A stretch of DNA of 64,000 nucleotides from Macrocystis pyrifera. Its lineage: Eukaryota; Sar; Phaeophyceae; Laminariales; Laminariaceae. Below the pieces are notes generated by a model that was not told the DNA's origin, did not search any database, and saw nothing but the letters and a program-made list of their open reading frames with translations. The stretch spans positions 2,640,320 to 2,704,319 of the forward strand of contig JASSKH010000035.1 of assembly GCA_031763025.1 (NCBI GenBank). Reading direction: 5' to 3'. Of the stretch, positions 1 through 64,000 are shown one piece after another. Position 1 is the stretch's first letter. Each line of letters begins with the position of its first letter. The position numbers and the translations under genes were made by a program.

Positions 1-1701
1 CGTCCTACCCCCTGGATCTGGCAGTCGAGCCACGCACAGACGCCCCAACCGACGGGGGTAGCACCGCCACAGACCGCAACTCACCTGGGGGCATTGGAAC
101 CCAGCAGTTCGAAAGAGGCCCAAAGGGTCGTGAGCAAGATCGTAGGCGACATGGGACTGATAAAAGGCCAAGATGGTTTCGTGGGACTGGTTGTGGCACC
201 GCAGGGCGAGCTCTCATGGAGGAACGATCCAGTGCTGTTCGTCGACAAGCTTACTAAGATCATGTCACAGGTCGAGGGGGCGGCGTGGGCCATGCCCCAA
301 GACCAGTTCTCCACCGACGGGATCAATCCTGCCCGGCCCCGAGCAGATAGGCTGACGCCGTGGAGAGTCGAGTGCTTTGGAAAGCTCATCGCGGACACCC
401 TGGCGACACGCGATCTGATGCGCCCGCACTCTACGGTGGAGGTACCTCTCGTACAAGGGGGGTTTTGCCACATTCCCTTCGAGGAAGTCACGACGAAGGA
501 GTGGTGCCGGATCCTGGTAGCCGAGGTAGCGCATTCAGGGCAGGCGCAGAAGAGGGCTGAGGCGGCACTCACGGAGATAAAGCTCATCCAAGGGGAGTCG
601 TGGATGGCCGCAGCCCGCCGGCTGGTGCTGCATGTTCGCGCGGCAACAGCAGACGAGGCGAGGCCGTACACGTCGGAAGAGGTCCACTTTTGGAGGTACG
701 TGTCGGGGAGGAAGGTGGCAGAGCTCTGTGAACGAGCGGTAAATCTATTCTTTACCAGCGCCTCCGATCGCAATGGGATGGAATCCCTCCTTATCCAGGT
801 GGGAACTGAGGTTAAGCAATATCTTACTCCGGTACACGTGGACGCCGGTAAACCTCTGAATCCGTACATGGTACGCCGCGGAGAAGTCTCTCACGGCATA
901 TTCTGCGGCTTGATCAATGCACTGCTCACCCGGTGCAGTCGTTACCCCCTAGCCGTGGCACCCCTGACGGGACGGAGCCGAGGCAGCGTAGCGGGGCTAA
1001 CCCAGAGTCAGCGGCTGCCCCTGGGGCAGAACGAGACGAGGGGGTTTCCGTCGAGGGAGGAATGGGAGGAAAGAGGTAAACAGCGCACCAGGGAACTACC
1101 CAAGGCGTGGAGGAAGAAGGTAGAGGCGCTCCGGGACAGCGCGTGCGCGGCGCTCCGGGACAGCGCGTGCGCGGCGCTGGCTGCGGTAGACGGGGAATTA
1201 TCCTCGGAGGGCGAGGAGGAAGAGGGAAAGGACGTGGAGGAGGAAGCTGTCGACGATCGCTCAAACGTCGCGTCCTTTTCCAACGTCCGCGCTTCCACCC
1301 CGGGTGCACATGGAACCCCGTTTGTACGCCGCAAAGGTGACAGAAACGACCGCCCGGGCAGTAGTAACCGAGAAACAACGGACCACAGGGAGGAATGGGA
1401 CGAGCTACCGAGCCCGGATGCCGAAGACAAGGTGATTATCAACGCCTTGCGCCAGCGTAGGGTCTGCTTTTTTCATGCGAGGGGTTCCGACTGCCCCCAC
1501 AAGAGCGCTGCCGGTGGAGGAAGGTGCCGCTTCTCGCACGACGAGGACATCGTGCCGTACGGATTGTACCCCCGCAAGACCACCCCGACGCAAGCGCTGC
1601 AGCTAGAGCCTGGTATGCTGACGGCACTCGAAATGCTGAGCGCGTACACGGCCGAGGAGGGCGGGGCAGCCGCAGGCGCCTCGCGTGTCTTGCGGGCCTG
1701 A
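1..1701 (+). CDS. gag: Gag-like protein of the Ty3 element (5' partial)
   Basis: The frame is open from base 1 to a TGA at 1699-1701; the first in-frame ATG is at 151 but the true start is probably upstream. The first two thirds are helical capsid-like sequence. An 8-residue unit, ALRDSACA, is exactly duplicated at 1126-1173 as two 24-bp copies, followed by an acidic Glu-rich stretch near 1200-1250. The C-terminus (about 1456-1545) carries a Cys-x8-Cys-x10-Cys-x3-His arrangement, a CCCH-type zinc finger rather than the CCHC knuckle usual in Gag. The same frame stays open after the TGA and runs directly into protease, so gag and pol are separated by a single stop codon here. Capsid assignment rests on position and zinc finger, not on fold recognition. 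Confidence 0.75.
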   Translation, partial: RPTPWIWQSSHAQTPQPTGVAPPQTATHLGALEPSSSKEAQRVVSKIVGDMGLIKGQDGFVGLVVAPQGELSWRNDPVLFVDKLTKIMSQVEGAAWAMPQDQFSTDGINPARPRADRLTPWRVECFGKLIADTLATRDLMRPHSTVEVPLVQGGFCHIPFEEVTTKEWCRILVAEVAHSGQAQKRAEAALTEIKLIQGESWMAAARRLVLHVRAATADEARPYTSEEVHFWRYVSGRKVAELCERAVNLFFTSASDRNGMESLLIQVGTEVKQYLTPVHVDAGKPLNPYMVRRGEVSHGIFCGLINALLTRCSRYPLAVAPLTGRSRGSVAGLTQSQRLPLGQNETRGFPSREEWEERGKQRTRELPKAWRKKVEALRDSACAALRDSACAALAAVDGELSSEGEEEEGKDVEEEAVDDRSNVASFSNVRASTPGAHGTPFVRRKGDRNDRPGSSNRETTDHREEWDELPSPDAEDKVIINALRQRRVCFFHARGSDCPHKSAAGGGRCRFSHDEDIVPYGLYPRKTTPTQALQLEPGMLTALEMLSAYTAEEGGAAAGASRVLRA

Positions 1702-2200
1702 AGACGCGCCCCAGGAGGTTCTCTCCTGGGGAACAGCAGCCAAAGTGAGCAACAAACGCGGGGTCGGCAGGAAGAGGAGGCGAGACGCAGTACCTACGAC
1801 GCCGCTTCGACAAAGGGCGGGGGCGGCGCCAACAACGACGAGGGCGTCCCGGCGCAGCAGTACAGCAACTTCGCGTTGAGCGCCCTAGATGTGGACACCC
1901 CAAGCAGCGTGGCAGCCGTGGGAGCGGGGGCTAAGCAGGTGTGGGTGCGCGCATTCGTGTGGCACCACACCAGAACCAGTTGCCGCATTCCAGTGGAGGT
2001 GCTGGTCGACACGGGGGCAGGGGGTGGAAATTACTCTTCCGCGGCATTCGTACGCTCCGTCGAACGCAGTGGAAGAGGGGGGCAATCGATGATGAGCCCG
2101 AGGGGACAGGGGTGGTTGAGGGCAGCCAACCCCACGGGCAGCGCAGTCCCGCCAATGAAAATTTCCGGGTCGTGCGAGCTCCCGCTGGTGTTCACCCGGA
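1702..2200 (+). CDS. pol: Pol, spacer and N-terminal half of the aspartic protease
   Basis: This continues the gag frame after the TGA. After a low-complexity spacer (about 1702-1870) comes the retropepsin active-site strand, VLVDTGAGG, near 2001-2030, with the catalytic Asp in D-T-G. The segment KISGSCELPLVF (about 2157-2192) is the flap-to-core part expected next. The other half of the enzyme, ending LIIGAAFL, is found in a different frame from about 2195, so a one-base frame change lies inside the protease. Retropepsin releases Gag and Pol products from the polyprotein. There is no start codon of its own; it would need readthrough of the stop or be dead. Confidence 0.75.
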
Positions 2201-3705
2201 GGACAGGGTGCGCAAGGTATTGGTGCGGGTGGTGGAGGACCTCCCGTACGGCCTTATCATAGGAGCGGCGTTCCTGAGAAAGAATGGCAGCACTATCAGC
2301 TTCGCGGCCGGGGGAGGTTTCAAACCGGCACCAGAGTCACCTTGGGTGCCCTTCATCTCGTCAACGGGAGCCTCCTCGTCAAAGGTGGCGGAGCGGAAGG
2401 CGGTGAGCTGGCATGCGTCTGTCCAACCGAGCAGGGCAGAAGTGGAGCCAGTGGCGACCGGGAACGCGGCAACGTGGGAGCAATTTTGCGCCGTCAAGCC
2501 ACCCTGTGGAGAGGGAGAGCCGGCGGAAATAACCGAGCCGCGCACACAACTAAGCGAGGGCTCAGCGGCCTGGGAGGACGATGGCACCCTACAATGGGAA
2601 CTACGTCCAGCCCGACATACGGTGGTACCGGGTTTCGTCAGCGCGCAGGTGGACGCTTATGCCAAGGGAGTCCAGCCCCAAGACAGGCAGCTGGTGGTAG
2701 TGGAACCGAAGGCTTCATACGACATGGAGACGGGGGCAGAGTTGGGGATCGCGCGCGGGGCGCAGTGGTGGCACCCCGGAACGCCGCTCCAGTGCAAAGT
2801 GGTGAACCGTTCAAAAGTACCCTTAGCGCTGAAGCAGGGCGGGGTCGTTGCTCGGATTTACGCCGTCAACACGAGGGACAAGGAACGGATGCGGATGCTA
2901 TTAGACCCCGTCGTGCAGGCAGAAGGCACATCGGAGATGAAGGAACAGTCAGTGCTGGTGGCGCCGGAGGAACGCGCAGGTGAGGGGGCGGACGCCGACG
3001 GGGTGGACTTGTCGTTGGTCAACATCGCTCAGACGAGTGCCCCAGTGAAGGAAGCCCTGATTCGAGCGTTGGAGAAGTACCGCCATGTGTTCCCGGTGAA
3101 CCCGAAGATTGTCCCGGCCTGCAATCGAACTAAGTTGCAGCTTCCGCTGACTGACAACAGCTGCACGCCCCACGCAGCAAAGCAGCGACGGTATTCGCCG
3201 GAGGAAACGGCCATGATCCAGAGCGAGGTGGCGAAGCAACAGAAAGCGGGGACGATTCGCCGGTCGCAGTCAGCGTGGGCAGCAAACTGCGTCGTTGTGG
3301 CAAAAAAGGATGGCACGGCGAGGGTCTGTCAGGATTATCGAGGGCTGAACGCGCTGCTGGAGTCCAATAGCGGAGGGCTGGGGGATATCGCAAGCATCTT
3401 CGACAACATGAGGGGCGCCACGTGCTTCACGTCCATTGATCTAGCGTCAGGTTTCACCCAGTTGGAAATTGCCGAGGAAGACAAGCACAAGACCGCGTTT
3501 CGTGACGCCCATGGGGAGCTGTGGGAATTCAACCGGTGCGGTTTTGGGCTGAAGACCCTTCCTTCCGGCTTCGCGGCCTATGTGGGGGAGGCTCTGGGTC
3601 CGCTAAAAGGAAAAGGCGTGCAGAACTGGCTTGACGACATCATCATCCACACCAAACACGTCGAGGGACATGTGGATCTGGTGGAGAAGGTGCTGCGCGC
3701 GGCTC
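2195..3705 (+). CDS. pol: Pol, C-terminal half of protease plus reverse transcriptase
   Basis: The frame opens with the second half of the protease (the LIIGAAFL strand, about 2253-2276), then a spacer of about 250 residues, then RT. RT landmarks in order are a KKDGTARVCQDYRGLN block (about 3304-3352), the SIDLASGF catalytic strand with the first Asp (about 3433-3455), the hydrophobic CGFGLKTLPSGF block, and the polymerase box NWLDDIII (about 3625-3648). The box is Trp-Leu-Asp-Asp instead of the usual Tyr/Phe-x-Asp-Asp; both aspartates are present. About 20 codons later the homology jumps to another frame at about 3700-3705, where RT thumb sequence continues. The two frame changes in this polyprotein offset each other. 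Confidence 0.85.
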
Positions 3706-4690
3706 CAGCAATTTGGGTTGTCGGTGAACCTGGCCAAATCGACTTGGTGCGCTCCGCAGCAGGAGTTCGTCGGCATGGTTGTCAGCAGACTGGGCGTACA
3801 ACCGTCAAAAACGAAGATAGAAGCGGTGGCCAGACTCTTTCGCGCTAACACGGTAGAGGAGGTCAGGTCACTTTTGGGCATGGGCAGCTACCTCAGGAAG
3901 TTTGTGCCCGGATACAGCTCGATCGTGGCGCCTATCTCGGACCTACTCAGGGACAAGCGGTTCGCGTCAAAAAAGGCAAGGAGGCTCCGGGTGCCGTGGG
4001 GGGTGGAGCAGGACAAGGCTCTGAAGGCGCTGATCGAGCTCCTCACATCGCCATTGATTTTGGCGTTGCCCAATTGGGAGGCCACGTTTCAACTGCATAC
4101 GGACGCCAGCGAGCTGGGTGCGGGAGCGGCGCTTACGCAGGACACCAGGGGAGAGGAACGTGTCGTTGGATACGCGAGCCACCGGTGGTCAAGGACGGAT
4201 GCCAAACGGTCCGCAACCGAACTAGAGGTGATGGCAGTGTTGTGGGCCATCCAGCATTTCAGACCGTACTTGTGGGGAAGGAGATTCGTTCTGTTCACCG
4301 ACTGCTCCGCGCTCACGTGGCTGTTCAAGAGCCAGGCCCTCTCGTCGAAACTCCACCGGTGGGCGCTCAGGTTGATGGAGCACGACATCGACCTCCAGTG
4401 GCGACCGGGGGCAAACCACCAGCTGCCGGACGCCCTCTCGAGGCTGCCGCCGAACGACGCGCCGCGCACGGACATCGATGACTCCTTCCCAGACGATCCC
4501 TCCACGAGGACCACGTACCGGGGCCCCAAGGGACCGGTGCTCGACGGCGTACTGCTCAGCGAACTGGGGGCAGACGAGGTGAACAAGCCAACGGGAAAAA
4601 ACGCGGCGGTTGCGGCAAGCGTAATTTTTACCCCAGGCGGAGCCGTCGACGCAGACACTGAGAGAGCCGCCACAACATCCGCAGCCGAGG
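3700..4690 (+). CDS. pol: Pol, RT thumb/connection, RNase H and linker
   Basis: The frame runs on uninterrupted to the TAA at 5635-5637. It starts with the end of RT (FGLSVNLAKSTW), then the conserved LLGMGSYLRKFVPGYS connection, then RNase H. RNase H residues visible are the first catalytic Asp in LHTDASELGAG (about 4093-4125), the Glu in TELEVMAVLWA (about 4216-4248), the second Asp in FTDCSALTWL, and the terminal Asp in LPDALSRLP (about 4423-4449). A linker of about 80 residues, rich in Asp, Pro and Thr, then leads into the methyltransferase-like domain instead of the integrase that normally follows. RNase H removes the RNA template during reverse transcription. Confidence 0.85.
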
Positions 4691-5637
4691 AGCATCCAGT
4701 CGCCGTGGTGCTCTGCTGCGGGGGGGGAGGTGGTCTCATGGCGGCGAAGGAGATGGTCGCAGTCAAGGGTGCCACCGACCACGACTGGAGAGCGCTCGAG
4801 TGCGTTAGGGAGAACGGGTTGGACCAAGGAGTTCGACTGGTGAGAGCGGAACCAGGGGGGGAAGATTGCAAAAGGCTCTTGAACGACTTGAGCCCGAGCG
4901 TCGTGATGGGAGATGCATCCAGAACGTCAGGCCAGCGGGGGCCCGGTGGAGCAGCAACCTTGGCAACGAATATCGTGAGGGCCTTCATTGATTCGACGGC
5001 CAGGCTTCTCCTGCTGGAATGCTACCCGAATTTACTTCGATCGACGGAGTGGGGGCAGGTAGTGCTGCCTGCGTTGAAGGAAGCGGCGTGTACGGTGGAG
5101 ACAGTCGAAATGACGGCGGACATCGTGGGGGTTCCGTCGGGGAAGAGGAAGGCGTTCGCTGTCGGCGTGAGGAGCGGGAGGCCCAAAAGGGAAGGAGAGA
5201 GGCTAAGAGAGTGGAGGAGGGATATAGAAAAGCGCGACCCAGGGTGCACATCTCTAGGTAGATTCTTGGGGAGGAGGGGAACCTACTTCCTCAAGCGAGG
5301 CGTGGAAGAGAGGGGGGTCTTTTCTTTTGATGATCCAATCATTTCCATCACTCGAACGCACATTATGGGAGAGAAACCCCCCGAAGGAACGTACATACCG
5401 CACCCTTCGGACGCAAGCGATATCGACCAAGCAGACGAGCTGACTTTTGCGGAATACAAAAAACTCGCCACCGGACGAGCAGACTACCGAGTGCCCCCAA
5501 CCGTCAGCAGGGGAGTAGCGGCCGCGATATTGGCGGACTTTTCATTGCCACCTATGGCGAGAGAGGCCTTGTCGGGGTTGTGGGCAAAGGGGCTGTTGAT
5601 AGACAAAGCCAGGGGGAAGCAGCTCTCACGGAACTAA
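4690..5637 (+). CDS. Cytosine-C5 DNA methyltransferase-like domain inside Ty3 Pol
   Basis: It is fused in frame after RNase H and before integrase. The order of blocks matches C5-methyltransferases. Motif I, the SAM-binding loop, reads AVVLCCGGGGGLMAAKEM (about 4705-4755). The motif IV position reads VVMGDASRTSGQRG (about 4900-4940). The motif VI position reads LLLECYPNLL (about 5008-5037). Motif VIII reads GVPSGKRKAFAVG (about 5128-5166). The end, LTFAEYKKLATG followed by VPPTVSRGVAAAIL (about 5440-5530), resembles motifs IX/X. The catalytic Pro-Cys of motif IV and the Asn-Val after Glu in motif VI are absent, so C5 methyl transfer is unlikely for this copy; SAM binding or a non-catalytic role is possible. 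The call rests on motif order by eye. The frame ends at 5637 and integrase resumes in another frame. Confidence 0.65.
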   Translation, partial: EHPVAVVLCCGGGGGLMAAKEMVAVKGATDHDWRALECVRENGLDQGVRLVRAEPGGEDCKRLLNDLSPSVVMGDASRTSGQRGPGGAATLATNIVRAFIDSTARLLLLECYPNLLRSTEWGQVVLPALKEAACTVETVEMTADIVGVPSGKRKAFAVGVRSGRPKREGERLREWRRDIEKRDPGCTSLGRFLGRRGTYFLKRGVEERGVFSFDDPIISITRTHIMGEKPPEGTYIPHPSDASDIDQADELTFAEYKKLATGRADYRVPPTVSRGVAAAILADFSLPPMAREALSGLWAKGLLIDKARGKQLSRN

Positions 5638-6976
5638 ATCGCTGGAAGGCTTGCAGGCGCTCTTCGAGGAGGACATAGCCGAAGTAACGCCGGCGGTCAC
5701 GAGGTCCAGAGCGGGCGTAGCGGGAGGAAGGTCAACAGAACAGCATGCGCAGGTGCCAAGGCCGCTTGTTACACAGACGACCCCGACAGCACTGCCGTCG
5801 GCATCGCAGATACAGCCCACGGAAAACTTGCCGCCACAGTCCAGAGCACAGCCCCAGCCGAGGCGGCGAGCACCGAGAGCGGAATACTCGGAATACCCGG
5901 GACCCCTTCCTTCCATGGTCGACCAGGTAGCGGAAGTGTTGCGTGATAAGCCACGGCTGGTGCAACGGCAACGGGAGGACGCGCGACTTGGCCCCATTTG
6001 GGGCCGATTGCGAGGAAGAGGTGACAGGCAGTCACCGGAAGGGACGGCGAACTACGTTCTCGACGACAACGACTTATTGTGGAGCGCGCCTCGGGGAGAG
6101 GCACCGAAGTTGGCCATTCCGAGAGCATTAGTGCCAGGGGTGCTGGCACTCGTGCACAGTACCTATGGCCACCCGGGAGTTGCGCGGACCCTGCTGCTGA
6201 TTAAGGGCAAGTACAGATGGCCGACAGTAGCCCAGGACGTCAGGGAGTACGTACTGTCGTGCGGTTGCAGGAGGAGAAAAAGGGCCCGGAGTCAACGCGT
6301 GGCCATGATGCCTGCTCGGTTATTGTGGCCTTGGGAAGTGCTTGAGATGGACCTCCAGGACATGAAGCAGGTATCCAGTGCAGGAAATAGGTACCTGCTG
6401 GTAGTGGTGGATCGGGCCAGCCGGTTCCTGTTTGCGTACCCGCTGGAATCTAAGGATTCGGTGGGAGTGGCGAGGAAACTCCTGGAGCTGTTGCTCACGT
6501 TTGGCGTGCCGCTGTCGATTAGGAGCGATGCCGGGGGGGAGTTCACCGCTAAGGTGGTCGCCCACCTGCGCCAGTGGCTCAGGGTGGAGCTGGATCATGG
6601 TCCTGCGGACCACCCTCGTAGTCAAGGAGCCGTAGAAAGGATGGGGGGTTGGCTTCAGGAGGTCTTGGCAGAGCTTTGCAAATCCTGGCCGGCAAGGTGG
6701 GACGAATATGTAAGCGCGGCTTGCTGGATTCAAAGAACTACGCCGGACCCGCGTCTCCCGTCAGGTGGGACACCCTTCAAGATTCTGTTTGGCCGTGATG
6801 CGCGCACAAACCTGGATGCTCTTACTCCTGCGCTGGACGCAGAAAATTTCCGCACTGGGCTCGACAATTTCGTGGCGGAGAGACACCAGACGTTCATGGA
6901 ACTGCGGGCAATGCTGAAGAAGCGTCAGGAAGACAAGAACAAGCGACGCGTACGCCACAATGCGGCCATTAGGTGA
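5636..6976 (+). CDS. pol: Ty3 integrase (zinc-binding and DDE catalytic domains)
   Basis: A Ser/Arg/Pro-rich spacer precedes the zinc domain, HSTYGHPG followed by YRWP and a Cys-Gly-Cys pair (about 6150-6275); HHCC fingers normally have Cys-x2-Cys, here there is one residue between them. The catalytic triad follows: Asp in LEMDLQDM (about 6340), Asp in IRSDAGGEF (about 6518-6545), and Glu in SQGAVERMGG (about 6623-6650), with the expected roughly 35-residue D-E spacing. The frame differs by one from the methyltransferase-like region, so a frame change lies near 5630. It ends at a TGA (6974-6976) after RHNAAIR, but the same frame continues beyond it into the C-terminal tail. Integrase joins the cDNA copy to chromosomal DNA. 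Confidence 0.88.
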   Translation, partial: KSLEGLQALFEEDIAEVTPAVTRSRAGVAGGRSTEQHAQVPRPLVTQTTPTALPSASQIQPTENLPPQSRAQPQPRRRAPRAEYSEYPGPLPSMVDQVAEVLRDKPRLVQRQREDARLGPIWGRLRGRGDRQSPEGTANYVLDDNDLLWSAPRGEAPKLAIPRALVPGVLALVHSTYGHPGVARTLLLIKGKYRWPTVAQDVREYVLSCGCRRRKRARSQRVAMMPARLLWPWEVLEMDLQDMKQVSSAGNRYLLVVVDRASRFLFAYPLESKDSVGVARKLLELLLTFGVPLSIRSDAGGEFTAKVVAHLRQWLRVELDHGPADHPRSQGAVERMGGWLQEVLAELCKSWPARWDEYVSAACWIQRTTPDPRLPSGGTPFKILFGRDARTNLDALTPALDAENFRTGLDNFVAERHQTFMELRAMLKKRQEDKNKRRVRHNAAIR

Positions 6977-7759
6977 CACTCTCCAGGCGAAGGGGCGCGA
7001 GTGGGAGACCTGATGCTGGTAAAGGAGGCAGACAGCAAGATGGCGCGGGAGGGCACTCACGTCAAACTGGCACATGAACACTGGACGGGGCCGTGGCGGG
7101 TGACGGCCATTGCACAGCCGGGTATCAGCTACCAGGCGACAATGAGCGGCCGCCGGACCCGGAGGAGAACGGTTTCGGCTGCCAACATTAAGGAATTTCA
7201 CGTGCGGCCGGAGCATCTGCGCCATGCCTTCGAGGACGAATTCGCGCATCTGGCATGGGGCGCGGACTTGGGGTTGGCAGACACCTCGACGGTAGCGGTG
7301 CCGCTCTATACCCTGACGGACCGGCGAGCCATGGAGAGCACGGGGACCGGGTGGGAATGGCAGTACCGAGGCCGGTACCAAAGTGGGGTGGAGTCAGAGT
7401 GGCTACCTGAACAGGAAGTGAGGGACAGCTTCACCCCTCTGCAACTCGACGTCTTCCATGCCCTCTGGGAAGTGTACAAGGGAAAGGACTGCCGCCCCCG
7501 GCCGCCGGAACCACTACCGAAGGAAGAGCGTGACCAGGGGGTGCGAACGAGAGCGCTGCAGGACTTTCCGACGGGGACGCAGGTCAGGCGGTCGTTTGCT
7601 GGAGCTGATGGGGTGAGTCGAGCGGCGGTGGGAAAGGTGTACGACTTTAGGGAGCCGTATTGGCGAGTGAGATACCCTAACGGAGATTGGGAGGAGCTTA
7701 ACCGCAGCGAAGTGACTCGCGGGATCGAGGAACACCGGAGCGCCGCGGGCCAGAGATGA
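6977..7759 (+). CDS. Integrase C-terminal tail: GPY/F-like, chromo-like and Tudor-like modules
   Basis: This is the same frame as integrase, after one TGA; the segment after it begins HSPGEGARVGDLMLV, a normal integrase continuation, so the stop looks like a mutation. WTGPWRVTAI (about 7081-7110) resembles the GPY/F module. WEWQYRGRYQSGVESEWLP (about 7351-7410) and the following helix LQLDVFHALWEVY resemble a chromodomain. A last module (about 7573-7720), with AAVGKVYDFREPYWRVRYPN then DWEEL and SEV, has the barrel pattern of Tudor-like domains. Chromodomain tails on Ty3 integrases steer insertion to chromatin; two reader-like modules in series is inference from pattern. It ends with TGA at 7757-7759. 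Confidence 0.7.
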   Translation, partial: HSPGEGARVGDLMLVKEADSKMAREGTHVKLAHEHWTGPWRVTAIAQPGISYQATMSGRRTRRRTVSAANIKEFHVRPEHLRHAFEDEFAHLAWGADLGLADTSTVAVPLYTLTDRRAMESTGTGWEWQYRGRYQSGVESEWLPEQEVRDSFTPLQLDVFHALWEVYKGKDCRPRPPEPLPKEERDQGVRTRALQDFPTGTQVRRSFAGADGVSRAAVGKVYDFREPYWRVRYPNGDWEELNRSEVTRGIEEHRSAAGQR

Positions 7760-7880
7760 CCCCCGTCAGCAACAAGCGGGGAACGGAAGCGGTGAGCCGA
7801 TTAGCAGGGGGGAAGAAGAAGCATTCGGCTGCTGGGGGGGCCCGTTTTGCTCCGGCGCATGCTGCGTCGGGCAGGGGGGG

Positions 7881-8357
7881 TGTTGCAGCGCCGACAGTGC
7901 TTCGAGGAGGATACTACGGCGACAGTGCTTCGAGGAGGATAATACGGCGTGAGACAGCTGTTCTGATCAGTGTCGCGCGTCGGGTCTATTCGATAGGCAG
8001 AGGGCAAGCTTTGATTAGCATCCTCTGGGCGGATCTTATAGGGGCAGGGAGGATCCCCGGTGTGGGAACGCCTTCGGTCTCGGGTACAGAGCCAGTAATG
8101 AGGTTCCGGGACCACCCGGTGTTTACTCGACACCACCAAGAGAAGAAAGAAAGTCAAAGCCAAGTGATCTGTGATACCTGTCCTATCGACCCCCAGCCCC
8201 TTGGGCCCTGCCTTGCCCGTCGTGCCCGTCATCGTGTCTGTGGTGCTTCGTTGAGTGTTCACGCTGACTGCTTGCATCTACCGCATCGCATCGATCCACG
8301 TTTTGCGTGACCTGATCATTACTGCTTGAAGGCACTTCCTCGAACTCCCAAACAACA
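7881..8357 (+). repeat. Proposed 3' LTR of the Ty3 element
   Basis: A G-rich tract (GGGCAGGGGGGG, ending 7880) looks like the polypurine primer and is followed at once by TGTTG; 477 bp later the sequence AACAACA ends at 8357, giving inverted ends TGTTG/CAACA. A 28-bp unit containing GACAGTGCTTCGAGGAGGAT is repeated twice near the left end (about 7891-7947). The 5' LTR is outside the window, so neither the borders nor a target-site duplication can be confirmed. Confidence 0.55.
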
Positions 8358-9410
8358 GGTGAGCCGGCCTCAGAGATCTAACGAGCGCAGGTCCTTCTTA
8401 GGGTCTGAGAGCTGTACCCTGCTGTAACACAGACTCAGTTTTACAAACTGAGAATTGCAAGGTATCAAACGACAGATTAACAAGAGATCGCTGTACCGTG
8501 AAATATTAGAGATCCCTCAAGGAATGCTCTTCTCGTGTTGGAACAGCAGCCAGTATGGTATCTACACTCGTTCCTGCTCTGTCGCCCTCAAGGCATATGC
8601 TCTTGACAAAATGTGCACGTGACGTAGTGTCAAGATCAAGGTTATTAGAGTTGGTACAGCAGTATCTATACTCGTTCATGCTCTATCGCCCTGAAGGCAT
8701 AATACGCTCTTCTTGTGCACTTGACGCTCTTTCATCGCTCGCCCCCAACAAGCGTTTTGGTATTTAACGAGCTATAGCATACTCTTGTGCACTTGTTGTT
8801 GCTGATGTTGTTCTTCGGCGCGATCGTCGCAAGCGCTCCTCGGACCCACTTGGTCCTGCTGCTGCTGTTCTTGCAGACGTGATTGCTGGCTGCTGTTGCC
8901 GTTGCGGCTGCTGCTGCTCCCTGGTGCCATCGCTCTCCCTTCACACTTCACCTCCTCATATATCACCTCATTACCTTGCACCTTCACCTCACTTATCACC
9001 TTGCACCTTCAACATATATATGATCTTCTTGGGGTCCTGCGTGTCTGCTGAAGATGATGTTGCCGTTGCGGCTGCTGCTGTTCCCTGCTGGTGCCATCGC
9101 TCTCCCTTTGCACCTTCACCAGGTCCTCCTCACGTATCACCTCATCACCTTGCACCTTCATCTCACTTACCATCCATCACATTGCACCTTCAACGTATGC
9201 TCTTCTTGTGTGCTATTAATAGGTCTTGATGCGATATCGTAGGTTGATATATGGTACCTGGTATGATGATACTACGGTTTGGCATACTATATGAAAAAAC
9301 CCGGTATGGGATACGGGATATTGTGACGGTATGGTACGGGAAAACACAGTATGTGGTATGATACGTTGGCGGTATGGTTGTTGTTGTTGTTTTCTTCACA
9401 TAAAACCGTT
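8358..9410. other. Non-coding region with two internal duplications
   Basis: No credible gene is visible. Two imperfect direct duplications are. The first has an approximately 70-bp unit beginning TATCTACACTCGTTCCTGCT near 8558 that recurs near 8666. The second has an approximately 150-bp unit (GTTGCCGTTGCGGCTGCTGC, then several CACCTTGCACCTTCA-like steps) at about 8893-9030 and again at about 9058-9205. A GGTATGATAC-like AT/GT-rich stretch follows (9250-9370). Confidence 0.6.
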
Positions 9411-9411
9411 C

Positions 9412-9740
9412 TTTCAACCCGTCGACATCCAGCACAACCAGTGTCCGTGCCGATTCTTCAATCCTAAAAGAGATACAAAATATGTGGTCACAAAGCTACG
9501 CCACAGAGATACTACGTTGCCATGTATGCAGTAAGCACAGTGAGCAAATGCCATGTTATCATGCTGGATACGACAGGCACGACATACACATTCTATGAAA
9601 TAGATAAACGAAAGGAAACAAAGAAATACAAAACAAAGAAGGCAAATCGAAAGAGAAGAAAAAAAAAAAAAAAACAGGAGGAACAAACCGTCGTACCCCC
9701 TCCGCAGGGGATGTGGCAGACACTGAAGAAGAACGAGCTA
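9412..9740 (+). repeat. Dispersed repeat, copy 1 (second copy at 47885-48200)
   Basis: From CCGTCGACATCCAGCACAAC through an A-rich tract to the CCGCAGGGGATGTG block, this segment matches 47885-48200 in order and orientation: the core ACCAGTGTCCGTGCCGATTC is identical, and both have an A-rich stretch with oligo-A runs near the right end. It has no coding potential that I trust. The length of about 320 bp and the A-rich end suggest a SINE-like or non-autonomous element, but no pol III boxes were identified. Confidence 0.65.
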
Positions 9741-9774
9741 GAAAAAAAAAAAAAAACTACTTAAAAAGAGAATA

Positions 9775-11772
9775 AGACCAAGAACCAAGGGAAAATAACA
9801 AGCAAACCACAGCACGAAGCACCCTCCAGGTAGCGGCAGCAGTTTGTGGTACGAGTAGCATAGCCAGGTTCTCCCTGCTAGTCCGCCTGGTAATTTGATA
9901 CCCTGACTGCCGTGTCCGTGCTGCGTTCGTCAACTATGCCCAGACCCTCGGCGCCAGACACTACGAAACACGCAAAGCAAGTTCGTCATCTACCCACGCC
10001 ACACGACTCCTTCAATAAGGCTTATCAATCGAGGAAAGGAAGAGAAAGAAATAAAATGAAAATCACAGAGGATCAGCGCAAGAAAGAAAAAAAAAAAAGG
10101 CAAGACAAGACAAGACAAGGGAAGACCACGTGCGAACCAGCTGCAGCTGTTGGTGGCACGGATAGTATAGTCATGTTCTACTTCCAAGTCGGTCTGGTGC
10201 CTTGCTACCCTGTCTACCATCTCCTTCCTACTTTCGTCCTCCGCCGTTTTCCTTCTACTCCTCCTGTTCCCTCCCCTCTCCGCATTCCCTTGCTCGGGTT
10301 TTCTGCCACTCCCCCTGTTGCCCCCCCTCCCCCCATTCCCTTGGACACCACCCGCGGCGGATGCTTGCCTACTCAGCTCAGCCTCAGCCTCGTGCCACCT
10401 TACCATGAACCGTTCGGCAGCTTCAAGGATCCCCCGGTACCACTTCCCCGCCTTTTTCGCTGCAGTGAACCACAGCGCGGTCTCAACACCAAACGCCAAA
10501 AGGGAAAGTCCCGTTGATGCTTCAGTGTCTCGGAACTCCCTAAGGTCTTCGACTATGCATCTATGCCAAGTCTTAAACTGTCCGCTAGGTCTTGGGTTCT
10601 CCCCATCAGCCATCGCCCCGAACATTACCCGACTGGGTAATCGTTCCTTGCTTTGCCGTGCCACGCCCCTCGCAAAGAAGAGCCGCCGTATACGAATGGT
10701 CACTTCGATGCTCTCGTAACGTGTCATCTTGAGGGCCTTCTCGTACGAGAGGGTGGCATGGTCAGTACGAAGTCGGTGCTGGAAGCCAATGACTCGCAAC
10801 AGGACTTGGTGGTGAGCAGTTTGAAGCTTGGCGAGGTGTTCCGCTCTGAGGGTCCACGTCACACACCCGTACAGCAGGGTCTCAATCACCTCGGCCTTCA
10901 GCATTCGGACTTTCAGGCTAAGGGGGGCAGTCGGCCTATAATAAACTCCGGGCTGAACCGTTTGAGGCATGCTCGCATGAGACGGATCCGTCAGTCGATT
11001 TTGAGCGAAAGGTCGGCGTTTTTGTGGATAAGGCTGCCTAGGTATAAGAACTGGGCCGTCTTCTTAAACCTCTGGTCTGCTGCTTCGATGACGAGCAGTG
11101 GTGCGAGGGTTGTCTAGTCTGGTGTTGTAGAAGCATTGTCTCTGTCTTCTTGTCCGACACCGTGATGCCTGCTGCTTCGAAGACAGTCACGATGACTGTC
11201 ATCATTTTCGCGAGCCCTTCAGCCGACTTCGGGACAATTCCTGCGTCATCGGCGTACAACATACCCCATACAACCCTTCGGACGCACGCCAACGGCTCCT
11301 GCTCCTCTGTTCGAACTACTCCAGCATCATTGAGTAGGACCCAATCCCTTACGATGGCTTCGTCCTGGCTGAAGCGTATTATTAATAGTACGACGTGTAA
11401 CGCAGCAGCGAAAAATACGTTGCACCGTTGGACCAACGCCCCGACAGGTAGGGTAGACCGTAACTGGACCAAGTCTGGCGGGAAGGCCTCATAGCCTCGG
11501 TCTTTGTTAGTGGGTGAACTCGCGCAAGTCCCACACTACCCGGGCCTCCCGGGTGGCTATCTCCACCGCACCTGCTCCTCTCGGGGGTTAGGTCGAGTCA
11601 ACGTGCCCAAATGGGCTAAATTGACACGACACGAAATTGGAACGTGGAAGTGTGGTGAGCTCAAGCTTTATTTTTACCAATCTACCGGAGGATTCAAACA
11701 AATACACACACACAGTAACGGTGATAGCACACAGCCTTGTCGCAGCCCCTGCGTGACACCAAACCATTCCGA
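9775..11772 (-). pseudogene. LINE segment 3 of 3: C-terminal reverse transcriptase and 3' region
   Basis: Reading the minus strand from 11772 down, the first residues are FGVTQGLRQGCVLSPL, the canonical RT block that continues directly from the segment ending at 17943 once Copia-1 is removed. An insert of roughly 300 bp (11425-11721) interrupts it. Then come NVFFAAALH and the catalytic box MLYADDAGIV (about 11230-11260, both Asp present). After a frame change the C-terminal part TLLYGCVTWTL (about 10860-10890), typical of LINE polymerases, leads to a basic Gly/Arg-rich tail ending near 10000. The remainder to about 9775 is 3' untranslated. A 5'-truncated copy of the same 3' end sits at 50565-51232. 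The element is dead through nesting and frame changes. Confidence 0.85.
11425..11721. mobile_element. About 300-bp insertion inside the LINE RT
   Basis: On the minus strand the RT reads GCVLSPL up to about 11722 and resumes NVFFAAALH at about 11424; families normally read straight through, so about 297 bp is foreign. The insert has CACACACACA near its right border and, on the plus strand, GGTCGAGTC near 11590, which resembles a pol III B box. A tRNA-derived SINE is one possibility. I see no clear target duplication, and the identity is open. Confidence 0.5.
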
Positions 11773-12039
11773 TGTTCGTTTGGATCGTTCCAGCAGCGAC
11801 GGTTACAAGTTGTAGAGGGTTGCGTATATCTTCGCAGGCGTTATTATAGATTATGCCGTGTGTTCATGAGGAGAGTTTGAGCACTCCGTTATCTGTTTCG
11901 TTCTCTGCTCCGGTCTCTGCTCCGAGCTACGAGCTAGGCTCCGCTCTCTCTCCCCTCATCTGTCCTCTAATATAACGACTATAAAGAAACTCATCAGACA
12001 CGTGGTGGTCAGGGCATCCAGGCTTGGACTCTACGAACA
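11773..12039 (+). repeat. Copia-1 5' LTR
   Basis: 267 bp, beginning TGTTCGTTTGGATCG and ending CTCTACGAACA, matched by 17675-17942. It contains TCTGCTCC-type short tandem repeats and ACTATAAAG near 11979, a TATA-like candidate for the element promoter. The next bases, CACTAGTG, are the putative primer-binding site. Confidence 0.93.
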
Positions 12040-12056
12040 CACTAGTGCGACTTGAA
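12040..12056 (+). other. Putative primer-binding site of Copia-1
   Basis: The 5' LTR is followed immediately by CACTAGTGCG. Copia-2 has CACTAGTGAG at the same place, so the octamer CACTAGTG is shared by two elements whose LTRs otherwise differ. It does not begin with the TGG expected for pairing with a tRNA 3' end; Copia elements often use an internal tRNA fragment as primer. Which tRNA is unknown. Confidence 0.55.
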
Positions 12057-12165
12057 CGTTTGAGGTCTGGTACCAGAAGCCCACGAAGCCCTCGAAGGGA
12101 TCGGCTCAAGAAGAGCGCGCTCTCCAAGTGACGTTGAAACGCTGCGACGCGAGGCCGAACTGGCG

Positions 12166-13695
12166 ATGGAGAACAGAGAGGCGTCGATGCTGAACGCCAT
12201 GAGGGACATGATGGCCGAGTTCATGAGGAACAACGGCCGATCGGAGTCCGGCAGCGCTGTGAGTAGCGCTGCTGTAGGGGAGAGCCCACAAGGGGCAGTA
12301 CCCACTGCTGTAAGAGAGATTGCAGCAGAACAAGAGACAAATTTGCGTGAGGGCGCCTCGCCAGATTTGGGAGCAACTGGACGCGGAGGAACTGCGTGCT
12401 GTCGTGTTTGGCCCACCGAGGGGTCATCCAGACCAGCATGGGAGGACAGGAGGATGGGGTGCATACCCTGGCGGTGAGTGGGGGGTGGTGGACTTGACCT
12501 GCCTCTATCGCGCCATTTGGCCTTCAAACACACTCCTGTGCCATCGTTTAGTGGACTAAAATCTGAGTTCAACCCCTGGACAAGAGACGCTCGGTATTAC
12601 GCCAAAGGAGTTGGTTTCTTTTCTGCTTTCGTGTCGGATCCACCACAGTACATTCCCGTAGGGGAATTAGATACCGAAAACTCGATGCTTGTCGCAAGGG
12701 GGTTTAGCCGCGAAAGTGTGTACAGATATACACTGGCATGGAATTTCCTGTCGACGGCCCTCAAGAGCAAGAGCGATAAAAGCATTTTGCATCGGTGTAC
12801 CTCGCCGAGGCAAGCGTGGGACGCTCTCCTTGCGTGGTACGGCCCTCAGACGACGGGGGCCAAATCAGACCTCTCCCGACGCCTTAACAGTTTTAAGATG
12901 GCGCCGGGGAGCAACCCGCTCGAGGAGATGGGCAGGATCGAGGATCTTGCCACGGAAATGCGAACAGCAGGAATGTCAGTAGACGACCACATGCTGTACA
13001 CCATCTTTATTGACGCTCTGCCTGCCGAATACGAAGGGGAGGCTCGGAACCTGGCATCACGTGACAGCATCGGCCGTGATGACATCATCAAGGCTGTTCG
13101 AGAACGGCATCACCGACTTTCTGGAAACAGGAAGAAGGGGTCCAACGCTGGCCACGCAGGCCATGCTATGTACGCCAGCGGCGGCGGCGGTGGCGGTGGT
13201 CGCCGGAAAGGTGGAGGAAATGGCAAAGAAAAAGGTGGACGACGGGGTCACGGACGAGGCGGTAGAGGCTCCAACGAGAACGGTGGTGGCTCGGCCGCGG
13301 CTGCTGGTGGCAATGGCAGCAACGCCAAAGCCGCCAGCGGAAATACTCCAGTGGGCAAGTGTCATAGGTGTGGCAAGAAGGGCCATTGGAGGAGCGAGTG
13401 TACGGCGAAGCTATGCAGTCAATGCCAGGGACGCGGGTACTCTGCCGATGCCTGTCCCACGTCCACGGATCGATGCAGTCGATGCAACGGGCTGGGGCAC
13501 GCTGTTGATGTCTGCCCCTCATCGAAAGAAGAAGCTGTCATGGCGGTGACGAGTAAGGATGGGGCAAGGGACGACGATCCGGAAAAAGGTACGGTCCAGG
13601 CCTCAGCTTTCAAGGCCGAAGAGACAGGCAAGTGGAGCGATGGTTCGGGGGAAGGAGTCTGCTTGGCAGGTAGGAGACGAGGCTTGGATATGTGA
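12166..13695 (+). pseudogene. gag: Copia-1 Gag with three Cys-rich zinc motifs
   Basis: One frame from ATG 12166 to the stop at 13695, broken by a TGA at 12475-12477. The middle (about 12540-13110) is the Copia-type Gag capsid region: PSFSGLKSEFNPW, then CTSPRQAWDALLAWYG and RRLNSFKM, typical of UBN2-like Gag. A Gly/Lys/Arg-rich stretch (about 13170-13340) precedes three Cys-containing blocks: a canonical CHRCGKKGHWRSEC knuckle (about 13360-13401), then CSQCQGRGYSADAC and CSRCNGLGHAVDVC, both also Cys-x2-Cys types. The frame overlaps the start of the protease frame (13559 onward), so a one-base shift separates Gag and Pol. Role: packaging of element RNA. Confidence 0.85.
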
Positions 13696-14257
13696 TAGTG
13701 GTGCGTCTACTCACATGACGCCCTCCGCTGACTGCATGATCAACTATAGAGAATGCGACTTGACTCTCCGAATCGCTGACGGATCCACCCAAGCGATCGA
13801 AGGTAACGGTGACGTTAGCGTTACCTTTCGGTCCGGAAACGGTCCCGTGCACGTGCTGCTTACGAACGTTGCGCACGTGCCGGATCTCCGCTACCGCTTA
13901 TTTCCCCTGCCCACTCTGGTCAAAAACGGCCATACTTTCGAAGGGCGCCCCACGGGGGTTGTAGTCAGGCTCAAGTCAGAGCGTTCGATCGTGTTCCCGT
14001 TGAGTGGGACCCTCTACAGCCTGTACGGCTCCCGGGTCGACCGCAGTTGTGGGGAAAATGCCTGTGCTGTACTCGCCCCAGGACAACTGCCCAACAAGTC
14101 TGCAATAAACATCAACGATTTCCACTGCGCTGCTGGACACTCCCACGAGGTACTACTTCGCAAGACCGCGGAGCAGCAAGGGATTGTCCTCGAGGGAGAG
14201 CTGCTGGAGTGCAAAGGGTGCTCCATGGCAAAGGGTCTCCGCAAAGGTATCAAGTAG
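13559..14257 (+). pseudogene. pol: Copia-1 protease and pre-integrase zinc domain
   Basis: The aspartic protease active site reads WICDSGASTHM with Asp at about 13694, followed by the expected NVAHVPDLRYRLFPLP strand (about 13867-13911). The pre-integrase domain has FHCAAGHSHEVL with two His (about 14120-14155) and CKGCSMAKG with two Cys (about 14211-14238), together a zinc site. A TAG at 14255-14257 ends the stretch, yet the frame continues beyond it with STHTRADKKLGRVFVDLSGP, so the stop interrupts a formerly continuous polyprotein. Confidence 0.85.
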
Positions 14258-15109
14258 TCCACACACACACGAGCAGATAAGAAGCTCGGGAGGGTTTTTG
14301 TGGATTTGAGTGGACCAAAGGTGGTAGAGTCTCTCGGGCGGAAGCGGTATACTCTCATCGTGCGCGACGATTTTTCACGATATACGTGGGTGTACTTTAT
14401 GCGCCACAAGTCAGACGCCGCGGAAATGTTCGAGCAGTTCCTTGCGGATTCTCGTGCAGACGGTGTCCCTTCTACGGTGGTAATCGTCTGATCTGATGGG
14501 GGTGGTGAATTCCGCGGGGGAAAGTTTGGCGACATGTGTAGATCACGAGGGATCAAGCAGGAAGTCACGACGGCCGACAGTCCCCAATTCAATGGAGTAG
14601 CAGAGCGCGCGCTAGGTTTGATAGAGACGGCCGCAATGGCGGGCCGAATCCAGGCTCAAGAGCTTTTCCTTGGCGCGTAACTCCCGGCCACGACGTCGTT
14701 GTGGGCGGAAGCGTCCCACTGGGCGTGTGACGCCTTGAACCGCACAGCAACAACAGCTAACCCGCAGAGCAAGTCGCCGCATGAGATGTGGCATGGTAGC
14801 CCCCCCCCGGTAGTACTACTGCCCTTCCTCAAGCCTGGATATTGCAAGGTGAAGAGGGAAAACAAGTCACAGGCAAAAGCACAAGAGTGCTTTTCCCTTC
14901 GTCCTGCAACAAACTACCCCGGAGACTCAGTACGAGTGCTGACAAAGAACCGCACTGTGCTAATAACGTGCAATATCACCTGGCAACGCGTGTCGCCTGC
15001 ACCACCTGTACCTGCCCAGGCGAATAACACCCTGTCTACGGAAAAGGAGGGGTCAGAGGCAGACGACGTGAGCACGTCGGATCGAGGTGGTGGGGGGGGG
15101 GTGGGATGA
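14258..15109 (+). pseudogene. pol: Copia-1 integrase core, interrupted by stops
   Basis: Same frame as the protease. Catalytic residues: Asp in VFVDLSGP (about 14305), Asp in SDGGGEF just after a TGA (14489-14491), and Glu in FNGVAERALG (about 14590-14620). A further stop, TAA at 14678-14680, follows LGA; the frame then continues WAEASHWACDALNRTATT and LPFLKPGYCKV, normal for Copia integrase C-termini. It leaves this frame inside a run of nine G near 15090-15100, where a slip moves the reading to the next segment. Confidence 0.82.
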
Positions 15110-15992
15110 GCTGGACGACGGTCTGGCTCACTTGAACGACCTCGACGTGACGTGGGGTTTTGACCTGGACGCGTTTATGCAGGATCGCGCACAGCAGGCA
15201 CCTGCCGCCGGCGAGGCCGGCGGCGAAACACCCGAGACGATGGGTTCGTCTCAAGGGGGCGCCGTGGACGCCTCCTCGGTCCCGGGAGGGAGGGCCGAAA
15301 CAGCCGAGACGATGGGTTCGTCTCAAGGGGGCGCCGTGGACGCCTCCTCGGTCCCGGCAGGGAGGGCCGAAACAGCCGAGACGATGGATTCGTCTCAAGA
15401 GGGCGCCGTGGACGCCTCCTCGGTCCCGACAGGGAGAGCCGGAAGCGACCCGGGCGCAGCATCAGCCTCCGACACCGGCCAAGGGGACGGTGAGGATCCC
15501 CCCGCGGTCCTGTCGGGGAGGCCAGCACACGAGCTCAGCAGCTGGGGCCGGCTCCCCCCGATAGTACGGGGCCGGGCCCGGGGTCAGAGCCAACGCCTGG
15601 AGGGTGAACCTGCTGTGCACCAGATAAGGATGGATGAAGGAGCCGCAGACGCGCTGCTTGCGGCAGCGTACGAGTCGTAGACGAAGCCTGGGAGTATGCT
15701 GGATCGTACTTCCTGGACGATGGAGGACGCAGTGGCTTTGATGGCCGGAGGACCTGCTGTGGAGAGCAAAGGGGAGTTGAGTGTGTGCATGCCGAGTGGT
15801 TTCCCGGAAGACTTAGAACCTCCCCCACAGTCCGTAGCAGATGTAGAGCGTTCTCAATACAAAGCGGCGTGGCACGAGGCCATGAAGATTGAGTTGGACG
15901 GTCACAAAACGACCGGTACGTACGAAGCCGCGACACCGACAAAAGGGCGGAAGCCTGTAGGTGCGAAGTGTGTTTACCTACAAGACGGATAA
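15087..15992 (+). pseudogene. pol: Copia-1 integrase-RT linker with 24-residue tandem repeats and RT N-terminus
   Basis: The first part is an acidic linker, not a conserved domain. It holds three tandem 72-bp units (15225-15296, 15297-15368, 15369-15440), each encoding a version of ETAETMGSSQGGAVDASSVP plus four residues. A TAG at 15678-15680 interrupts the frame. After it comes the RT entry block YKAAWHEAMKIELDGHKTTGTYE (about 15858-15925), then KGRKPVGAKCVY before a frame change near 15970. Copia-2 has its own unrelated repeats at the same position between integrase and RT. Confidence 0.78.
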
Positions 15993-17383
15993 GGATGGCT
16001 TGATATTAAAGACAAAGGCCAGACTTGTGGCTAAGGGTTTTAGCCAGGTGCAGGATGTAGATTATTCAAACGTTTGCACCAACTCCCTCGTCAGGGTCAG
16101 TTAAAATTGTGGCGGCTGTTGCAAGTGAATATGGTTTAAAGATTTTTCATCTAGACTTCGCACAAGCTTTTGTTCGCGCGAAACTCGACGCCGAGATATA
16201 CATGAAACTGCCCGGTGGGTGTGGTGACGTGTCAGGAAAGATCGTCCGCCTAAAGAGATCACTGTATGGTCTAAAGCAGAGCGGACGGCAGTGGGCCGGA
16301 TCATTGGTAGAGACCGTGGTAGAGTACGGAATGGAGCAGTGTAGGTCTGACTCGTGTGCGTTTCGCATGGTTGTGGACGGCAAGGTAGAACTGATCGTGG
16401 CCGTTCATGTAGATGACATCGTGATCGCAGGATCGGATGAGACATGTAGAGATTTCCATGCCGCGCTAGCTATGAAGTTTCCCACGAATAACCTCGACGA
16501 ACTGACTTGGTACACTGGTTGTGCTTTCAAACGCGACTGGGAACTAGGGACATTGGAGATTACGCAGAAGGCGTTCATTGAGAGCATGCTGAATCGTTTT
16601 GGTGTTAACTCATCCTCTGATATCCCCGCGACCCCCGGTGTGGAACTAGGTCCAAGAGAGGAGGGTGAACCTGGAGGAGACTGGTCGTACAGGGAGGCTG
16701 TGGGCAGCTTGATGTGGCTGTCGACCATGACGAAGCCGGACATCTCGAACACTGTACGTGCTGTGGCGCGCCACTCCCACACGGAGAGGCACTGGAAGGC
16801 AGTTTTGAAGATTATGGCTTACCTCCACGGGACCAGGTTTATGGGATTGACTTTTGTACGGGGCTCGGGTTTGGATTTGACTGCGTATAGTGATGCTGAT
16901 TATGCGGATAAGTTGAACGATAGGCGCTCGGTATCGGGGACGGTAATTACCCTAGGGGGTGCGGCCGTCAGTTGGGCAAGTAGCACGCAGAGGTGCGTTA
17001 CGTTGTCGACAGCAGAAGCAGAGTATGTCGCCCTAGGTGAAGGGGTGAAGGAAGCTTTGATTACGGGCGCGGTGTTGTCGTTTATCTGTCCAGAGCTAAG
17101 CAGATCATGTGTCCGGGTTTTCGAGGATAACCAGGGGGGCATAGCGTTAGCTGAAAACCTTATTAGTTCTGCTCGGAGGAAGTATATCGACGTGCGTTTT
17201 CATTTTGTCAGAGAGCTACTTCGTGCTAAGAAGATCGATATTCAGTTCGTAGCTTCGGAAGAGCAGCACGCGGATATTTTGACGAAATCCCTCTCTGCGA
17301 CCCCTTTTAAGTCTCATCGTAAGTTCTTGTTGATCTGCCTTTGGAGGGTGAGTGAAGGGTATAATATGAGCATTATTCGATGA
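15970..17383 (+). pseudogene. pol: Copia-1 reverse transcriptase and RNase H
   Basis: A short segment (TYKTDKDGLILKTKARLVAK, from about 15973) shifts frame near 16065, then one frame runs to TGA 17381-17383. RT blocks: FHLDFAQAFVRAKLD (first Asp), LKRSLYGLKQSGRQW, and the polymerase box VHVDDIVIAG (about 16406-16435) with both aspartates intact. RNase H: Asp in YSDADYAD (about 16885-16912), Glu in STAEAEYVALGEG (about 17008-17046), Asp in FEDNQGG (about 17120-17140), then HIDVRFHF-like and ADILTKSL-like ends. This is the least damaged part of Copia-1. Confidence 0.9.
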
Positions 17384-17674
17384 GTACCATGTTTGAGTGA
17401 TGCGAGGAATAATTTGTCAGGTTGCCAACCCTGCGCTAGTTTGAGGGGCATGGGGGAGTAGGGCACCGCTTGGCATTTTATTTCCTGGCCATGGTCATCG
17501 TTTGGAATGCGACCGTTGTTTCAATTGCAATGGTTTGGAGTATAGGTGTTATACAGGGGGTTTTGACCCGGTGGCCGGGTTTCCTCCTGCGGGACTGTCG
17601 TTGGCTGTTCTTAGGTCCTAGCAAGTCTTGAATGTCTTTTCGGTCTCGTCACTGCTGTGAAGAGCCAGGGAGGG

Positions 17675-17942
17675 TGTTCGTTTGGATCGTTCCAACAGCG
17701 ACGGTTACAAGTTGCAGAGGGTTGCGTATATCTTCGCAGGCGTTATTATGGATTAAGCCGTGTGTTCATGAGGAGAGTTTGAGCACTCCGTTCTCTGCTC
17801 CGTTCTCTGCTCCGTTCTCTGCTCCGAGCTACGAGCTAGGCTCCGCTCTCTCTCCCCTCATATGTCCTCTAATACAACGACTATAAAGAAACTCATCAGA
17901 CCACGTGGTGGTCAGGGCATCCAGGCTTGGACTCTACGAACA
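17675..17942 (+). repeat. Copia-1 3' LTR
   Basis: 268 bp, TGTTCGTTTGG to CTCTACGAACA, preceded by the purine tract AGCCAGGGAGGG that would prime plus-strand synthesis. It differs from the 5' copy mainly in the TCTGCTCC repeat block. The next bases, TCCGA, are the right-hand target-site duplication. Confidence 0.93.
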
Positions 17943-19774
17943 TCCGAGTGCTCGCCGCCATCAGTACGCACGCGAGCCCGCATGCCATCGTGGACATTAC
18001 AGATAATTCTTAGCATCTTGGTTGGAACGCCGAAGCGTGTGAGTACCTCCCATAACAGGTCTCCATCGACAGAGTCGTACGCTTTCTGCAGATCGATGGA
18101 GCACACGTACAGGGGGGTTTTCGTCTGTCGTCCGAGCCCTTGCAAACGGCGCACGACAAACAACATATCAATTATTGATCGTGCGGGGCGGAAGCCGCAC
18201 TGTTCTTCCGGGAGTACTTCCTCGGTCTCGCAATAGTTGCTGAGGCGGGATGCGACGATTTTCAACAAAACTTTGCCTGCGTCGGCAACAAGCGAAATCC
18301 CTCGGTAGTTGTTGCAGTCAATTCGGTCCTTCTTTTTGTGAAGGACCTTGATGATCGCATCTTTCCATTGTTGGGGAACTTCTCCTGTTACCCAAACATT
18401 GACAAGGATGTTGTGAAAACACTGGGCGAATGCGGGGTGGTCGATCTTCAGGAGTTCGGCCGGGAGACCATCTGGCCCGACAGCTCTCCAATTTGACATC
18501 CCCTTGAGTGCTTCCGTCTTCTCGTCCATGAATAGTTCATCTCCGAGCGACAGTTTAAGCGGTCGTAGTGGCAAGAGGTCGATGATCGTGGGATCGAGTT
18601 TTAGCGATTTTGTGTTCAAGTTGTTGTGGTAACCCCCCCCCCATCGTTCACGAATTCGCACCTTATCCCGCAACAACGGGCCATCCTCGTCCCTAATGAA
18701 CTGTTCGCTCCTCGCTTTAGTCCTTTCCAATCCTACCGTACTCTTAAGGTGCTTGTAAAAAGCCTCTCTGGTCGTTGTTCGCTAGGAGTCGTTCGGTTTC
18801 GGCGAGGTACGCTTCGAAGTACGGATGCAGTCCTGCGGCAATCACCGTCTGCAGGTTCGCACACGCAGATCTCAGTGTCTTCCACGCGGTTCTATTCCGG
18901 GGGTGGGCACGCAAGAATTGTCGTCCATCCTCCCTCGCTGCCCATGCTAATATGAATGCGGCCAAGCGTTCGGCGGGGTCACACCATCCATGTCTGCGGT
19001 GGTGACGTGGATGGGGTGGTACCCCTTTTCCGACCGCATCAATAATAAACGTGGTGAAAACCTCATCCATGCCAGACGTACTACGGGGCTGGATAAGCTG
19101 GTTGAGAGCGGAAATGACCCTCGCGACTACTCGTTCACGACACTTTTCATCGGACATAAAAAGCTTCCTGTCGAACTCTCGGCATTTTGTCGGTCTACGT
19201 ATTTGTCTGTTGGGCGCAGAGTGACCACTGAGTCGGACTTTGATATACAAGATGTTGTGGTCTGAGTCAGCCTTAGCTGGGGCAGAAAACTGTGGGACGA
19301 CTTTAGCATCTTGTACTCTAGGTCGATGGGCTTGATGAGCTATTAATAGGATGTTGTCGATCCGCTTACGGTCATTCGGGCTGGTGCCGTTGTGTGTATG
19401 CGATATCACATCCTTGCGCGTGCTGAAAAACGTGTTGATGAGACCAATCGGTGGCGAAGGACAAGAGTCGCTCGCCATTATCGTTACGAACATCACGTCC
19501 ATATGCTCCAAGCACTCTACTTTCATCAACACCGCACCCTTCCATCATCTGTCCAGTTCGCGCGTTGGCATCCATCAGTACAAACAGACACTCTTTCGTC
19601 GGGATCTTTTCCACTAAGTCCTCCAGCTTCGGCCAGAAAATACGTTTTAGTTCGGCATCCTTGGTACAATCAGTTGGAGCATACGCAACGATGAAATTAA
19701 CTGCCTCCAATTAATGCCAGCTCAAATCGCATAGACATAAGCTGTTTGTCAATGAATTGATGAGCGTACACAGA
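17943..19774 (-). pseudogene. LINE segment 2 of 3: end of APE endonuclease and N-terminal half of RT
   Basis: Reading from 19774 down, after a short stretch with FIDKQLMSMRFELA comes NFIVAYAPTD and LMDANARTG, endonuclease motifs (about 19530-19705). The end of the endonuclease follows in another frame: RIDNILLIAHQAHRP and ADSDHNILYIKV (about 19270-19390), with the catalytic SDH. Then linker and RT from about 18730: [40 protein letters not shown], and [16 protein letters not shown] with the first RT Asp (about 18060-18100), ending at RTDGGEHS where Copia-1 cut in. Several frame changes are present. It rejoins 26415-26765 upstream and 11772 downstream. Confidence 0.88.
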
Positions 19775-19779
19775 CTACT

Positions 19780-20070
19780 TATCGATTGTGCTCAGAAACA
19801 CGACGGAGACGTTACATCTAATATTAGGGAGTTCCGTATATTGATATAGGCTTATAGGAGAGGGATATTTAGTCGGATATTCGGGGGGATAAACGGGGGC
19901 GCCTAAACGGGAGGTTATTCCCGCGTCATGTTGGATAATAACCTGCATACGATGCATGAGCTGTCACTCGACAGCTCGGATATAATATAAGAGGAGTTCC
20001 GTGTTACTGTCTGGAGTCAACAACGCGTTCCCGTGCCAGCTGCGCCTATTCCTTTAGAGATCAATCAACA
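19780..20070 (+). repeat. Copia-2 5' LTR
   Basis: 291 bp, matched by 26137-26414 with one indel of about 13 bp near 19893 (a GGGGGCGCCTAAAC-like stretch absent from the 3' copy). It contains GGATATAATATAAGAGG (about 19978-19994), a TATA-like promoter candidate. The sequence right after it, CACTAGTGAG, is the putative primer-binding site shared with Copia-1. Confidence 0.93.
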
Positions 20071-20145
20071 CACTAGTGAGTCCGGCGATCTTCTGTTGGC
20101 AAGCATAGCCAAGGCCAACCTAGAGAGGTGGGAACCTGCTTCGGC

Positions 20146-21666
20146 ATGCCTAGTTTCGAGGATATGCCCAGTCAAGAAGCCAGCGTGGAGAGTGAAAAGA
20201 TCATAGAGGAGATGAGGAAGAAAATAGAGGTCCAGGAAAGGACGATGGAGGATCAGAGACTACGCGCCAAGAGGGACGCGCAGGGAGCAGGAAAGGAAGG
20301 GGGGGGCGGTGGGGGGACGAGAGGAGAAGGAACTGCTGGAAGACAACAAGCAGCGTCGACGGTGCCGACACCTGGGCTGGAGACCCGATCAGGCATGTCA
20401 TTACCTTCTTTGTACCGCCCAAGTTTGTTCCAGTCGAGACCCCCGAAGTTCGATAATGTAGAGGCCCACTTTAGCATGTGGCGTAGTAAGTTTTTGGCAT
20501 CATCGCTTGGGTGCTTGCATGTACTCAGTAGCACAGCAAACCCAGTTATGGTGGGTGACATGAGGGTTTCGCCGGACGAATTAGCCTCCAGACATTCCCC
20601 CCAGGAGATTAGGGACGCGCGATTGGTGTATGGATTGATGATGGAGGCCATGACAGGATACGATATGGCTGAGTTTAGAATGCAGAAGGCAATGTCTCCG
20701 AGTGGTGCTTGGAAGGAGTTGGAAGACTATTACATGCCGAAGACGATAGCAGCAACACACAGATTGAGGAGGGAGTTTGATACCATCCGAATGGCTGAGG
20801 ACAAAAACCCCTGGCTGTTCCTCGGAAGGGTGGACAAGGCAGCAGATGAACTGGCGATGTTAGGATGTGGTAAGAGTGCAGAGGAAGTAAACCGCCTCAT
20901 TGTTACCAACCTCTCATATTTGTATACTATTCAAAGCAAATCAATTCTTTCCCGCCCTTCCATCCCCCGTTCCGAGATCGATGACATCATCCGTGACGCG
21001 TATGCAAACGACAAGGTAGAGAAGGAGATGGTTTCTAGGGCGTTGGGCGTGCAGGGAGTGGTAGATCAGCATGCCTTGTACGCCGGAGGTGCGCAGCCTG
21101 CCGGTGGCGGAGGTGCGGGTCCAGGAGGGGGAAGGAGGAACAGGAGAGGCGGGAGGCTCAAGGATGGGCAACAGCAGCAGCAGCAGCAGCAGAGACAGTA
21201 TCAACAGTAGCAGCAGCAGCCCCAGCAGCAGCAGCAGCAGCAGCAGCAGCTCCAGCGACAGTATCAGCAGCAGCAGCCCCAGCAGCAGCAGCAGCACCAA
21301 CGGCAGCAGCAGCAGCCCCAGCATCAGCAGCAGCAGCACCGTCCCCATCAGCAACGTGGCAACCGGGGAGGAGCTTCGTCGGGGGGGACAACCGGCCCCA
21401 AATGGCGTTGGGATGCCGTGGCCTGCAGGTACCGTTGGGATGACTCAGCCCCAGACCCCTTCGGTACGGGTGGAGTAGTCCCCCCCATGGGTCGGGTACC
21501 TACCGACCCACCACCAGAGACGTTGCCGCCGATGCCCCCGCCGCCCGCAGCGGCTCCGACAGGCTGGGGCCTCCCACCGAATAACACATGAAGGCGCAAG
21601 GGGCCCTGCTTCCGGTGCGGCAGACCGGGCCACCACGCCGCGGAATGCCAGGCAGGTCCCGCGCAA
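20146..21666 (+). pseudogene. gag: Copia-2 Gag with poly-Gln tract and zinc knuckle
   Basis: The first in-frame ATG is at 20146. The N-terminus is a charged coiled-coil-like stretch (SEKIIEEMRKKIEVQERTM), then a Gly-rich segment, then UBN2-type Gag (about 20400-21070: PPKFDNVEAHFSMWRSKF, then YYMPKTIAATHRLRREFDTI). A CAG microsatellite (21163-21350) encodes long Gln runs and holds a TAG at 21208-21210 in place of one CAG. The frame continues through a Pro-rich region, a TGA at 21589-21591, and the single zinc knuckle CFRCGRPGHHAAEC (about 21605-21646), then into Pol. Gag and Pol are thus a single frame apart from these two stops. Confidence 0.85.
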
Positions 21667-23408
21667 ATGAATGTCGCTTTCCCGTGTGCCGCTTCTCCTC
21701 AACCCGCCCAACAACCATACTACGGAGGTGGCTGGCTGCAGGAGACGCCCTACGGCAGTGGTGGGTATACCTCGGCCGGAGCTTCCCCGCCACAACAACC
21801 CTCCTTCAGCACTTCCCCCTCCCCTGGCCCAGCGAACAACGGCAACCCTACGCCTACGTTCGATCCGCACCTCCTCACCGCGCAGTTTGCGCACCAAGGC
21901 AAGGCGACTGATTATTTGTGTTGGGTTAATGGGAGAGAAGAGTGGGTAGCGGATTCGGGAGCAACCTTTCATGTGACTGGTAACCCTTTTGGTATGGTAA
22001 ACTATACTCCCCCTCCCGCTGGTAAGAGCCGTTTGGTGGTCGGTGACATGAGGTCACTGAAGATAGAGTACTTCGGCCAGATTCCAATTGTGATGCACAG
22101 CTCTCAGGGTGACGTTCAAGTTAGGCTGATGGACGTAGCATACGTACCCGGTGTTCGCTTCAACTTATTTTCGCTTCATGCAGTAATGTTGAAATGCCCG
22201 GTGACACTTGATGCTCAGGGAGCTCACACGTTGAATGGACAGCTGTCTTTCGTGCGTAGGGACGCGGGTTCATACGTAGACGCCACGCGGATTGTAGAGA
22301 CCCCGATTGCTGCCGCTGTTTTGGCTCCTGGAAAAATGAGGAGGATCGATATTAACGACCTTCACGTTGCCCTTGCCCACTCCCATGCTGACACTCTCCG
22401 TGAGACGGCACGCCAGATGGGCATTAAGGTTTTCGGGGAGTTGGTTCCGTGTGCTGGGTGTTCTGAGGCGAAAGGGAGGAGGATGGCGGTGCCGTGGACG
22501 ACCGAGTGCCGTTCTACCAGGCCTCTGGAGCGTCTGTTCGTGGATCTGTCGGGACAACAGCCTACGTCTGCTGGCGGTGCGCAGTACTTGATGATGATCA
22601 TCGACGACTACTCGCGACTGGGGTGGCCGTATTTCTTGAAGCGGAAGTCCGACGTCCCGAAGGTCTTCGCTGGTTTCCTGGCCGACATCAACGCGAAGGG
22701 TGTGCCGTCCATCGTGGAGTGCCTTCGCTCGGACAACGGCACCGAATTCACCAAGGCGGAGTTCGTGGAGTTGCTCAACCACCACGGCATCCGCCGCGAG
22801 TACACGCCCGTCGATTCTCCGAAGCATGACGGGGTGGTCGAGCGACGGATCGCCATGACGCTGGAGCTTGCATTGGCGTCCCGCCTGGAGGCCACCCGCC
22901 TGTTCGGCGATGCAAGGATACCGGCGACGCAGCCCCTCTGGGCTGAGTCATACGTGTACGCGAGCGATGTGATCAACATGACGGCGAGGGTAAGGGACAA
23001 GCCGGAAATGCACTCGCCGTACCGCAAATTCTACGGGAGACCACCGTTTGCGCGGCTGCTCCCGTTTCTGAAGCCGGGCTTCCACCACGTCAGGAGGTCC
23101 CTGAAGACCGAGCCAAAGGCGAAGGCTTGCTTCTACCTCAACGGCGGCAACCACCACGCAGCTGTCTGCAGCAAGATCCTGCTGATGTCTGGCCGAAGGT
23201 CGTTGTCCCGTGACGTCACTTGGGAACACCCGAGGAAACCGTTTGTGGGGTTACTGCCTTCGGAGGAGGAGAGCTCCCCGCCGCCACCGTCGCCGTCACC
23301 ACCGCCGCCGGGTGCGCCGGAGCCTCTGAGGGGCCCCGACGTACGGCCCGAGCCACCGTCCCCATCTCCACTGCTGCCGCCGCAACCGCCGTCATCACCG
23401 CCGCTACA

Positions 23409-23439
<31 letters not shown>

Positions 23440-24075
23440 TCGCCGTCACCGTCACCGTCGCTGCCGCCGTCATCGTCACCGCCGCCGCTACAGCCACCGT
23501 CACCGCCACCGCCGTCGCCGCTGTTATCATCGCCGTCGCCGCCGCAGCAGTCACCGCAGCCACAGCTTTCGCAGCGTGCTGCCCGGGCACTGGATTCTTA
23601 TATTCCGGACCCGGAGGATGGCGATGTTCTGAGGGGGCGGACAAGGGGGGAGACTGCACGACACCAGGAGAGCGGTGGCGCTGTGCAGAGAGGGCGGACT
23701 AAGGGGGAGACCGCACGACACCAGGAGGGTGGTAGCGGTGTGCAGGGTGATCGGGCCAGCGGGGAAGCTGGGCGACACCCGGAAGGTGGAGATGTGCTGA
23801 GGGGGCGGACGAGAGGGGAGACTGCGTGGAACCGCCAGGCTACGGCGCATGGGCTGCTGTCGTTGATGGCAGCACGGGAAGGTACAGGCCATGTACTTTT
23901 CCACCAAGCCCCACCGCGCGAGAACTCTCCCCTTCCCACACGCCCGGCGAGCGAGCGCCGAACTCGTATGCTGAAGCGTGTGCGGACGAGTATTCGGCCA
24001 CCTGGAGACAGGCGATGGACAAGGAGTACCATGGGCTGGCGGACGCGGGGACGTTTGGAGCGACGTAGCAACTAG
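21667..24075 (+). CDS. pol: Copia-2 Pol: protease, integrase and Pro-rich/repeat linker
   Basis: Protease: WVADSGATFHVTG with Asp at 21952, then VAYVPGVRFNLFSLH. Pre-integrase zinc site: HVALAHSHADTL and CAGCSEAKG. Integrase triad: Asp in LFVDLSGQQ (about 22540), Asp in RSDNGTEF (about 22729-22752), Glu in HDGVVERRIA (about 22828-22857). After KPFVGLLPSEEE the protein becomes a run of about 100 Pro/Ser residues (23270-23560, CCG-rich), then four imperfect units of about 19 residues around GRTRGETARHQEGG (23617-23840). The RT entry block lies in a different frame (about 23955-24068), so a frame change occurs in the linker near 23850-23950 and the last 75 or so residues before the stop at 24075 are out of frame. 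Confidence 0.88.
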
Positions 24076-25480
24076 AAGGGCTCAACGTCATCTCGGCGAA
24101 GTGGGTGTTCGCCTGGAAGTCCAACGAGCATGGTGACGTGGTGCGGGCGAAAGCAAGGCTGGTGGCACGAGGTTTCAAGCAGCGTGAGGGTATTGATTTC
24201 TTTGAGACTTTTGCTCCGACGCCTGCAGCGTCTTGTTTCCGTTTGTTGGGTGCTATTGCGTCCGAGTTGGGTTTGGATTTGTGTCATTTTGATGCTGAGC
24301 AGGCGTTCGTGCAGTCGAGTTTGGATGAGGATGTATTCATGCGACTACCCCCCGGCTGCGGCGAAATGTCTGGTAAGGTAGTCAGGTTGAATCGCTGTCT
24401 CTACGGCTTGAAGCATGCGTCGAGGTCGTGGCACAACCACCTTCTCACTCACATGAAGAGTCTAGGATTTCAGCAGAGCCCCGCTGACGCGTGTGTCATG
24501 AGGTTGGTCGAGTCGGGCTCTGTCTCCATTGTAACGGTAGTTCATGTGGAAGATATTTTGGCTGTAGGACTCAAGGCTAGATGCGATCAGTTCTGTGAAG
24601 ACCTGAACAACCTTGTTCCGATCAATAATCTGGGCGAGTTGCGGTGGTATGCTGGTTGTTTTTCGAGGGATTGGGATGCTGGTACTTTGACGATTTCGCA
24701 GCAGGCGTTCGCTGAAAATACCGCGGCGAGGTTTGGTGTTAGTTCTGGGAGGAATAACCCGCTTTCGACTGGTGTGAAGCTCGAGGAGTTTGACGAGAAT
24801 GAACCCGTGGGTGATTGGCCTTTCCGCGAGTTGGTGGGGTGCTTGATGTGGCTTGCGAACCAAACACGACCGGATATTGCGAACGCGGTAAGGGCGATAG
24901 CGAGGTACACGAATAGGCCGAGGGAAGTACACTGGAAGACAGCAGTCGGTATTTTAGAGTATATATTTTCTACGAGTGATTTTGGCTTTACGTTCCAGAA
25001 GGGTAGCGGGCTTGAGCTGGTAGCGTTTGCAGATGCAGACTATGCCAACAAAGCCACTGAAAGGAGGTCAGTTTCCGGTGGGGCTATAATGTGTGCTGGG
25101 GCGTGTGTGTGCTGGTTTTCTAGGACGCAGAAATGCGTCACACTCTCAACCACGGAGGCCGAATATGTAGCACTGGCAGACACTATCAAGGAGGCAATGT
25201 TCATGCGCTATGTATGGAGTTTTATTTTTCCGGGGTTTGGGCGAGATGCATTACGGTTTTCGAGGATAACGAGGGGGCAACGCACCTGGCACAAAATCCA
25301 GTGTGCACGTCGAATTCGAAGCACATCGACGTACGACACCACTTTTTGCGGGAGCTTATTTTTAAGGGGGAGTTTGTTATTACCCATGTAGAGTCGGAGA
25401 AACAGCATGCAGACTTCTTGACAAAGCCGCTCAACAACACGGTGTTTCGTTACCACCGGGATTTTCTGATGAATATTTGA
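23950..25480 (+). pseudogene. pol: Copia-2 reverse transcriptase and RNase H
   Basis: RT starts YAEACADEYSATWRQAMDKE, meets a TAG at 24066-24068 and continues in the same frame: AKWVFAWKSNEHGDVVRAKA, CHFDAEQAFVQSSLDEDVF (first Asp), LNRCLYGLKHASRSW. The polymerase box reads VHVEDILAVG (about 24541-24570): Glu replaces the first Asp of the DD pair, which should cripple polymerisation. RNase H: FADADYANKATERRS, STTEAEYVALAD, then after a frame change near 25245 VFEDNEGATHLAQ, SKHIDVRHHFLRE and HADFLTKPL. It ends TGA 25478-25480. Confidence 0.88.
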
Positions 25481-26136
25481 CGCGGTTTTTCCGAGGTGGA
25501 AGGTTTTATGTTATTTTTGAGTGAAGGGTTTGTCTGAACTACGTATAAATCCGAAGATGTTGCCGTTTTTCCCTGGCTAATTCCGAGGATGATACCATTT
25601 CGTTCCTGGTGATGGATTTCGAGAGTTTTTGGTGTTTTCGAGTAGTCCCAACGTCAAATAAAATTCAAGTGAAGGAATGTACGCTATCTCGCATTACCGT
25701 CGCGATCTGTGTATCTATGGCGGGAGTAGGGGACAAGGGGAGACTCTTGTCCGGGGGAACGGGGGTTCCTTGCGATCTCTGGCATTTGTTTTCTTGGCTT
25801 ATTTTTTATTTTGATAAGTATGACTACTGTGATATTTTATATGATTTGCATTAATTTCTCATGAAATAGAAGGAGATTTTTTGGATAAGATTGAAGAGAG
25901 ACTATGAAGCGCCTGGGGGCGTGTGCGGTCCATAGAAAATGTTTTCTGAGTTGGAGAGTTTGGATAGTATTTTGGAAATTGAGAGTTTGATTTTTTATTC
26001 TGAGTGAAATTATGTTTCTGAATTTCGTATGAGTTGCTCATAATATTGAGATGTTTCCACCCAGCGGAGTCGTACATTGTAGTGTACAGAGCTGGGGGGA
26101 TATTAAAGTATGGTCGTGTATAATGAGCAGGGGGGA
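25481..26136 (+). other. Copia-2 3' untranslated region and polypurine tract
   Basis: AT-rich, with no credible gene. Its last bases, AGCAGGGGGGA, sit directly against the 3' LTR and are the likely plus-strand primer. Confidence 0.7.
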
Positions 26137-26414
26137 TATTGATTGTGCTCAGAAACACGACGGAGACGTTACATCTAATATTAGGGAGTTCCATATATTG
26201 ACATAGGATTGTAGGAGAGGGATATATAGTCGGAAATTCGGGAGGATAAACGGGAGGTTTATTCCCGCGTCATGTTGGATAATAACCTGCATACGATGCA
26301 TGAGCTGTCACTCAACAGCTCGGATATAATATAAGAGGAGTTCCGTGTTACTGTCTGGAGTCAACCACGCGTTCCCGTGCCAGCTGCGCCTATACCTTTA
26401 GAGATCAATCAACA
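26137..26414 (+). repeat. Copia-2 3' LTR
   Basis: 278 bp, TATTGATTGTGCTCAG to ATCAATCAACA, colinear with the 5' LTR except for one indel and scattered substitutions. It is followed by CTACT, the right-hand target-site duplication. Confidence 0.93.
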
Positions 26415-26765
26415 CTACTGCACAACGATTCCTTGACAGCTAGACCTACTCCGTACAACCCTTGCCTGGCAACTGTTTTTTCCTGACCTGAACACAAAAC
26501 ACGATACCCTGCCGCACGGAACGTCGTGCTGCCGGACCTCCGAGTTTCCTGCAGGCCAATAAAGTCACAGCCGAGTTGCCGTCCCTTCGCCAGCACACGC
26601 TCGTCATGTCCGTTCCCGTTCTTCCCCATGACAGCCAGGGTGCGCACATTGTAGGTCGTTGCCGCCACAAGTGCCCCCTTATGTCTCTTACGAGCCTCGC
26701 GTTCTGCTTCCTTTGCTAGCCGACGTGAGGCTCGTCCCCGCCTCCTTTTTTTACGTCTTTTGTTT
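26415..26765 (-). pseudogene. LINE segment 1 of 3: basic N-terminus and first half of APE endonuclease
   Basis: Minus strand from about 26765: a very basic stretch (RRGRASRRLAKEAEREARKR) leads into ATTYNVRTLAVMGKNGNG and CDFIGLQETRRSG, the first endonuclease motifs with the catalytic Glu of QETR (about 26555), then GLYGVGLAVKESLCSS where Copia-2 cut in. After removing Copia-2 the next residues, SVYAHQFIDKQLMSMRFEL, are the expected continuation, with one frame change. The upstream limit is unclear; minus-strand sequence to about 27190 might still be LINE 5' region. Clade not assigned; the TYNVRTL type occurs in RTE/CR1-like APE LINEs. Confidence 0.85.
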
Positions 26766-27199
26766 CTTCTTCTCTATGGCAATAGTGGCTCTGCGTTTCG
26801 TAACCCGGTACGCGCCTTGGCTTCCGTTGGCTGGGTGCAGCCGTCCCAGCCAACGCCGACACTCCCATCCTTCCTGTCGTGCATGCATACCCACGCTGTG
26901 GCCAGCCTCTTCACTCCCCCGGCTGCCCACGTGGCGCTCTCTGCCGTGGTGATGTACCCGTCCTCCCTGAGGGATGAACTCCTTGGCGTCGGGGTTAAGA
27001 AGAAAAAACAAACATCACCACCACCCCACGCGGTCCTTAAAGCGAACAGGCCACCAGCCGGACCACGCAAGTTTCCCTCTCTACCCAGCCCGAAGCTCGA
27101 TGTTCGTGTGACTGTCGCTAGACCGCTGCAGGTCCTGGCGGACTTCCTCGGCCCACCCCAAGCACAGGGCAGGCCGAAGTTGCATCTCTAGGATTAGTA

Positions 27200-29273
27200 G
27201 TATGGCACGATGGTACGATGTTGTAGATATATTTTATGGCTAAATTTGTCCGGTGGTATGGTATGTTTCAGTATATAAGGTCCGTAAAGGTCGAATACGT
27301 CGTAAGAATTTCTGTAACGACCTTATATATCGACCATTGAAAAGTGTTCGAAAATGTAAGCCATGCGGACAGACAGCCATGTACGCGAGTTGCCGCTAAC
27401 CTCAAATCTACGCTCCAAGCCACGAAAACCAAGTCACCCTCAACCTCACGGCGTAGGCACTCCTCGGGCGGGAAGCAAAACTTGACACTGACTGCCGACG
27501 CCATTTTCCTCGGGGTCCACCTTTTGGCCGTGAATGATGACATCCGTCACCTTCTACCGCCGTTCAATGTGACTTGGTAGCTGAATTCCGGCCGCTCGAT
27601 GGCTAGTTTTTCCCCGTGGCCCCGTTCAATGCAACATGGTGCACCCAGGGAAAATGGAGTACTGCAGATGGACTAGACTTGAACTCTGGGGATCTAGAGG
27701 TTATTGGAGCCTTTGGTCTCTGGTACCTGAGATCCTGGTATTCATGATGGGGTCTGGGTATTAGGAGTCTGGATGTTTGAATGTCTGAATGCATGGCACC
27801 CCTGAATACAAGCGGTTTCAAGCATCCAGGCTCCAGACACCGGGATTCACGGCAGCCAGGTCGCTTTATGGATACCAGGGTATCAGGATACCAAGTACCA
27901 TGGACCTAAAGCAGACCACAAATCGATTCTCAAAGTCCCAATGTAGTCCATCCACGGTGCTACTTTATTCTCCCTGGACTCACCATGTTACAGAAGGCAT
28001 CGACCCTAACTCCATATTTAGACCAGGAATATCGCATTTGCGCCATAGTGTTACTTGCTGCTTTACCTCGACCGAGTAGAGACTACCACGTACGTCTTAG
28101 ATCTGCTCGTAAGATCTTCCGATCTGAACCTCCTAAGTACTGCAGTCTTGCAGCAGTGCAAAAGTAGTACTATACTACAGTCGAAACAGTCAGCGCTGTT
28201 GTTGACTAGCAATGCATCAAACGCGGCCATGAAAACGACAGTGAGGTACACATGCCGCAAGCTTTCTGTCGTAGCTTTGTCAGTTGGGAGGAAACGTTGC
28301 AGGTCGGGAACACCTGCTCCACAATGCATCGACGTCAAGAGTAAACCAAGGACAACCTTGTGCCGCCCGAAAACGAAAGAAGCCAAAATCCGAACCTCAG
28401 TGCAACTGTGGTGGTACCATCAACCTGAATACTGCATACCATCACCGTTATCGCTCCCGTGAGCGCGACTGATGCTGCACTAACCAAACGTGTTGGTAAT
28501 TCGACTGCCGGCATGGTAGAACTACTGTCAGGATGCCCCTATGTTTCTAGACGTTAGCGTGGAGAATACTCTGCTCGAGCCTACTGTAAGCATCAGGCAA
28601 GACTATCGTCGGTATAAATTTAGGATCTTGATCTGATTCTGGCTTGTAGGCTGAAGCATACCGTAGCGCTACCACCATCCAGTTCGGAGCAGAATCCCCA
28701 ACACGATGTTCCGAACGAAAGCATCGATTCACGTCATCATGCAACACATGCTACATCATCTACCAGTTGGAGGTGCACACCGTCGATCACCCCTTTTGGT
28801 CCCATCCACGAGCAATTTCCACTCTTTCTCACAACGGCGGGAGAAGATCTGGTATACTTGTTTTAAATGTTTTTGTAACGTATGTAGTATTTCCACCCCT
28901 TTTGGGTATGGTTTGACCAAACTCACCCTGCAGGCCAAAGGAATACACCGGGGAAACGATAATACGCACTCCCAGATACACTATTGTGCGCAAGCAGTAG
29001 CGGCAGTGGTAGAATACCTAAATGAAGCCTCGAAGACGACGACCAACGCAATTAAATTGCCCAGGAACCACCCAACCCTCGTGGACGAACAACGCTCGAA
29101 CGTACATGAACATCTTCAAGTCAGACGATGAACACATTGCCGAGAGAGGTCGCGCGATAAAGCGCTCGAACTGTCGATGTGCGCATCAATAGGCCGCACA
29201 CTCGTTGGGCGAGTGCTGAGGCAAATGAACCAGGGAAGAGGGGGTTCATAGGAACAAATCGGCATCGTGTTTG
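27200..29273. other. Intergenic, no recognised gene
   Basis: Only short unsupported open frames. Composition drifts and there are short direct repeats such as CCAGGATACC-like runs near 27720-27900. Sequence downstream of the ODA16 stop (below 29274) must hold its 3' UTR and polyadenylation site, but no signal stands out. Confidence 0.5.
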
Positions 29274-32200
29274 TCAGCACCTCCACAGTCGGCAGGTGTT
29301 GTCCTTGGACCCTGCGTGTGTGATAATCCGGCAGCACGGTGGCGGTGGCATGGTAGTATAATACCTGTTTTAGTTTCGGAAAACATCACAAAATGGTGTA
29401 ATCTAGTTTGGAAATCAATAGCAGTAGGCTAGTTTGGAAATGGACATTGATGTACGTAAGGCTGGGGTCCCCAGCGGTTCCATGCCAACCCAGATTGTGT
29501 GGTTTGAGCTCTTCATCTAGCTGCCTTACCGCCGGGGATTCTTGCTGCATGTTCCCGTCTGGGTAGATAGCAGTATAAAGAAGAGTAGTTTTGATATGCC
29601 AGGCATTGTTTAAGACCACGGAGGATCTTATCCACCCCCTATCCACGGGTTTCCGCGTGAACCTAACTCTATATATACGAAGTAACAGGCATATGTTTTC
29701 AGCGCAGTCAATTACACTGCTATTTTGACATGCTGCGTTTGGACTTTCGACTGGTTCGTGCCTTAGCAGAGAGCGAGCGCATCAGCTTGGCGTCTCATCT
29801 ACAGCAGCCGTGATCCCATTCAGATTGGCTGTCGGCCATCTATCGTAGCTACACCTCGATGTTGAGGTACTGCAGTGGTCGAAACTGGTCGTGGTTCGGA
29901 GGACAAAAATGAGGCGAAACACAACCACTAACTGCACATTTACACTTCACATACGGACAGCTACAGCTCCTCGCAAGCAACCACAGCCCGCGAAAATGGG
30001 TTACGTTCTTTTTAGGGTATGCCAGGACGTCGGGTTCACCCGAAGTAGTCGCAGGCAACCAGAAATGATTCACGAGGTGATTTCGTCGACTTAAAGTTGC
30101 GAGCCAGCGTGTGCCAAAACTCTCAAATTCGGAAATTTGGTCCGCCTTGTTCTCCGAAACCTATGACCACGGCTGCATGACAAAGCGGGTTTCACCAAAC
30201 GTTCGCTAGTTTCCCGGCAGTTATTTTGAAATACGTAGTAAGCTAACGTACCCGAAAATAATGCGGAGAGGACAGTTAGGATGCTGTGAGAGGTTGTAAA
30301 TTAGTGGGCACAAAAAAGGCCAAGAAGGACGAAAATGCTCTGGGTTTTTGTATACTCAGGAAACTTTACTGAAAAAACAAAATCTTGTTTGCAAATCCTA
30401 TTCTATTTCCAAGTCGATTGTCGATTTTGGCACACGCCTACGCACGCCCACTTGACTACATATCCCTGAACGTTCCACCGTAACATTAAGACTTTTTCTG
30501 GCTTGACGTTGTCTATCGCTCGTTGCTGATGTGGACGTCGTCTGTCATATATTCAGCCTCTCGCTCTCTTGGTTGAACTTGACTACATGTCCCTGAAAGT
30601 TCCACCGTAATGTTAAGACTTGTTTTCTCGTTTGAGGTTGGTTGTCTATCGCTCCTTGCTGATGTGGACGCCGTCTGCCATACATCCAGCCTCTCTCTCT
30701 TGGTTGAACTATTTGAAGGGAGGTCTCCAACCCCTTTCATCCAGGAGTAGCGCTTTACGGCGCACACCGCAACTTCCGCTATCTATGGGATTTTGTGTTG
30801 TGTTTGGCATTTTGAGTAAATCTTTCTCGAGAGAGGTTTCAGCATACATATCGCGGGGGGTGTAACGTCCGCCGTGGTAGACCTGAAAAAAAGGCGGAAA
30901 TATTTCCCACTCGGCTAAGGTTTGTTCCTTGATGTCGCTTCAACTGCCGAGGGATTCCTCGCCATCAAACCGTTGCCACAAAGTGCAAACGGGTCACCTG
31001 TAATAATTGTGTCGCCCTCGTAATTGAACGCGCAGGAGAAAATTTCGTCCGTGTGGCCCTCCAAGATCTGCAGGCAATCGCCAGAGTCGGCATCCCACAG
31101 TCGAGCCATCTTGTCGCTGCTCGCTGTTAGGATGCGCGTTCCTTGCGGATTGAAGCACGTCTAGAGGACGGCACACATACGGGGGGGGGAGATGAGAGGC
31201 ATGTGAGGTGCGCCCCGTGTCCTGTGACAGGCAGTGGTATCATGTCTATAATCCATTAAGTGGCTGATTGTGTCAATGAGGCCGGTATACGATACCTGGT
31301 ACCTGGCATGGAGCACAGCATTAACAAACAAACCTTCCCTTTCTCATACAGATTTAACACTGTGTTCAAATTCCCGTCAATTTCCGACAGGTCTCTCGAG
31401 GCCTATCTAACCACTGTCTCCCCAGGCTGTTCTGGTTTGTAGACACGAATAGTATCTACGAGTAGAAACAAGTGAAACGGGTAGAAGATGGAATACATAA
31501 AACAAATGGTCCATGTGCCACACTTGGGGTTTTTCGCTTGCCACCCACCAGGCAGCTTCTAAGTTATAGCCCTTGCCCCTCTTTCGTCGTGACTGCGTAA
31601 CTAAGATTCGTGGCCTCAGAGCAGGGTTTCCTGTCCCCGCCCCCCTCGATGGTTTACGTGACATTCTGTTGGCATCGCGCCAATGAAAATGCCTCACATA
31701 CGACGAGCGTTACGTGCCTTCGATATCTCCCCCTCGTGCCCGATCAGGATGGCCTGGCAAGCCCCGTTCATCGTGTTGAACACTCGCGACGTCCCATCCG
31801 CGCTCGCCGTCACGAGTTTGGAGCCAGTCGCGTTAAAGCTCACGTCGAGGATCTCGTCATTATGCCCCCGCAGGGTGTGGACGCACTGCCCGCTAGCGAC
31901 ATCCCATACCTGTCACCATCGAACGAGTCACACCGACGCAGACAGCATAATACGGGTCACGCCGCTTGTTGTGCTGTGTCACATTTCGCCCTCGGCGGCA
32001 AGGGTTCTCTAGCTTGCACTGTGTTGGGTAGGAGGCGGCTCGTGTAAGTGGGGCAACTTTCTACTTCGTCCTTGCTCAGTAGAAACCTCAACTTCTATAG
32101 CAGAGACATCAAACGTACCAAGATCCAGTTATAAGACAGGGACAGCTTGTTTTGCTCACGTGACAGTGCAATAGCCTACGCAAGCATAATTTCTTCTGCC

Positions 32201-35200
32201 CGAGGTGTCGGCATTCAGCTCCCGACCTGTTGCATATGTGTTCACCCTTAACCGCTTTGAGCGCACAACGGTCCAAATATTTGCGAATTAGGCGCCGGTT
32301 GTATCGACTGCGTGACAGCGGCATCACGCAACACGACTTCGTACAAAACCGTGCCCCAAAGCGCGAAGATCACCTTGCACGTTCGGTCGATGGAGCCGCT
32401 TATGCAAAGGTCCGAGGAATAGCTGAACTGGGTGCTAGAGATCTCCCCGTGGTGGCCCGCCAAAGTGTGCGTGCTCCTCCCAGTCCTAACATCCCAAACT
32501 GATCCAAGTGAAGGCGAACGAAAGGTCGCGATAAGAATAGACATGCAAGAATAAGGCTGAAGATGAGCTTTGGTATGTACAGCAGTATGCTAGTGAAGCA
32601 CGCCTCACATATCCCACAAGCGGCTTTGGCTCTAGCTATAGAATGATTTCTCGAACTGTCGAATTTCGCTGCCATAGAAGTAAACAAGCTGACGGCCGAT
32701 GGTTGATGGCCCAAGCGTAGGAAAATCGGGCAGTGTATACTTCGATTATCCGAGACACAGATCGCGCAAAACACTCAGTTGTTAGACTACAGCGCATGCG
32801 GCCCACCGACTGGGCATCCAGAACTTCTGGTGGTCAAGCCTTGACACGTATAGCAACATAATTAGCGCCCCCCGAGGATACTATAGCTACCGGAACACGA
32901 AAAAGACCTGTCTAATTGCCTAATCCCAGCTCAAGGTGGTCTCGTTGGGCTTGTCTTCGACGCTGACGCCCCAGCATTGGGGGATCGAATCCGTTACTTT
33001 ACTCGGGGGCCGCGGGTATGTGCACAAACGTGTTGATGCTGGGATTTGCGTAAAGTATCTTCAGGCGATTGGTATTGGGGGGGAAAAGGCAATAGGAAAG
33101 CAGGTCCAGCTGTAATCATCGCGTGATCCAACAAACGGATCCTCGCTCGGTATGGGAACAGAATCCTGGTCACAGTCGCTCAACTTCCAAAGACGGTGAC
33201 CTTGTCTCCGTCGCAACGATTCATGTATCATCTACCGACGCTGCAAAAAAATGGGATTACATGAACCCGGTGGAGGCTCCGGTCAAAGACACGCAAGGAT
33301 TTTAAAACTAGTCAGCGCGCTTGCCTTTGACGGTGTGATCGAACGAGCCTGTCATGATTCTCTGGCCATCGGTGTCAAAGTTCAGCGACACAATTTCTGC
33401 CGTGTGGCCCAATAGCGTGTGCAGGCACTCTCCAGATTCCACGTCGAAAACCCTGCGAAGTAAACAGTATTCACGTGGTTCGGCGCGCGGGCGGTCGGGT
33501 TACCATCCAAGATCAATCGCACGTCGTGCGAAATCTCTGGTGATTTGATACGGGCCCAGAAATCGCCGCGGACACACCAAAATTCAAGCACGAGGCAAAT
33601 AGCGAGATAGGATTTTCCATGTGTTCGAGAAGAGAGGGAAAGGGAGCGCGGGGGAGCGAGAACGCTCTCCAGAAATGACATAGCTCCGATACGGTGGAGG
33701 CACAACTAAACTCTGTCAATATCGGGCAGGAAAAAAACTCCAAACCGACAAACACGAGCGAAAACACGTGCGGATAGTCCTACACAAATTGTAGCTTGAC
33801 CGTCCTGCACCCACTCACAGCATGACAGTGCCCGAGAAATTAAATCTTGTCAGCACCAGCATCTATTTCTTGGACAACCCCGGTCGCCCTGTAAGCTTCG
33901 GTAATACCACGACCTACCAGCACGAATGACATTCTTCGACGTAACAGTCCCCTTGAGACTTCTAGCGCGTGGATCGTTTTGTTCTACACAACACCCGTTG
34001 CGTATTAAATAATGGCACACGCACAGGAATGACGTTCAAGTGTGAAACATTTGCTGCAAACGTCTCCGAAAACCTTCGTCTGAGAGCCTTTGTCCTTTCT
34101 GTTATACCCCTATGAATAGCTGAGCTATCGCCACCCAAAGCCAAAGGCGCTGGTTTACCCGCTGGTCTACCCACCTCGCCGTATTGTCCATAGCCCCGTG
34201 GCTATCTTCGTCCCGTGAGGGTCGAACGACAGACACACGATCTCCGTAGAATGCCCTCGGTACGTGTGGAAGAGGTCCCCCGTCTGTCGACACGATCCAG
34301 CCATCGCATCGTGGCGAGCAATGTGCAGAGTTCAAGAGCATATTCAGAGGCGGGAAAGGGGGCGATCATATTGCGTCCGTTTTAATACCACCTCTAATCG
34401 TCCCCGTTGACAAGTACGGCACTACACAATAAATGACCGGGGGTTCCCCAGACCTTAGCGCGACGCGCCAAACGTTTATAACCGACATGCATGTGGCTGC
34501 TCAGAAACAGCTCGTCTTCGCGGACAGCTGGCTTCCCTGCTACTGCATGCATTGCTGACAAGCCAGCACAAGCTACAGTACGTAGGTAGGGTCGCCAATA
34601 CTTTCGTCATGACCAAGTAATTTCGCGAGTATGCACCTCGGCGTTCCACAGCTTGCACGTCTTGTCGAAAGAGCCTGTGATTATCTTGTCCCCCCAGGGG
34701 TTGTTAAACGCGATCGCATACACGACGTTTCGGTGCCCGTCGAGCGTCAGAAGCTCGTCCCCCGTCGTGGTGTTCCATACCTACCAACACGTGAAGTAAC
34801 AAAAAAAAGGGGGAGGGGGATCGTTTTCATTCCGCCGGCCACAAGCCCATTGGCCAGGACTGTATATATGATGGATGCCCGCATTGGTTCGAAGAGCGCC
34901 TCGCGTTTGCGTTGCTTTGACGCGTGTACGGGTCGAAATATGACGATCGTTACCGTTCCTTGCATGCGTTCTACAATCAGCGCCGGTTGTCCACTGTGTA
35001 CGAACTTCTCGGCAGGTAACCCTACACCCTTCAGCCTGGGCGGAAGATTATACCTGCAAAAGCCTAGCTGGTGTGTTGGCTAACCTCTTGTGAACACACC
35101 AACAACTTCTCGTAGAGAAATCTACAAGAGCCCCTCCTGCTATACCAGAGCCAGATAAATGAGGTACTTGCCGTAAATTGAGTTGCCTTGCGACCAAGCT

Positions 35201-38200
35201 TGCTTTCGATCTCTGCCCATGAGCCTCTAGTGGTACAGCACGCCCATCCACGAGGACAAGCGTTCAAAACCATCGGACAGGAGGGTATGTCGCTTGCGCG
35301 GAGACACGGACGACAATATTTTTGTGTGTACATATGCCGAAAAAAGGGAAAACATGTGTGGACGAAGCAAGAATGTTTCAACGAAGAATTCACGAATAGC
35401 ATCATGTGGACCCAGAGTAACGCTGTGCTGATGGTAAAGCAGGTGTCTGCTATCTTGCAAGCAGTAGGAAAAACTTTGCCCCCGGAGCGGGGGGGGGGGG
35501 GGGGGGCGCTCGAGTCTAGCAAGGCGCATCACATGCCCGGGTCTGAACAATGGGTGATGGCAAGGCCTTCCTTTCACTACTCATTTCGTGATGTATCTTG
35601 GTTGTTTGGGCAGGACACCGCGAGGAAATACACGCTGGCGGAAACCTCTGGATTTTTATTTTTATCTTCATGATTTCCCCCAAGCCGCATTGAGAAAAAC
35701 TGAAGTATTCGCACATCTCATGCACTACAGTGGTGCGGCAGCACTATATCATGACATGCCATGCCATGCCATGCCATGCCTGGGCAATGGGTGTTTTCAT
35801 TCTTCGCCTCTGACCGAGCAGTGAATGCCGACCACCTTGAGTCTATCCAACTCCGACATCGTTCAGGCGACATTTCCAATCGCCATCATGTGGGAGGGCG
35901 GACCGATGAGCGCGGTGCTTGGCCAAGTAGATGCGGCACTGCTAGCATCAATAGTCACGCTGCCAAGTGCTTACATGAAAAAAACGAATCAATCATCAAT
36001 GAAAAGCATAGGAATCACCAATGATGTTCAGAGGGCCAAATTGACCACAAAAAAAGGCCGTTACAGTAACGCTCACTGCGTGATTGGCGGATGATACCAA
36101 GTGGTGTTCGAGTTGCAATGGTTGAATGCTAAAAATCGCAAGGGCACGGGCACAACATGTTCCTACCCGTAGTGCTGGGCGATCACACTTTTCGAAGACG
36201 GTTGATAACACCCGATGTGTGCTTGTCTTGGTCTGCTATCCCATAAAAGGGAATCCGAAAGAGTTAATAGTCCCGCTGCCGGCTGTATACGAGAAAAACA
36301 TAATAGCACATGAGAGATTGACGCACGATCTTTGCGAGGCCAACACAAGCAGCGATCGTAACGGTACCTTCCGGTCTCCACTAAAACTCGTATGCAGGTG
36401 ACTTGATCAACATCTGCACTGGTTGCTCCCATGGTCTATCCTACAGTAGTAACGCAGGTGGTCGTGTAGCCTCACGAGTGACCTGGTCATTTGGTTCGAT
36501 TCTCGGTGGAAGGCGGCGTGGTATGCTTATATGCGTCGCCCCTCTAATGAAAACCGAACACAACGTCGATAAGAGAACCTCCCGACAAGCGTACAGCGCG
36601 AGCAGACCATAGCTGATGCCTAGCCGACACCCGGCCATGCTAGCCGACGAGCGTTCGGGAGGGCTGAAAGTCGGTAGCCCACAAACTCCCGTTAGCTGGG
36701 GGAGGGCTCGAGGAAGAGAAGGCCTAAAGTAATACACTCCTCAGGACCCCGGTCAGAGTATGCGCCGGACGGAAAAGGCACTATGGCAATGGGATAATGG
36801 CGTTTGCGTTTAGATGACTGCGGATCAAGAATCCTATCTGTCGCAAACAACCCTATGCCCAACATTCACGGTTGGTTTCAGCTCCAGCTCTACAGTAGGA
36901 CTGCGGTGTTACTACTGAAAAACATAAATCCGAATCCAAAATTGACCTTCCTGTTGGGAGACGGGATATGTGTACAACACAGGGCGCGATGATTTCCCAG
37001 AGCGAAGCTTACCTTGCATGTGCGATCGTACGACCCGGTGATGAATTTATCCCCAGATTTGTTGAAGGCGCAGTTCGTCAGGGGCAAGATATGGGCCCTC
37101 AGTATCTGTTGATTTTTGTCCGGTGCACGTGAGCAGAAAGGGAATGCAGAAACATATGGTAGAGCTCTTGGGCAAAACATATTATTTGACAGTACGCGGA
37201 GCTTTTAAACGTTCATGACGCCGGCCAAACATTCCATGGCCCACGTGGTTATCTATGCAGCCATGCTCTGGACAACAGCGTAAATACATTCCTGCCAAGC
37301 ACAACCGAAAAATAGGGAAACTACACCGCAGGAGAGGGCGGCCGCAGTCGGCGCCTCTGCCGTTTAGCTCCTCCATTTCCAGCAACACACATTAGTCCAA
37401 ATACACTCAGAGTCAGTCGTGAGAAATAATATTTTGAGTCGGGTACGGCCAGCATACAAGTACAACGGTTTTATGATCCCGACCTCTACCCCTCCCAGAG
37501 GAAATTCCTCATAAGAATGAGGCTTTCCAACGGTTCCCATGTTTTCATGCTTGCTCGGCTGAAAACTAAAACATTCGGAGAAAGGGCACACTGTTTGTGT
37601 GCCGTACACAGCGAAGGGGCAGACACGCTCTGCTCAACTTGTAACCCAACACTTGGCGTGTTTTGCTTGTGCTTCGATACGCATCATACAGAAAGGTGGT
37701 TTCGAGGCCGATCGTGCAGAAGCAAACCTCACGATGCCTCTTTGGTACATCTCCTCTCTCGGGTCTACAGTATATAGAGTTACAACACTGTCTGCATACC
37801 TTCTGCTCTTATTAAAAATAAAGTGATCTAGAGAGTTCTTCGCCGTAGGGTTAAACTAAGCAATTATCACAGCCACACTACTAGGCCGGAGTGGGCTTCA
37901 CGATTCGTGATAGCTCACCTTAAACAGGTAGAAATCGTCACACTCGTTAGTCTCTAGCTTCTCGATGAGTTTGTGCACCAATCGCCGAAGCTGCGGCTTC
38001 CTGTTTGCCGAAATGAGCGGCTCCTCGAACACCATCTGGTTTACCAGCACGTCTACATCGCTCCTGCAAAGCAGCACACACAATATGGGCAATATATAAC
38101 CTCCTGTCCTGGGTACTAACCATCCGTGGGGGCTCTAAAAATGAATAGCTTGCGGCACGTCTCGGATATTTTTTTTCTTGGCGTGATATCTTGTTTTTTT

Positions 38201-41200
38201 TTTCCAATGACAAAGTATATATCTCCCACCTATCGCCCCTCAGCCTCAGCAGAGCAAAGACACGGACAAAAACAAGTGCGTTTGTGAAGCATCGATCCCT
38301 TCCGTCCGGGTCGGTACAACGGCAATGGCGACTCCTGCTTGTTAGAAGAGTATTGCGGCGTCGGCTGAACGGTCTACGAGGTTGACCACTTTTGACGGAC
38401 TCCCCCTTCGTGTGCATCGCATGTACGCTCGTGTTCTGGTTCTGCGCGCGGTATTACTTCGAGAGAGTAAGTTTTGTCTCGTTTTGCTGATGATGGTGCA
38501 ATCACTTCAAGAGGTTTATGCCGCACAAGAAGAGCCGACAGCTTAATTTTCTGTAATAACCAGCTTCAAGTTCAACCGACATGCATGTTGCTGCCCATCA
38601 AGCCTCTCGGTATATGAATGTTCCCGTGAACGGCAGTATATACCTCAGCCGCCGTCAAGTCGGTCGGCATAGTGGGAGCAGCAAGCGGAGAAGGAGAAGG
38701 AGCGCTTCGCTTGCATTGGCGACGAAAAAAACGCCTCGCACGCGCCCCCCGTTCGAACACTACGCTACTATACGTACCGTACGACTATACGAGTACTGGT
38801 TGCTGCTGCATAAAGTGCGATTCGGACATTGCGAACATGAGTGATACATTAAGCTCAACAAGAGCTTTGACATCGTCTATAAAATAAACGAAGTGCAGAA
38901 GGTTGGCGTCACAGCGGCTGTTTTTTTTTTTTTTTTTTTCCATTCCTTGGTAGTAGCGATAATGAAGCAAAGGGCAACGAATCAGGAGGGCAGCGGCGAC
39001 ATAGAATTTTGTTACCCTTTGTATCCCGCCGTCATCGTGGTTTCTTTCGGCACCATCTGTACCGGAAAAAAGTACCTTAATATCGCGGATCCTCAACCGT
39101 GCCCAGAGAGCCCTTGGGGGTTACCGAAGATCAACGGATCCAAGCACCTCGTATGCCACAACTCAAAAGTAGAAACAAGGAAAACCGGACAAAGACTACT
39201 CACTGAAATCCACGCAGTCCCCTCTAGTAGTGCACCCACGTTCTTTGGGGGACATGCCACTCGGAATTACGTACTGTGAAATGCATTTTGCTGTCGTGTA
39301 TGGGCTTAGTTAGGCTGCGACGGCAAATGGAGAAAAAAAACGTGACAGTTCTAACCGGATACGTTACTAAAGGCAGATGAGGCTCGAAACCAACCGGAAT
39401 GTTTTACAGTGCAGGGCACCTACAGTACTAAGAAACAGCAAGGCTGGTTCAGGCTGGATTTCTCATTTTGGGATGAGTGCGGTCTATGCTAGCGTCAGTA
39501 TGCAACGACTCCCAACTGCGACTCCCAATTTTCTTACGTCACTGCTGTAAATAGCATCCTGCCTTTTCTTAGTGCTCGTTCTCTTAGTCTTGAACAGGTG
39601 TTCTGCCCTGTACTGTTTTTCAGGTGTTTCTGTCCGGACAAAGAAAACGAGAACTTCTGCGTGTATCTTACGGGTTTACACCAACGTATCAAATCCTGTA
39701 CAGTAATAGATGGAGTATTGGAGTACTCTGTAGCTCGTGGAGCGAGAGGGCGAGAAACGAAAGCAGTTCGGCATCGACACCCCAAGAAAAAAGGATGTAC
39801 AGGCGCAAGGTAGGGGCAGAAATAAAGCCTGGGGTGCGCATGCGAATAGCAAAAACACATCAACGGGCGCAGATGAATGGCAGCAAAATAGTCACAAAAG
39901 ATTTTCTTGATTGGATTGCCTGGTGTTCGTTACACCCGTGGCGCTCTCTCAACAGAATGGTCGCTATCACCAAACTCGCCCGGCAACTACGTCGTACCTC
40001 ACGGGCACAGCTTTGCTGACATGTTGCCAGCCTGCGGTTTCCCTTCGCCTGCTTGGAATTTGCTACTTACTGCAGTACATCCGTGCGACCCATCGCAGTT
40101 TTGCCTACAATACGCAGTACCTGGTACATACCAGTCCGAAACAAAGGTACTTTACGGGATTTTTAAGAGTTATTTTTAGTGGAGAAACGGGTACGTAAAG
40201 CCTTCCTCGCCAAGACGCCGGACCAAAGACGTTCGTACTCGTACAACAGCAGTAGTGGTCTTTCTGTATGCGGTCCAGGGTACGTACTTACAGTAATGCG
40301 TCGAGCTATAACAAGCAGTTACTACTACTATAATAATTATGTACCACGGGTAATAAGTATATTAAAACCATTTGTTATAAATTGCTTTTTCGAACTTATC
40401 TCTTCGTACGAGCGTTTTTGAGTCAAGTTCGTAGTCGACACGGTGTTAGGATCAGAGGTTGCGGGACACTTTGTATCCCTGGACAGGTCTGCCTTTTAAG
40501 TCGGCAATCGTTGGTACTCACGTGTGTTGCTTGCTTAGCTATAATAGAAGAAGAGCAGTTTTATTCCTTCCGTGCACGCGAAGACTGAGACCAAGCTCGT
40601 GCGTCTCTGGAAAACCTCTGGTTTTTCCATCTAAGATGCGCCTTCCAAGTACTACAAATACGTTCCCAGTGACTGAACCCAAGTAATTACCGGGCTTTCA
40701 ACCTCATACAAAGCAGTATCATAACACTAGCCCACTTTGATGAGCCGTATATGCATAATAATGGGAAATTCGTGGAAAGCCCGATTCCACGAACTAGAAC
40801 ATGAGTCGAAGATGCGGCTCCTCAAAGCCCACTCCCACACCTCTGAACGGCGAGGCAACGAAGCCGGCAAAGTACGTAAAAAAATCAAGGGAAGACCTAG
40901 CCTTAAAGGACAGGAAGAAATCGTCAGGAAAAGTCATCGCCATGCCGCCCGCACGGGGGGGGGGAGGCGAGGAAGATGCATGGAAAAGCGAAAAGTGAGT
41001 ACGGGGACGCCGACGACGCCACTTGTTAGGATCAGAGGTTGCGGGACACTTTGTATCCCTGGACAGGTCTGCCTTTTAAGTCGGTAGTCGTTGGTAATCA
41101 CGTGTGTTGCTTGCTTAGCTATAGAAGAAGAGCAGTTTTATTCCTTCCGTGAACGCGGAGACTGAGACCGAGCTCGTGCGTCTCTGGAAAACCCCCTGGT

Positions 41201-43084
41201 TTTTCCATCTAAGATACGCCTTCCAGGTACCACAAATACGTTCCCAGTGACTGAACCCAGGCAATTACCGGGCTTTCAACCTTATACAAAGCAGTATCAT
41301 TACAACGGGAATACTACATTGTCAAGCAGCACTAGTATATTGTACCTGGTATCAGGTATACTAGGTAAGTAAAAATATATTAATACCTGGTACGAAGTAG
41401 TTTTCAAAACAAACAATTCAGTCAGTAGTAAAGTGCCTACAAAGAGGTACCTTGAACGTCGTTACTCTGCGTGAGAAACCTGTCAATCCGATGCTATTTG
41501 TACGAAGAGGTCATGCAATGCGCATTTCTTCAAATCGCACAGGTGGCTCACGTGTGCCACGGATGGCTACTGAATACTTACCAGGTATACTGATGTTTAG
41601 ATTATACCTGGTACCAATCTACAAATTAATACTACGGGGGGGCATAGTTAATAGGACCTGCGGTACACACTACAACCTATATATTTAACTATTTTTACTA
41701 ACAATATTTGGTCCTATTTATTATGATACCCCGGAATAGTAACTACCAGTAGTAACGCTTATATCATACTCGCACTCGTGTCTCGGTAGTGCAGCTTTTA
41801 CAGATACAGCAGCAGTTGGTGTCACGCCACTAGTAATAGTATTACTACTATGATACTACTGCTGAAATACAGCATTCTATTAATAGTACGATGTGGCACA
41901 GGAATAACACGTCTACCAGTACTCGTAAGGCGGTACAAAATGGAGTCGTGCGACTGAGTAAGTCAGCAGCAGCCCAAAAATCGCGCCCAAAGAGCAGACT
42001 GGCTGAATATTCGCACAAGAGGCGAGCTTGGGTCCATCTGCTGTGACTGTTATACAGCAGAATATCCTACCGATTACCGTAAGGTTACCGGTACGCCGGT
42101 GCCAGGTCGTATATTGTCGCAGGTCGCGATGTGAAGGTCGTTTGGGTAACATTTGGACAGTTTGATGGGCAGGCGATTAGGCCCCATTTGATACCGCGCT
42201 CCTCGGGTTTGCCACTTACTCTGGACAAAGGTGCAGCAGGTCGATCTCTTTCATCTCGCGTGACCTATCTCGGAGCTCATACTCGAGAATGATCCCTGCA
42301 CCAGACAGTAGCACAGACACCGAAACGGATGAGGGAATGGCGGCGAGATTAGATACCACAGGTGCACTTCGGAGATTTTGTAGTGCTGTACTGCTATAGG
42401 TGTAGCTGGATGCCTGGCGCCTGTACAACCCTGCACTGCTGTGGTACGGATGGATGACGGATGACTGACCCATGCCGAACCCATTGTGAGTAGGTTTCTC
42501 GAACATCACGCGATGACGTGTTTGCCTTGATCGCCTTGCGCTGGGACGCGCATATCCCTGACTATTACATGTACTCGTACGAGTGCGAGAACGTAAAGAC
42601 CAACTGCGCGATCTGCGATAATAAAATGAAATGGATACGCAATCGAACGAACGGTCGGGTTAAAAAAACATGACACAACAAGGATCGACGTTTTGTCTTG
42701 TCAGACAAAAACCAATAGCGACGTAGCCGACGTGGAGGTAAAGTAACACGCACAACGACGGCGTGAAAACGCGTAATTAGTCAGATTCTCTTAGGCGGAG
42801 CGCGTGCGGCTGGAAAAATGCGCCATATCGTTAGCCTGGAGTCCAGATGGTATTCGAGCCGCGTTGAGTCTTGTACGGTATGGTGGTGGAAGAGTCTTGT
42901 ACGGTGGAAGCATGCTCGCTGTACCGGTATTAATGATCACATTCCCCGAAAGATCTCGGTCGAGCAGATCTATCACACACGTACACAAATATGTGAGGAA
43001 AGGCGATGGGCACAAGCATCAGCAGTACTGCTATCAGAGCATACCTGGTGGGTAGTATCGCAGCAAAAATCTCTTTAGCTTCAT
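29274..43084 (-). CDS. DAW1: ODA16/DAW1, WD40 adaptor for outer-arm dynein transport (11 exons)
   Basis: Spliced minus-strand gene. Exons 5' to 3': 43045-43084, 42220-42295, 37919-38063, 37013-37105, 34637-34780, 34175-34283, 33325-33452, 32374-32498, 31718-31909, 30998-31160, 29274-29311, giving about 417 residues, close to animal DAW1. The start [14 protein letters not shown], the segment [39 protein letters not shown] and the end [10 protein letters not shown] all match this family specifically rather than generic WD40 proteins. Eight WD repeats form the propeller that links outer-arm dynein to the IFT-B complex for entry into the flagellum. All intron phases agree except that exon 6 is one base short (near 34193-34200, between ATG and MDNTAR), which would break the frame. 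Introns 7 and 9 use GC donors. The stop is TGA at 29274-29276. Confidence 0.92.
29312..30997 (-). other. ODA16 intron 10, containing dispersed and tandem repeats
   Basis: 1686 bp between ITG and the 38-base last exon; donor GTGACC, acceptor ACGCAG. It holds the first copy of a dispersed repeat (about 29730-30430) and a tandem duplication of about 127 bp (30453-30576 and 30580-30707, units beginning GACTACATATCCCTGAA / GACTACATGTCCCTGAA). Confidence 0.8.
29730..30430 (+). repeat. Dispersed repeat family A, copy 1
   Basis: It shares with 48230-49010 and 49690-50500, in the same order and orientation, blocks such as CTACACCTCGA, GTGGTCGAAA, GGACAGCTACAGCTCCTC, CCACAGCCCGCGAAA, GTAGTCGCAGGC and AAGTTGCGAGC. 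No protein is encoded that I recognise. This copy is the most diverged of the three. Confidence 0.7.
40444..41304 (+). mobile_element. TRIM-like mini LTR element
   Basis: Two nearly identical direct repeats (40444-40726, 283 bp; 41024-41304, 281 bp) begin TGTTAGGATC and end ATAACA or TTACA, giving inverted ends TGTTA/TAACA. They flank only 297 bp. The 4-bp sequence ACGG lies on both sides (40440-40443 and 41305-41308), consistent with a target-site duplication. Terminal direct repeats around a tiny interior with no pol genes define a terminal-repeat retrotransposon in miniature, mobilised in trans. The interior carries an open frame (40801-40998, [17 protein letters not shown]...) that ends at AAAAGTGAGT, resembling an exon with its splice donor. 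Confidence 0.8.
41629..41740 (-). mobile_element. Palindromic MITE-like element, family P1, copy 1
   Basis: About 110 bp with inverted ends TACGGGGGGGCATAGTTAAT and TTATTATGATACCCCGGAA; the internal GGTCCTATTTA and AACCTATATAT blocks match the other four copies. It is inverted relative to copies 2, 4 and 5, and more diverged at its ends. Confidence 0.75.
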
Positions 43085-43757
43085 CTTGTCCTGAAGCCGC
43101 GGGCGCGGTCAGGTTTGTAAGCAGGGACAGAGACCAGAGAAGGACCAGACGGATATCGAGAGGTATCCTGTTTACTGTGTTTTACTGGGATAATATAGAC
43201 CGTGATTTTCTGGGAGAGCTCGTTGCGTGCCAGAGGTTCTCCTCCTTTCTCGTCGAGGAGACTGAGCGACGGCCTGATCCAGCGCCAAACAACTATCCAC
43301 TGAAGACCTGTGTACGCTGGAGCACCTTGCCAGTCCAGCGAGGAAGCGGCTCGAGGAGAAAATAGGGCTTGATCTGAAGCTTTGTAGGACATGCGATGGA
43401 CTTTGTGGGCGATAACCGACGGAAATCAAAACCGACCGTTCGTCAATCGACCGAATGCCTTTTTTTGTTTTTTATGCAGACCCCGGAGATTATTGCGTTA
43501 TTTACTGGCAATCGTAGAGGACTGACTTTGAGAGAGACCAGAGCGAAGGGAGCAGAGGATAGCATAGGCGGTCTCCTGCCTCGAAGGGAGGGGAAACAGC
43601 TCCTAGCTGGGCTTGTGGCACTCCTATAAAGCGCTGCGCTAAGCCTAGACGGGTAAAGTTTACAGAAGCTAGCCACAATCTACCTTCTACAGCTCTGCTG
43701 TTGCCAAGCGCCTGGTGCATATTGTAAACTAAGGCAGCAACCGGCCCGAGAGCAGTC
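43085..43757. promoter_or_regulatory. Divergent intergenic region between ODA16 and the TMEM131-like gene
   Basis: 673 bp separate the two start codons, which point away from each other, so it must contain both 5' UTRs and probably both promoters. No clear TATA box is placed for either gene. A short duplication, GCAACCGGCCCGAGAGC, occurs at about 43737 and again at about 43770, just inside the TMEM131-like coding sequence. Confidence 0.6.
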
Positions 43758-46700
43758 ATGACAGGGGAGCAACCGGCCCGAGAGCCAGGCCCAACGGGGG
43801 CCAAGACCCTGCACGGCGCCTGCTGGATTCCAAGCTTTAGAGCATGTATGTGGTTGCTGCTGTGGGCTATGCTGATGTGCGAAGTGGAGCCTTCGCAGCG
43901 AACCGCCCAATTCGGATCGCCCAGCTGCGACTTGGATCTCCAGGTATGTTTATGTATGCCCTTGGTTGTCCTTTCCATGTGTGCTTTCGTACGTAGAGGC
44001 TCAGTACGAGGCGACCAGGCGCTGCGATGAACTACGAACATCACGTGGGCAGCCTTCTACATGGTGCCTGCTGTAGTAGGCACCACGGAAGCCAATCCCC
44101 AAGAAATGAATGCAGCGCGGCGTTATATCCACGCCCTTGCCCTGGACCACTAGCCTGCCATGTGCACGTGCCCGCAGAAATTTGTTCGTGATACTCGACG
44201 GCCATCGAAAATCTTCTATTTGTTCGTCAAGCTTACCTACTCATAAATATTATACCAGGTAGAGACCACATGTGGAAAACCCTACAGCAGTACTTGCTGT
44301 AACGTTCGTGGCCGATATATCTCTCTCTTTTGCTGCCTGACTCGTCAATGAAATGGACCCTTCCAGACTGGAAAGCAGCACGCGGGGTCTTCTTCGGCTC
44401 GCACCGGCGAGAGATCACCTCTGGCGGAGCTAGATTCGCAGATCGTTAGCTCTGACAGCCTCGCTGCCAGCCTCCCCACTGCACCTGCGCCGCTCCGCCG
44501 TATTACTCCTACCACCGCGAAGCTTGGCTCCTCCTCGTCATCACCACCAAGTAAGCACAAAAACAACTTTGACTTCGACGACTACGCCAACAACCCCAAG
44601 ACTGGCACTGGTTTTTCTGCGTCGGCCACCAATAGCAATAGCGATCATGTTACCCCCACCACGACTACCACCATTACTACTGGCGGTGCAGTGGACGCGG
44701 AAAATAACCCACCCCTACAGGGCGCCGGCGAAGCCCAAGCAGCACCTTGCATCGATTACGAGCACGGGTGCAGCACGGGCAGTAGTAGTATTACCTCGAC
44801 CACCCTCCCGGCGCAACCTCCGGCTATCGCCGACAAGGCTGCTGGGCCTAGACCGAATGGGGCGTGGGTGTCGAGGCGCCAGCTTAATGCCGATGGAGAC
44901 GGAGAAGGGAGACGGGACGGGGGAGAACGGTGGGGGCAGGTGCACGGCGGCGGCGGCAGCGGCGGTGGTGGTGGTGGCGGAGGAGGCGTCGGAGTCGACT
45001 TGCTGAAACTCGAGCCTGAGGTTCTGTTGTTCGGAGATAGTCCGCTTTGTGTTACTGCCGAGGCTGCGGTGAACGTGAGGAACATCTTCCATTCCAAGTG
45101 AGTCGATATTTTCAAGCAAATAGTACGTACCTGGTATACCAGCACCTGGCTTGTACGTATCGTAATACTGCTATCTCTGTGTATATCGTAGGAGTCATAA
45201 AAAGGTCTTGCAGCTGTCGTTTTTTTCAAGTTTATAAATAAGTGGGTGGTGGTCAGCGCGCAAGTGCAAGTTGGGAGAGGTTGGGGCGTCTAAAAGTCAA
45301 GTGGCTTCCAGCCCGCGCGCCCAACGTGCAGTAAATTAAAAACGACGAAGGAGGTTGTAAGTTCAAGGCCACATGTTGACCAAAAATGATGAAGGTGCCG
45401 CTGTCGTGGTGCCTGTCTCGAGGCTCGAGATATCGTTTATTTCCACGAACGAACCGCGCTGTGACCGGCTGGCTAGCCTAGCTAGCCCTTTGATTGCTGC
45501 TTGCTGCTGACGCTGTTTCTTGTACTCGTGACATAAAATAATAGACTATAACAGCGTTTGCGTCGTTTTGAGGACAAGCAGCGTTTCTGTTGTTCTTGTG
45601 TGAAGGTCGCTTTTCCATCATCACCCTGCCCAGAACATCGGGCATTGTTTGTGTGGAATCGTTTTGCCGTGTGTCATATTAATAGTTGTCTGATACCGTG
45701 GTCAGCTTGCGTGTCATTTTCGGTCTGCTAATCATAAATTTATGTTTTCAAAACAGTACGCGTACCAAAAGATCGCCTCGTACAGGTATGTAGCATGGGT
45801 AGGCGCAATTCGGCGCGTGCCGAAGAGGGAAGAAAGTCTTTATTCTCGCTATAAAAGGGCAAGGCACGTACCGTAGTGGGGAGGGTGTTGAAGACCTTAC
45901 TTACTTGGTGACCCCGGATCTGAGTTACTTACGACTATAGGACAACAGACCAAGGAGGGAGCAGCAGCAAGAAGGGTCAATATAAGAAGTAGGGATGGAG
46001 GAAATTAGTTAATATCATATACTTGTACCAGGTACCAGGTATGTACGACCAGCAGCAGATAACCCTCTGGCCTCTGGTACACTCGCAGCACCGTAATACA
46101 GTAAAACAATACGATTACTATCATTGCCTCATGCAACCATACATGCAGCACAACGAAACGTATTCAATATGCACTGCTGTCTGCTGCTCTCGGTGGACTG
46201 CATATTTCGTGTATCATAAGCTGACTCACACATCGAGCGAGATTCGGGGCACTACCATTCATTGCCACACCACCACCCACCTCGACCTCTTCCACCTTGG
46301 GATAATTTTAGTTGAGCACGTAGCTTGCCGGATTTGGACTAGCGGACGGCAAGAGCATAAATGTCAAGTTGGGTTCGATAGGTCTCGGGCAAGAAGTGCG
46401 GCCTTTCTTGGGGGCTCGGGGGGCGCGTGGATCCGCGCCACTGGGCACGGAGTACGGGCACGCTCGGATCAGATTTTCACGATACATGCGGGAGAGAGTT
46501 ATTAATAGTTGTATGTATGCCGTCGTGTTATATGTACTCGTCGGAGTTATTTTCCTGGGCGTTTCTGCTGCTGCTGCTGCTGCTGCTGCTGCCGCTACCG
46601 CCGCCGCTGCTGCTCCTGTTGCTGCAATGTGATACTCGACAAATATTTTCTGTTGATAAATCAGGTATTTCACAAATGCGTGAGCAGCAGCAACAGCAGC

Positions 46701-49700
46701 AGCAGCCGTGAGTAATAATCGAAGAGCAGGTTAGTCGCAGTCAGAGACGCTGCCAGCTGCTTCATGCTTCATGTTATGCTTCATGAAGCCGGTGACCGGT
46801 ACCGAGCTACAGATACTCCTGCGCTGCTGTTAAGTAACCGAGACCCTATTAATAATAACTCGCGACCCTGTTGCATGACCACGACCGAAAAACAGCCTGA
46901 CGGGGAAAGGGCAAAGAAGTCCACCGCCGCGAAAAATACTTTCTCGATATCGATCGCCAAACAGCCTGCATGCATTACAAAAAATAGAGTATATGCCTGG
47001 TATACCGTTACTGATACATACTGGTACCAGGTATGTACCTGGTATCATAATTCGGTGGAGGGGGGAGGGGTAGGGGTGATCTATGTGGTAGAGTCGGTGA
47101 TTCATGTTCCTGCGCAGGCGCCAACATTAATAGCCAACGCGCCAACCCCAACCCGTTTTTTTGGTAGGAATTTCGAGTTTTCGAATTTTCTTCTTGATTT
47201 GCTCGTCGTCTATGTTCCTTTCACAGCAGGTTCCATGTTTTGACACTTTCGCCGCGTTGGACACGAACATATCAAGAGTCGGGAGACATGTGTAGGTGCC
47301 AATCTGTCTGTCAGGACTATCTCTCTCTGTAGGCATACCCGTACGTCTAGAAATATGTCGCAGAACCCGCTGCTGGTATACAAAAGCCTGACTATGTGCG
47401 TGGAAACCCTTTTTATTACTTCTTGTGCTGCGGCAGCTGTGCGTACCATGCTTGAGATGTCTCTACTGCTGCAGATCTGAACGCGATTTTTCTTAGTTAC
47501 AGCATTCAAACAAAATGGCGCAAAATTAAAAAAAATGCATTTCTCAAAGACATGTTCAGGCGTTTCCCCAAAACCGGGGAATTTTCGATCGTGTCCCTGG
47601 CCTTTGCTATCTATAGGCTATTTGTCTAGGCATTTGCCTTGACGTTGTCTGGCAAGGGGTGAGTGCTGTCTTGCAACATATTTGCTTCGACTCTGGCAGT
47701 CACTTAGCCAAACGACACACCACGAGTGCACCGATAAACATGAGATGCGCATGCGGTACGGCAGTACGAGCGGTAAGCGTAAAGCAACCTGTATTTTGAA
47801 GGCATGTTACATCTGTACGTAGTAGTATACCGGTGCCCACCGGCAGCCACCACCAAGGTCTTACGTGTTCTCCATTAAAGCTTTCTCTGTACCCGTCGAT
47901 ATCCAGCACAACCAGTGTCCGTGCCGATTCTTCAATCATTTGTAGAGCAGATACATGTTCTGTGGCCACAAAACTACGCCACAGAGATACCGCATTGGTA
48001 TGCAGTATGCAGGGTAGACAATCCAATTCCATGCCATCTCGTACCGTGGATACGACAGACACGACATACAACATTATATGAAAGAGAGAAAACGAAGGAA
48101 ACAAACAAGGAAACAAAAAACAGAAAACAAATCGAAAGAGAAAAAGGAAAAAGAAGGGAAAAAACTGCCGTGCCTCCCCGCAGGTGATGTGCAGACACTT
48201 AAGGGGACGCTGGCATCCAAGCGTCCCCTGGTCCCCGGGTTTCCGTATGCTATAATCTCTAGATGCTGTATCGGAACAGAAAAAAAAAATGTCGTTGTCT
48301 TAACACGCTTCGTTCAGAACATCGGCCGTTTCGCGCTTACCGGAGAGCAACGGTGACTTGTTAGAGGTTCATCACAGCGGCTTGCTTGTGTTTCTCTCGA
48401 GATTGATCCCCCCGCAGGTTTTTAGAGGTCTACACCTCGACTAAGAGGTGCTCCAGTGGTCGAAATTGGTCGAAGTTTGGGGTGCCTAAAATTATGCCAA
48501 AAACAACCCCCAACTGGAGGTTTTGCACTTAATCTATGGACAGCTACAGCTCCTCCTCACAGGAAACCACAGCCCGCGAAATCGAGGGATGCTCATGATG
48601 GCGTCTGTGAGGGCGTGGGGTGCGCCAGACGGTAGTCGCAGGCTGCCAGAAACGACTCACCCACGAGGTTTTTTTTGTGTACTCGAAGTTGCGAGCGAGT
48701 AGCACCAAAAGCTCGCAAAAACGCTGAAATGTTTCATTTTACGGAGCATAGCACAATGGCTACATCACCTATGAAGGAATGGCCTTCACTATTGTATTCA
48801 TATAAGATTGCTGTTCTCCAGGCGTATGATATATCTCTTAGCCCCTGTAGTACCGCAGTCCCGATTTGGGGACAAACCATTCTAATTCCAAGTGATATGT
48901 CCCCAAAATGGGACTGCGGTACTGAAGGGGTTAAGGAGTCGTCGTCGAAAATGCTGCGGGGCGTAAAACTACGTTCCCATGATGGGTATTAATAGTAAGT
49001 CGTTGGGCCCAAAGTAGCGCAAAATTGGGCTTAAGAGCTCAAGATTCTCTTGTATTTGCATCAACCATGCTACAACCACGGAACACGGATCCTGTTTGCA
49101 AATCCCGTACTCTAAGGCCATCTCTCATGGGGGGGTTTTGAAAACCGAAAAATTTACCAGAAACTGTGTTTTATACCAGGTACGTGCTTTCACGTATTTT
49201 AAACCCGGAGTCCGACCGACTCAGGCTCGCTCTTCTCAGAATACTCGCAGTCTTTTGGGGAGAGGTATCTAGCACGTTTTTTTTTTTTATCCAGGGGTGC
49301 TGTTCGAAAATTTTACAATGTTGTCACTCTCAGACAAAAAAATCAACAAGTCATTTTCAGATATATGTCGGCCGAAAAAACGGCATATTTTTCAGATATG
49401 AGTCGCGTCCGAAGCTGAACGGAGGAAACTGGGGTGTATCGAAATTTTCAAACTGCTATCCTGAAGAAACGGCAAATGGCGTTGCATGCCTCTCGCAGAA
49501 TGACTTGTGGACCTCAAGAAAAGCGTGCCCGATTCGCCCGTTTCCCTGGTCAAACACGCCTGCGAGGGTGCTAAAACCTCGATTTCCAGAAACAATAACC
49601 GGTTTGCCATAAGAGATGGCCTAATTCCAAGTGGTATATTTTGCCGAAACGCCTGCGCGCGGGTACTTGACGACGCATTCCGGAGCGTGCTAGCGTCCCC

Positions 49701-52700
49701 TTACCCAAACCTCCCCTGGTTCCCGGGTTTCCGGTCACTCTAATATCTAGATATTTTATCGGAACAGGAAAACACATCGCCAGTTCAAGACGCTGCGTTT
49801 ACCACTTCGGCTAGTTCGTGCTTACCAGAGAGCGACGGTGACTTGAAAGAGGTTCATCACAGCAGCTTGTGTTTATCTCGAGATTGATCTCCCGCCCGTT
49901 CTCAACAGGCCTACACCTCGACTTGAAAGTGCTGCAGTGGTCGAAATTGGTCGAAATCTGGGGTGCACAAAATGAGACGAAAAACAACCCCCAACTGAAC
50001 GTTTGCACCTCGCTTGCGGACAGCTACAGCTCCTCCTCACAGGATACTGCAGCCCGCGAAACTGAGGGATGCTCTTGGTGGGATGTGTGAGGGTATCGGG
50101 TGCGCCAGACGGCGGTAGGTAGTACGTATGTACCCAGAAGCGACTCATGAAATGTTTTCGTGCACTCCTCGAAGTTGCGAGCGAGTAGCACAAAAATCTC
50201 GCAAAAACGCTAAAATGTTTCATTTTACGCAAGGGAGCATACGTACATCGTAGCACAATGGCTACATCACCGATGAAGCAATGGCCTTCACTACAATGTT
50301 GCTGTTCTCCAGGCGGACGATATATCTCTTAAGAGAGTCGTCGTCGAAAATGGGGTGGGAGGAAAACCTTCGTTGATGGGTAGTAAGTTGTTGGGCCCAA
50401 AAAAGCGCCTAAACGGGCTGCAAATCCCTCACTTTTATTCCAAGTCGTATGTATATGCTGCCGAAACACCTACGCGCGAGTACTTGACGCATATCTCAGG
50501 GTGCCAGCGTCCCTTTAAAAAAAAAACGAGCTAAAAACACAGCACCACTGCTGTATGTAAACAGAGTCAGCTCTAGAACCAAGGGAAATAACAGGCAAAC
50601 CAAAGCACAAAGCACCCTCCAGGCAGCCGCAGCAGTTTGTGGTATGAGTAGCATAGCCAGGTTCTCCCTGCTGGTCGGTCTGTTACCTTGCTACTCTGTC
50701 TGCCTTCTCCGCCCTGCGTTCGTCGACTAGGCCCCACCCCCAGAGAAGATGCGCCAGACAACAACCAAAGCAGGCGCGTCATCCACCCACGCCTCAAGAC
50801 CCCCTTGATAAGGACAAGAAGAAAGAAAAAGAAAGTCAATAATAAGAAAAGCACGGAGGATCAAGCGCAACAAGAAAAAGAAGACAAAGGAAGACCACGT
50901 TCGAACCAGCTGCAGCAGTTGGAAGCACGAGTAGCATACCTGGTAGCCATGTTCCACTTACTAGTCGGCCTGGTGCCTTGCTACCGTGTCTGCCGCCTCC
51001 TTCCTACTTTTGTCCACCGCGGTTTCCCTTCTACTCCTCCTGTTGCCCCCTCTACCCCCGCATTTTCTTGGTCTGGTTTCCTTCCACTCCTCCTGTTGGC
51101 CTCCATCCCCCGATTCCCTTGGGCACCACCCTCGGTGGGTGCGAGGCGCTGCCAACTCAATTGTGCCTCATCCTCGTGCCACCTCACCATGAACCGTTCG
51201 GCTGCTTCAAGAACCCCCCGGTACCACTTCCCCACACATTCCAACACTATCGTATACATTTTGTCCTGTTTTCTCTCCTGCAACGTGTCTAGTTGATGCG
51301 TTTAAAAATGCTGCAAAAGTCTGTTTTTCGCCTTGCGTTGTCTAATCTCCGTGTCTGCGATGTAATCCGTATCGACTCTGTCTCATATTTTGTAACCACA
51401 GAATTATCTCTGTAGGGTGAAGAAACAGCACGGACACTGTCCCATCCCGTTTTCAGCTTCGCCCTTCTTTCTCCTGCTCCCTCCCTAGTCGTAACTCAGA
51501 GCCTAGGTCACACCGTAGGCTCTTCCCCGCATCTCGCGCCCCATACTACGGTACGCCCCTTGCATTTTTATCGCGATAACTTTCTTCCCTCGTCGACTTG
51601 AGTCGAATTGTGCTTACCCGCGCTAGACGCTCTCCGTTTTTCAGCTTCGCCCTTCTTTCTCCTGCTCCCTCAGTAGTCATAACTCACATCCGAGTTCACA
51701 TGGTAGGCTCTTCCCCCTCCCCGCGCGCCCCATACTACGATACGCTCCTTGTGATTTTATCGCCATTACTTTCGTCCCTCGTCGACTTGCGTCAAATTGT
51801 GCTTACCCGCGCTAGACGCTCTTCCGTTTTTCAGCTTCGCCCTTCTTTCTCCTGCTCCCTCAGTAGTCGTAACTCACATCCGAGGTCACATCGTAGGCTC
51901 CCCCTGCCCACCACGGTATGGTCCTTGCATTTTTATCGCGAGAAAGGTGCAGTACTTTCTTCCCTCGTTGACTCGCGTTGAATTGTGGTTTCCCACGCTA
52001 GGCTCTCTCGGCAGTTGGTGTCTCCCCTTTCGATAAATAAAATACGGAGAATTGAACCCTCCGAACATCACCGGTAGTATATACGTGGTGCTGTGTATAG
52101 TATTCCAGGTTGCCCACCATAAACGACCGGGACGACCGGATCATGACATTGTGACACTGGGTGCGCTGTATGTCGATGGGTACAACGAAAATAACGATTG
52201 AATGTGAAGGACACGCATACATGTTCGAACGATACGCGTAACGCCGATCGCTCGTGTACAGACACAGCAGACCAATGGCATGGACGCACGCGGAGCCAGC
52301 CAAAACATTCGTTGTGTGCCGATTTTAACCGCCGAGCTTGGTTGATGCCAGTAGTAACACACTTTTCTCACATAGCGCACCTATAAATGATACAGCAGTA
52401 GGAACTCGGGTAGATGTGTCCGCGCTGGCGCGATCCTTGTTTGTGCCCGCACAGCACAGCAACCTAGAGTGTTGCCAATTTCCTGGCACGACGACCCCAC
52501 AGCACACCAGCTTGGGGTTGTGGTCGCTCGAAGTGGGAGACATGTCGAAAAGGAGTGACGGTTACCACCTTCACCCCTTTTGGACTGCAGTCCCGGTTTG
52601 GGAATAAACCACTCAAATTCTAGGTATTAATATGAACAGTTTGCCCCCAAAACGGGGCTGCAGTCCCGAAATGATCATCCAATTTAGTACTGCACTGTGC

Positions 52701-55700
52701 AGAAACCAACTATTATATTAATATTAAAAGCTGACTATATTTCCGAGTGATTCGTCCTCCCAACGGGTGGTAAGCACGGGCTCTGCTGGGGTAGGGCACA
52801 GGGAGTGTACCCGAAGCGCAACCCAGGGATATAGATGTGCGGCACGCACGCAGCGAGGCGGTACTTGTACTTTAGCGCGCTCTTACTATTAATAGGAGGT
52901 TGATGATATCGTGAAGCTTGTCGTTTCTGGTCTGTCGCTAGGCCTGGTTCCTGAAGGGCACCAGTTACCTGCTATTTCATACCTGGTGATTAGGTATGAA
53001 ATAGCAGACCGCCCTCGGCCTACTGCAGTCACGTGCCAGGTGCGTGGTAACGTACAGCAGTCTTACGGGGGACCATAGTAAATAAGACCAAATATTGTTA
53101 TTTGTAGAAATAGGTGTATATATATATATAGGTTTTTGTGTGTACCGTAGGTCCTATTTACTCTATAAAGGCCCTCCGTAATAGTATGTGTTACGCGTGA
53201 CGGAGTTGTTTTGTGCGGCAGGCATGTGGTATAAGTAAAATGATAACCCTACGACACTTCGTATCTTCGTATTTCTATTCTGGATTTATTTGATGGAAGC
53301 ATTGCCCGCGCTTGAGTTGCCACGTGAGGCGTTCTCGGTCATTGTTACCTCTTGCCGCCTGTAGACTTATGACAGATGACAGCAGTATTAGTGGTAAAAT
53401 TTACTGTTGTCATCAACGCGTGTAGATTGCGGCCCTTAAACAATGCCCCTTGGATAAGACTTTCTACCGCGATATGCTACAGCAGAGTATGATAGCTACA
53501 AGAAGTTTCATTATAATGTTACACACCTCCGCCCGACATGGCCAATCAATCGATCAAGTACCTTGCGATCATCTGTTTCTGATGTTTAGCTACTGCTGCT
53601 GAGAAGTCCCTCGGGCTATTCTTGCGCACGTCTTTATGATCTTAACTGCGCTCACCCCCCCCCCTCTGGGCATGTGGCCCCTGTTTCTCGAACTCAACAC
53701 CCCCCCCCCCCCCCCCCCAAATAACGGATTCCATGCGTGACTCATCCTATACCAGGTATTTCATATCACACCACATACCCCCCGCATTCCGTACCACCAT
53801 ATCAATTTCGCTATATTGATATAGTGTTACCCCACCAGCTGCAGACAGCAGTCGGAGGACAGGCAATCCGTAATTCGCAGCACGTGGTGTATGGTCTTGA
53901 CAGCAGATATTCAGTAGTGTTTTTCGTGTGTTATATTATCAGTGTCGTGGTTATCGTATGTGTAACACCTTCACACGGGTGGTCAGATAGCACACACCCC
54001 TCTCGGACGATTTTCCAAGCGGTTCCTTTTGTTTCTCATCAACGGGGAGGGCGTACCGAGTACGCCGAGCGATGCGTCTATCGAAAGTTCTCGACGAGGT
54101 ATTTCCAAACCCGTCGTTTTCGTTGTGTGGGGCCCCCTTGAAACAACCTGAGGGCACCTTAAGGCATGTTTTTTGTACAATCGGCCCGGAAATGCATGCC
54201 AGGGTTTGTGCTATCTTGATTTGAGTATACGGTAGTGCAGTAGTGGTCCCTCTGCAGTGCCGGTTGAGTAGTGCCGGCTGCCCGCTATATGGAGTGCCTA
54301 TGGAATCGCTTAGCACAGACGGGATTAACCATTGTGGCAGTGTGCGGAGGGAATGGTGCCGGTTGCCGATATAATAGCGCCGGTACTATTGGCTGGCGCT
54401 TACCATACCGGCACTATAGAAAAGGCCATCGCCACTGCTGTTGTACTGGTTTCGTAAGTAACGGTACTAATTGTTCTTGTTGTACTATGTGAGTATTGGC
54501 GTAGTGTAGTCTACCTGCTGTAGAAATGTGCGTAGTTTTAAACCCTGTGTACATGCCCCCATTTTATCGTCTCTCCACCTACTACATACGCTGGTACCAG
54601 GCACTTCTACTGTCGATATCTCATATTAATACCTTATCTACGGACACGACAGCATTTATAGATCAGCATGCTATATATATACGTATACCAGGGCATGTTT
54701 TGTTGATGTTTGCAAGGATATCGTCGCGCTTTGGTCGCGGACCAACGCCAGCGAAGAAGCCCCGCCCCCCCCTCCACCCCCTAACCCCTCCTTCCGTGCG
54801 TTTCCTCCTCCGGACGCCCTGCTCCGCATCGCTTCGAATTCACGTGTTCTCCTCAGCCGCGGATCGCGCGGAGAAAGAGATAGGCATAGCCTTTCCTCCG
54901 ACTCTCCGGCACACGCGGCGCCAGCCTCAAAAGAACGCGCGAGCGCCACGCCGGACGGAGAATGGAGGGGAGTTCGAGGGGACACGGAGGCCGGGTTTGG
55001 AGGAGGCGGGGGCGGGGACGGTTGGGTGCAGTTGCTGTCGGTAACCTCCGACAACCCGCAGTTTCACCCGGCGTCTTTCCTTCCGCAGGCGCTGCCGCCA
55101 GATGGGGAGACTTCGTTCCAGGCAAGTGGGTTGAGGGGTTGCTTCTTGACAAATGGCGAAAACCGGGTATGCCTGGTGCGTTTGTGGCCAAAATCGGGTA
55201 CCAGGGTACCTTTTTATTTCAGTCACTGCAATGGCCGCCATCTCATTGACCGACGCCGGTCACCACCCGACGGTGGCCACATTTGCGCCGGGTACACCCG
55301 CTTTTGGCTACTTACTCCCCACAAGGTACCCGATTATTGTACCCACCAACCCCAAAATGGCCGGACTATTCGACCACGACAGTCAATAAAAGTAGTGGTG
55401 TTCATCTTGACCGTACTATTAATACTGAGTCGTGCCAAGGTCGTCAGAGTACCAGTACCAGTCATTAATACTCCACGCCGTCAATGACTCGCCGGTGCCA
55501 GTCTTTTTGAATGTCTCGGAAGTACCTGAAATACCAAAAGTTGGAAATGACTGAGTATCTGCGAGTCCCTGGAGTACTTGAAGCTGAAAATAACTGAGTA
55601 CCCTCGAGCAGCTGTAGTACTTGAAGCTGAAAATGACTGGGTATCTGCGAGTACCAAGAGTATTTGAAGCTGAAAAGCACTGAGGACCTGCCAGTACCTT

Positions 55701-58700
55701 GAGCAATTGAAGCTGAAAAGCTCTGAGTACCTGGTGAAAAGTACTGAGTATCTGCAAGTACCTGGAGTATCAACACCCTAAATGACTGGTACTGGGCGGT
55801 ACTGGTACTCGGGTGATCTTTGGAGTTGTGCGTGTGCGAGCCTACCCCGTTTGCGCCGCACCTCTGCCGGGTACACTGCAAAATAGTCTATCAATAATAC
55901 CCAATACTATTACGGGGGTCCATAGTTAATAGGACCTATGGTGTACATAAAAACCTATATTTTTATTAACAATATTTGGTCCTATTTGCTATGGTCCCCC
56001 GTAAATAGTTGCTAAAAATTATAATCATACCGCTCGTACAAACGAGTCGTTTGTCCCTCGTGGTCGAACTTTTCAGTAGCTGTTAGCTGTTACCTTGCAG
56101 GAAAAACACTTGGTAATTTGTTTTCCGAGGCGTCATCTTATTGATGTTATGACCGTATCGTGTCTCCACGATGATTTACTCGACCACGTATGATACGAAT
56201 GTGACAAATTATACTCCTATGCGAGTAGGTTATTCCAGATGCGTTTCCTGATCAAGGCACCGTACAAAACCGGGCGCGTGCGTATCGAGGACATGCATAA
56301 TGACTACAGCAGTGCCTGTGTACGCGACAGCACTTACCGGTACGAATTTGACAGTTCATATCTTCAGACTCGAGGGCTGTGGACGAAAATGAGGGCATGA
56401 CATTTTCGGTACTGAGAACAGGGTGGGACGCACCCTTCCTTACATAAGAACACTAGTATGGCCAAAAATAAGAACGTGGCATAGCAAAAGGCACACTCGC
56501 AAGGACTTTGTGTCGGGATAACACTTCTTTGCCACGAAGCTGGTAGCGTCGCTCATGATGCGTCTCCATGGTACTACTGTTGTGCTGAGGTGGCTCTTGG
56601 TTGGCAGAAAGAGAGAGAGAGCGCGCTGACAGCCTTGCCGGGAACAAGAGATGTTGCGTAGTACGACGTCCGCTCGCAAGGACTTTTGTGTCTGGACAAC
56701 ACTTCTTGGGCACGAAGTTGGTAGCGTGGCTCATTGTCCGTCACATCTACGAGTACTGTCGTGCTGAGGTAGGTGGCTTTCGGTTTGGGACAAGGAGACA
56801 GGGCTGTGCTTACTCTTGTTTGGGAGACGGAGAGAGGAAGGAGAGAGCGGTGTTTTGTGTGTGGTTGGTACAGCAGTAGAGAGAGGGCGAATCCACCTAA
56901 TCATGGACATCAAACAGATGGTTTTTGCCCGTCTTTGCCGGAACTGAGGCATGAACCCTGGGGTGGTGGTTGGTTGTTGTGATCGAATAGCCCGGCCATT
57001 TCCGGGTGGGCGGGTACAATTACCCGGTACCTCTTGTGGGGTAAGTAAAATCGGGTGTACCCGGCGCTAATGTGGCCACCGTCGGGTGGTGGCCGGCGTC
57101 GGTCAATGAGATGGCGTCCTGGGGCCGCTGCTGTCACTAGCATAGAGAGGTACCCGATTTAGGCCCAGCCCAAAGACACCGGGTATACCCGATTTTCGCC
57201 ACTGGTCTTGTTTTTTGTCGGCGGAATTGCAGGGGGGCGTTTTTTATCTTTTCGTTGATTGGTTTGAGTTTCCCATGGGGTTGTGATGGCGATTTATACT
57301 GCGGGGGTGAAGTTTTCCTTCCCAGACGCTGTTTAGTCTGGGGTGTGCTTTTTTGTCGGGTAAGGTGTCGATGTATCGGGGGACGCGTTGCTAGGGCAGC
57401 ATTGTGACAACGGGGCTTTCTAGCAAGCAGCCAGGCGATGCGCGCCCGGGGGGGCGGCGAAAGGCCGGCGTTCACATGGGATAGCAATAGATACGGAATT
57501 TTGCTACCGCAGAGTTTAGTTGTGGTGACCGACCACCCTTGCTGTCGGGGCATGGTGTCCACTAAACTCCCCCCCACTCGACGTTGTCGTCCAGTGTTAA
57601 AAAGTCCGCCTCACAAGCGGTTCTTACTTGGTAGGGTGCAGCTCACCTCATACGACTCGCCGAACACCTCACGGCGCTTCGCGCTCGGTGCAAGCTGTGT
57701 CTGCCTGGTCGGTGAAAACCTCAAGTGCTGCGTCCCGGCATTGTAGGCATGGCAGCGCCTATGATCGTACGGCTACGGCCATGCATGACATGACTTCACC
57801 CCCCCTTCCCCCCTCCTGGCCGATGCCCCCCCCCCCCGCGTTGGGCGGGCGGGCGGGCGGGCGGGGGAGGGGGGGGGTCTCGGTTTTCGGCGCAGGCAGC
57901 CCTTGCCGTATGTTCGACTGGAAGTAGGCCTGGACTTGACGAACATCCGGGTGCGATAGCCGACAAACCTGACGCGAAGATGATGCCCCTTGGACGAAAC
58001 CAAGTACGCTTCGTTTTTTTTGTAGCGGGTGACGAGTTCTGCTGCAGCGACGAGGCGTTGTTTATTCACACAATCACCGGCGACGGCATTGGGTGTGGGA
58101 GTTCATGTTCGTCTGAGGGCGATTATGGCGTGGCGTAATACAATGCGACACGAAGTGACATGATGTGAACATGATACTGATGGGATATGTCGTGATATGG
58201 CTAGGCAGGGCGTGGCCAGCCGCGACGGCCTGGCGGCGTCAACAATCGTCCGTACGACTCTCTTTCTCGCTCCGCCAAGCTGTTGGGCACCGCCGCCTCG
58301 CATGTCTGTGCTCTTTTGCTCACTCTTTCGAGGCGCCGCCCGCCGTGCTTGTGTCCGAAAAGCGTTATCGTCAAGATTACGTGGTGAAGGTAAAACAACC
58401 AGCCTTAGCTACAACGACCGACACCCTCGCCCCGTCGTTGTTCTCCGTCGCTCCCGGCGCCCCTACAGGTGGTGTTTCTTCCGCATGCCGTTGGCCCTGT
58501 GGACGCCGTGCTGACAGTCGCGACCTCCGCCGGAGACATCCGCTACAAAGTTCTGGTGAGTCACGGCAAAGTCTGCACACCTTCGGACTGAAACCAATGT
58601 TCTACTACAGTAGATCATCCATCTCCTTCGAAAAAGATGCTCGCCTGCCGTAATGGCTTGTTGCTCAGGAGCTGAATATTACAGATCGAATCCAGGCAAG

Positions 58701-61700
58701 CATGTGCTCTGAGCTAGATCATCTGCAGACGATGCGGCTGCCACCCGGCAGCATGAGCTAGACCATAAAGGATGAGGAATATATGTATATTTACCTGCGA
58801 CCGAAAGGTGTCCCTCTAGATGATTTGTCCGACGTGACCGGCTTTGCTCTCGTCGAACGTATCATACAGTATTATTACGGGGGACCATAGTGAATAGGAC
58901 CAAATATTGTTAGGAAAAATAAGGAAATATATAGGTTTTTGTGTGTACCGTAGGTCCTGTTTACTATGGACCCCCGTAATAGTAGTAGCTTTTCTTCCGA
59001 CACCGTTACAAGTTGACCCTTCTAGGGCTGCAGTCCCTTTTTTAAGGACAAATTACTTAGAATTTCAGTGGTTTGTCCCCGAGACGGGACTGCAGTCCCA
59101 AGAGGGTTAACTATATATTAATAGTAGGCAGTAAGAATGTATTTCAGGAGCGCGCCTCTGCTATGAACTTGAATTGTCGTTACTGTTGGCATAGTTGTAA
59201 ATGCAATTAAGAAATTAATTAGTTGTTTTTGGGGAGGACACGCTTGAACGCGGCGCGGCGTTGTATACAATCGCTTTCGCTCGCTCGTGGGTAGGAATCG
59301 AAGGTAGATGTGGCGGTACGTTTGCTTTCTTAGGAGCGAAGCGAGTTGCCAATGTTACACGCCCGCCTAAAACATACCAAGTATATACAGAGGATACGGC
59401 ATGACTTCTTTCCCATTTCAATATATGCAACATATGAACCCGGAGCATCGTACGGCACCGAAAATCTCCGAAACAAAACATCCGTTTTTTTTCCTTCAAG
59501 TTTATGTTGGCTTCCACCAGAGCACAGGGCGGTTGACGACATGCCTCATTACAAGTACGCGCCAGCGCAAGTCCCTGGCGTGAGCTATTGAGCTACAGAT
59601 ATATATATATATATATACCCTGCATACTATACCGGGGGTATGGCCCGTTCTGAACAACATCGCGCGCCCAAACCCCGTCACGGCGCCGCCTCCGCAGGCG
59701 CAAGCGGTGCAGAACCCGTACAAGATTCAGCCTATCGTGGCGTCCCGCATCCCCGTCGGGTCGACGTATACACGCCCTATTTCCGTATACAACCCCCGAG
59801 ACTCGCCAGTTCTGGCCATCACAGAGGTGAGACGGGGAGGCCAGGGGACGGGAGGAACGGAGGGGGTTGGATCAGACGAGGCCTAGCCGCACACTGGGTT
59901 TGCAAATAATACTCTGCACTCCTCCACCCTGCTCCCGCTTGGCACCTGATGAAAGTACTGATGACTATTATTGCGGGGGACCATAGTAAATAGGACCAAA
60001 TATTGCCAGTAAAAATAGGGAAATATATAGGTTTTTGTGTTCACCGTAGGTCCTATTTACTACAGTATGGTCCCCCGTAATCGCGTAGGGTTAGGGTTCC
60101 GGTCGGGTGGGTCGGCCTCGGGCGCACGGCCAAAACCCCTTGCACCCTGATCCCACCCACCCCAACGTGATCCACCGAAATCGAGGGTTTCCGCCGAATG
60201 GCCACAGCGAGGAACACCATTCACTAGTAGCGGCGTATACCAAAGGGTGTGCAAAGTATATTTCACGTGTATACTCGGTGTGCGGATAGAGGTCGCCGTC
60301 GGGTCATGGCAGTAGGGTGACAGGGGGCATGCGGTCGGAGCTGGGGGGTCAAGGCGGTGTGTGCAGGCAGTAGGGTGACGAGAGACATGCGGTTGGAGTT
60401 CCATGTGGATGGCGCAAGGGAAGAGTATCAACAAGAGGGGGAAGGGGAGCTTTTGTTCTTGGTGCTCGTCGGAGAGGCATCGAGTGGCAGGAAAAGGGCC
60501 GCGGGTAGTTTTGATGCACAATTGGGTGGCGTTTTTGGCGCAGCGTTCGTTTTTTTTTTTCTTCGTCTCAAGGTGCCCGGGTGCAACCTTCATGGTAAAG
60601 GTGCTGGAAAAGTCGGAATACCGTGGCTTTGCCTTGCACGGAAACCATGTGCATCCTCTCCTTCTTTCTTTCCTCCCTTCCTTCCTTCCCACCGAAAGTT
60701 TCACGCCTTGCGAGGCCGCTGCCCCTTCAGCAGATGTGTAGTGCTTGTAGCAGCACTGCGACCGGCAGTGTGCCTGCCCGGTCGGCCTGCTGCCTCGATT
60801 ACTTCGGCGAACGGCTATCGGTGCCGTGAACGTGGTCGCTGTTTATAGCGCAGGTCCGCGAGGAGGGGGAATGTCGCTGTCGAATATTTTCTGACTTTAT
60901 TTTCTCGGTTTTCTTCACGAGGCAGGCGTGGGCCTTGTCACGTTCCGACTCTAGTCGCGATAGGTCCCCTTCTGCAAGGCTTTTTGCACGGGCGCCCATC
61001 CACCTACCCATCCATTCACCCACCCCCACCTGGGATACAAAACGATTCGATTGCGTCAGACGCTTCCCCTTATGTTCGTATTCCTGCACCCTCCCCTTGC
61101 AGATCTTCACAACAGAAGGCTTTCTGCACCTGACGATGCCAGAGAGTTTGATGGCCTCGGGCGTTGGTAGTCCAGAGGCGTTATCGGGAAGGGGGAAAAC
61201 GGCGAGGGGTCATCGCGGCGCGGAGCATGTGGCGACTGCGTTTGCGGACCCGCGTCCACCGGGGGGCGGCACGCCTCCGAAGGTGTGGACGTGTTTGTGT
61301 ATCAGGGGTGTGTGTGTTTTTTTTTTGGGGGGGGTATTCGTTCGTCGCGACAAGCCGCCTTACTCATTCTGTCTCGTCGCCTTGGGTCGTCGGTTCAGAG
61401 TCGTTGTGGGTAGAGCCGTTTATGGAGTCGCCATGTTGCCTCGTCGGGCCAGAGCCGTTTTGTGGTGCTTGTCTTGCTTCCTGGGGTCATCGGTTCGTAG
61501 CCGTTGTCAATAGAGCCGTCTGTTCCTTTCGTTGCCTAAGTTAGTCGGTTCAGAGCCGTTGAGGATAGAGCAATTCGTACCACGCGTGTGACGGCTGTGC
61601 TCATCGAGCCTGTGCGTCGGGCGGGTGGCGTAGCCGGCCATCGTGTATTCGCGAAAGGTTGGAATGTCTACGTGGAGGTGGTTACATTTTCTACGTGTCT

Positions 61701-64000
61701 GCTGCGCATGACGTGTAGAGCGTGCTGTGCGTCTACTCTTCCGTGACGGCTTAACATTCCTCAGTGTCTACTTGAATACTTGAAGGTGTCACCCATCTGA
61801 GTCTGTAGATGGCAGCACAATTATTTCATGGTATAAGGTGGACGGTCGACCTTTTTATGACGACTGCGTGCATACACGTACCTGGTACCGAAAGTCACAG
61901 CATACCTATTGATTAGTCACTTTCCCTTCATCCCAGTCGCCACCGAACCCACCGAAGCAACCCCCCCCCCCCGCCCCTCCCCCTCCTTCATGTCTCCCTC
62001 CCATGTCGAAAGCCTCCCGGGCTGCTCGTGGGGGGTAGCGTCGAGCACGGGTCGGCTTGGCACATTCCTCCGGGGGTGGAGCTGGAGGTGATACAGATCT
62101 CTTTTACGGCGGAGACGCCGGGAAATTTTCAGGTGGGTGCCGTGAAGAGCGAGTACGTTGTCGTTTTTTTGCTCTTCTGGTGCGGCGGTGGTGGTGGTCT
62201 TTGCTTCTTTTTTCTGTATTCGATTTGTGCGATGGTTGTCGCAGTGGATTCCCAACAATACGCCGTTTTTCGTAGAGATTGCAGGACGTTTTGGAAGTGT
62301 TGGTGCTCTGCGAGTAGAGCCTACGCTGCAAAGTTTTATTGGCTCCTGATGTATCACATCGTACAGCATTTTGTCCCAAAAACGTAGGTACTGTTCTAAA
62401 TTGGTGACGTACTCGTAGGTCTGTGAATGTACCTGGGAGACATTTGCTCGAAAGCTGAGGAAGCCCCTGATCTCCAACGCCGGACATGCGCTCGTTTGGT
62501 CCGCATGATTTTACCCTCACCCCGCCCATGGTTGTACTCATTCGTATACCTATATATATTCGAGTAGCCTTACTCTTCGTCCCCCCCCATCTCCCTTCTT
62601 TTTAGTGTTTCGTGTTCCCTCTTCCCTGCCCTTCGCGTGCTTGTTACGTTTTTTTGCCTCCCAACTTTTATACACCGCAACCTGCAGGGGTACGTCCACT
62701 TGCGCACCGACGGTGACAGCATGGTTGTTCCGGTGGAGTTGCACGTGTCTAGAGGAAGCGTAGACCCTAGCCCGTCCGAGGTCGACTTCGGGGTGCTGAC
62801 ATCGCCTTCGGAGCGGCGCCAAGCGTCGGTTTCTCTCTTCAATAGGTGGGGTTCATGGATGTTGTGCGAGTACTTGAGTATATACTCTGGCGGGCACCCG
62901 GATACATACCCGAGAAGTACGTACTGGTATGGTATACCGGTACCCTATGGGTACGACACACTCCCTGGTAAGTTTCTATATATATATAGAAGGGCACGAA
63001 CCGTGGTGGGGAGGGGGGGAGGTGAGCCTGCTATGTGACCCCGGATCTGAGTCACGAGTGGGAGGGATGAGTGAGAAAAGAAGGGCGAATATGATGAATG
63101 GGAAGAGAAGAAACATACAAACGTAAGTGTACCGTTGTTCATATGTAGTGTTCCTCTCATCTACCTTTTGGGTGTGTTGGCGGTGACGGTGGCTGCTACT
63201 GCTGTTGTCTTTGTGGTTGCTACTGTTCTTCCTTCTGGAGACCAACCCCTCGCTGCCTCTCTCGCGGATTATTGGGCGTACTTCTTTGTGACATTTTTGA
63301 GTCTGACGTACCACACCAAATTCGCAGTAACACGAGCACACCGCCCCGCCTATCCCCCCCCTCCCTCCTGGGTTCCCACGCCATGGGTTTCTACTTCTTA
63401 GTGGAAGCGAGCCGATGTTGATCGTAGGTGCTCGTGTGAGTCATCCCGACCCCCGCATCAACGTGGGGTTTCGAGAAGGAACGATAATTGGGGCGGGGGA
63501 GGGGATGGACGACGCCATACGGCTGGTGTACAGTGGGGGGGACCCGCCGTTGGCTGGCGAGGATAGGATCACAGGTAGGGAGAATTTGCTGTGAGGGACT
63601 TTGAATGCACCGCGTTGGTTCCGCCGCTTTTGTGCTGCCGCTTGTTTGTACTACCTGGTATGTCGTTTTTGATGCCGTCGCATTCACTCCGCTGCCTAGA
63701 CGCAAAGTGGTTGTTTCGATTCTGCCGGTTAGTTGCCGCCGCTTCGATGATTCAGTTGTTTTTCATCCCGTCGCTTCAATTCCGTCTGTGATTCCCTTCG
63801 TCTGTTCGATTCCTTCCGCCGCTTCGTGCTTTCTCTGCCACTGCTGTCTTTTTACGGGCGGAGTGCTTGTCAACCTTCCGTTATTTCTCCAGCATGCCCT
63901 AAGACAAACAAAAGCAAGCTAGCTCACGTGTTCACCATGCTCTCCGTCCTCCCGCCTGATACTGTTGTCCCAAACATTATCTCGGCGGCTGTGGTGGCGG
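43758..64000 (+). CDS. TMEM131-like membrane protein (exons 1-10, continues past the window)
   Basis: Exons: 43758-43943, 44367-45097, 54857-55121, 58469-58555, 59698-59826, 61103-61282, 62013-62132, 62688-62845, 63402-63574, 63893 onward; about 712 residues so far, with all phases consistent. Exon 1 has a hydrophobic core, ACMWLLLWAMLMC, a signal peptide or anchor. Exon 2 is low complexity (Ser/Thr, then poly-Gly) and ends LLKLEPEVLLFGDSPLC, the first PapD-like strand. Later landmarks: VQLLSVTSDNPQFHP, VVFLPHAVGPVDAVLTV, NPYKIQPIVASRIPVGST, AWHIPPGVELEV, PSEVDFGVLTSP and SLFNSGSEPMLIV. These follow the TMEM131 order. The family acts in the early secretory pathway; animal TMEM131 assists collagen export. 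Exon 7 start and exon 10 are the least certain; the transmembrane part would lie downstream. Confidence 0.75.
45840..45990 (+). repeat. Dispersed repeat family B, single unit
   Basis: Contains CGTACCGTAGTGGGGAGGG, GTGACCCCGGATCTGAGTTA and AGGGAGCAGCAGCAAGAAGGG. The complement of the 51454-52015 array and the plus strand at 62990-63090 share these blocks, so this is a moderately repeated unit found in both orientations. Confidence 0.65.
47885..48200 (+). repeat. Dispersed repeat, copy 2 (see 9412-9740)
   Basis: Begins GTACCCGTCGATATCCAGCA and ends near the CCCCGCAGGTGATGTGCAGA block, with an A-rich stretch between. Same orientation as copy 1. In both places family A or LINE 3' sequence follows to the right. 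Confidence 0.65.
48230..49010 (+). repeat. Dispersed repeat family A, copy 2
   Basis: Colinear with copy 3 over most of its length: CCCCGGGTTTCCG, TATCGGAACAG, GAGAGCAACGGTGACTTG, TACACCTCGACT, ACAGCTACAGCTCCTCCTCA, CTCGCAAAAACGCT, ATGTTTCATTTTACG, CACAATGGCTACATCACC. A palindromic P2 element (48838-48932) is inserted in it and is absent from copy 3. Confidence 0.75.
48838..48932. mobile_element. Palindromic MITE-like element, family P2, copy 1
   Basis: About 95 bp; the left arm TACCGCAGTCCCGATTTGGG pairs with the right arm ending CCCAAAATGGGACTGCGGTA. Its presence in family A copy 2 and absence at the matching point of copy 3 shows it is a mobile insertion. Confidence 0.75.
49690..50500 (+). 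repeat. Dispersed repeat family A, copy 3
   Basis: Same blocks and orientation as copy 2, running from CCCCTGGTTCCCGGGTTTCC (about 49714) to the GTTGTTGGGCCCAAAAAAGC block (about 50387) and beyond. The unit's end (CCTACGCGCGAGTACTTGACG) recurs before copy 3's own start (about 49650), suggesting partial tandem arrangement. Confidence 0.7.
50565..51232 (-). pseudogene. 5'-truncated copy of the LINE 3' end
   Basis: Matches 9780-10440: shared AACCAAGGGAAA, AAGCACCCTCCAGG, GCAGCAGTTTGTGGTA and GTAGCATAGCCAGGTTCTCC. On the minus strand it still encodes GKWYRGVLEAAERFMVRWHE, the C-terminal region of the LINE protein, then a basic Gly/Arg-rich tail. Homology stops at about 51232. 5' truncation is the usual result of LINE reverse transcription. 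Confidence 0.85.
51454..52015 (-). repeat. Tandem array, three units of about 189 bp (repeat family B)
   Basis: CAGCTTCGCCCTTCTTTCTC starts units at 51454, 51642 and 51832. Each has a GTCGTAACTCA-like block, GTAGGCTC, a TACTACGGTACG-like block, TTTTATCGCGA and CCCTCGTCGACTTG. Read on the minus strand the units match the single copies at 45840 and 62990. Confidence 0.8.
52569..52674. mobile_element. Palindromic MITE-like element, family P2, copy 2
   Basis: Arms TTTTGGACTGCAGTCCCGGT and GGGGCTGCAGTCCCGAAATG enclose about 60 bp with GGGAATAAACCACTCAAATTC; the same core occurs in the other two copies. Confidence 0.7.
53062..53185 (+). mobile_element. Palindromic MITE-like element, family P1, copy 2
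   Basis: Left arm TTACGGGGGACCATAGTAAA, right arm GGTCCTATTTACT...CCCTCCGTAA; interior has AAATATTGTTA, a TATATATATA expansion and GGTTTTTGTGTGTACCGTAG. Confidence 0.8.
55148..55390 (+). repeat. Inverted repeat, left arm
   Basis: GGCGAAAACCGGGTATGCCT to ATTCGACCACGAC; its reverse complement is present at 56960-57205 with about 1.6 kb between. Shared blocks include GACCGACGCCGG, CCACCCGACGGTGGCCACAT and CCGGGTACACCCG. Confidence 0.75.
55545..55760 (+). repeat. 43-bp minisatellite
   Basis: TTGAAGCTGAAAA recurs at 55578, 55621, 55663 and 55706 with GAGTATCTGCGAGTACC-like sequence between; units are imperfect. Confidence 0.75.
55909..56007 (-). mobile_element. Palindromic MITE-like element, family P1, copy 3
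   Basis: Left arm ATTACGGGGGTCCATAGTTA, right arm TTTGCTATGGTCCCCCGTAA; interior inverted relative to copies 2, 4 and 5 (ACAATATTTGGTCC on the right). Confidence 0.82.
56960..57205 (-). repeat. Inverted repeat, right arm
   Basis: Reverse complement of 55148-55390; reads GATCGAATAGCCCGGCCATT to CCGGGTATACCCGATTTTCG on the plus strand. Confidence 0.75.
58874..58981 (+). mobile_element. Palindromic MITE-like element, family P1, copy 4
   Basis: Best-preserved copy: ATTACGGGGGACCATAGTGA to TTTACTATGGACCCCCGTAA with AAATATTGTTAGG and ATATATAGGTTTTTGTGTG inside; flanked by TATT and TAGTAG, consistent with insertion at a TA-rich site. Lies in intron 4 of the TMEM131-like gene. Confidence 0.85.
59012..59110. 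mobile_element. Palindromic MITE-like element, family P2, copy 3
   Basis: GTTGACCCTTCTAGGGCTGC on the left, GACTGCAGTCCCAAGAGGGT on the right; interior GGACAAATTACTTAGAATTTC corresponds to the core of copies 1 and 2. Confidence 0.75.
59969..60081 (+). mobile_element. Palindromic MITE-like element, family P1, copy 5
   Basis: TTGCGGGGGACCATAGTAAA to TATGGTCCCCCGTAATCG; interior nearly identical to copy 4. In intron 5 of the TMEM131-like gene. Confidence 0.85.
61378..61575 (+). repeat. Imperfect tandem repeats in TMEM131-like intron 6
   Basis: GTCGGTTCAGAG(T/C)CGTTG followed by an AGAGC(C/A) step recurs in four imperfect forms (about 61388, 61452, 61490, 61541). No function is evident. Confidence 0.55.
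62990..63120 (+). repeat. Dispersed repeat family B, diverged unit
   Basis: GGGCACGAACCGTGGTGGGG, GTGACCCCGGATCTGAGTCA and GGGAGGGATGAGTGAGAAAA correspond in order to the unit at 45840. In intron 8 of the TMEM131-like gene. Confidence 0.6.

Follow-up and report, generated by a model that had tools for sequence, protein, structure and literature searches.

A Ty3/gypsy retrotransposon of the kelp Macrocystis pyrifera carries, between the RNase H and the integrase of its polyprotein, an additional domain that profile comparisons firmly support as a descendant of the C5-cytosine methyltransferases. The domain recurs in many copies across the kelp genome, in two families that have lost different catalytic residues, and a related element has the corresponding site empty. 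We consider it reasonably likely that a captured methyltransferase has here become a non-catalytic binding module of Pol that is kept by selection.

The window analyzed is a stretch of 64,000 nucleotides, and its left 8 kb are occupied by the element, whose 5′ end lies outside the window (Table 1). The order of the Pfam matches (reverse transcriptase, RNase H, integrase), found both in the window and in a second copy (L021), is that of Ty3/gypsy elements (Metaviridae). RNase H and the domain share a single frame, 3631–5637 (+), as the first-pass annotation had stated, and this frame ends at the stop codon at the domain/integrase boundary. The copy in the window is broken: its reverse transcriptase lies in a different frame from RNase H, and a second stop is present at 6974–6976, 3′ of the integrase. 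The motif LVDTGAG, in the open frame downstream of the gag-like frame, is one that we take to be protease-like. With 20.7 bits, the Tudor-like match near the pol C-terminus (E 3.7e-4) does not reach the curated cut-off of 27.2. The 9.9-kb stretches L021 and L022, which may fall short of the element ends, contain no direct repeat of length 60 or above. The gag-like frame contains a perfect 24-nt tandem duplication at 1125–1172.

Table 1. Features of the domain-bearing Ty3/gypsy element in the window (window coordinates).
Feature	Position	Strand	Evidence and remarks
Gag-like frame, 566 aa	1..1701	+	Truncated on its 5′ side at the window edge; named from position only; no Pfam match
Protease-like stretch	1876..2262	+	Open frame; no Pfam match
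Reverse transcriptase (matched stretch)	3300..3701	+	PF00078, E 2.1e-11, residues 454–587 of frame 1941–3845
RNase H	3997..4380	+	PF17919, E 3e-27; PF17917, E 2.1e-30
Linker	4381..4689	+	Mostly common to the domain-free sister element; alignment with L002 stops 16 residues short of the domain
C5-methyltransferase-derived domain, 315 residues	4690..5634	+	Profile searches with controls; catalytic residue counts
Stop codon at the domain/integrase boundary of the window copy	5635..5637	+	Absent from, e.g., L002 and L021
Integrase-bearing frame (zinc-binding H2C2 and catalytic core)	5651..6976	+	PF17921, E 1e-11; PF00665, E 1e-10
Pol C-terminal part	7001..7759	+	Weak Tudor-like match at 7574–7717, PF21743

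The motifs of the domain in the window copy run in the order I-like (GGGGG), IV (GDASR, with Ser at the position of the Cys), VI (LEC) and VIII (SGKRK), followed on the C-terminal side by a TRD/IX-like stretch (VFSFDDP...PHPSD) and an X-like end (VPPTVSRG). The motifs quoted in the first-pass annotation, namely CCGGGGGLMAAKEM, GVPSGKRKAFAVG, VPPTVSRGVAAAIL and the motif VI Glu in LLLECYPN, were all found in the domain. A structure model predicted from the single sequence was of poor quality, with a mean pLDDT of 36.

From this motif order, a C5-methyltransferase-like domain between RNase H and integrase had been proposed, with a Pfam search against PF00145 as one half of the check. That search returned no match up to E 10 with the window domain, and PF00145 matched none of the 11 members of the kelp domain alignment. 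NCBIfam gave no relevant match to the domain. Solved protein chains gave none up to E 10 with the kelp domain profile, and only two unrelated chains (E 0.12–0.13) with the single domain sequence. In PHROGs, a DNA methyltransferase family was matched weakly (E 0.05–0.12). Such results would suit a stretch that is merely an unrelated glycine-rich linker with a chance resemblance to methyltransferases, but the profile evidence below, which is colinear over 272 columns and significant in both parts of the domain, makes that explanation barely credible.

The entry point was a sub-threshold tblastn match (E 0.1) between the domain and a phage contig, MT837117 (L068), which encodes two tandem C5-methyltransferases with intact motifs. 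A profile of these L068 enzymes matched solved C5-methyltransferases (M.HaeIII, E 7e-28; M.HhaI, E 3.5e-25; DNMT1, E 5e-23). The two phage genes, at 45–1759 of L068, overlap by four bases and are 48% identical; the contig derives from human faecal samples. A viral profile was built from 53 C5-methyltransferases, comprising the two L068 proteins and 51 loci on viral contigs, four of which held a stop that was written as X. These loci came from 80 listed of the 159 relatives found, with 29 near-duplicates or partial matches left out by eye.

With this profile, hmmsearch matched the window domain at E 6e-12, compared with 0.4 for the best shuffled decoy. The target set comprised 17 copies of the kelp domain, 2,000 shuffled versions of it, and 775 open frames drawn from the window and from sibling loci, of which some include the domain. 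Profile–profile alignment with hhalign gave a probability of 98.9% (P 2.3e-17) over 272 columns, with a score of 122.4; 100 column shuffles reached at most 26.4 and the reversed profile 12.8, and profiles of integrase and RNase H from the sibling loci scored 13.1 and 11.3. Residues 1–165 and 166–300 of the domain were significant when aligned alone (P 3e-10 and P 2.5e-8, respectively). The first-pass assignment of the domain is thus upheld, by the viral profile in place of PF00145, and homology along the motif order from I to X is firmly supported at the level of sequence.

A profile of 14 sequences, made from Dcm-like and other phage enzymes, matched only at E 0.04, and of the groups tested as profiles, this phage set and the viral-contig set, the L068-like enzymes are the nearest. 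In a tree of C5-methyltransferases, with SC99 left out, the kelp domain lies on a very long branch (3.33) and its place is unsure; we therefore name no donor. Neither the domain nor the integrase picked up a relative in viral_contigs, and the kelp domain profile picked up none in genome_contigs. The L068 enzymes and the kelp domain are colinear, and the L068 signature RRxVFSIDEPxxTIRGxxRPIP..Y..HPxD has its kelp counterpart in VFSFDDPIISITRTHI..PHPSD. The L068 enzymes contain GGPPCQDYS or GGPPCQDFS, ENV and PQARKR, whereas the kelp domain has none of these complete.

To determine how widely the domain occurs, the kelp genome assembly (537,376,219 bases in 223 contigs) was searched with it. With 126 of 247 candidates scored, there were 133 matches, among which a single copy can be represented by several pieces. 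Of 60 loci taken from this genome, 49 could be aligned across 85% or more of the domain; dropping L069 and L070, which repeat L009 and L010, left 47 distinct loci, some of them frame-broken inside the domain. The window family, here called family 1, accounts for 44 of these 47. About 30 copies are 92–98% identical in the domain, and many copies are free of stops within it. In L021, a single 1,940-codon frame extends from reverse transcriptase to the Tudor-like match, with RNase H, the domain and integrase between them, and another copy sits in a frame 2,019 codons long. The Tudor-like match of L021 (PF21743, pol residues 1880–1927, E 5.3e-4) is again below the curated cut-off, and none was found up to E 0.1 in the family-2 frame of L009.

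The family-2 domain is approximately 40–41% identical to that of family 1 and has the same order of RNase H, domain and integrase. Identity between the families varies by segment, from 53% in motifs I–III and 47% in TRD/IX to 29% in motif IV and 10% in the C-terminal tail.

Relatives without the domain were sought with the window integrase, which retrieved families at 72–76%, 61–66% and 58–59% identity (144 of 4,365 candidates scored). The domain was not detected in the linkers of nine elements from these families (kelp profile, best E 0.13; viral profile, best E 3.5), nor in five informative, more distant Ty3 elements (best E 2 and 0.15). The distant set was six elements fetched from 150 listed RNase H places (2,579 candidates), one of which, L184, was masked downstream and uninformative. 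The closest family, at 72–76% integrase identity, is a multicopy, domain-free sister (L187–L190). A local alignment over the whole site scattered across the domain, and the upstream and downstream parts were aligned separately instead. In L189, the upstream linker aligns with that of the domain-bearing copy L002 up to a point 16 residues ahead of the domain, and the alignment resumes 15 residues past it; L189 has 38 residues in place of approximately 343 in L002, and is an empty-site relative. Comparison of RNase H sequences left the two domain-bearing families and the domain-free sister unsplit, so that a gain followed by loss in the sister and a gain after the split both remain.

The catalytic positions were then counted in both families. 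None of the 44 family-1 loci has Cys at the motif IV position; 40 have Ser, with V, F, P and a gap once each, and some of these non-Ser exceptions fall where the frame is broken. At motif VI, 40 of the 44 loci retain the Glu, while the Asn and Val of ENV are replaced. Both Arg positions of motif VIII are Lys, in 41 and 42 of the 44 loci. Because the nucleophile is absent and motif VIII is altered, methyl transfer is unlikely in family 1, as judged from these residues.

Family 2 shows another pattern. Of 11 readable loci, 10 have the Cys, with Ala and Arg as its neighbors where Pro and Gln would be expected, and the remaining locus has V at a frame break; the motif IV Pro and Gln are thus changed in both families. 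At the Glu position, 12 loci carry Gln (nine), Arg, a stop and Glu (one each), and motif VIII is mostly RKR. One frame-broken family-2 locus, L076 (G000:C195:1697791-1698650), differs from its siblings in combining the Cys, the Glu and the arginines of motif VIII, and catalysis may therefore persist somewhere. Most simply, all three were still in place in the ancestor common to both families, and the two families have since lost different ones.

One alternative is that the domain is still an active, if unorthodox, cytosine methyltransferase whose target is the cDNA of the element itself; such self-modification has been proposed for the DNMT-bearing retrotransposons found in dinoflagellates and in one charophyte. 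Descent from C5-methyltransferases, the retention of Glu in most family-1 loci and of Cys in most family-2 loci, and the better conservation of the cofactor-side motifs are in its favor, as is the reported activity of some retrotransposon DNMTs in yeast (PMC5890265, from the part of that paper available). It is set against the lack of Cys throughout family 1 and of Glu in all but one family-2 locus, and against the replaced Pro and Gln. Nor is CpG depleted: the observed/expected ratio is 0.95 in the element and 0.97 in the rest of the window. Taken together, we judge such an enzyme distinctly improbable.

The host setting bears on the same question. PF00145 matches in the kelp genome itself are limited to two exon-sized pieces on one contig. 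One of them (SPPCQPFCRIG...ENVRGFE) is presumably DNMT2, judging by its motifs. Brown algae are reported in a 2026 survey to lack DNMT1, DNMT3 and DNMT5 and to keep only DNMT2, while the sister Schizocladia has DNMT1 (PMC13076208, accessible portion); early-branching brown algae with DNMT1 are mentioned in the available part of another study (PMC12344493). In Saccharina, approximately 1.4% of cytosines are reported as methylated, with DNMT2 genes only (PMC6916402, likewise in part). The first-pass idea that the element's own methylation-related protein could influence its silencing finds no support here as far as methylation by the domain is concerned: family 1 lacks the Cys, CpG is not depleted, and the host group is reportedly DNMT2-only. 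The capture of the domain may even be older than the disappearance of DNA methylation from brown algae.

We next asked whether the domain is under selection. Among 30 family-1 copies, mostly the best-scoring ones, singleton changes comprised 165 replacement (N) and 60 synonymous (S) changes, near the expectation of 2.6 to 1 without constraint. Shared changes comprised 30 N and 28 S, with fewer replacements than among the singletons (Fisher p 0.0023, in a test run without a tree). Between the families (L002 versus L009), synonymous sites are saturated (pS 0.77), and pN is 0.40 for the domain, 0.30 for RNase H and 0.24 for integrase. On the same 10 copies, singletons were 39 N and 21 S in the domain and 22 N and 24 S in integrase, from which the domain is the less constrained of the two; the shared changes (4 N and 3 S, and 1 N and 1 S, respectively) are a class too small for a test.

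Pooled dN/dS among young copies was 0.49 for the domain (eight copies, and also 0.49 in 28), 0.27 for integrase (eight copies) and 0.80 for RNase H (seven copies, with few changes). With four copies added, one or more of them frame-broken, the values were 0.66, 0.54 and 0.77 for domain, integrase and RNase H, respectively, and the domain compared with older copies, several frame-broken, gave 0.41–0.86. The domain thus seems to be kept by selection, under weaker constraint than the core enzymes.

A decaying passenger or spacer, captured once, without present function and carried since because it is harmless, would account for the lost catalytic residues, the existence of sister families without the domain, a constraint below that of integrase on the same copies, and a C-terminal tail that is only 10% identical between the families. 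It accords poorly with the depletion of replacements among shared changes, with 40% domain identity between families whose synonymous sites are saturated, and with the stop-free domain of many copies; we regard it as unlikely, though less so than an active enzyme.

For the preferred reading, a retained binding module, the following course is proposed. A Ty3/gypsy lineage in the ancestry of the kelp would have taken a C5-cytosine methyltransferase into the RNase H–integrase linker of its Pol. At least two families now carry the domain, and the catalytic part lost differs between them: family 1 lacks its Cys nucleophile together with the arginines of motif VIII, whereas family 2 lacks the Glu of motif VI (11 of the 12 loci). 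The best-kept parts are the cofactor-side motifs I–III and the target-recognition side, which, by the known C5-methyltransferase motif order, would face the cofactor and the DNA. The domain may then serve, in the integrase-side product of Pol, as a module that binds nucleic acid and perhaps also S-adenosylmethionine, and it could aid the cDNA–integrase complex, alongside the possible C-terminal Tudor reader; multicopy sister families nevertheless manage without this domain.

The first-pass annotation had stated that retrotransposons with DNA methyltransferases exist, and this is correct: they are described in dinoflagellates (LINE and DIRS) and, as the one Gypsy case, in Klebsormidium, with Dnmt3 in Pol (PMC5890265, in the part available). 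According to the same portion of that paper, KnitGypsy-Dnmt3 of Klebsormidium nitens resembles the kelp element in being a many-copy Gypsy whose Pol frame includes a C5-methyltransferase domain and in its reported purifying selection, signs of which are seen in the kelp domain too. It differs in being a Dnmt3 with conserved key residues and a methylating host, whereas the nearest group to the kelp domain among those tested is on viral contigs, its catalytic residues are gone, and its host group is reportedly DNMT2-only. SymbioLINE-Dnmt and SymbioDIRS-Dnmt3 of Symbiodinium are likewise retrotransposon-borne C5-methyltransferases, but belong to the LINE and DIRS classes and keep their functional residues; SymbioLINE is CpG-depleted and the SymbioDIRS domains are active in yeast (PMC5890265, same portion). 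The kelp domain thus shares with the group of de Mendoza 2018 a C5-methyltransferase domain inside a retrotransposon coding region, and departs from it in the key functional residues, which are conserved in that group.

Among brown algae, Gypsy-10_Ec32 of Ectocarpus is a Gypsy element with a C-terminal Tudor domain, where the kelp element has its weak Tudor match, and the kelp elements may belong to a Gypsy-10_Ec32-like Tudor lineage. The accessible part of that Ectocarpus survey reports chromodomains, Tudor domains and NADAR domains among Gypsy elements, and a methyltransferase of the N4/N6 type carried by a Sola DNA transposon; it names no methyltransferase domain in Gypsy elements, and no C5-type domain (PMC12477816). 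A 2019 opinion article states, in its available part, that Ty3/Gypsy- and DIRS-clade retrotransposons with DAM or DCM methylases are also present in stramenopiles, with the element unnamed (PMC6338049), and the general idea is therefore already in print for this supergroup. Among the open-licence papers listed by the literature searches, titles and the beginnings of abstracts mentioned neither a brown-algal Ty3 element with a C5-methyltransferase-derived domain nor an inactive one in a polyprotein.

On this basis we tentatively propose, with somewhat less confidence than the binding role itself, a class of pseudo-methyltransferase retrotransposon domains: a fossil enzyme reused non-catalytically in the integration machinery, with parallel catalytic loss in two families and an empty-site sister, and missed by PF00145 surveys. 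DNMT-bearing retrotransposons are few, and self-methylation had been suggested for them. In the kelp, the domain seems to outlast its own catalysis in a lineage reported to be without DNA methylation. Carrying a methyltransferase-derived domain is thus separable from methylating, which directs attention to a testable role in structure or binding. A DNMT census based on PF00145 can miss divergent members, and captures in eukaryotic retroelements may be undercounted.

The remainder of the window contains further repeats. Two Ty1/copia pieces, at 12478–17380 and 20080–25388 (+), both contain RVT_2 and a copia gag-like match (PF14223, below the curated cut-off in the second), and the second also contains an integrase core. 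An RVT_1 fragment (E 6e-17) lies between them at 17915–18781 (−). A pair of repeats at 9781–10449 and 50575–51233 is 79% identical, and a neighboring pair at 9389–9728 and 47865–48203 is 77% identical.
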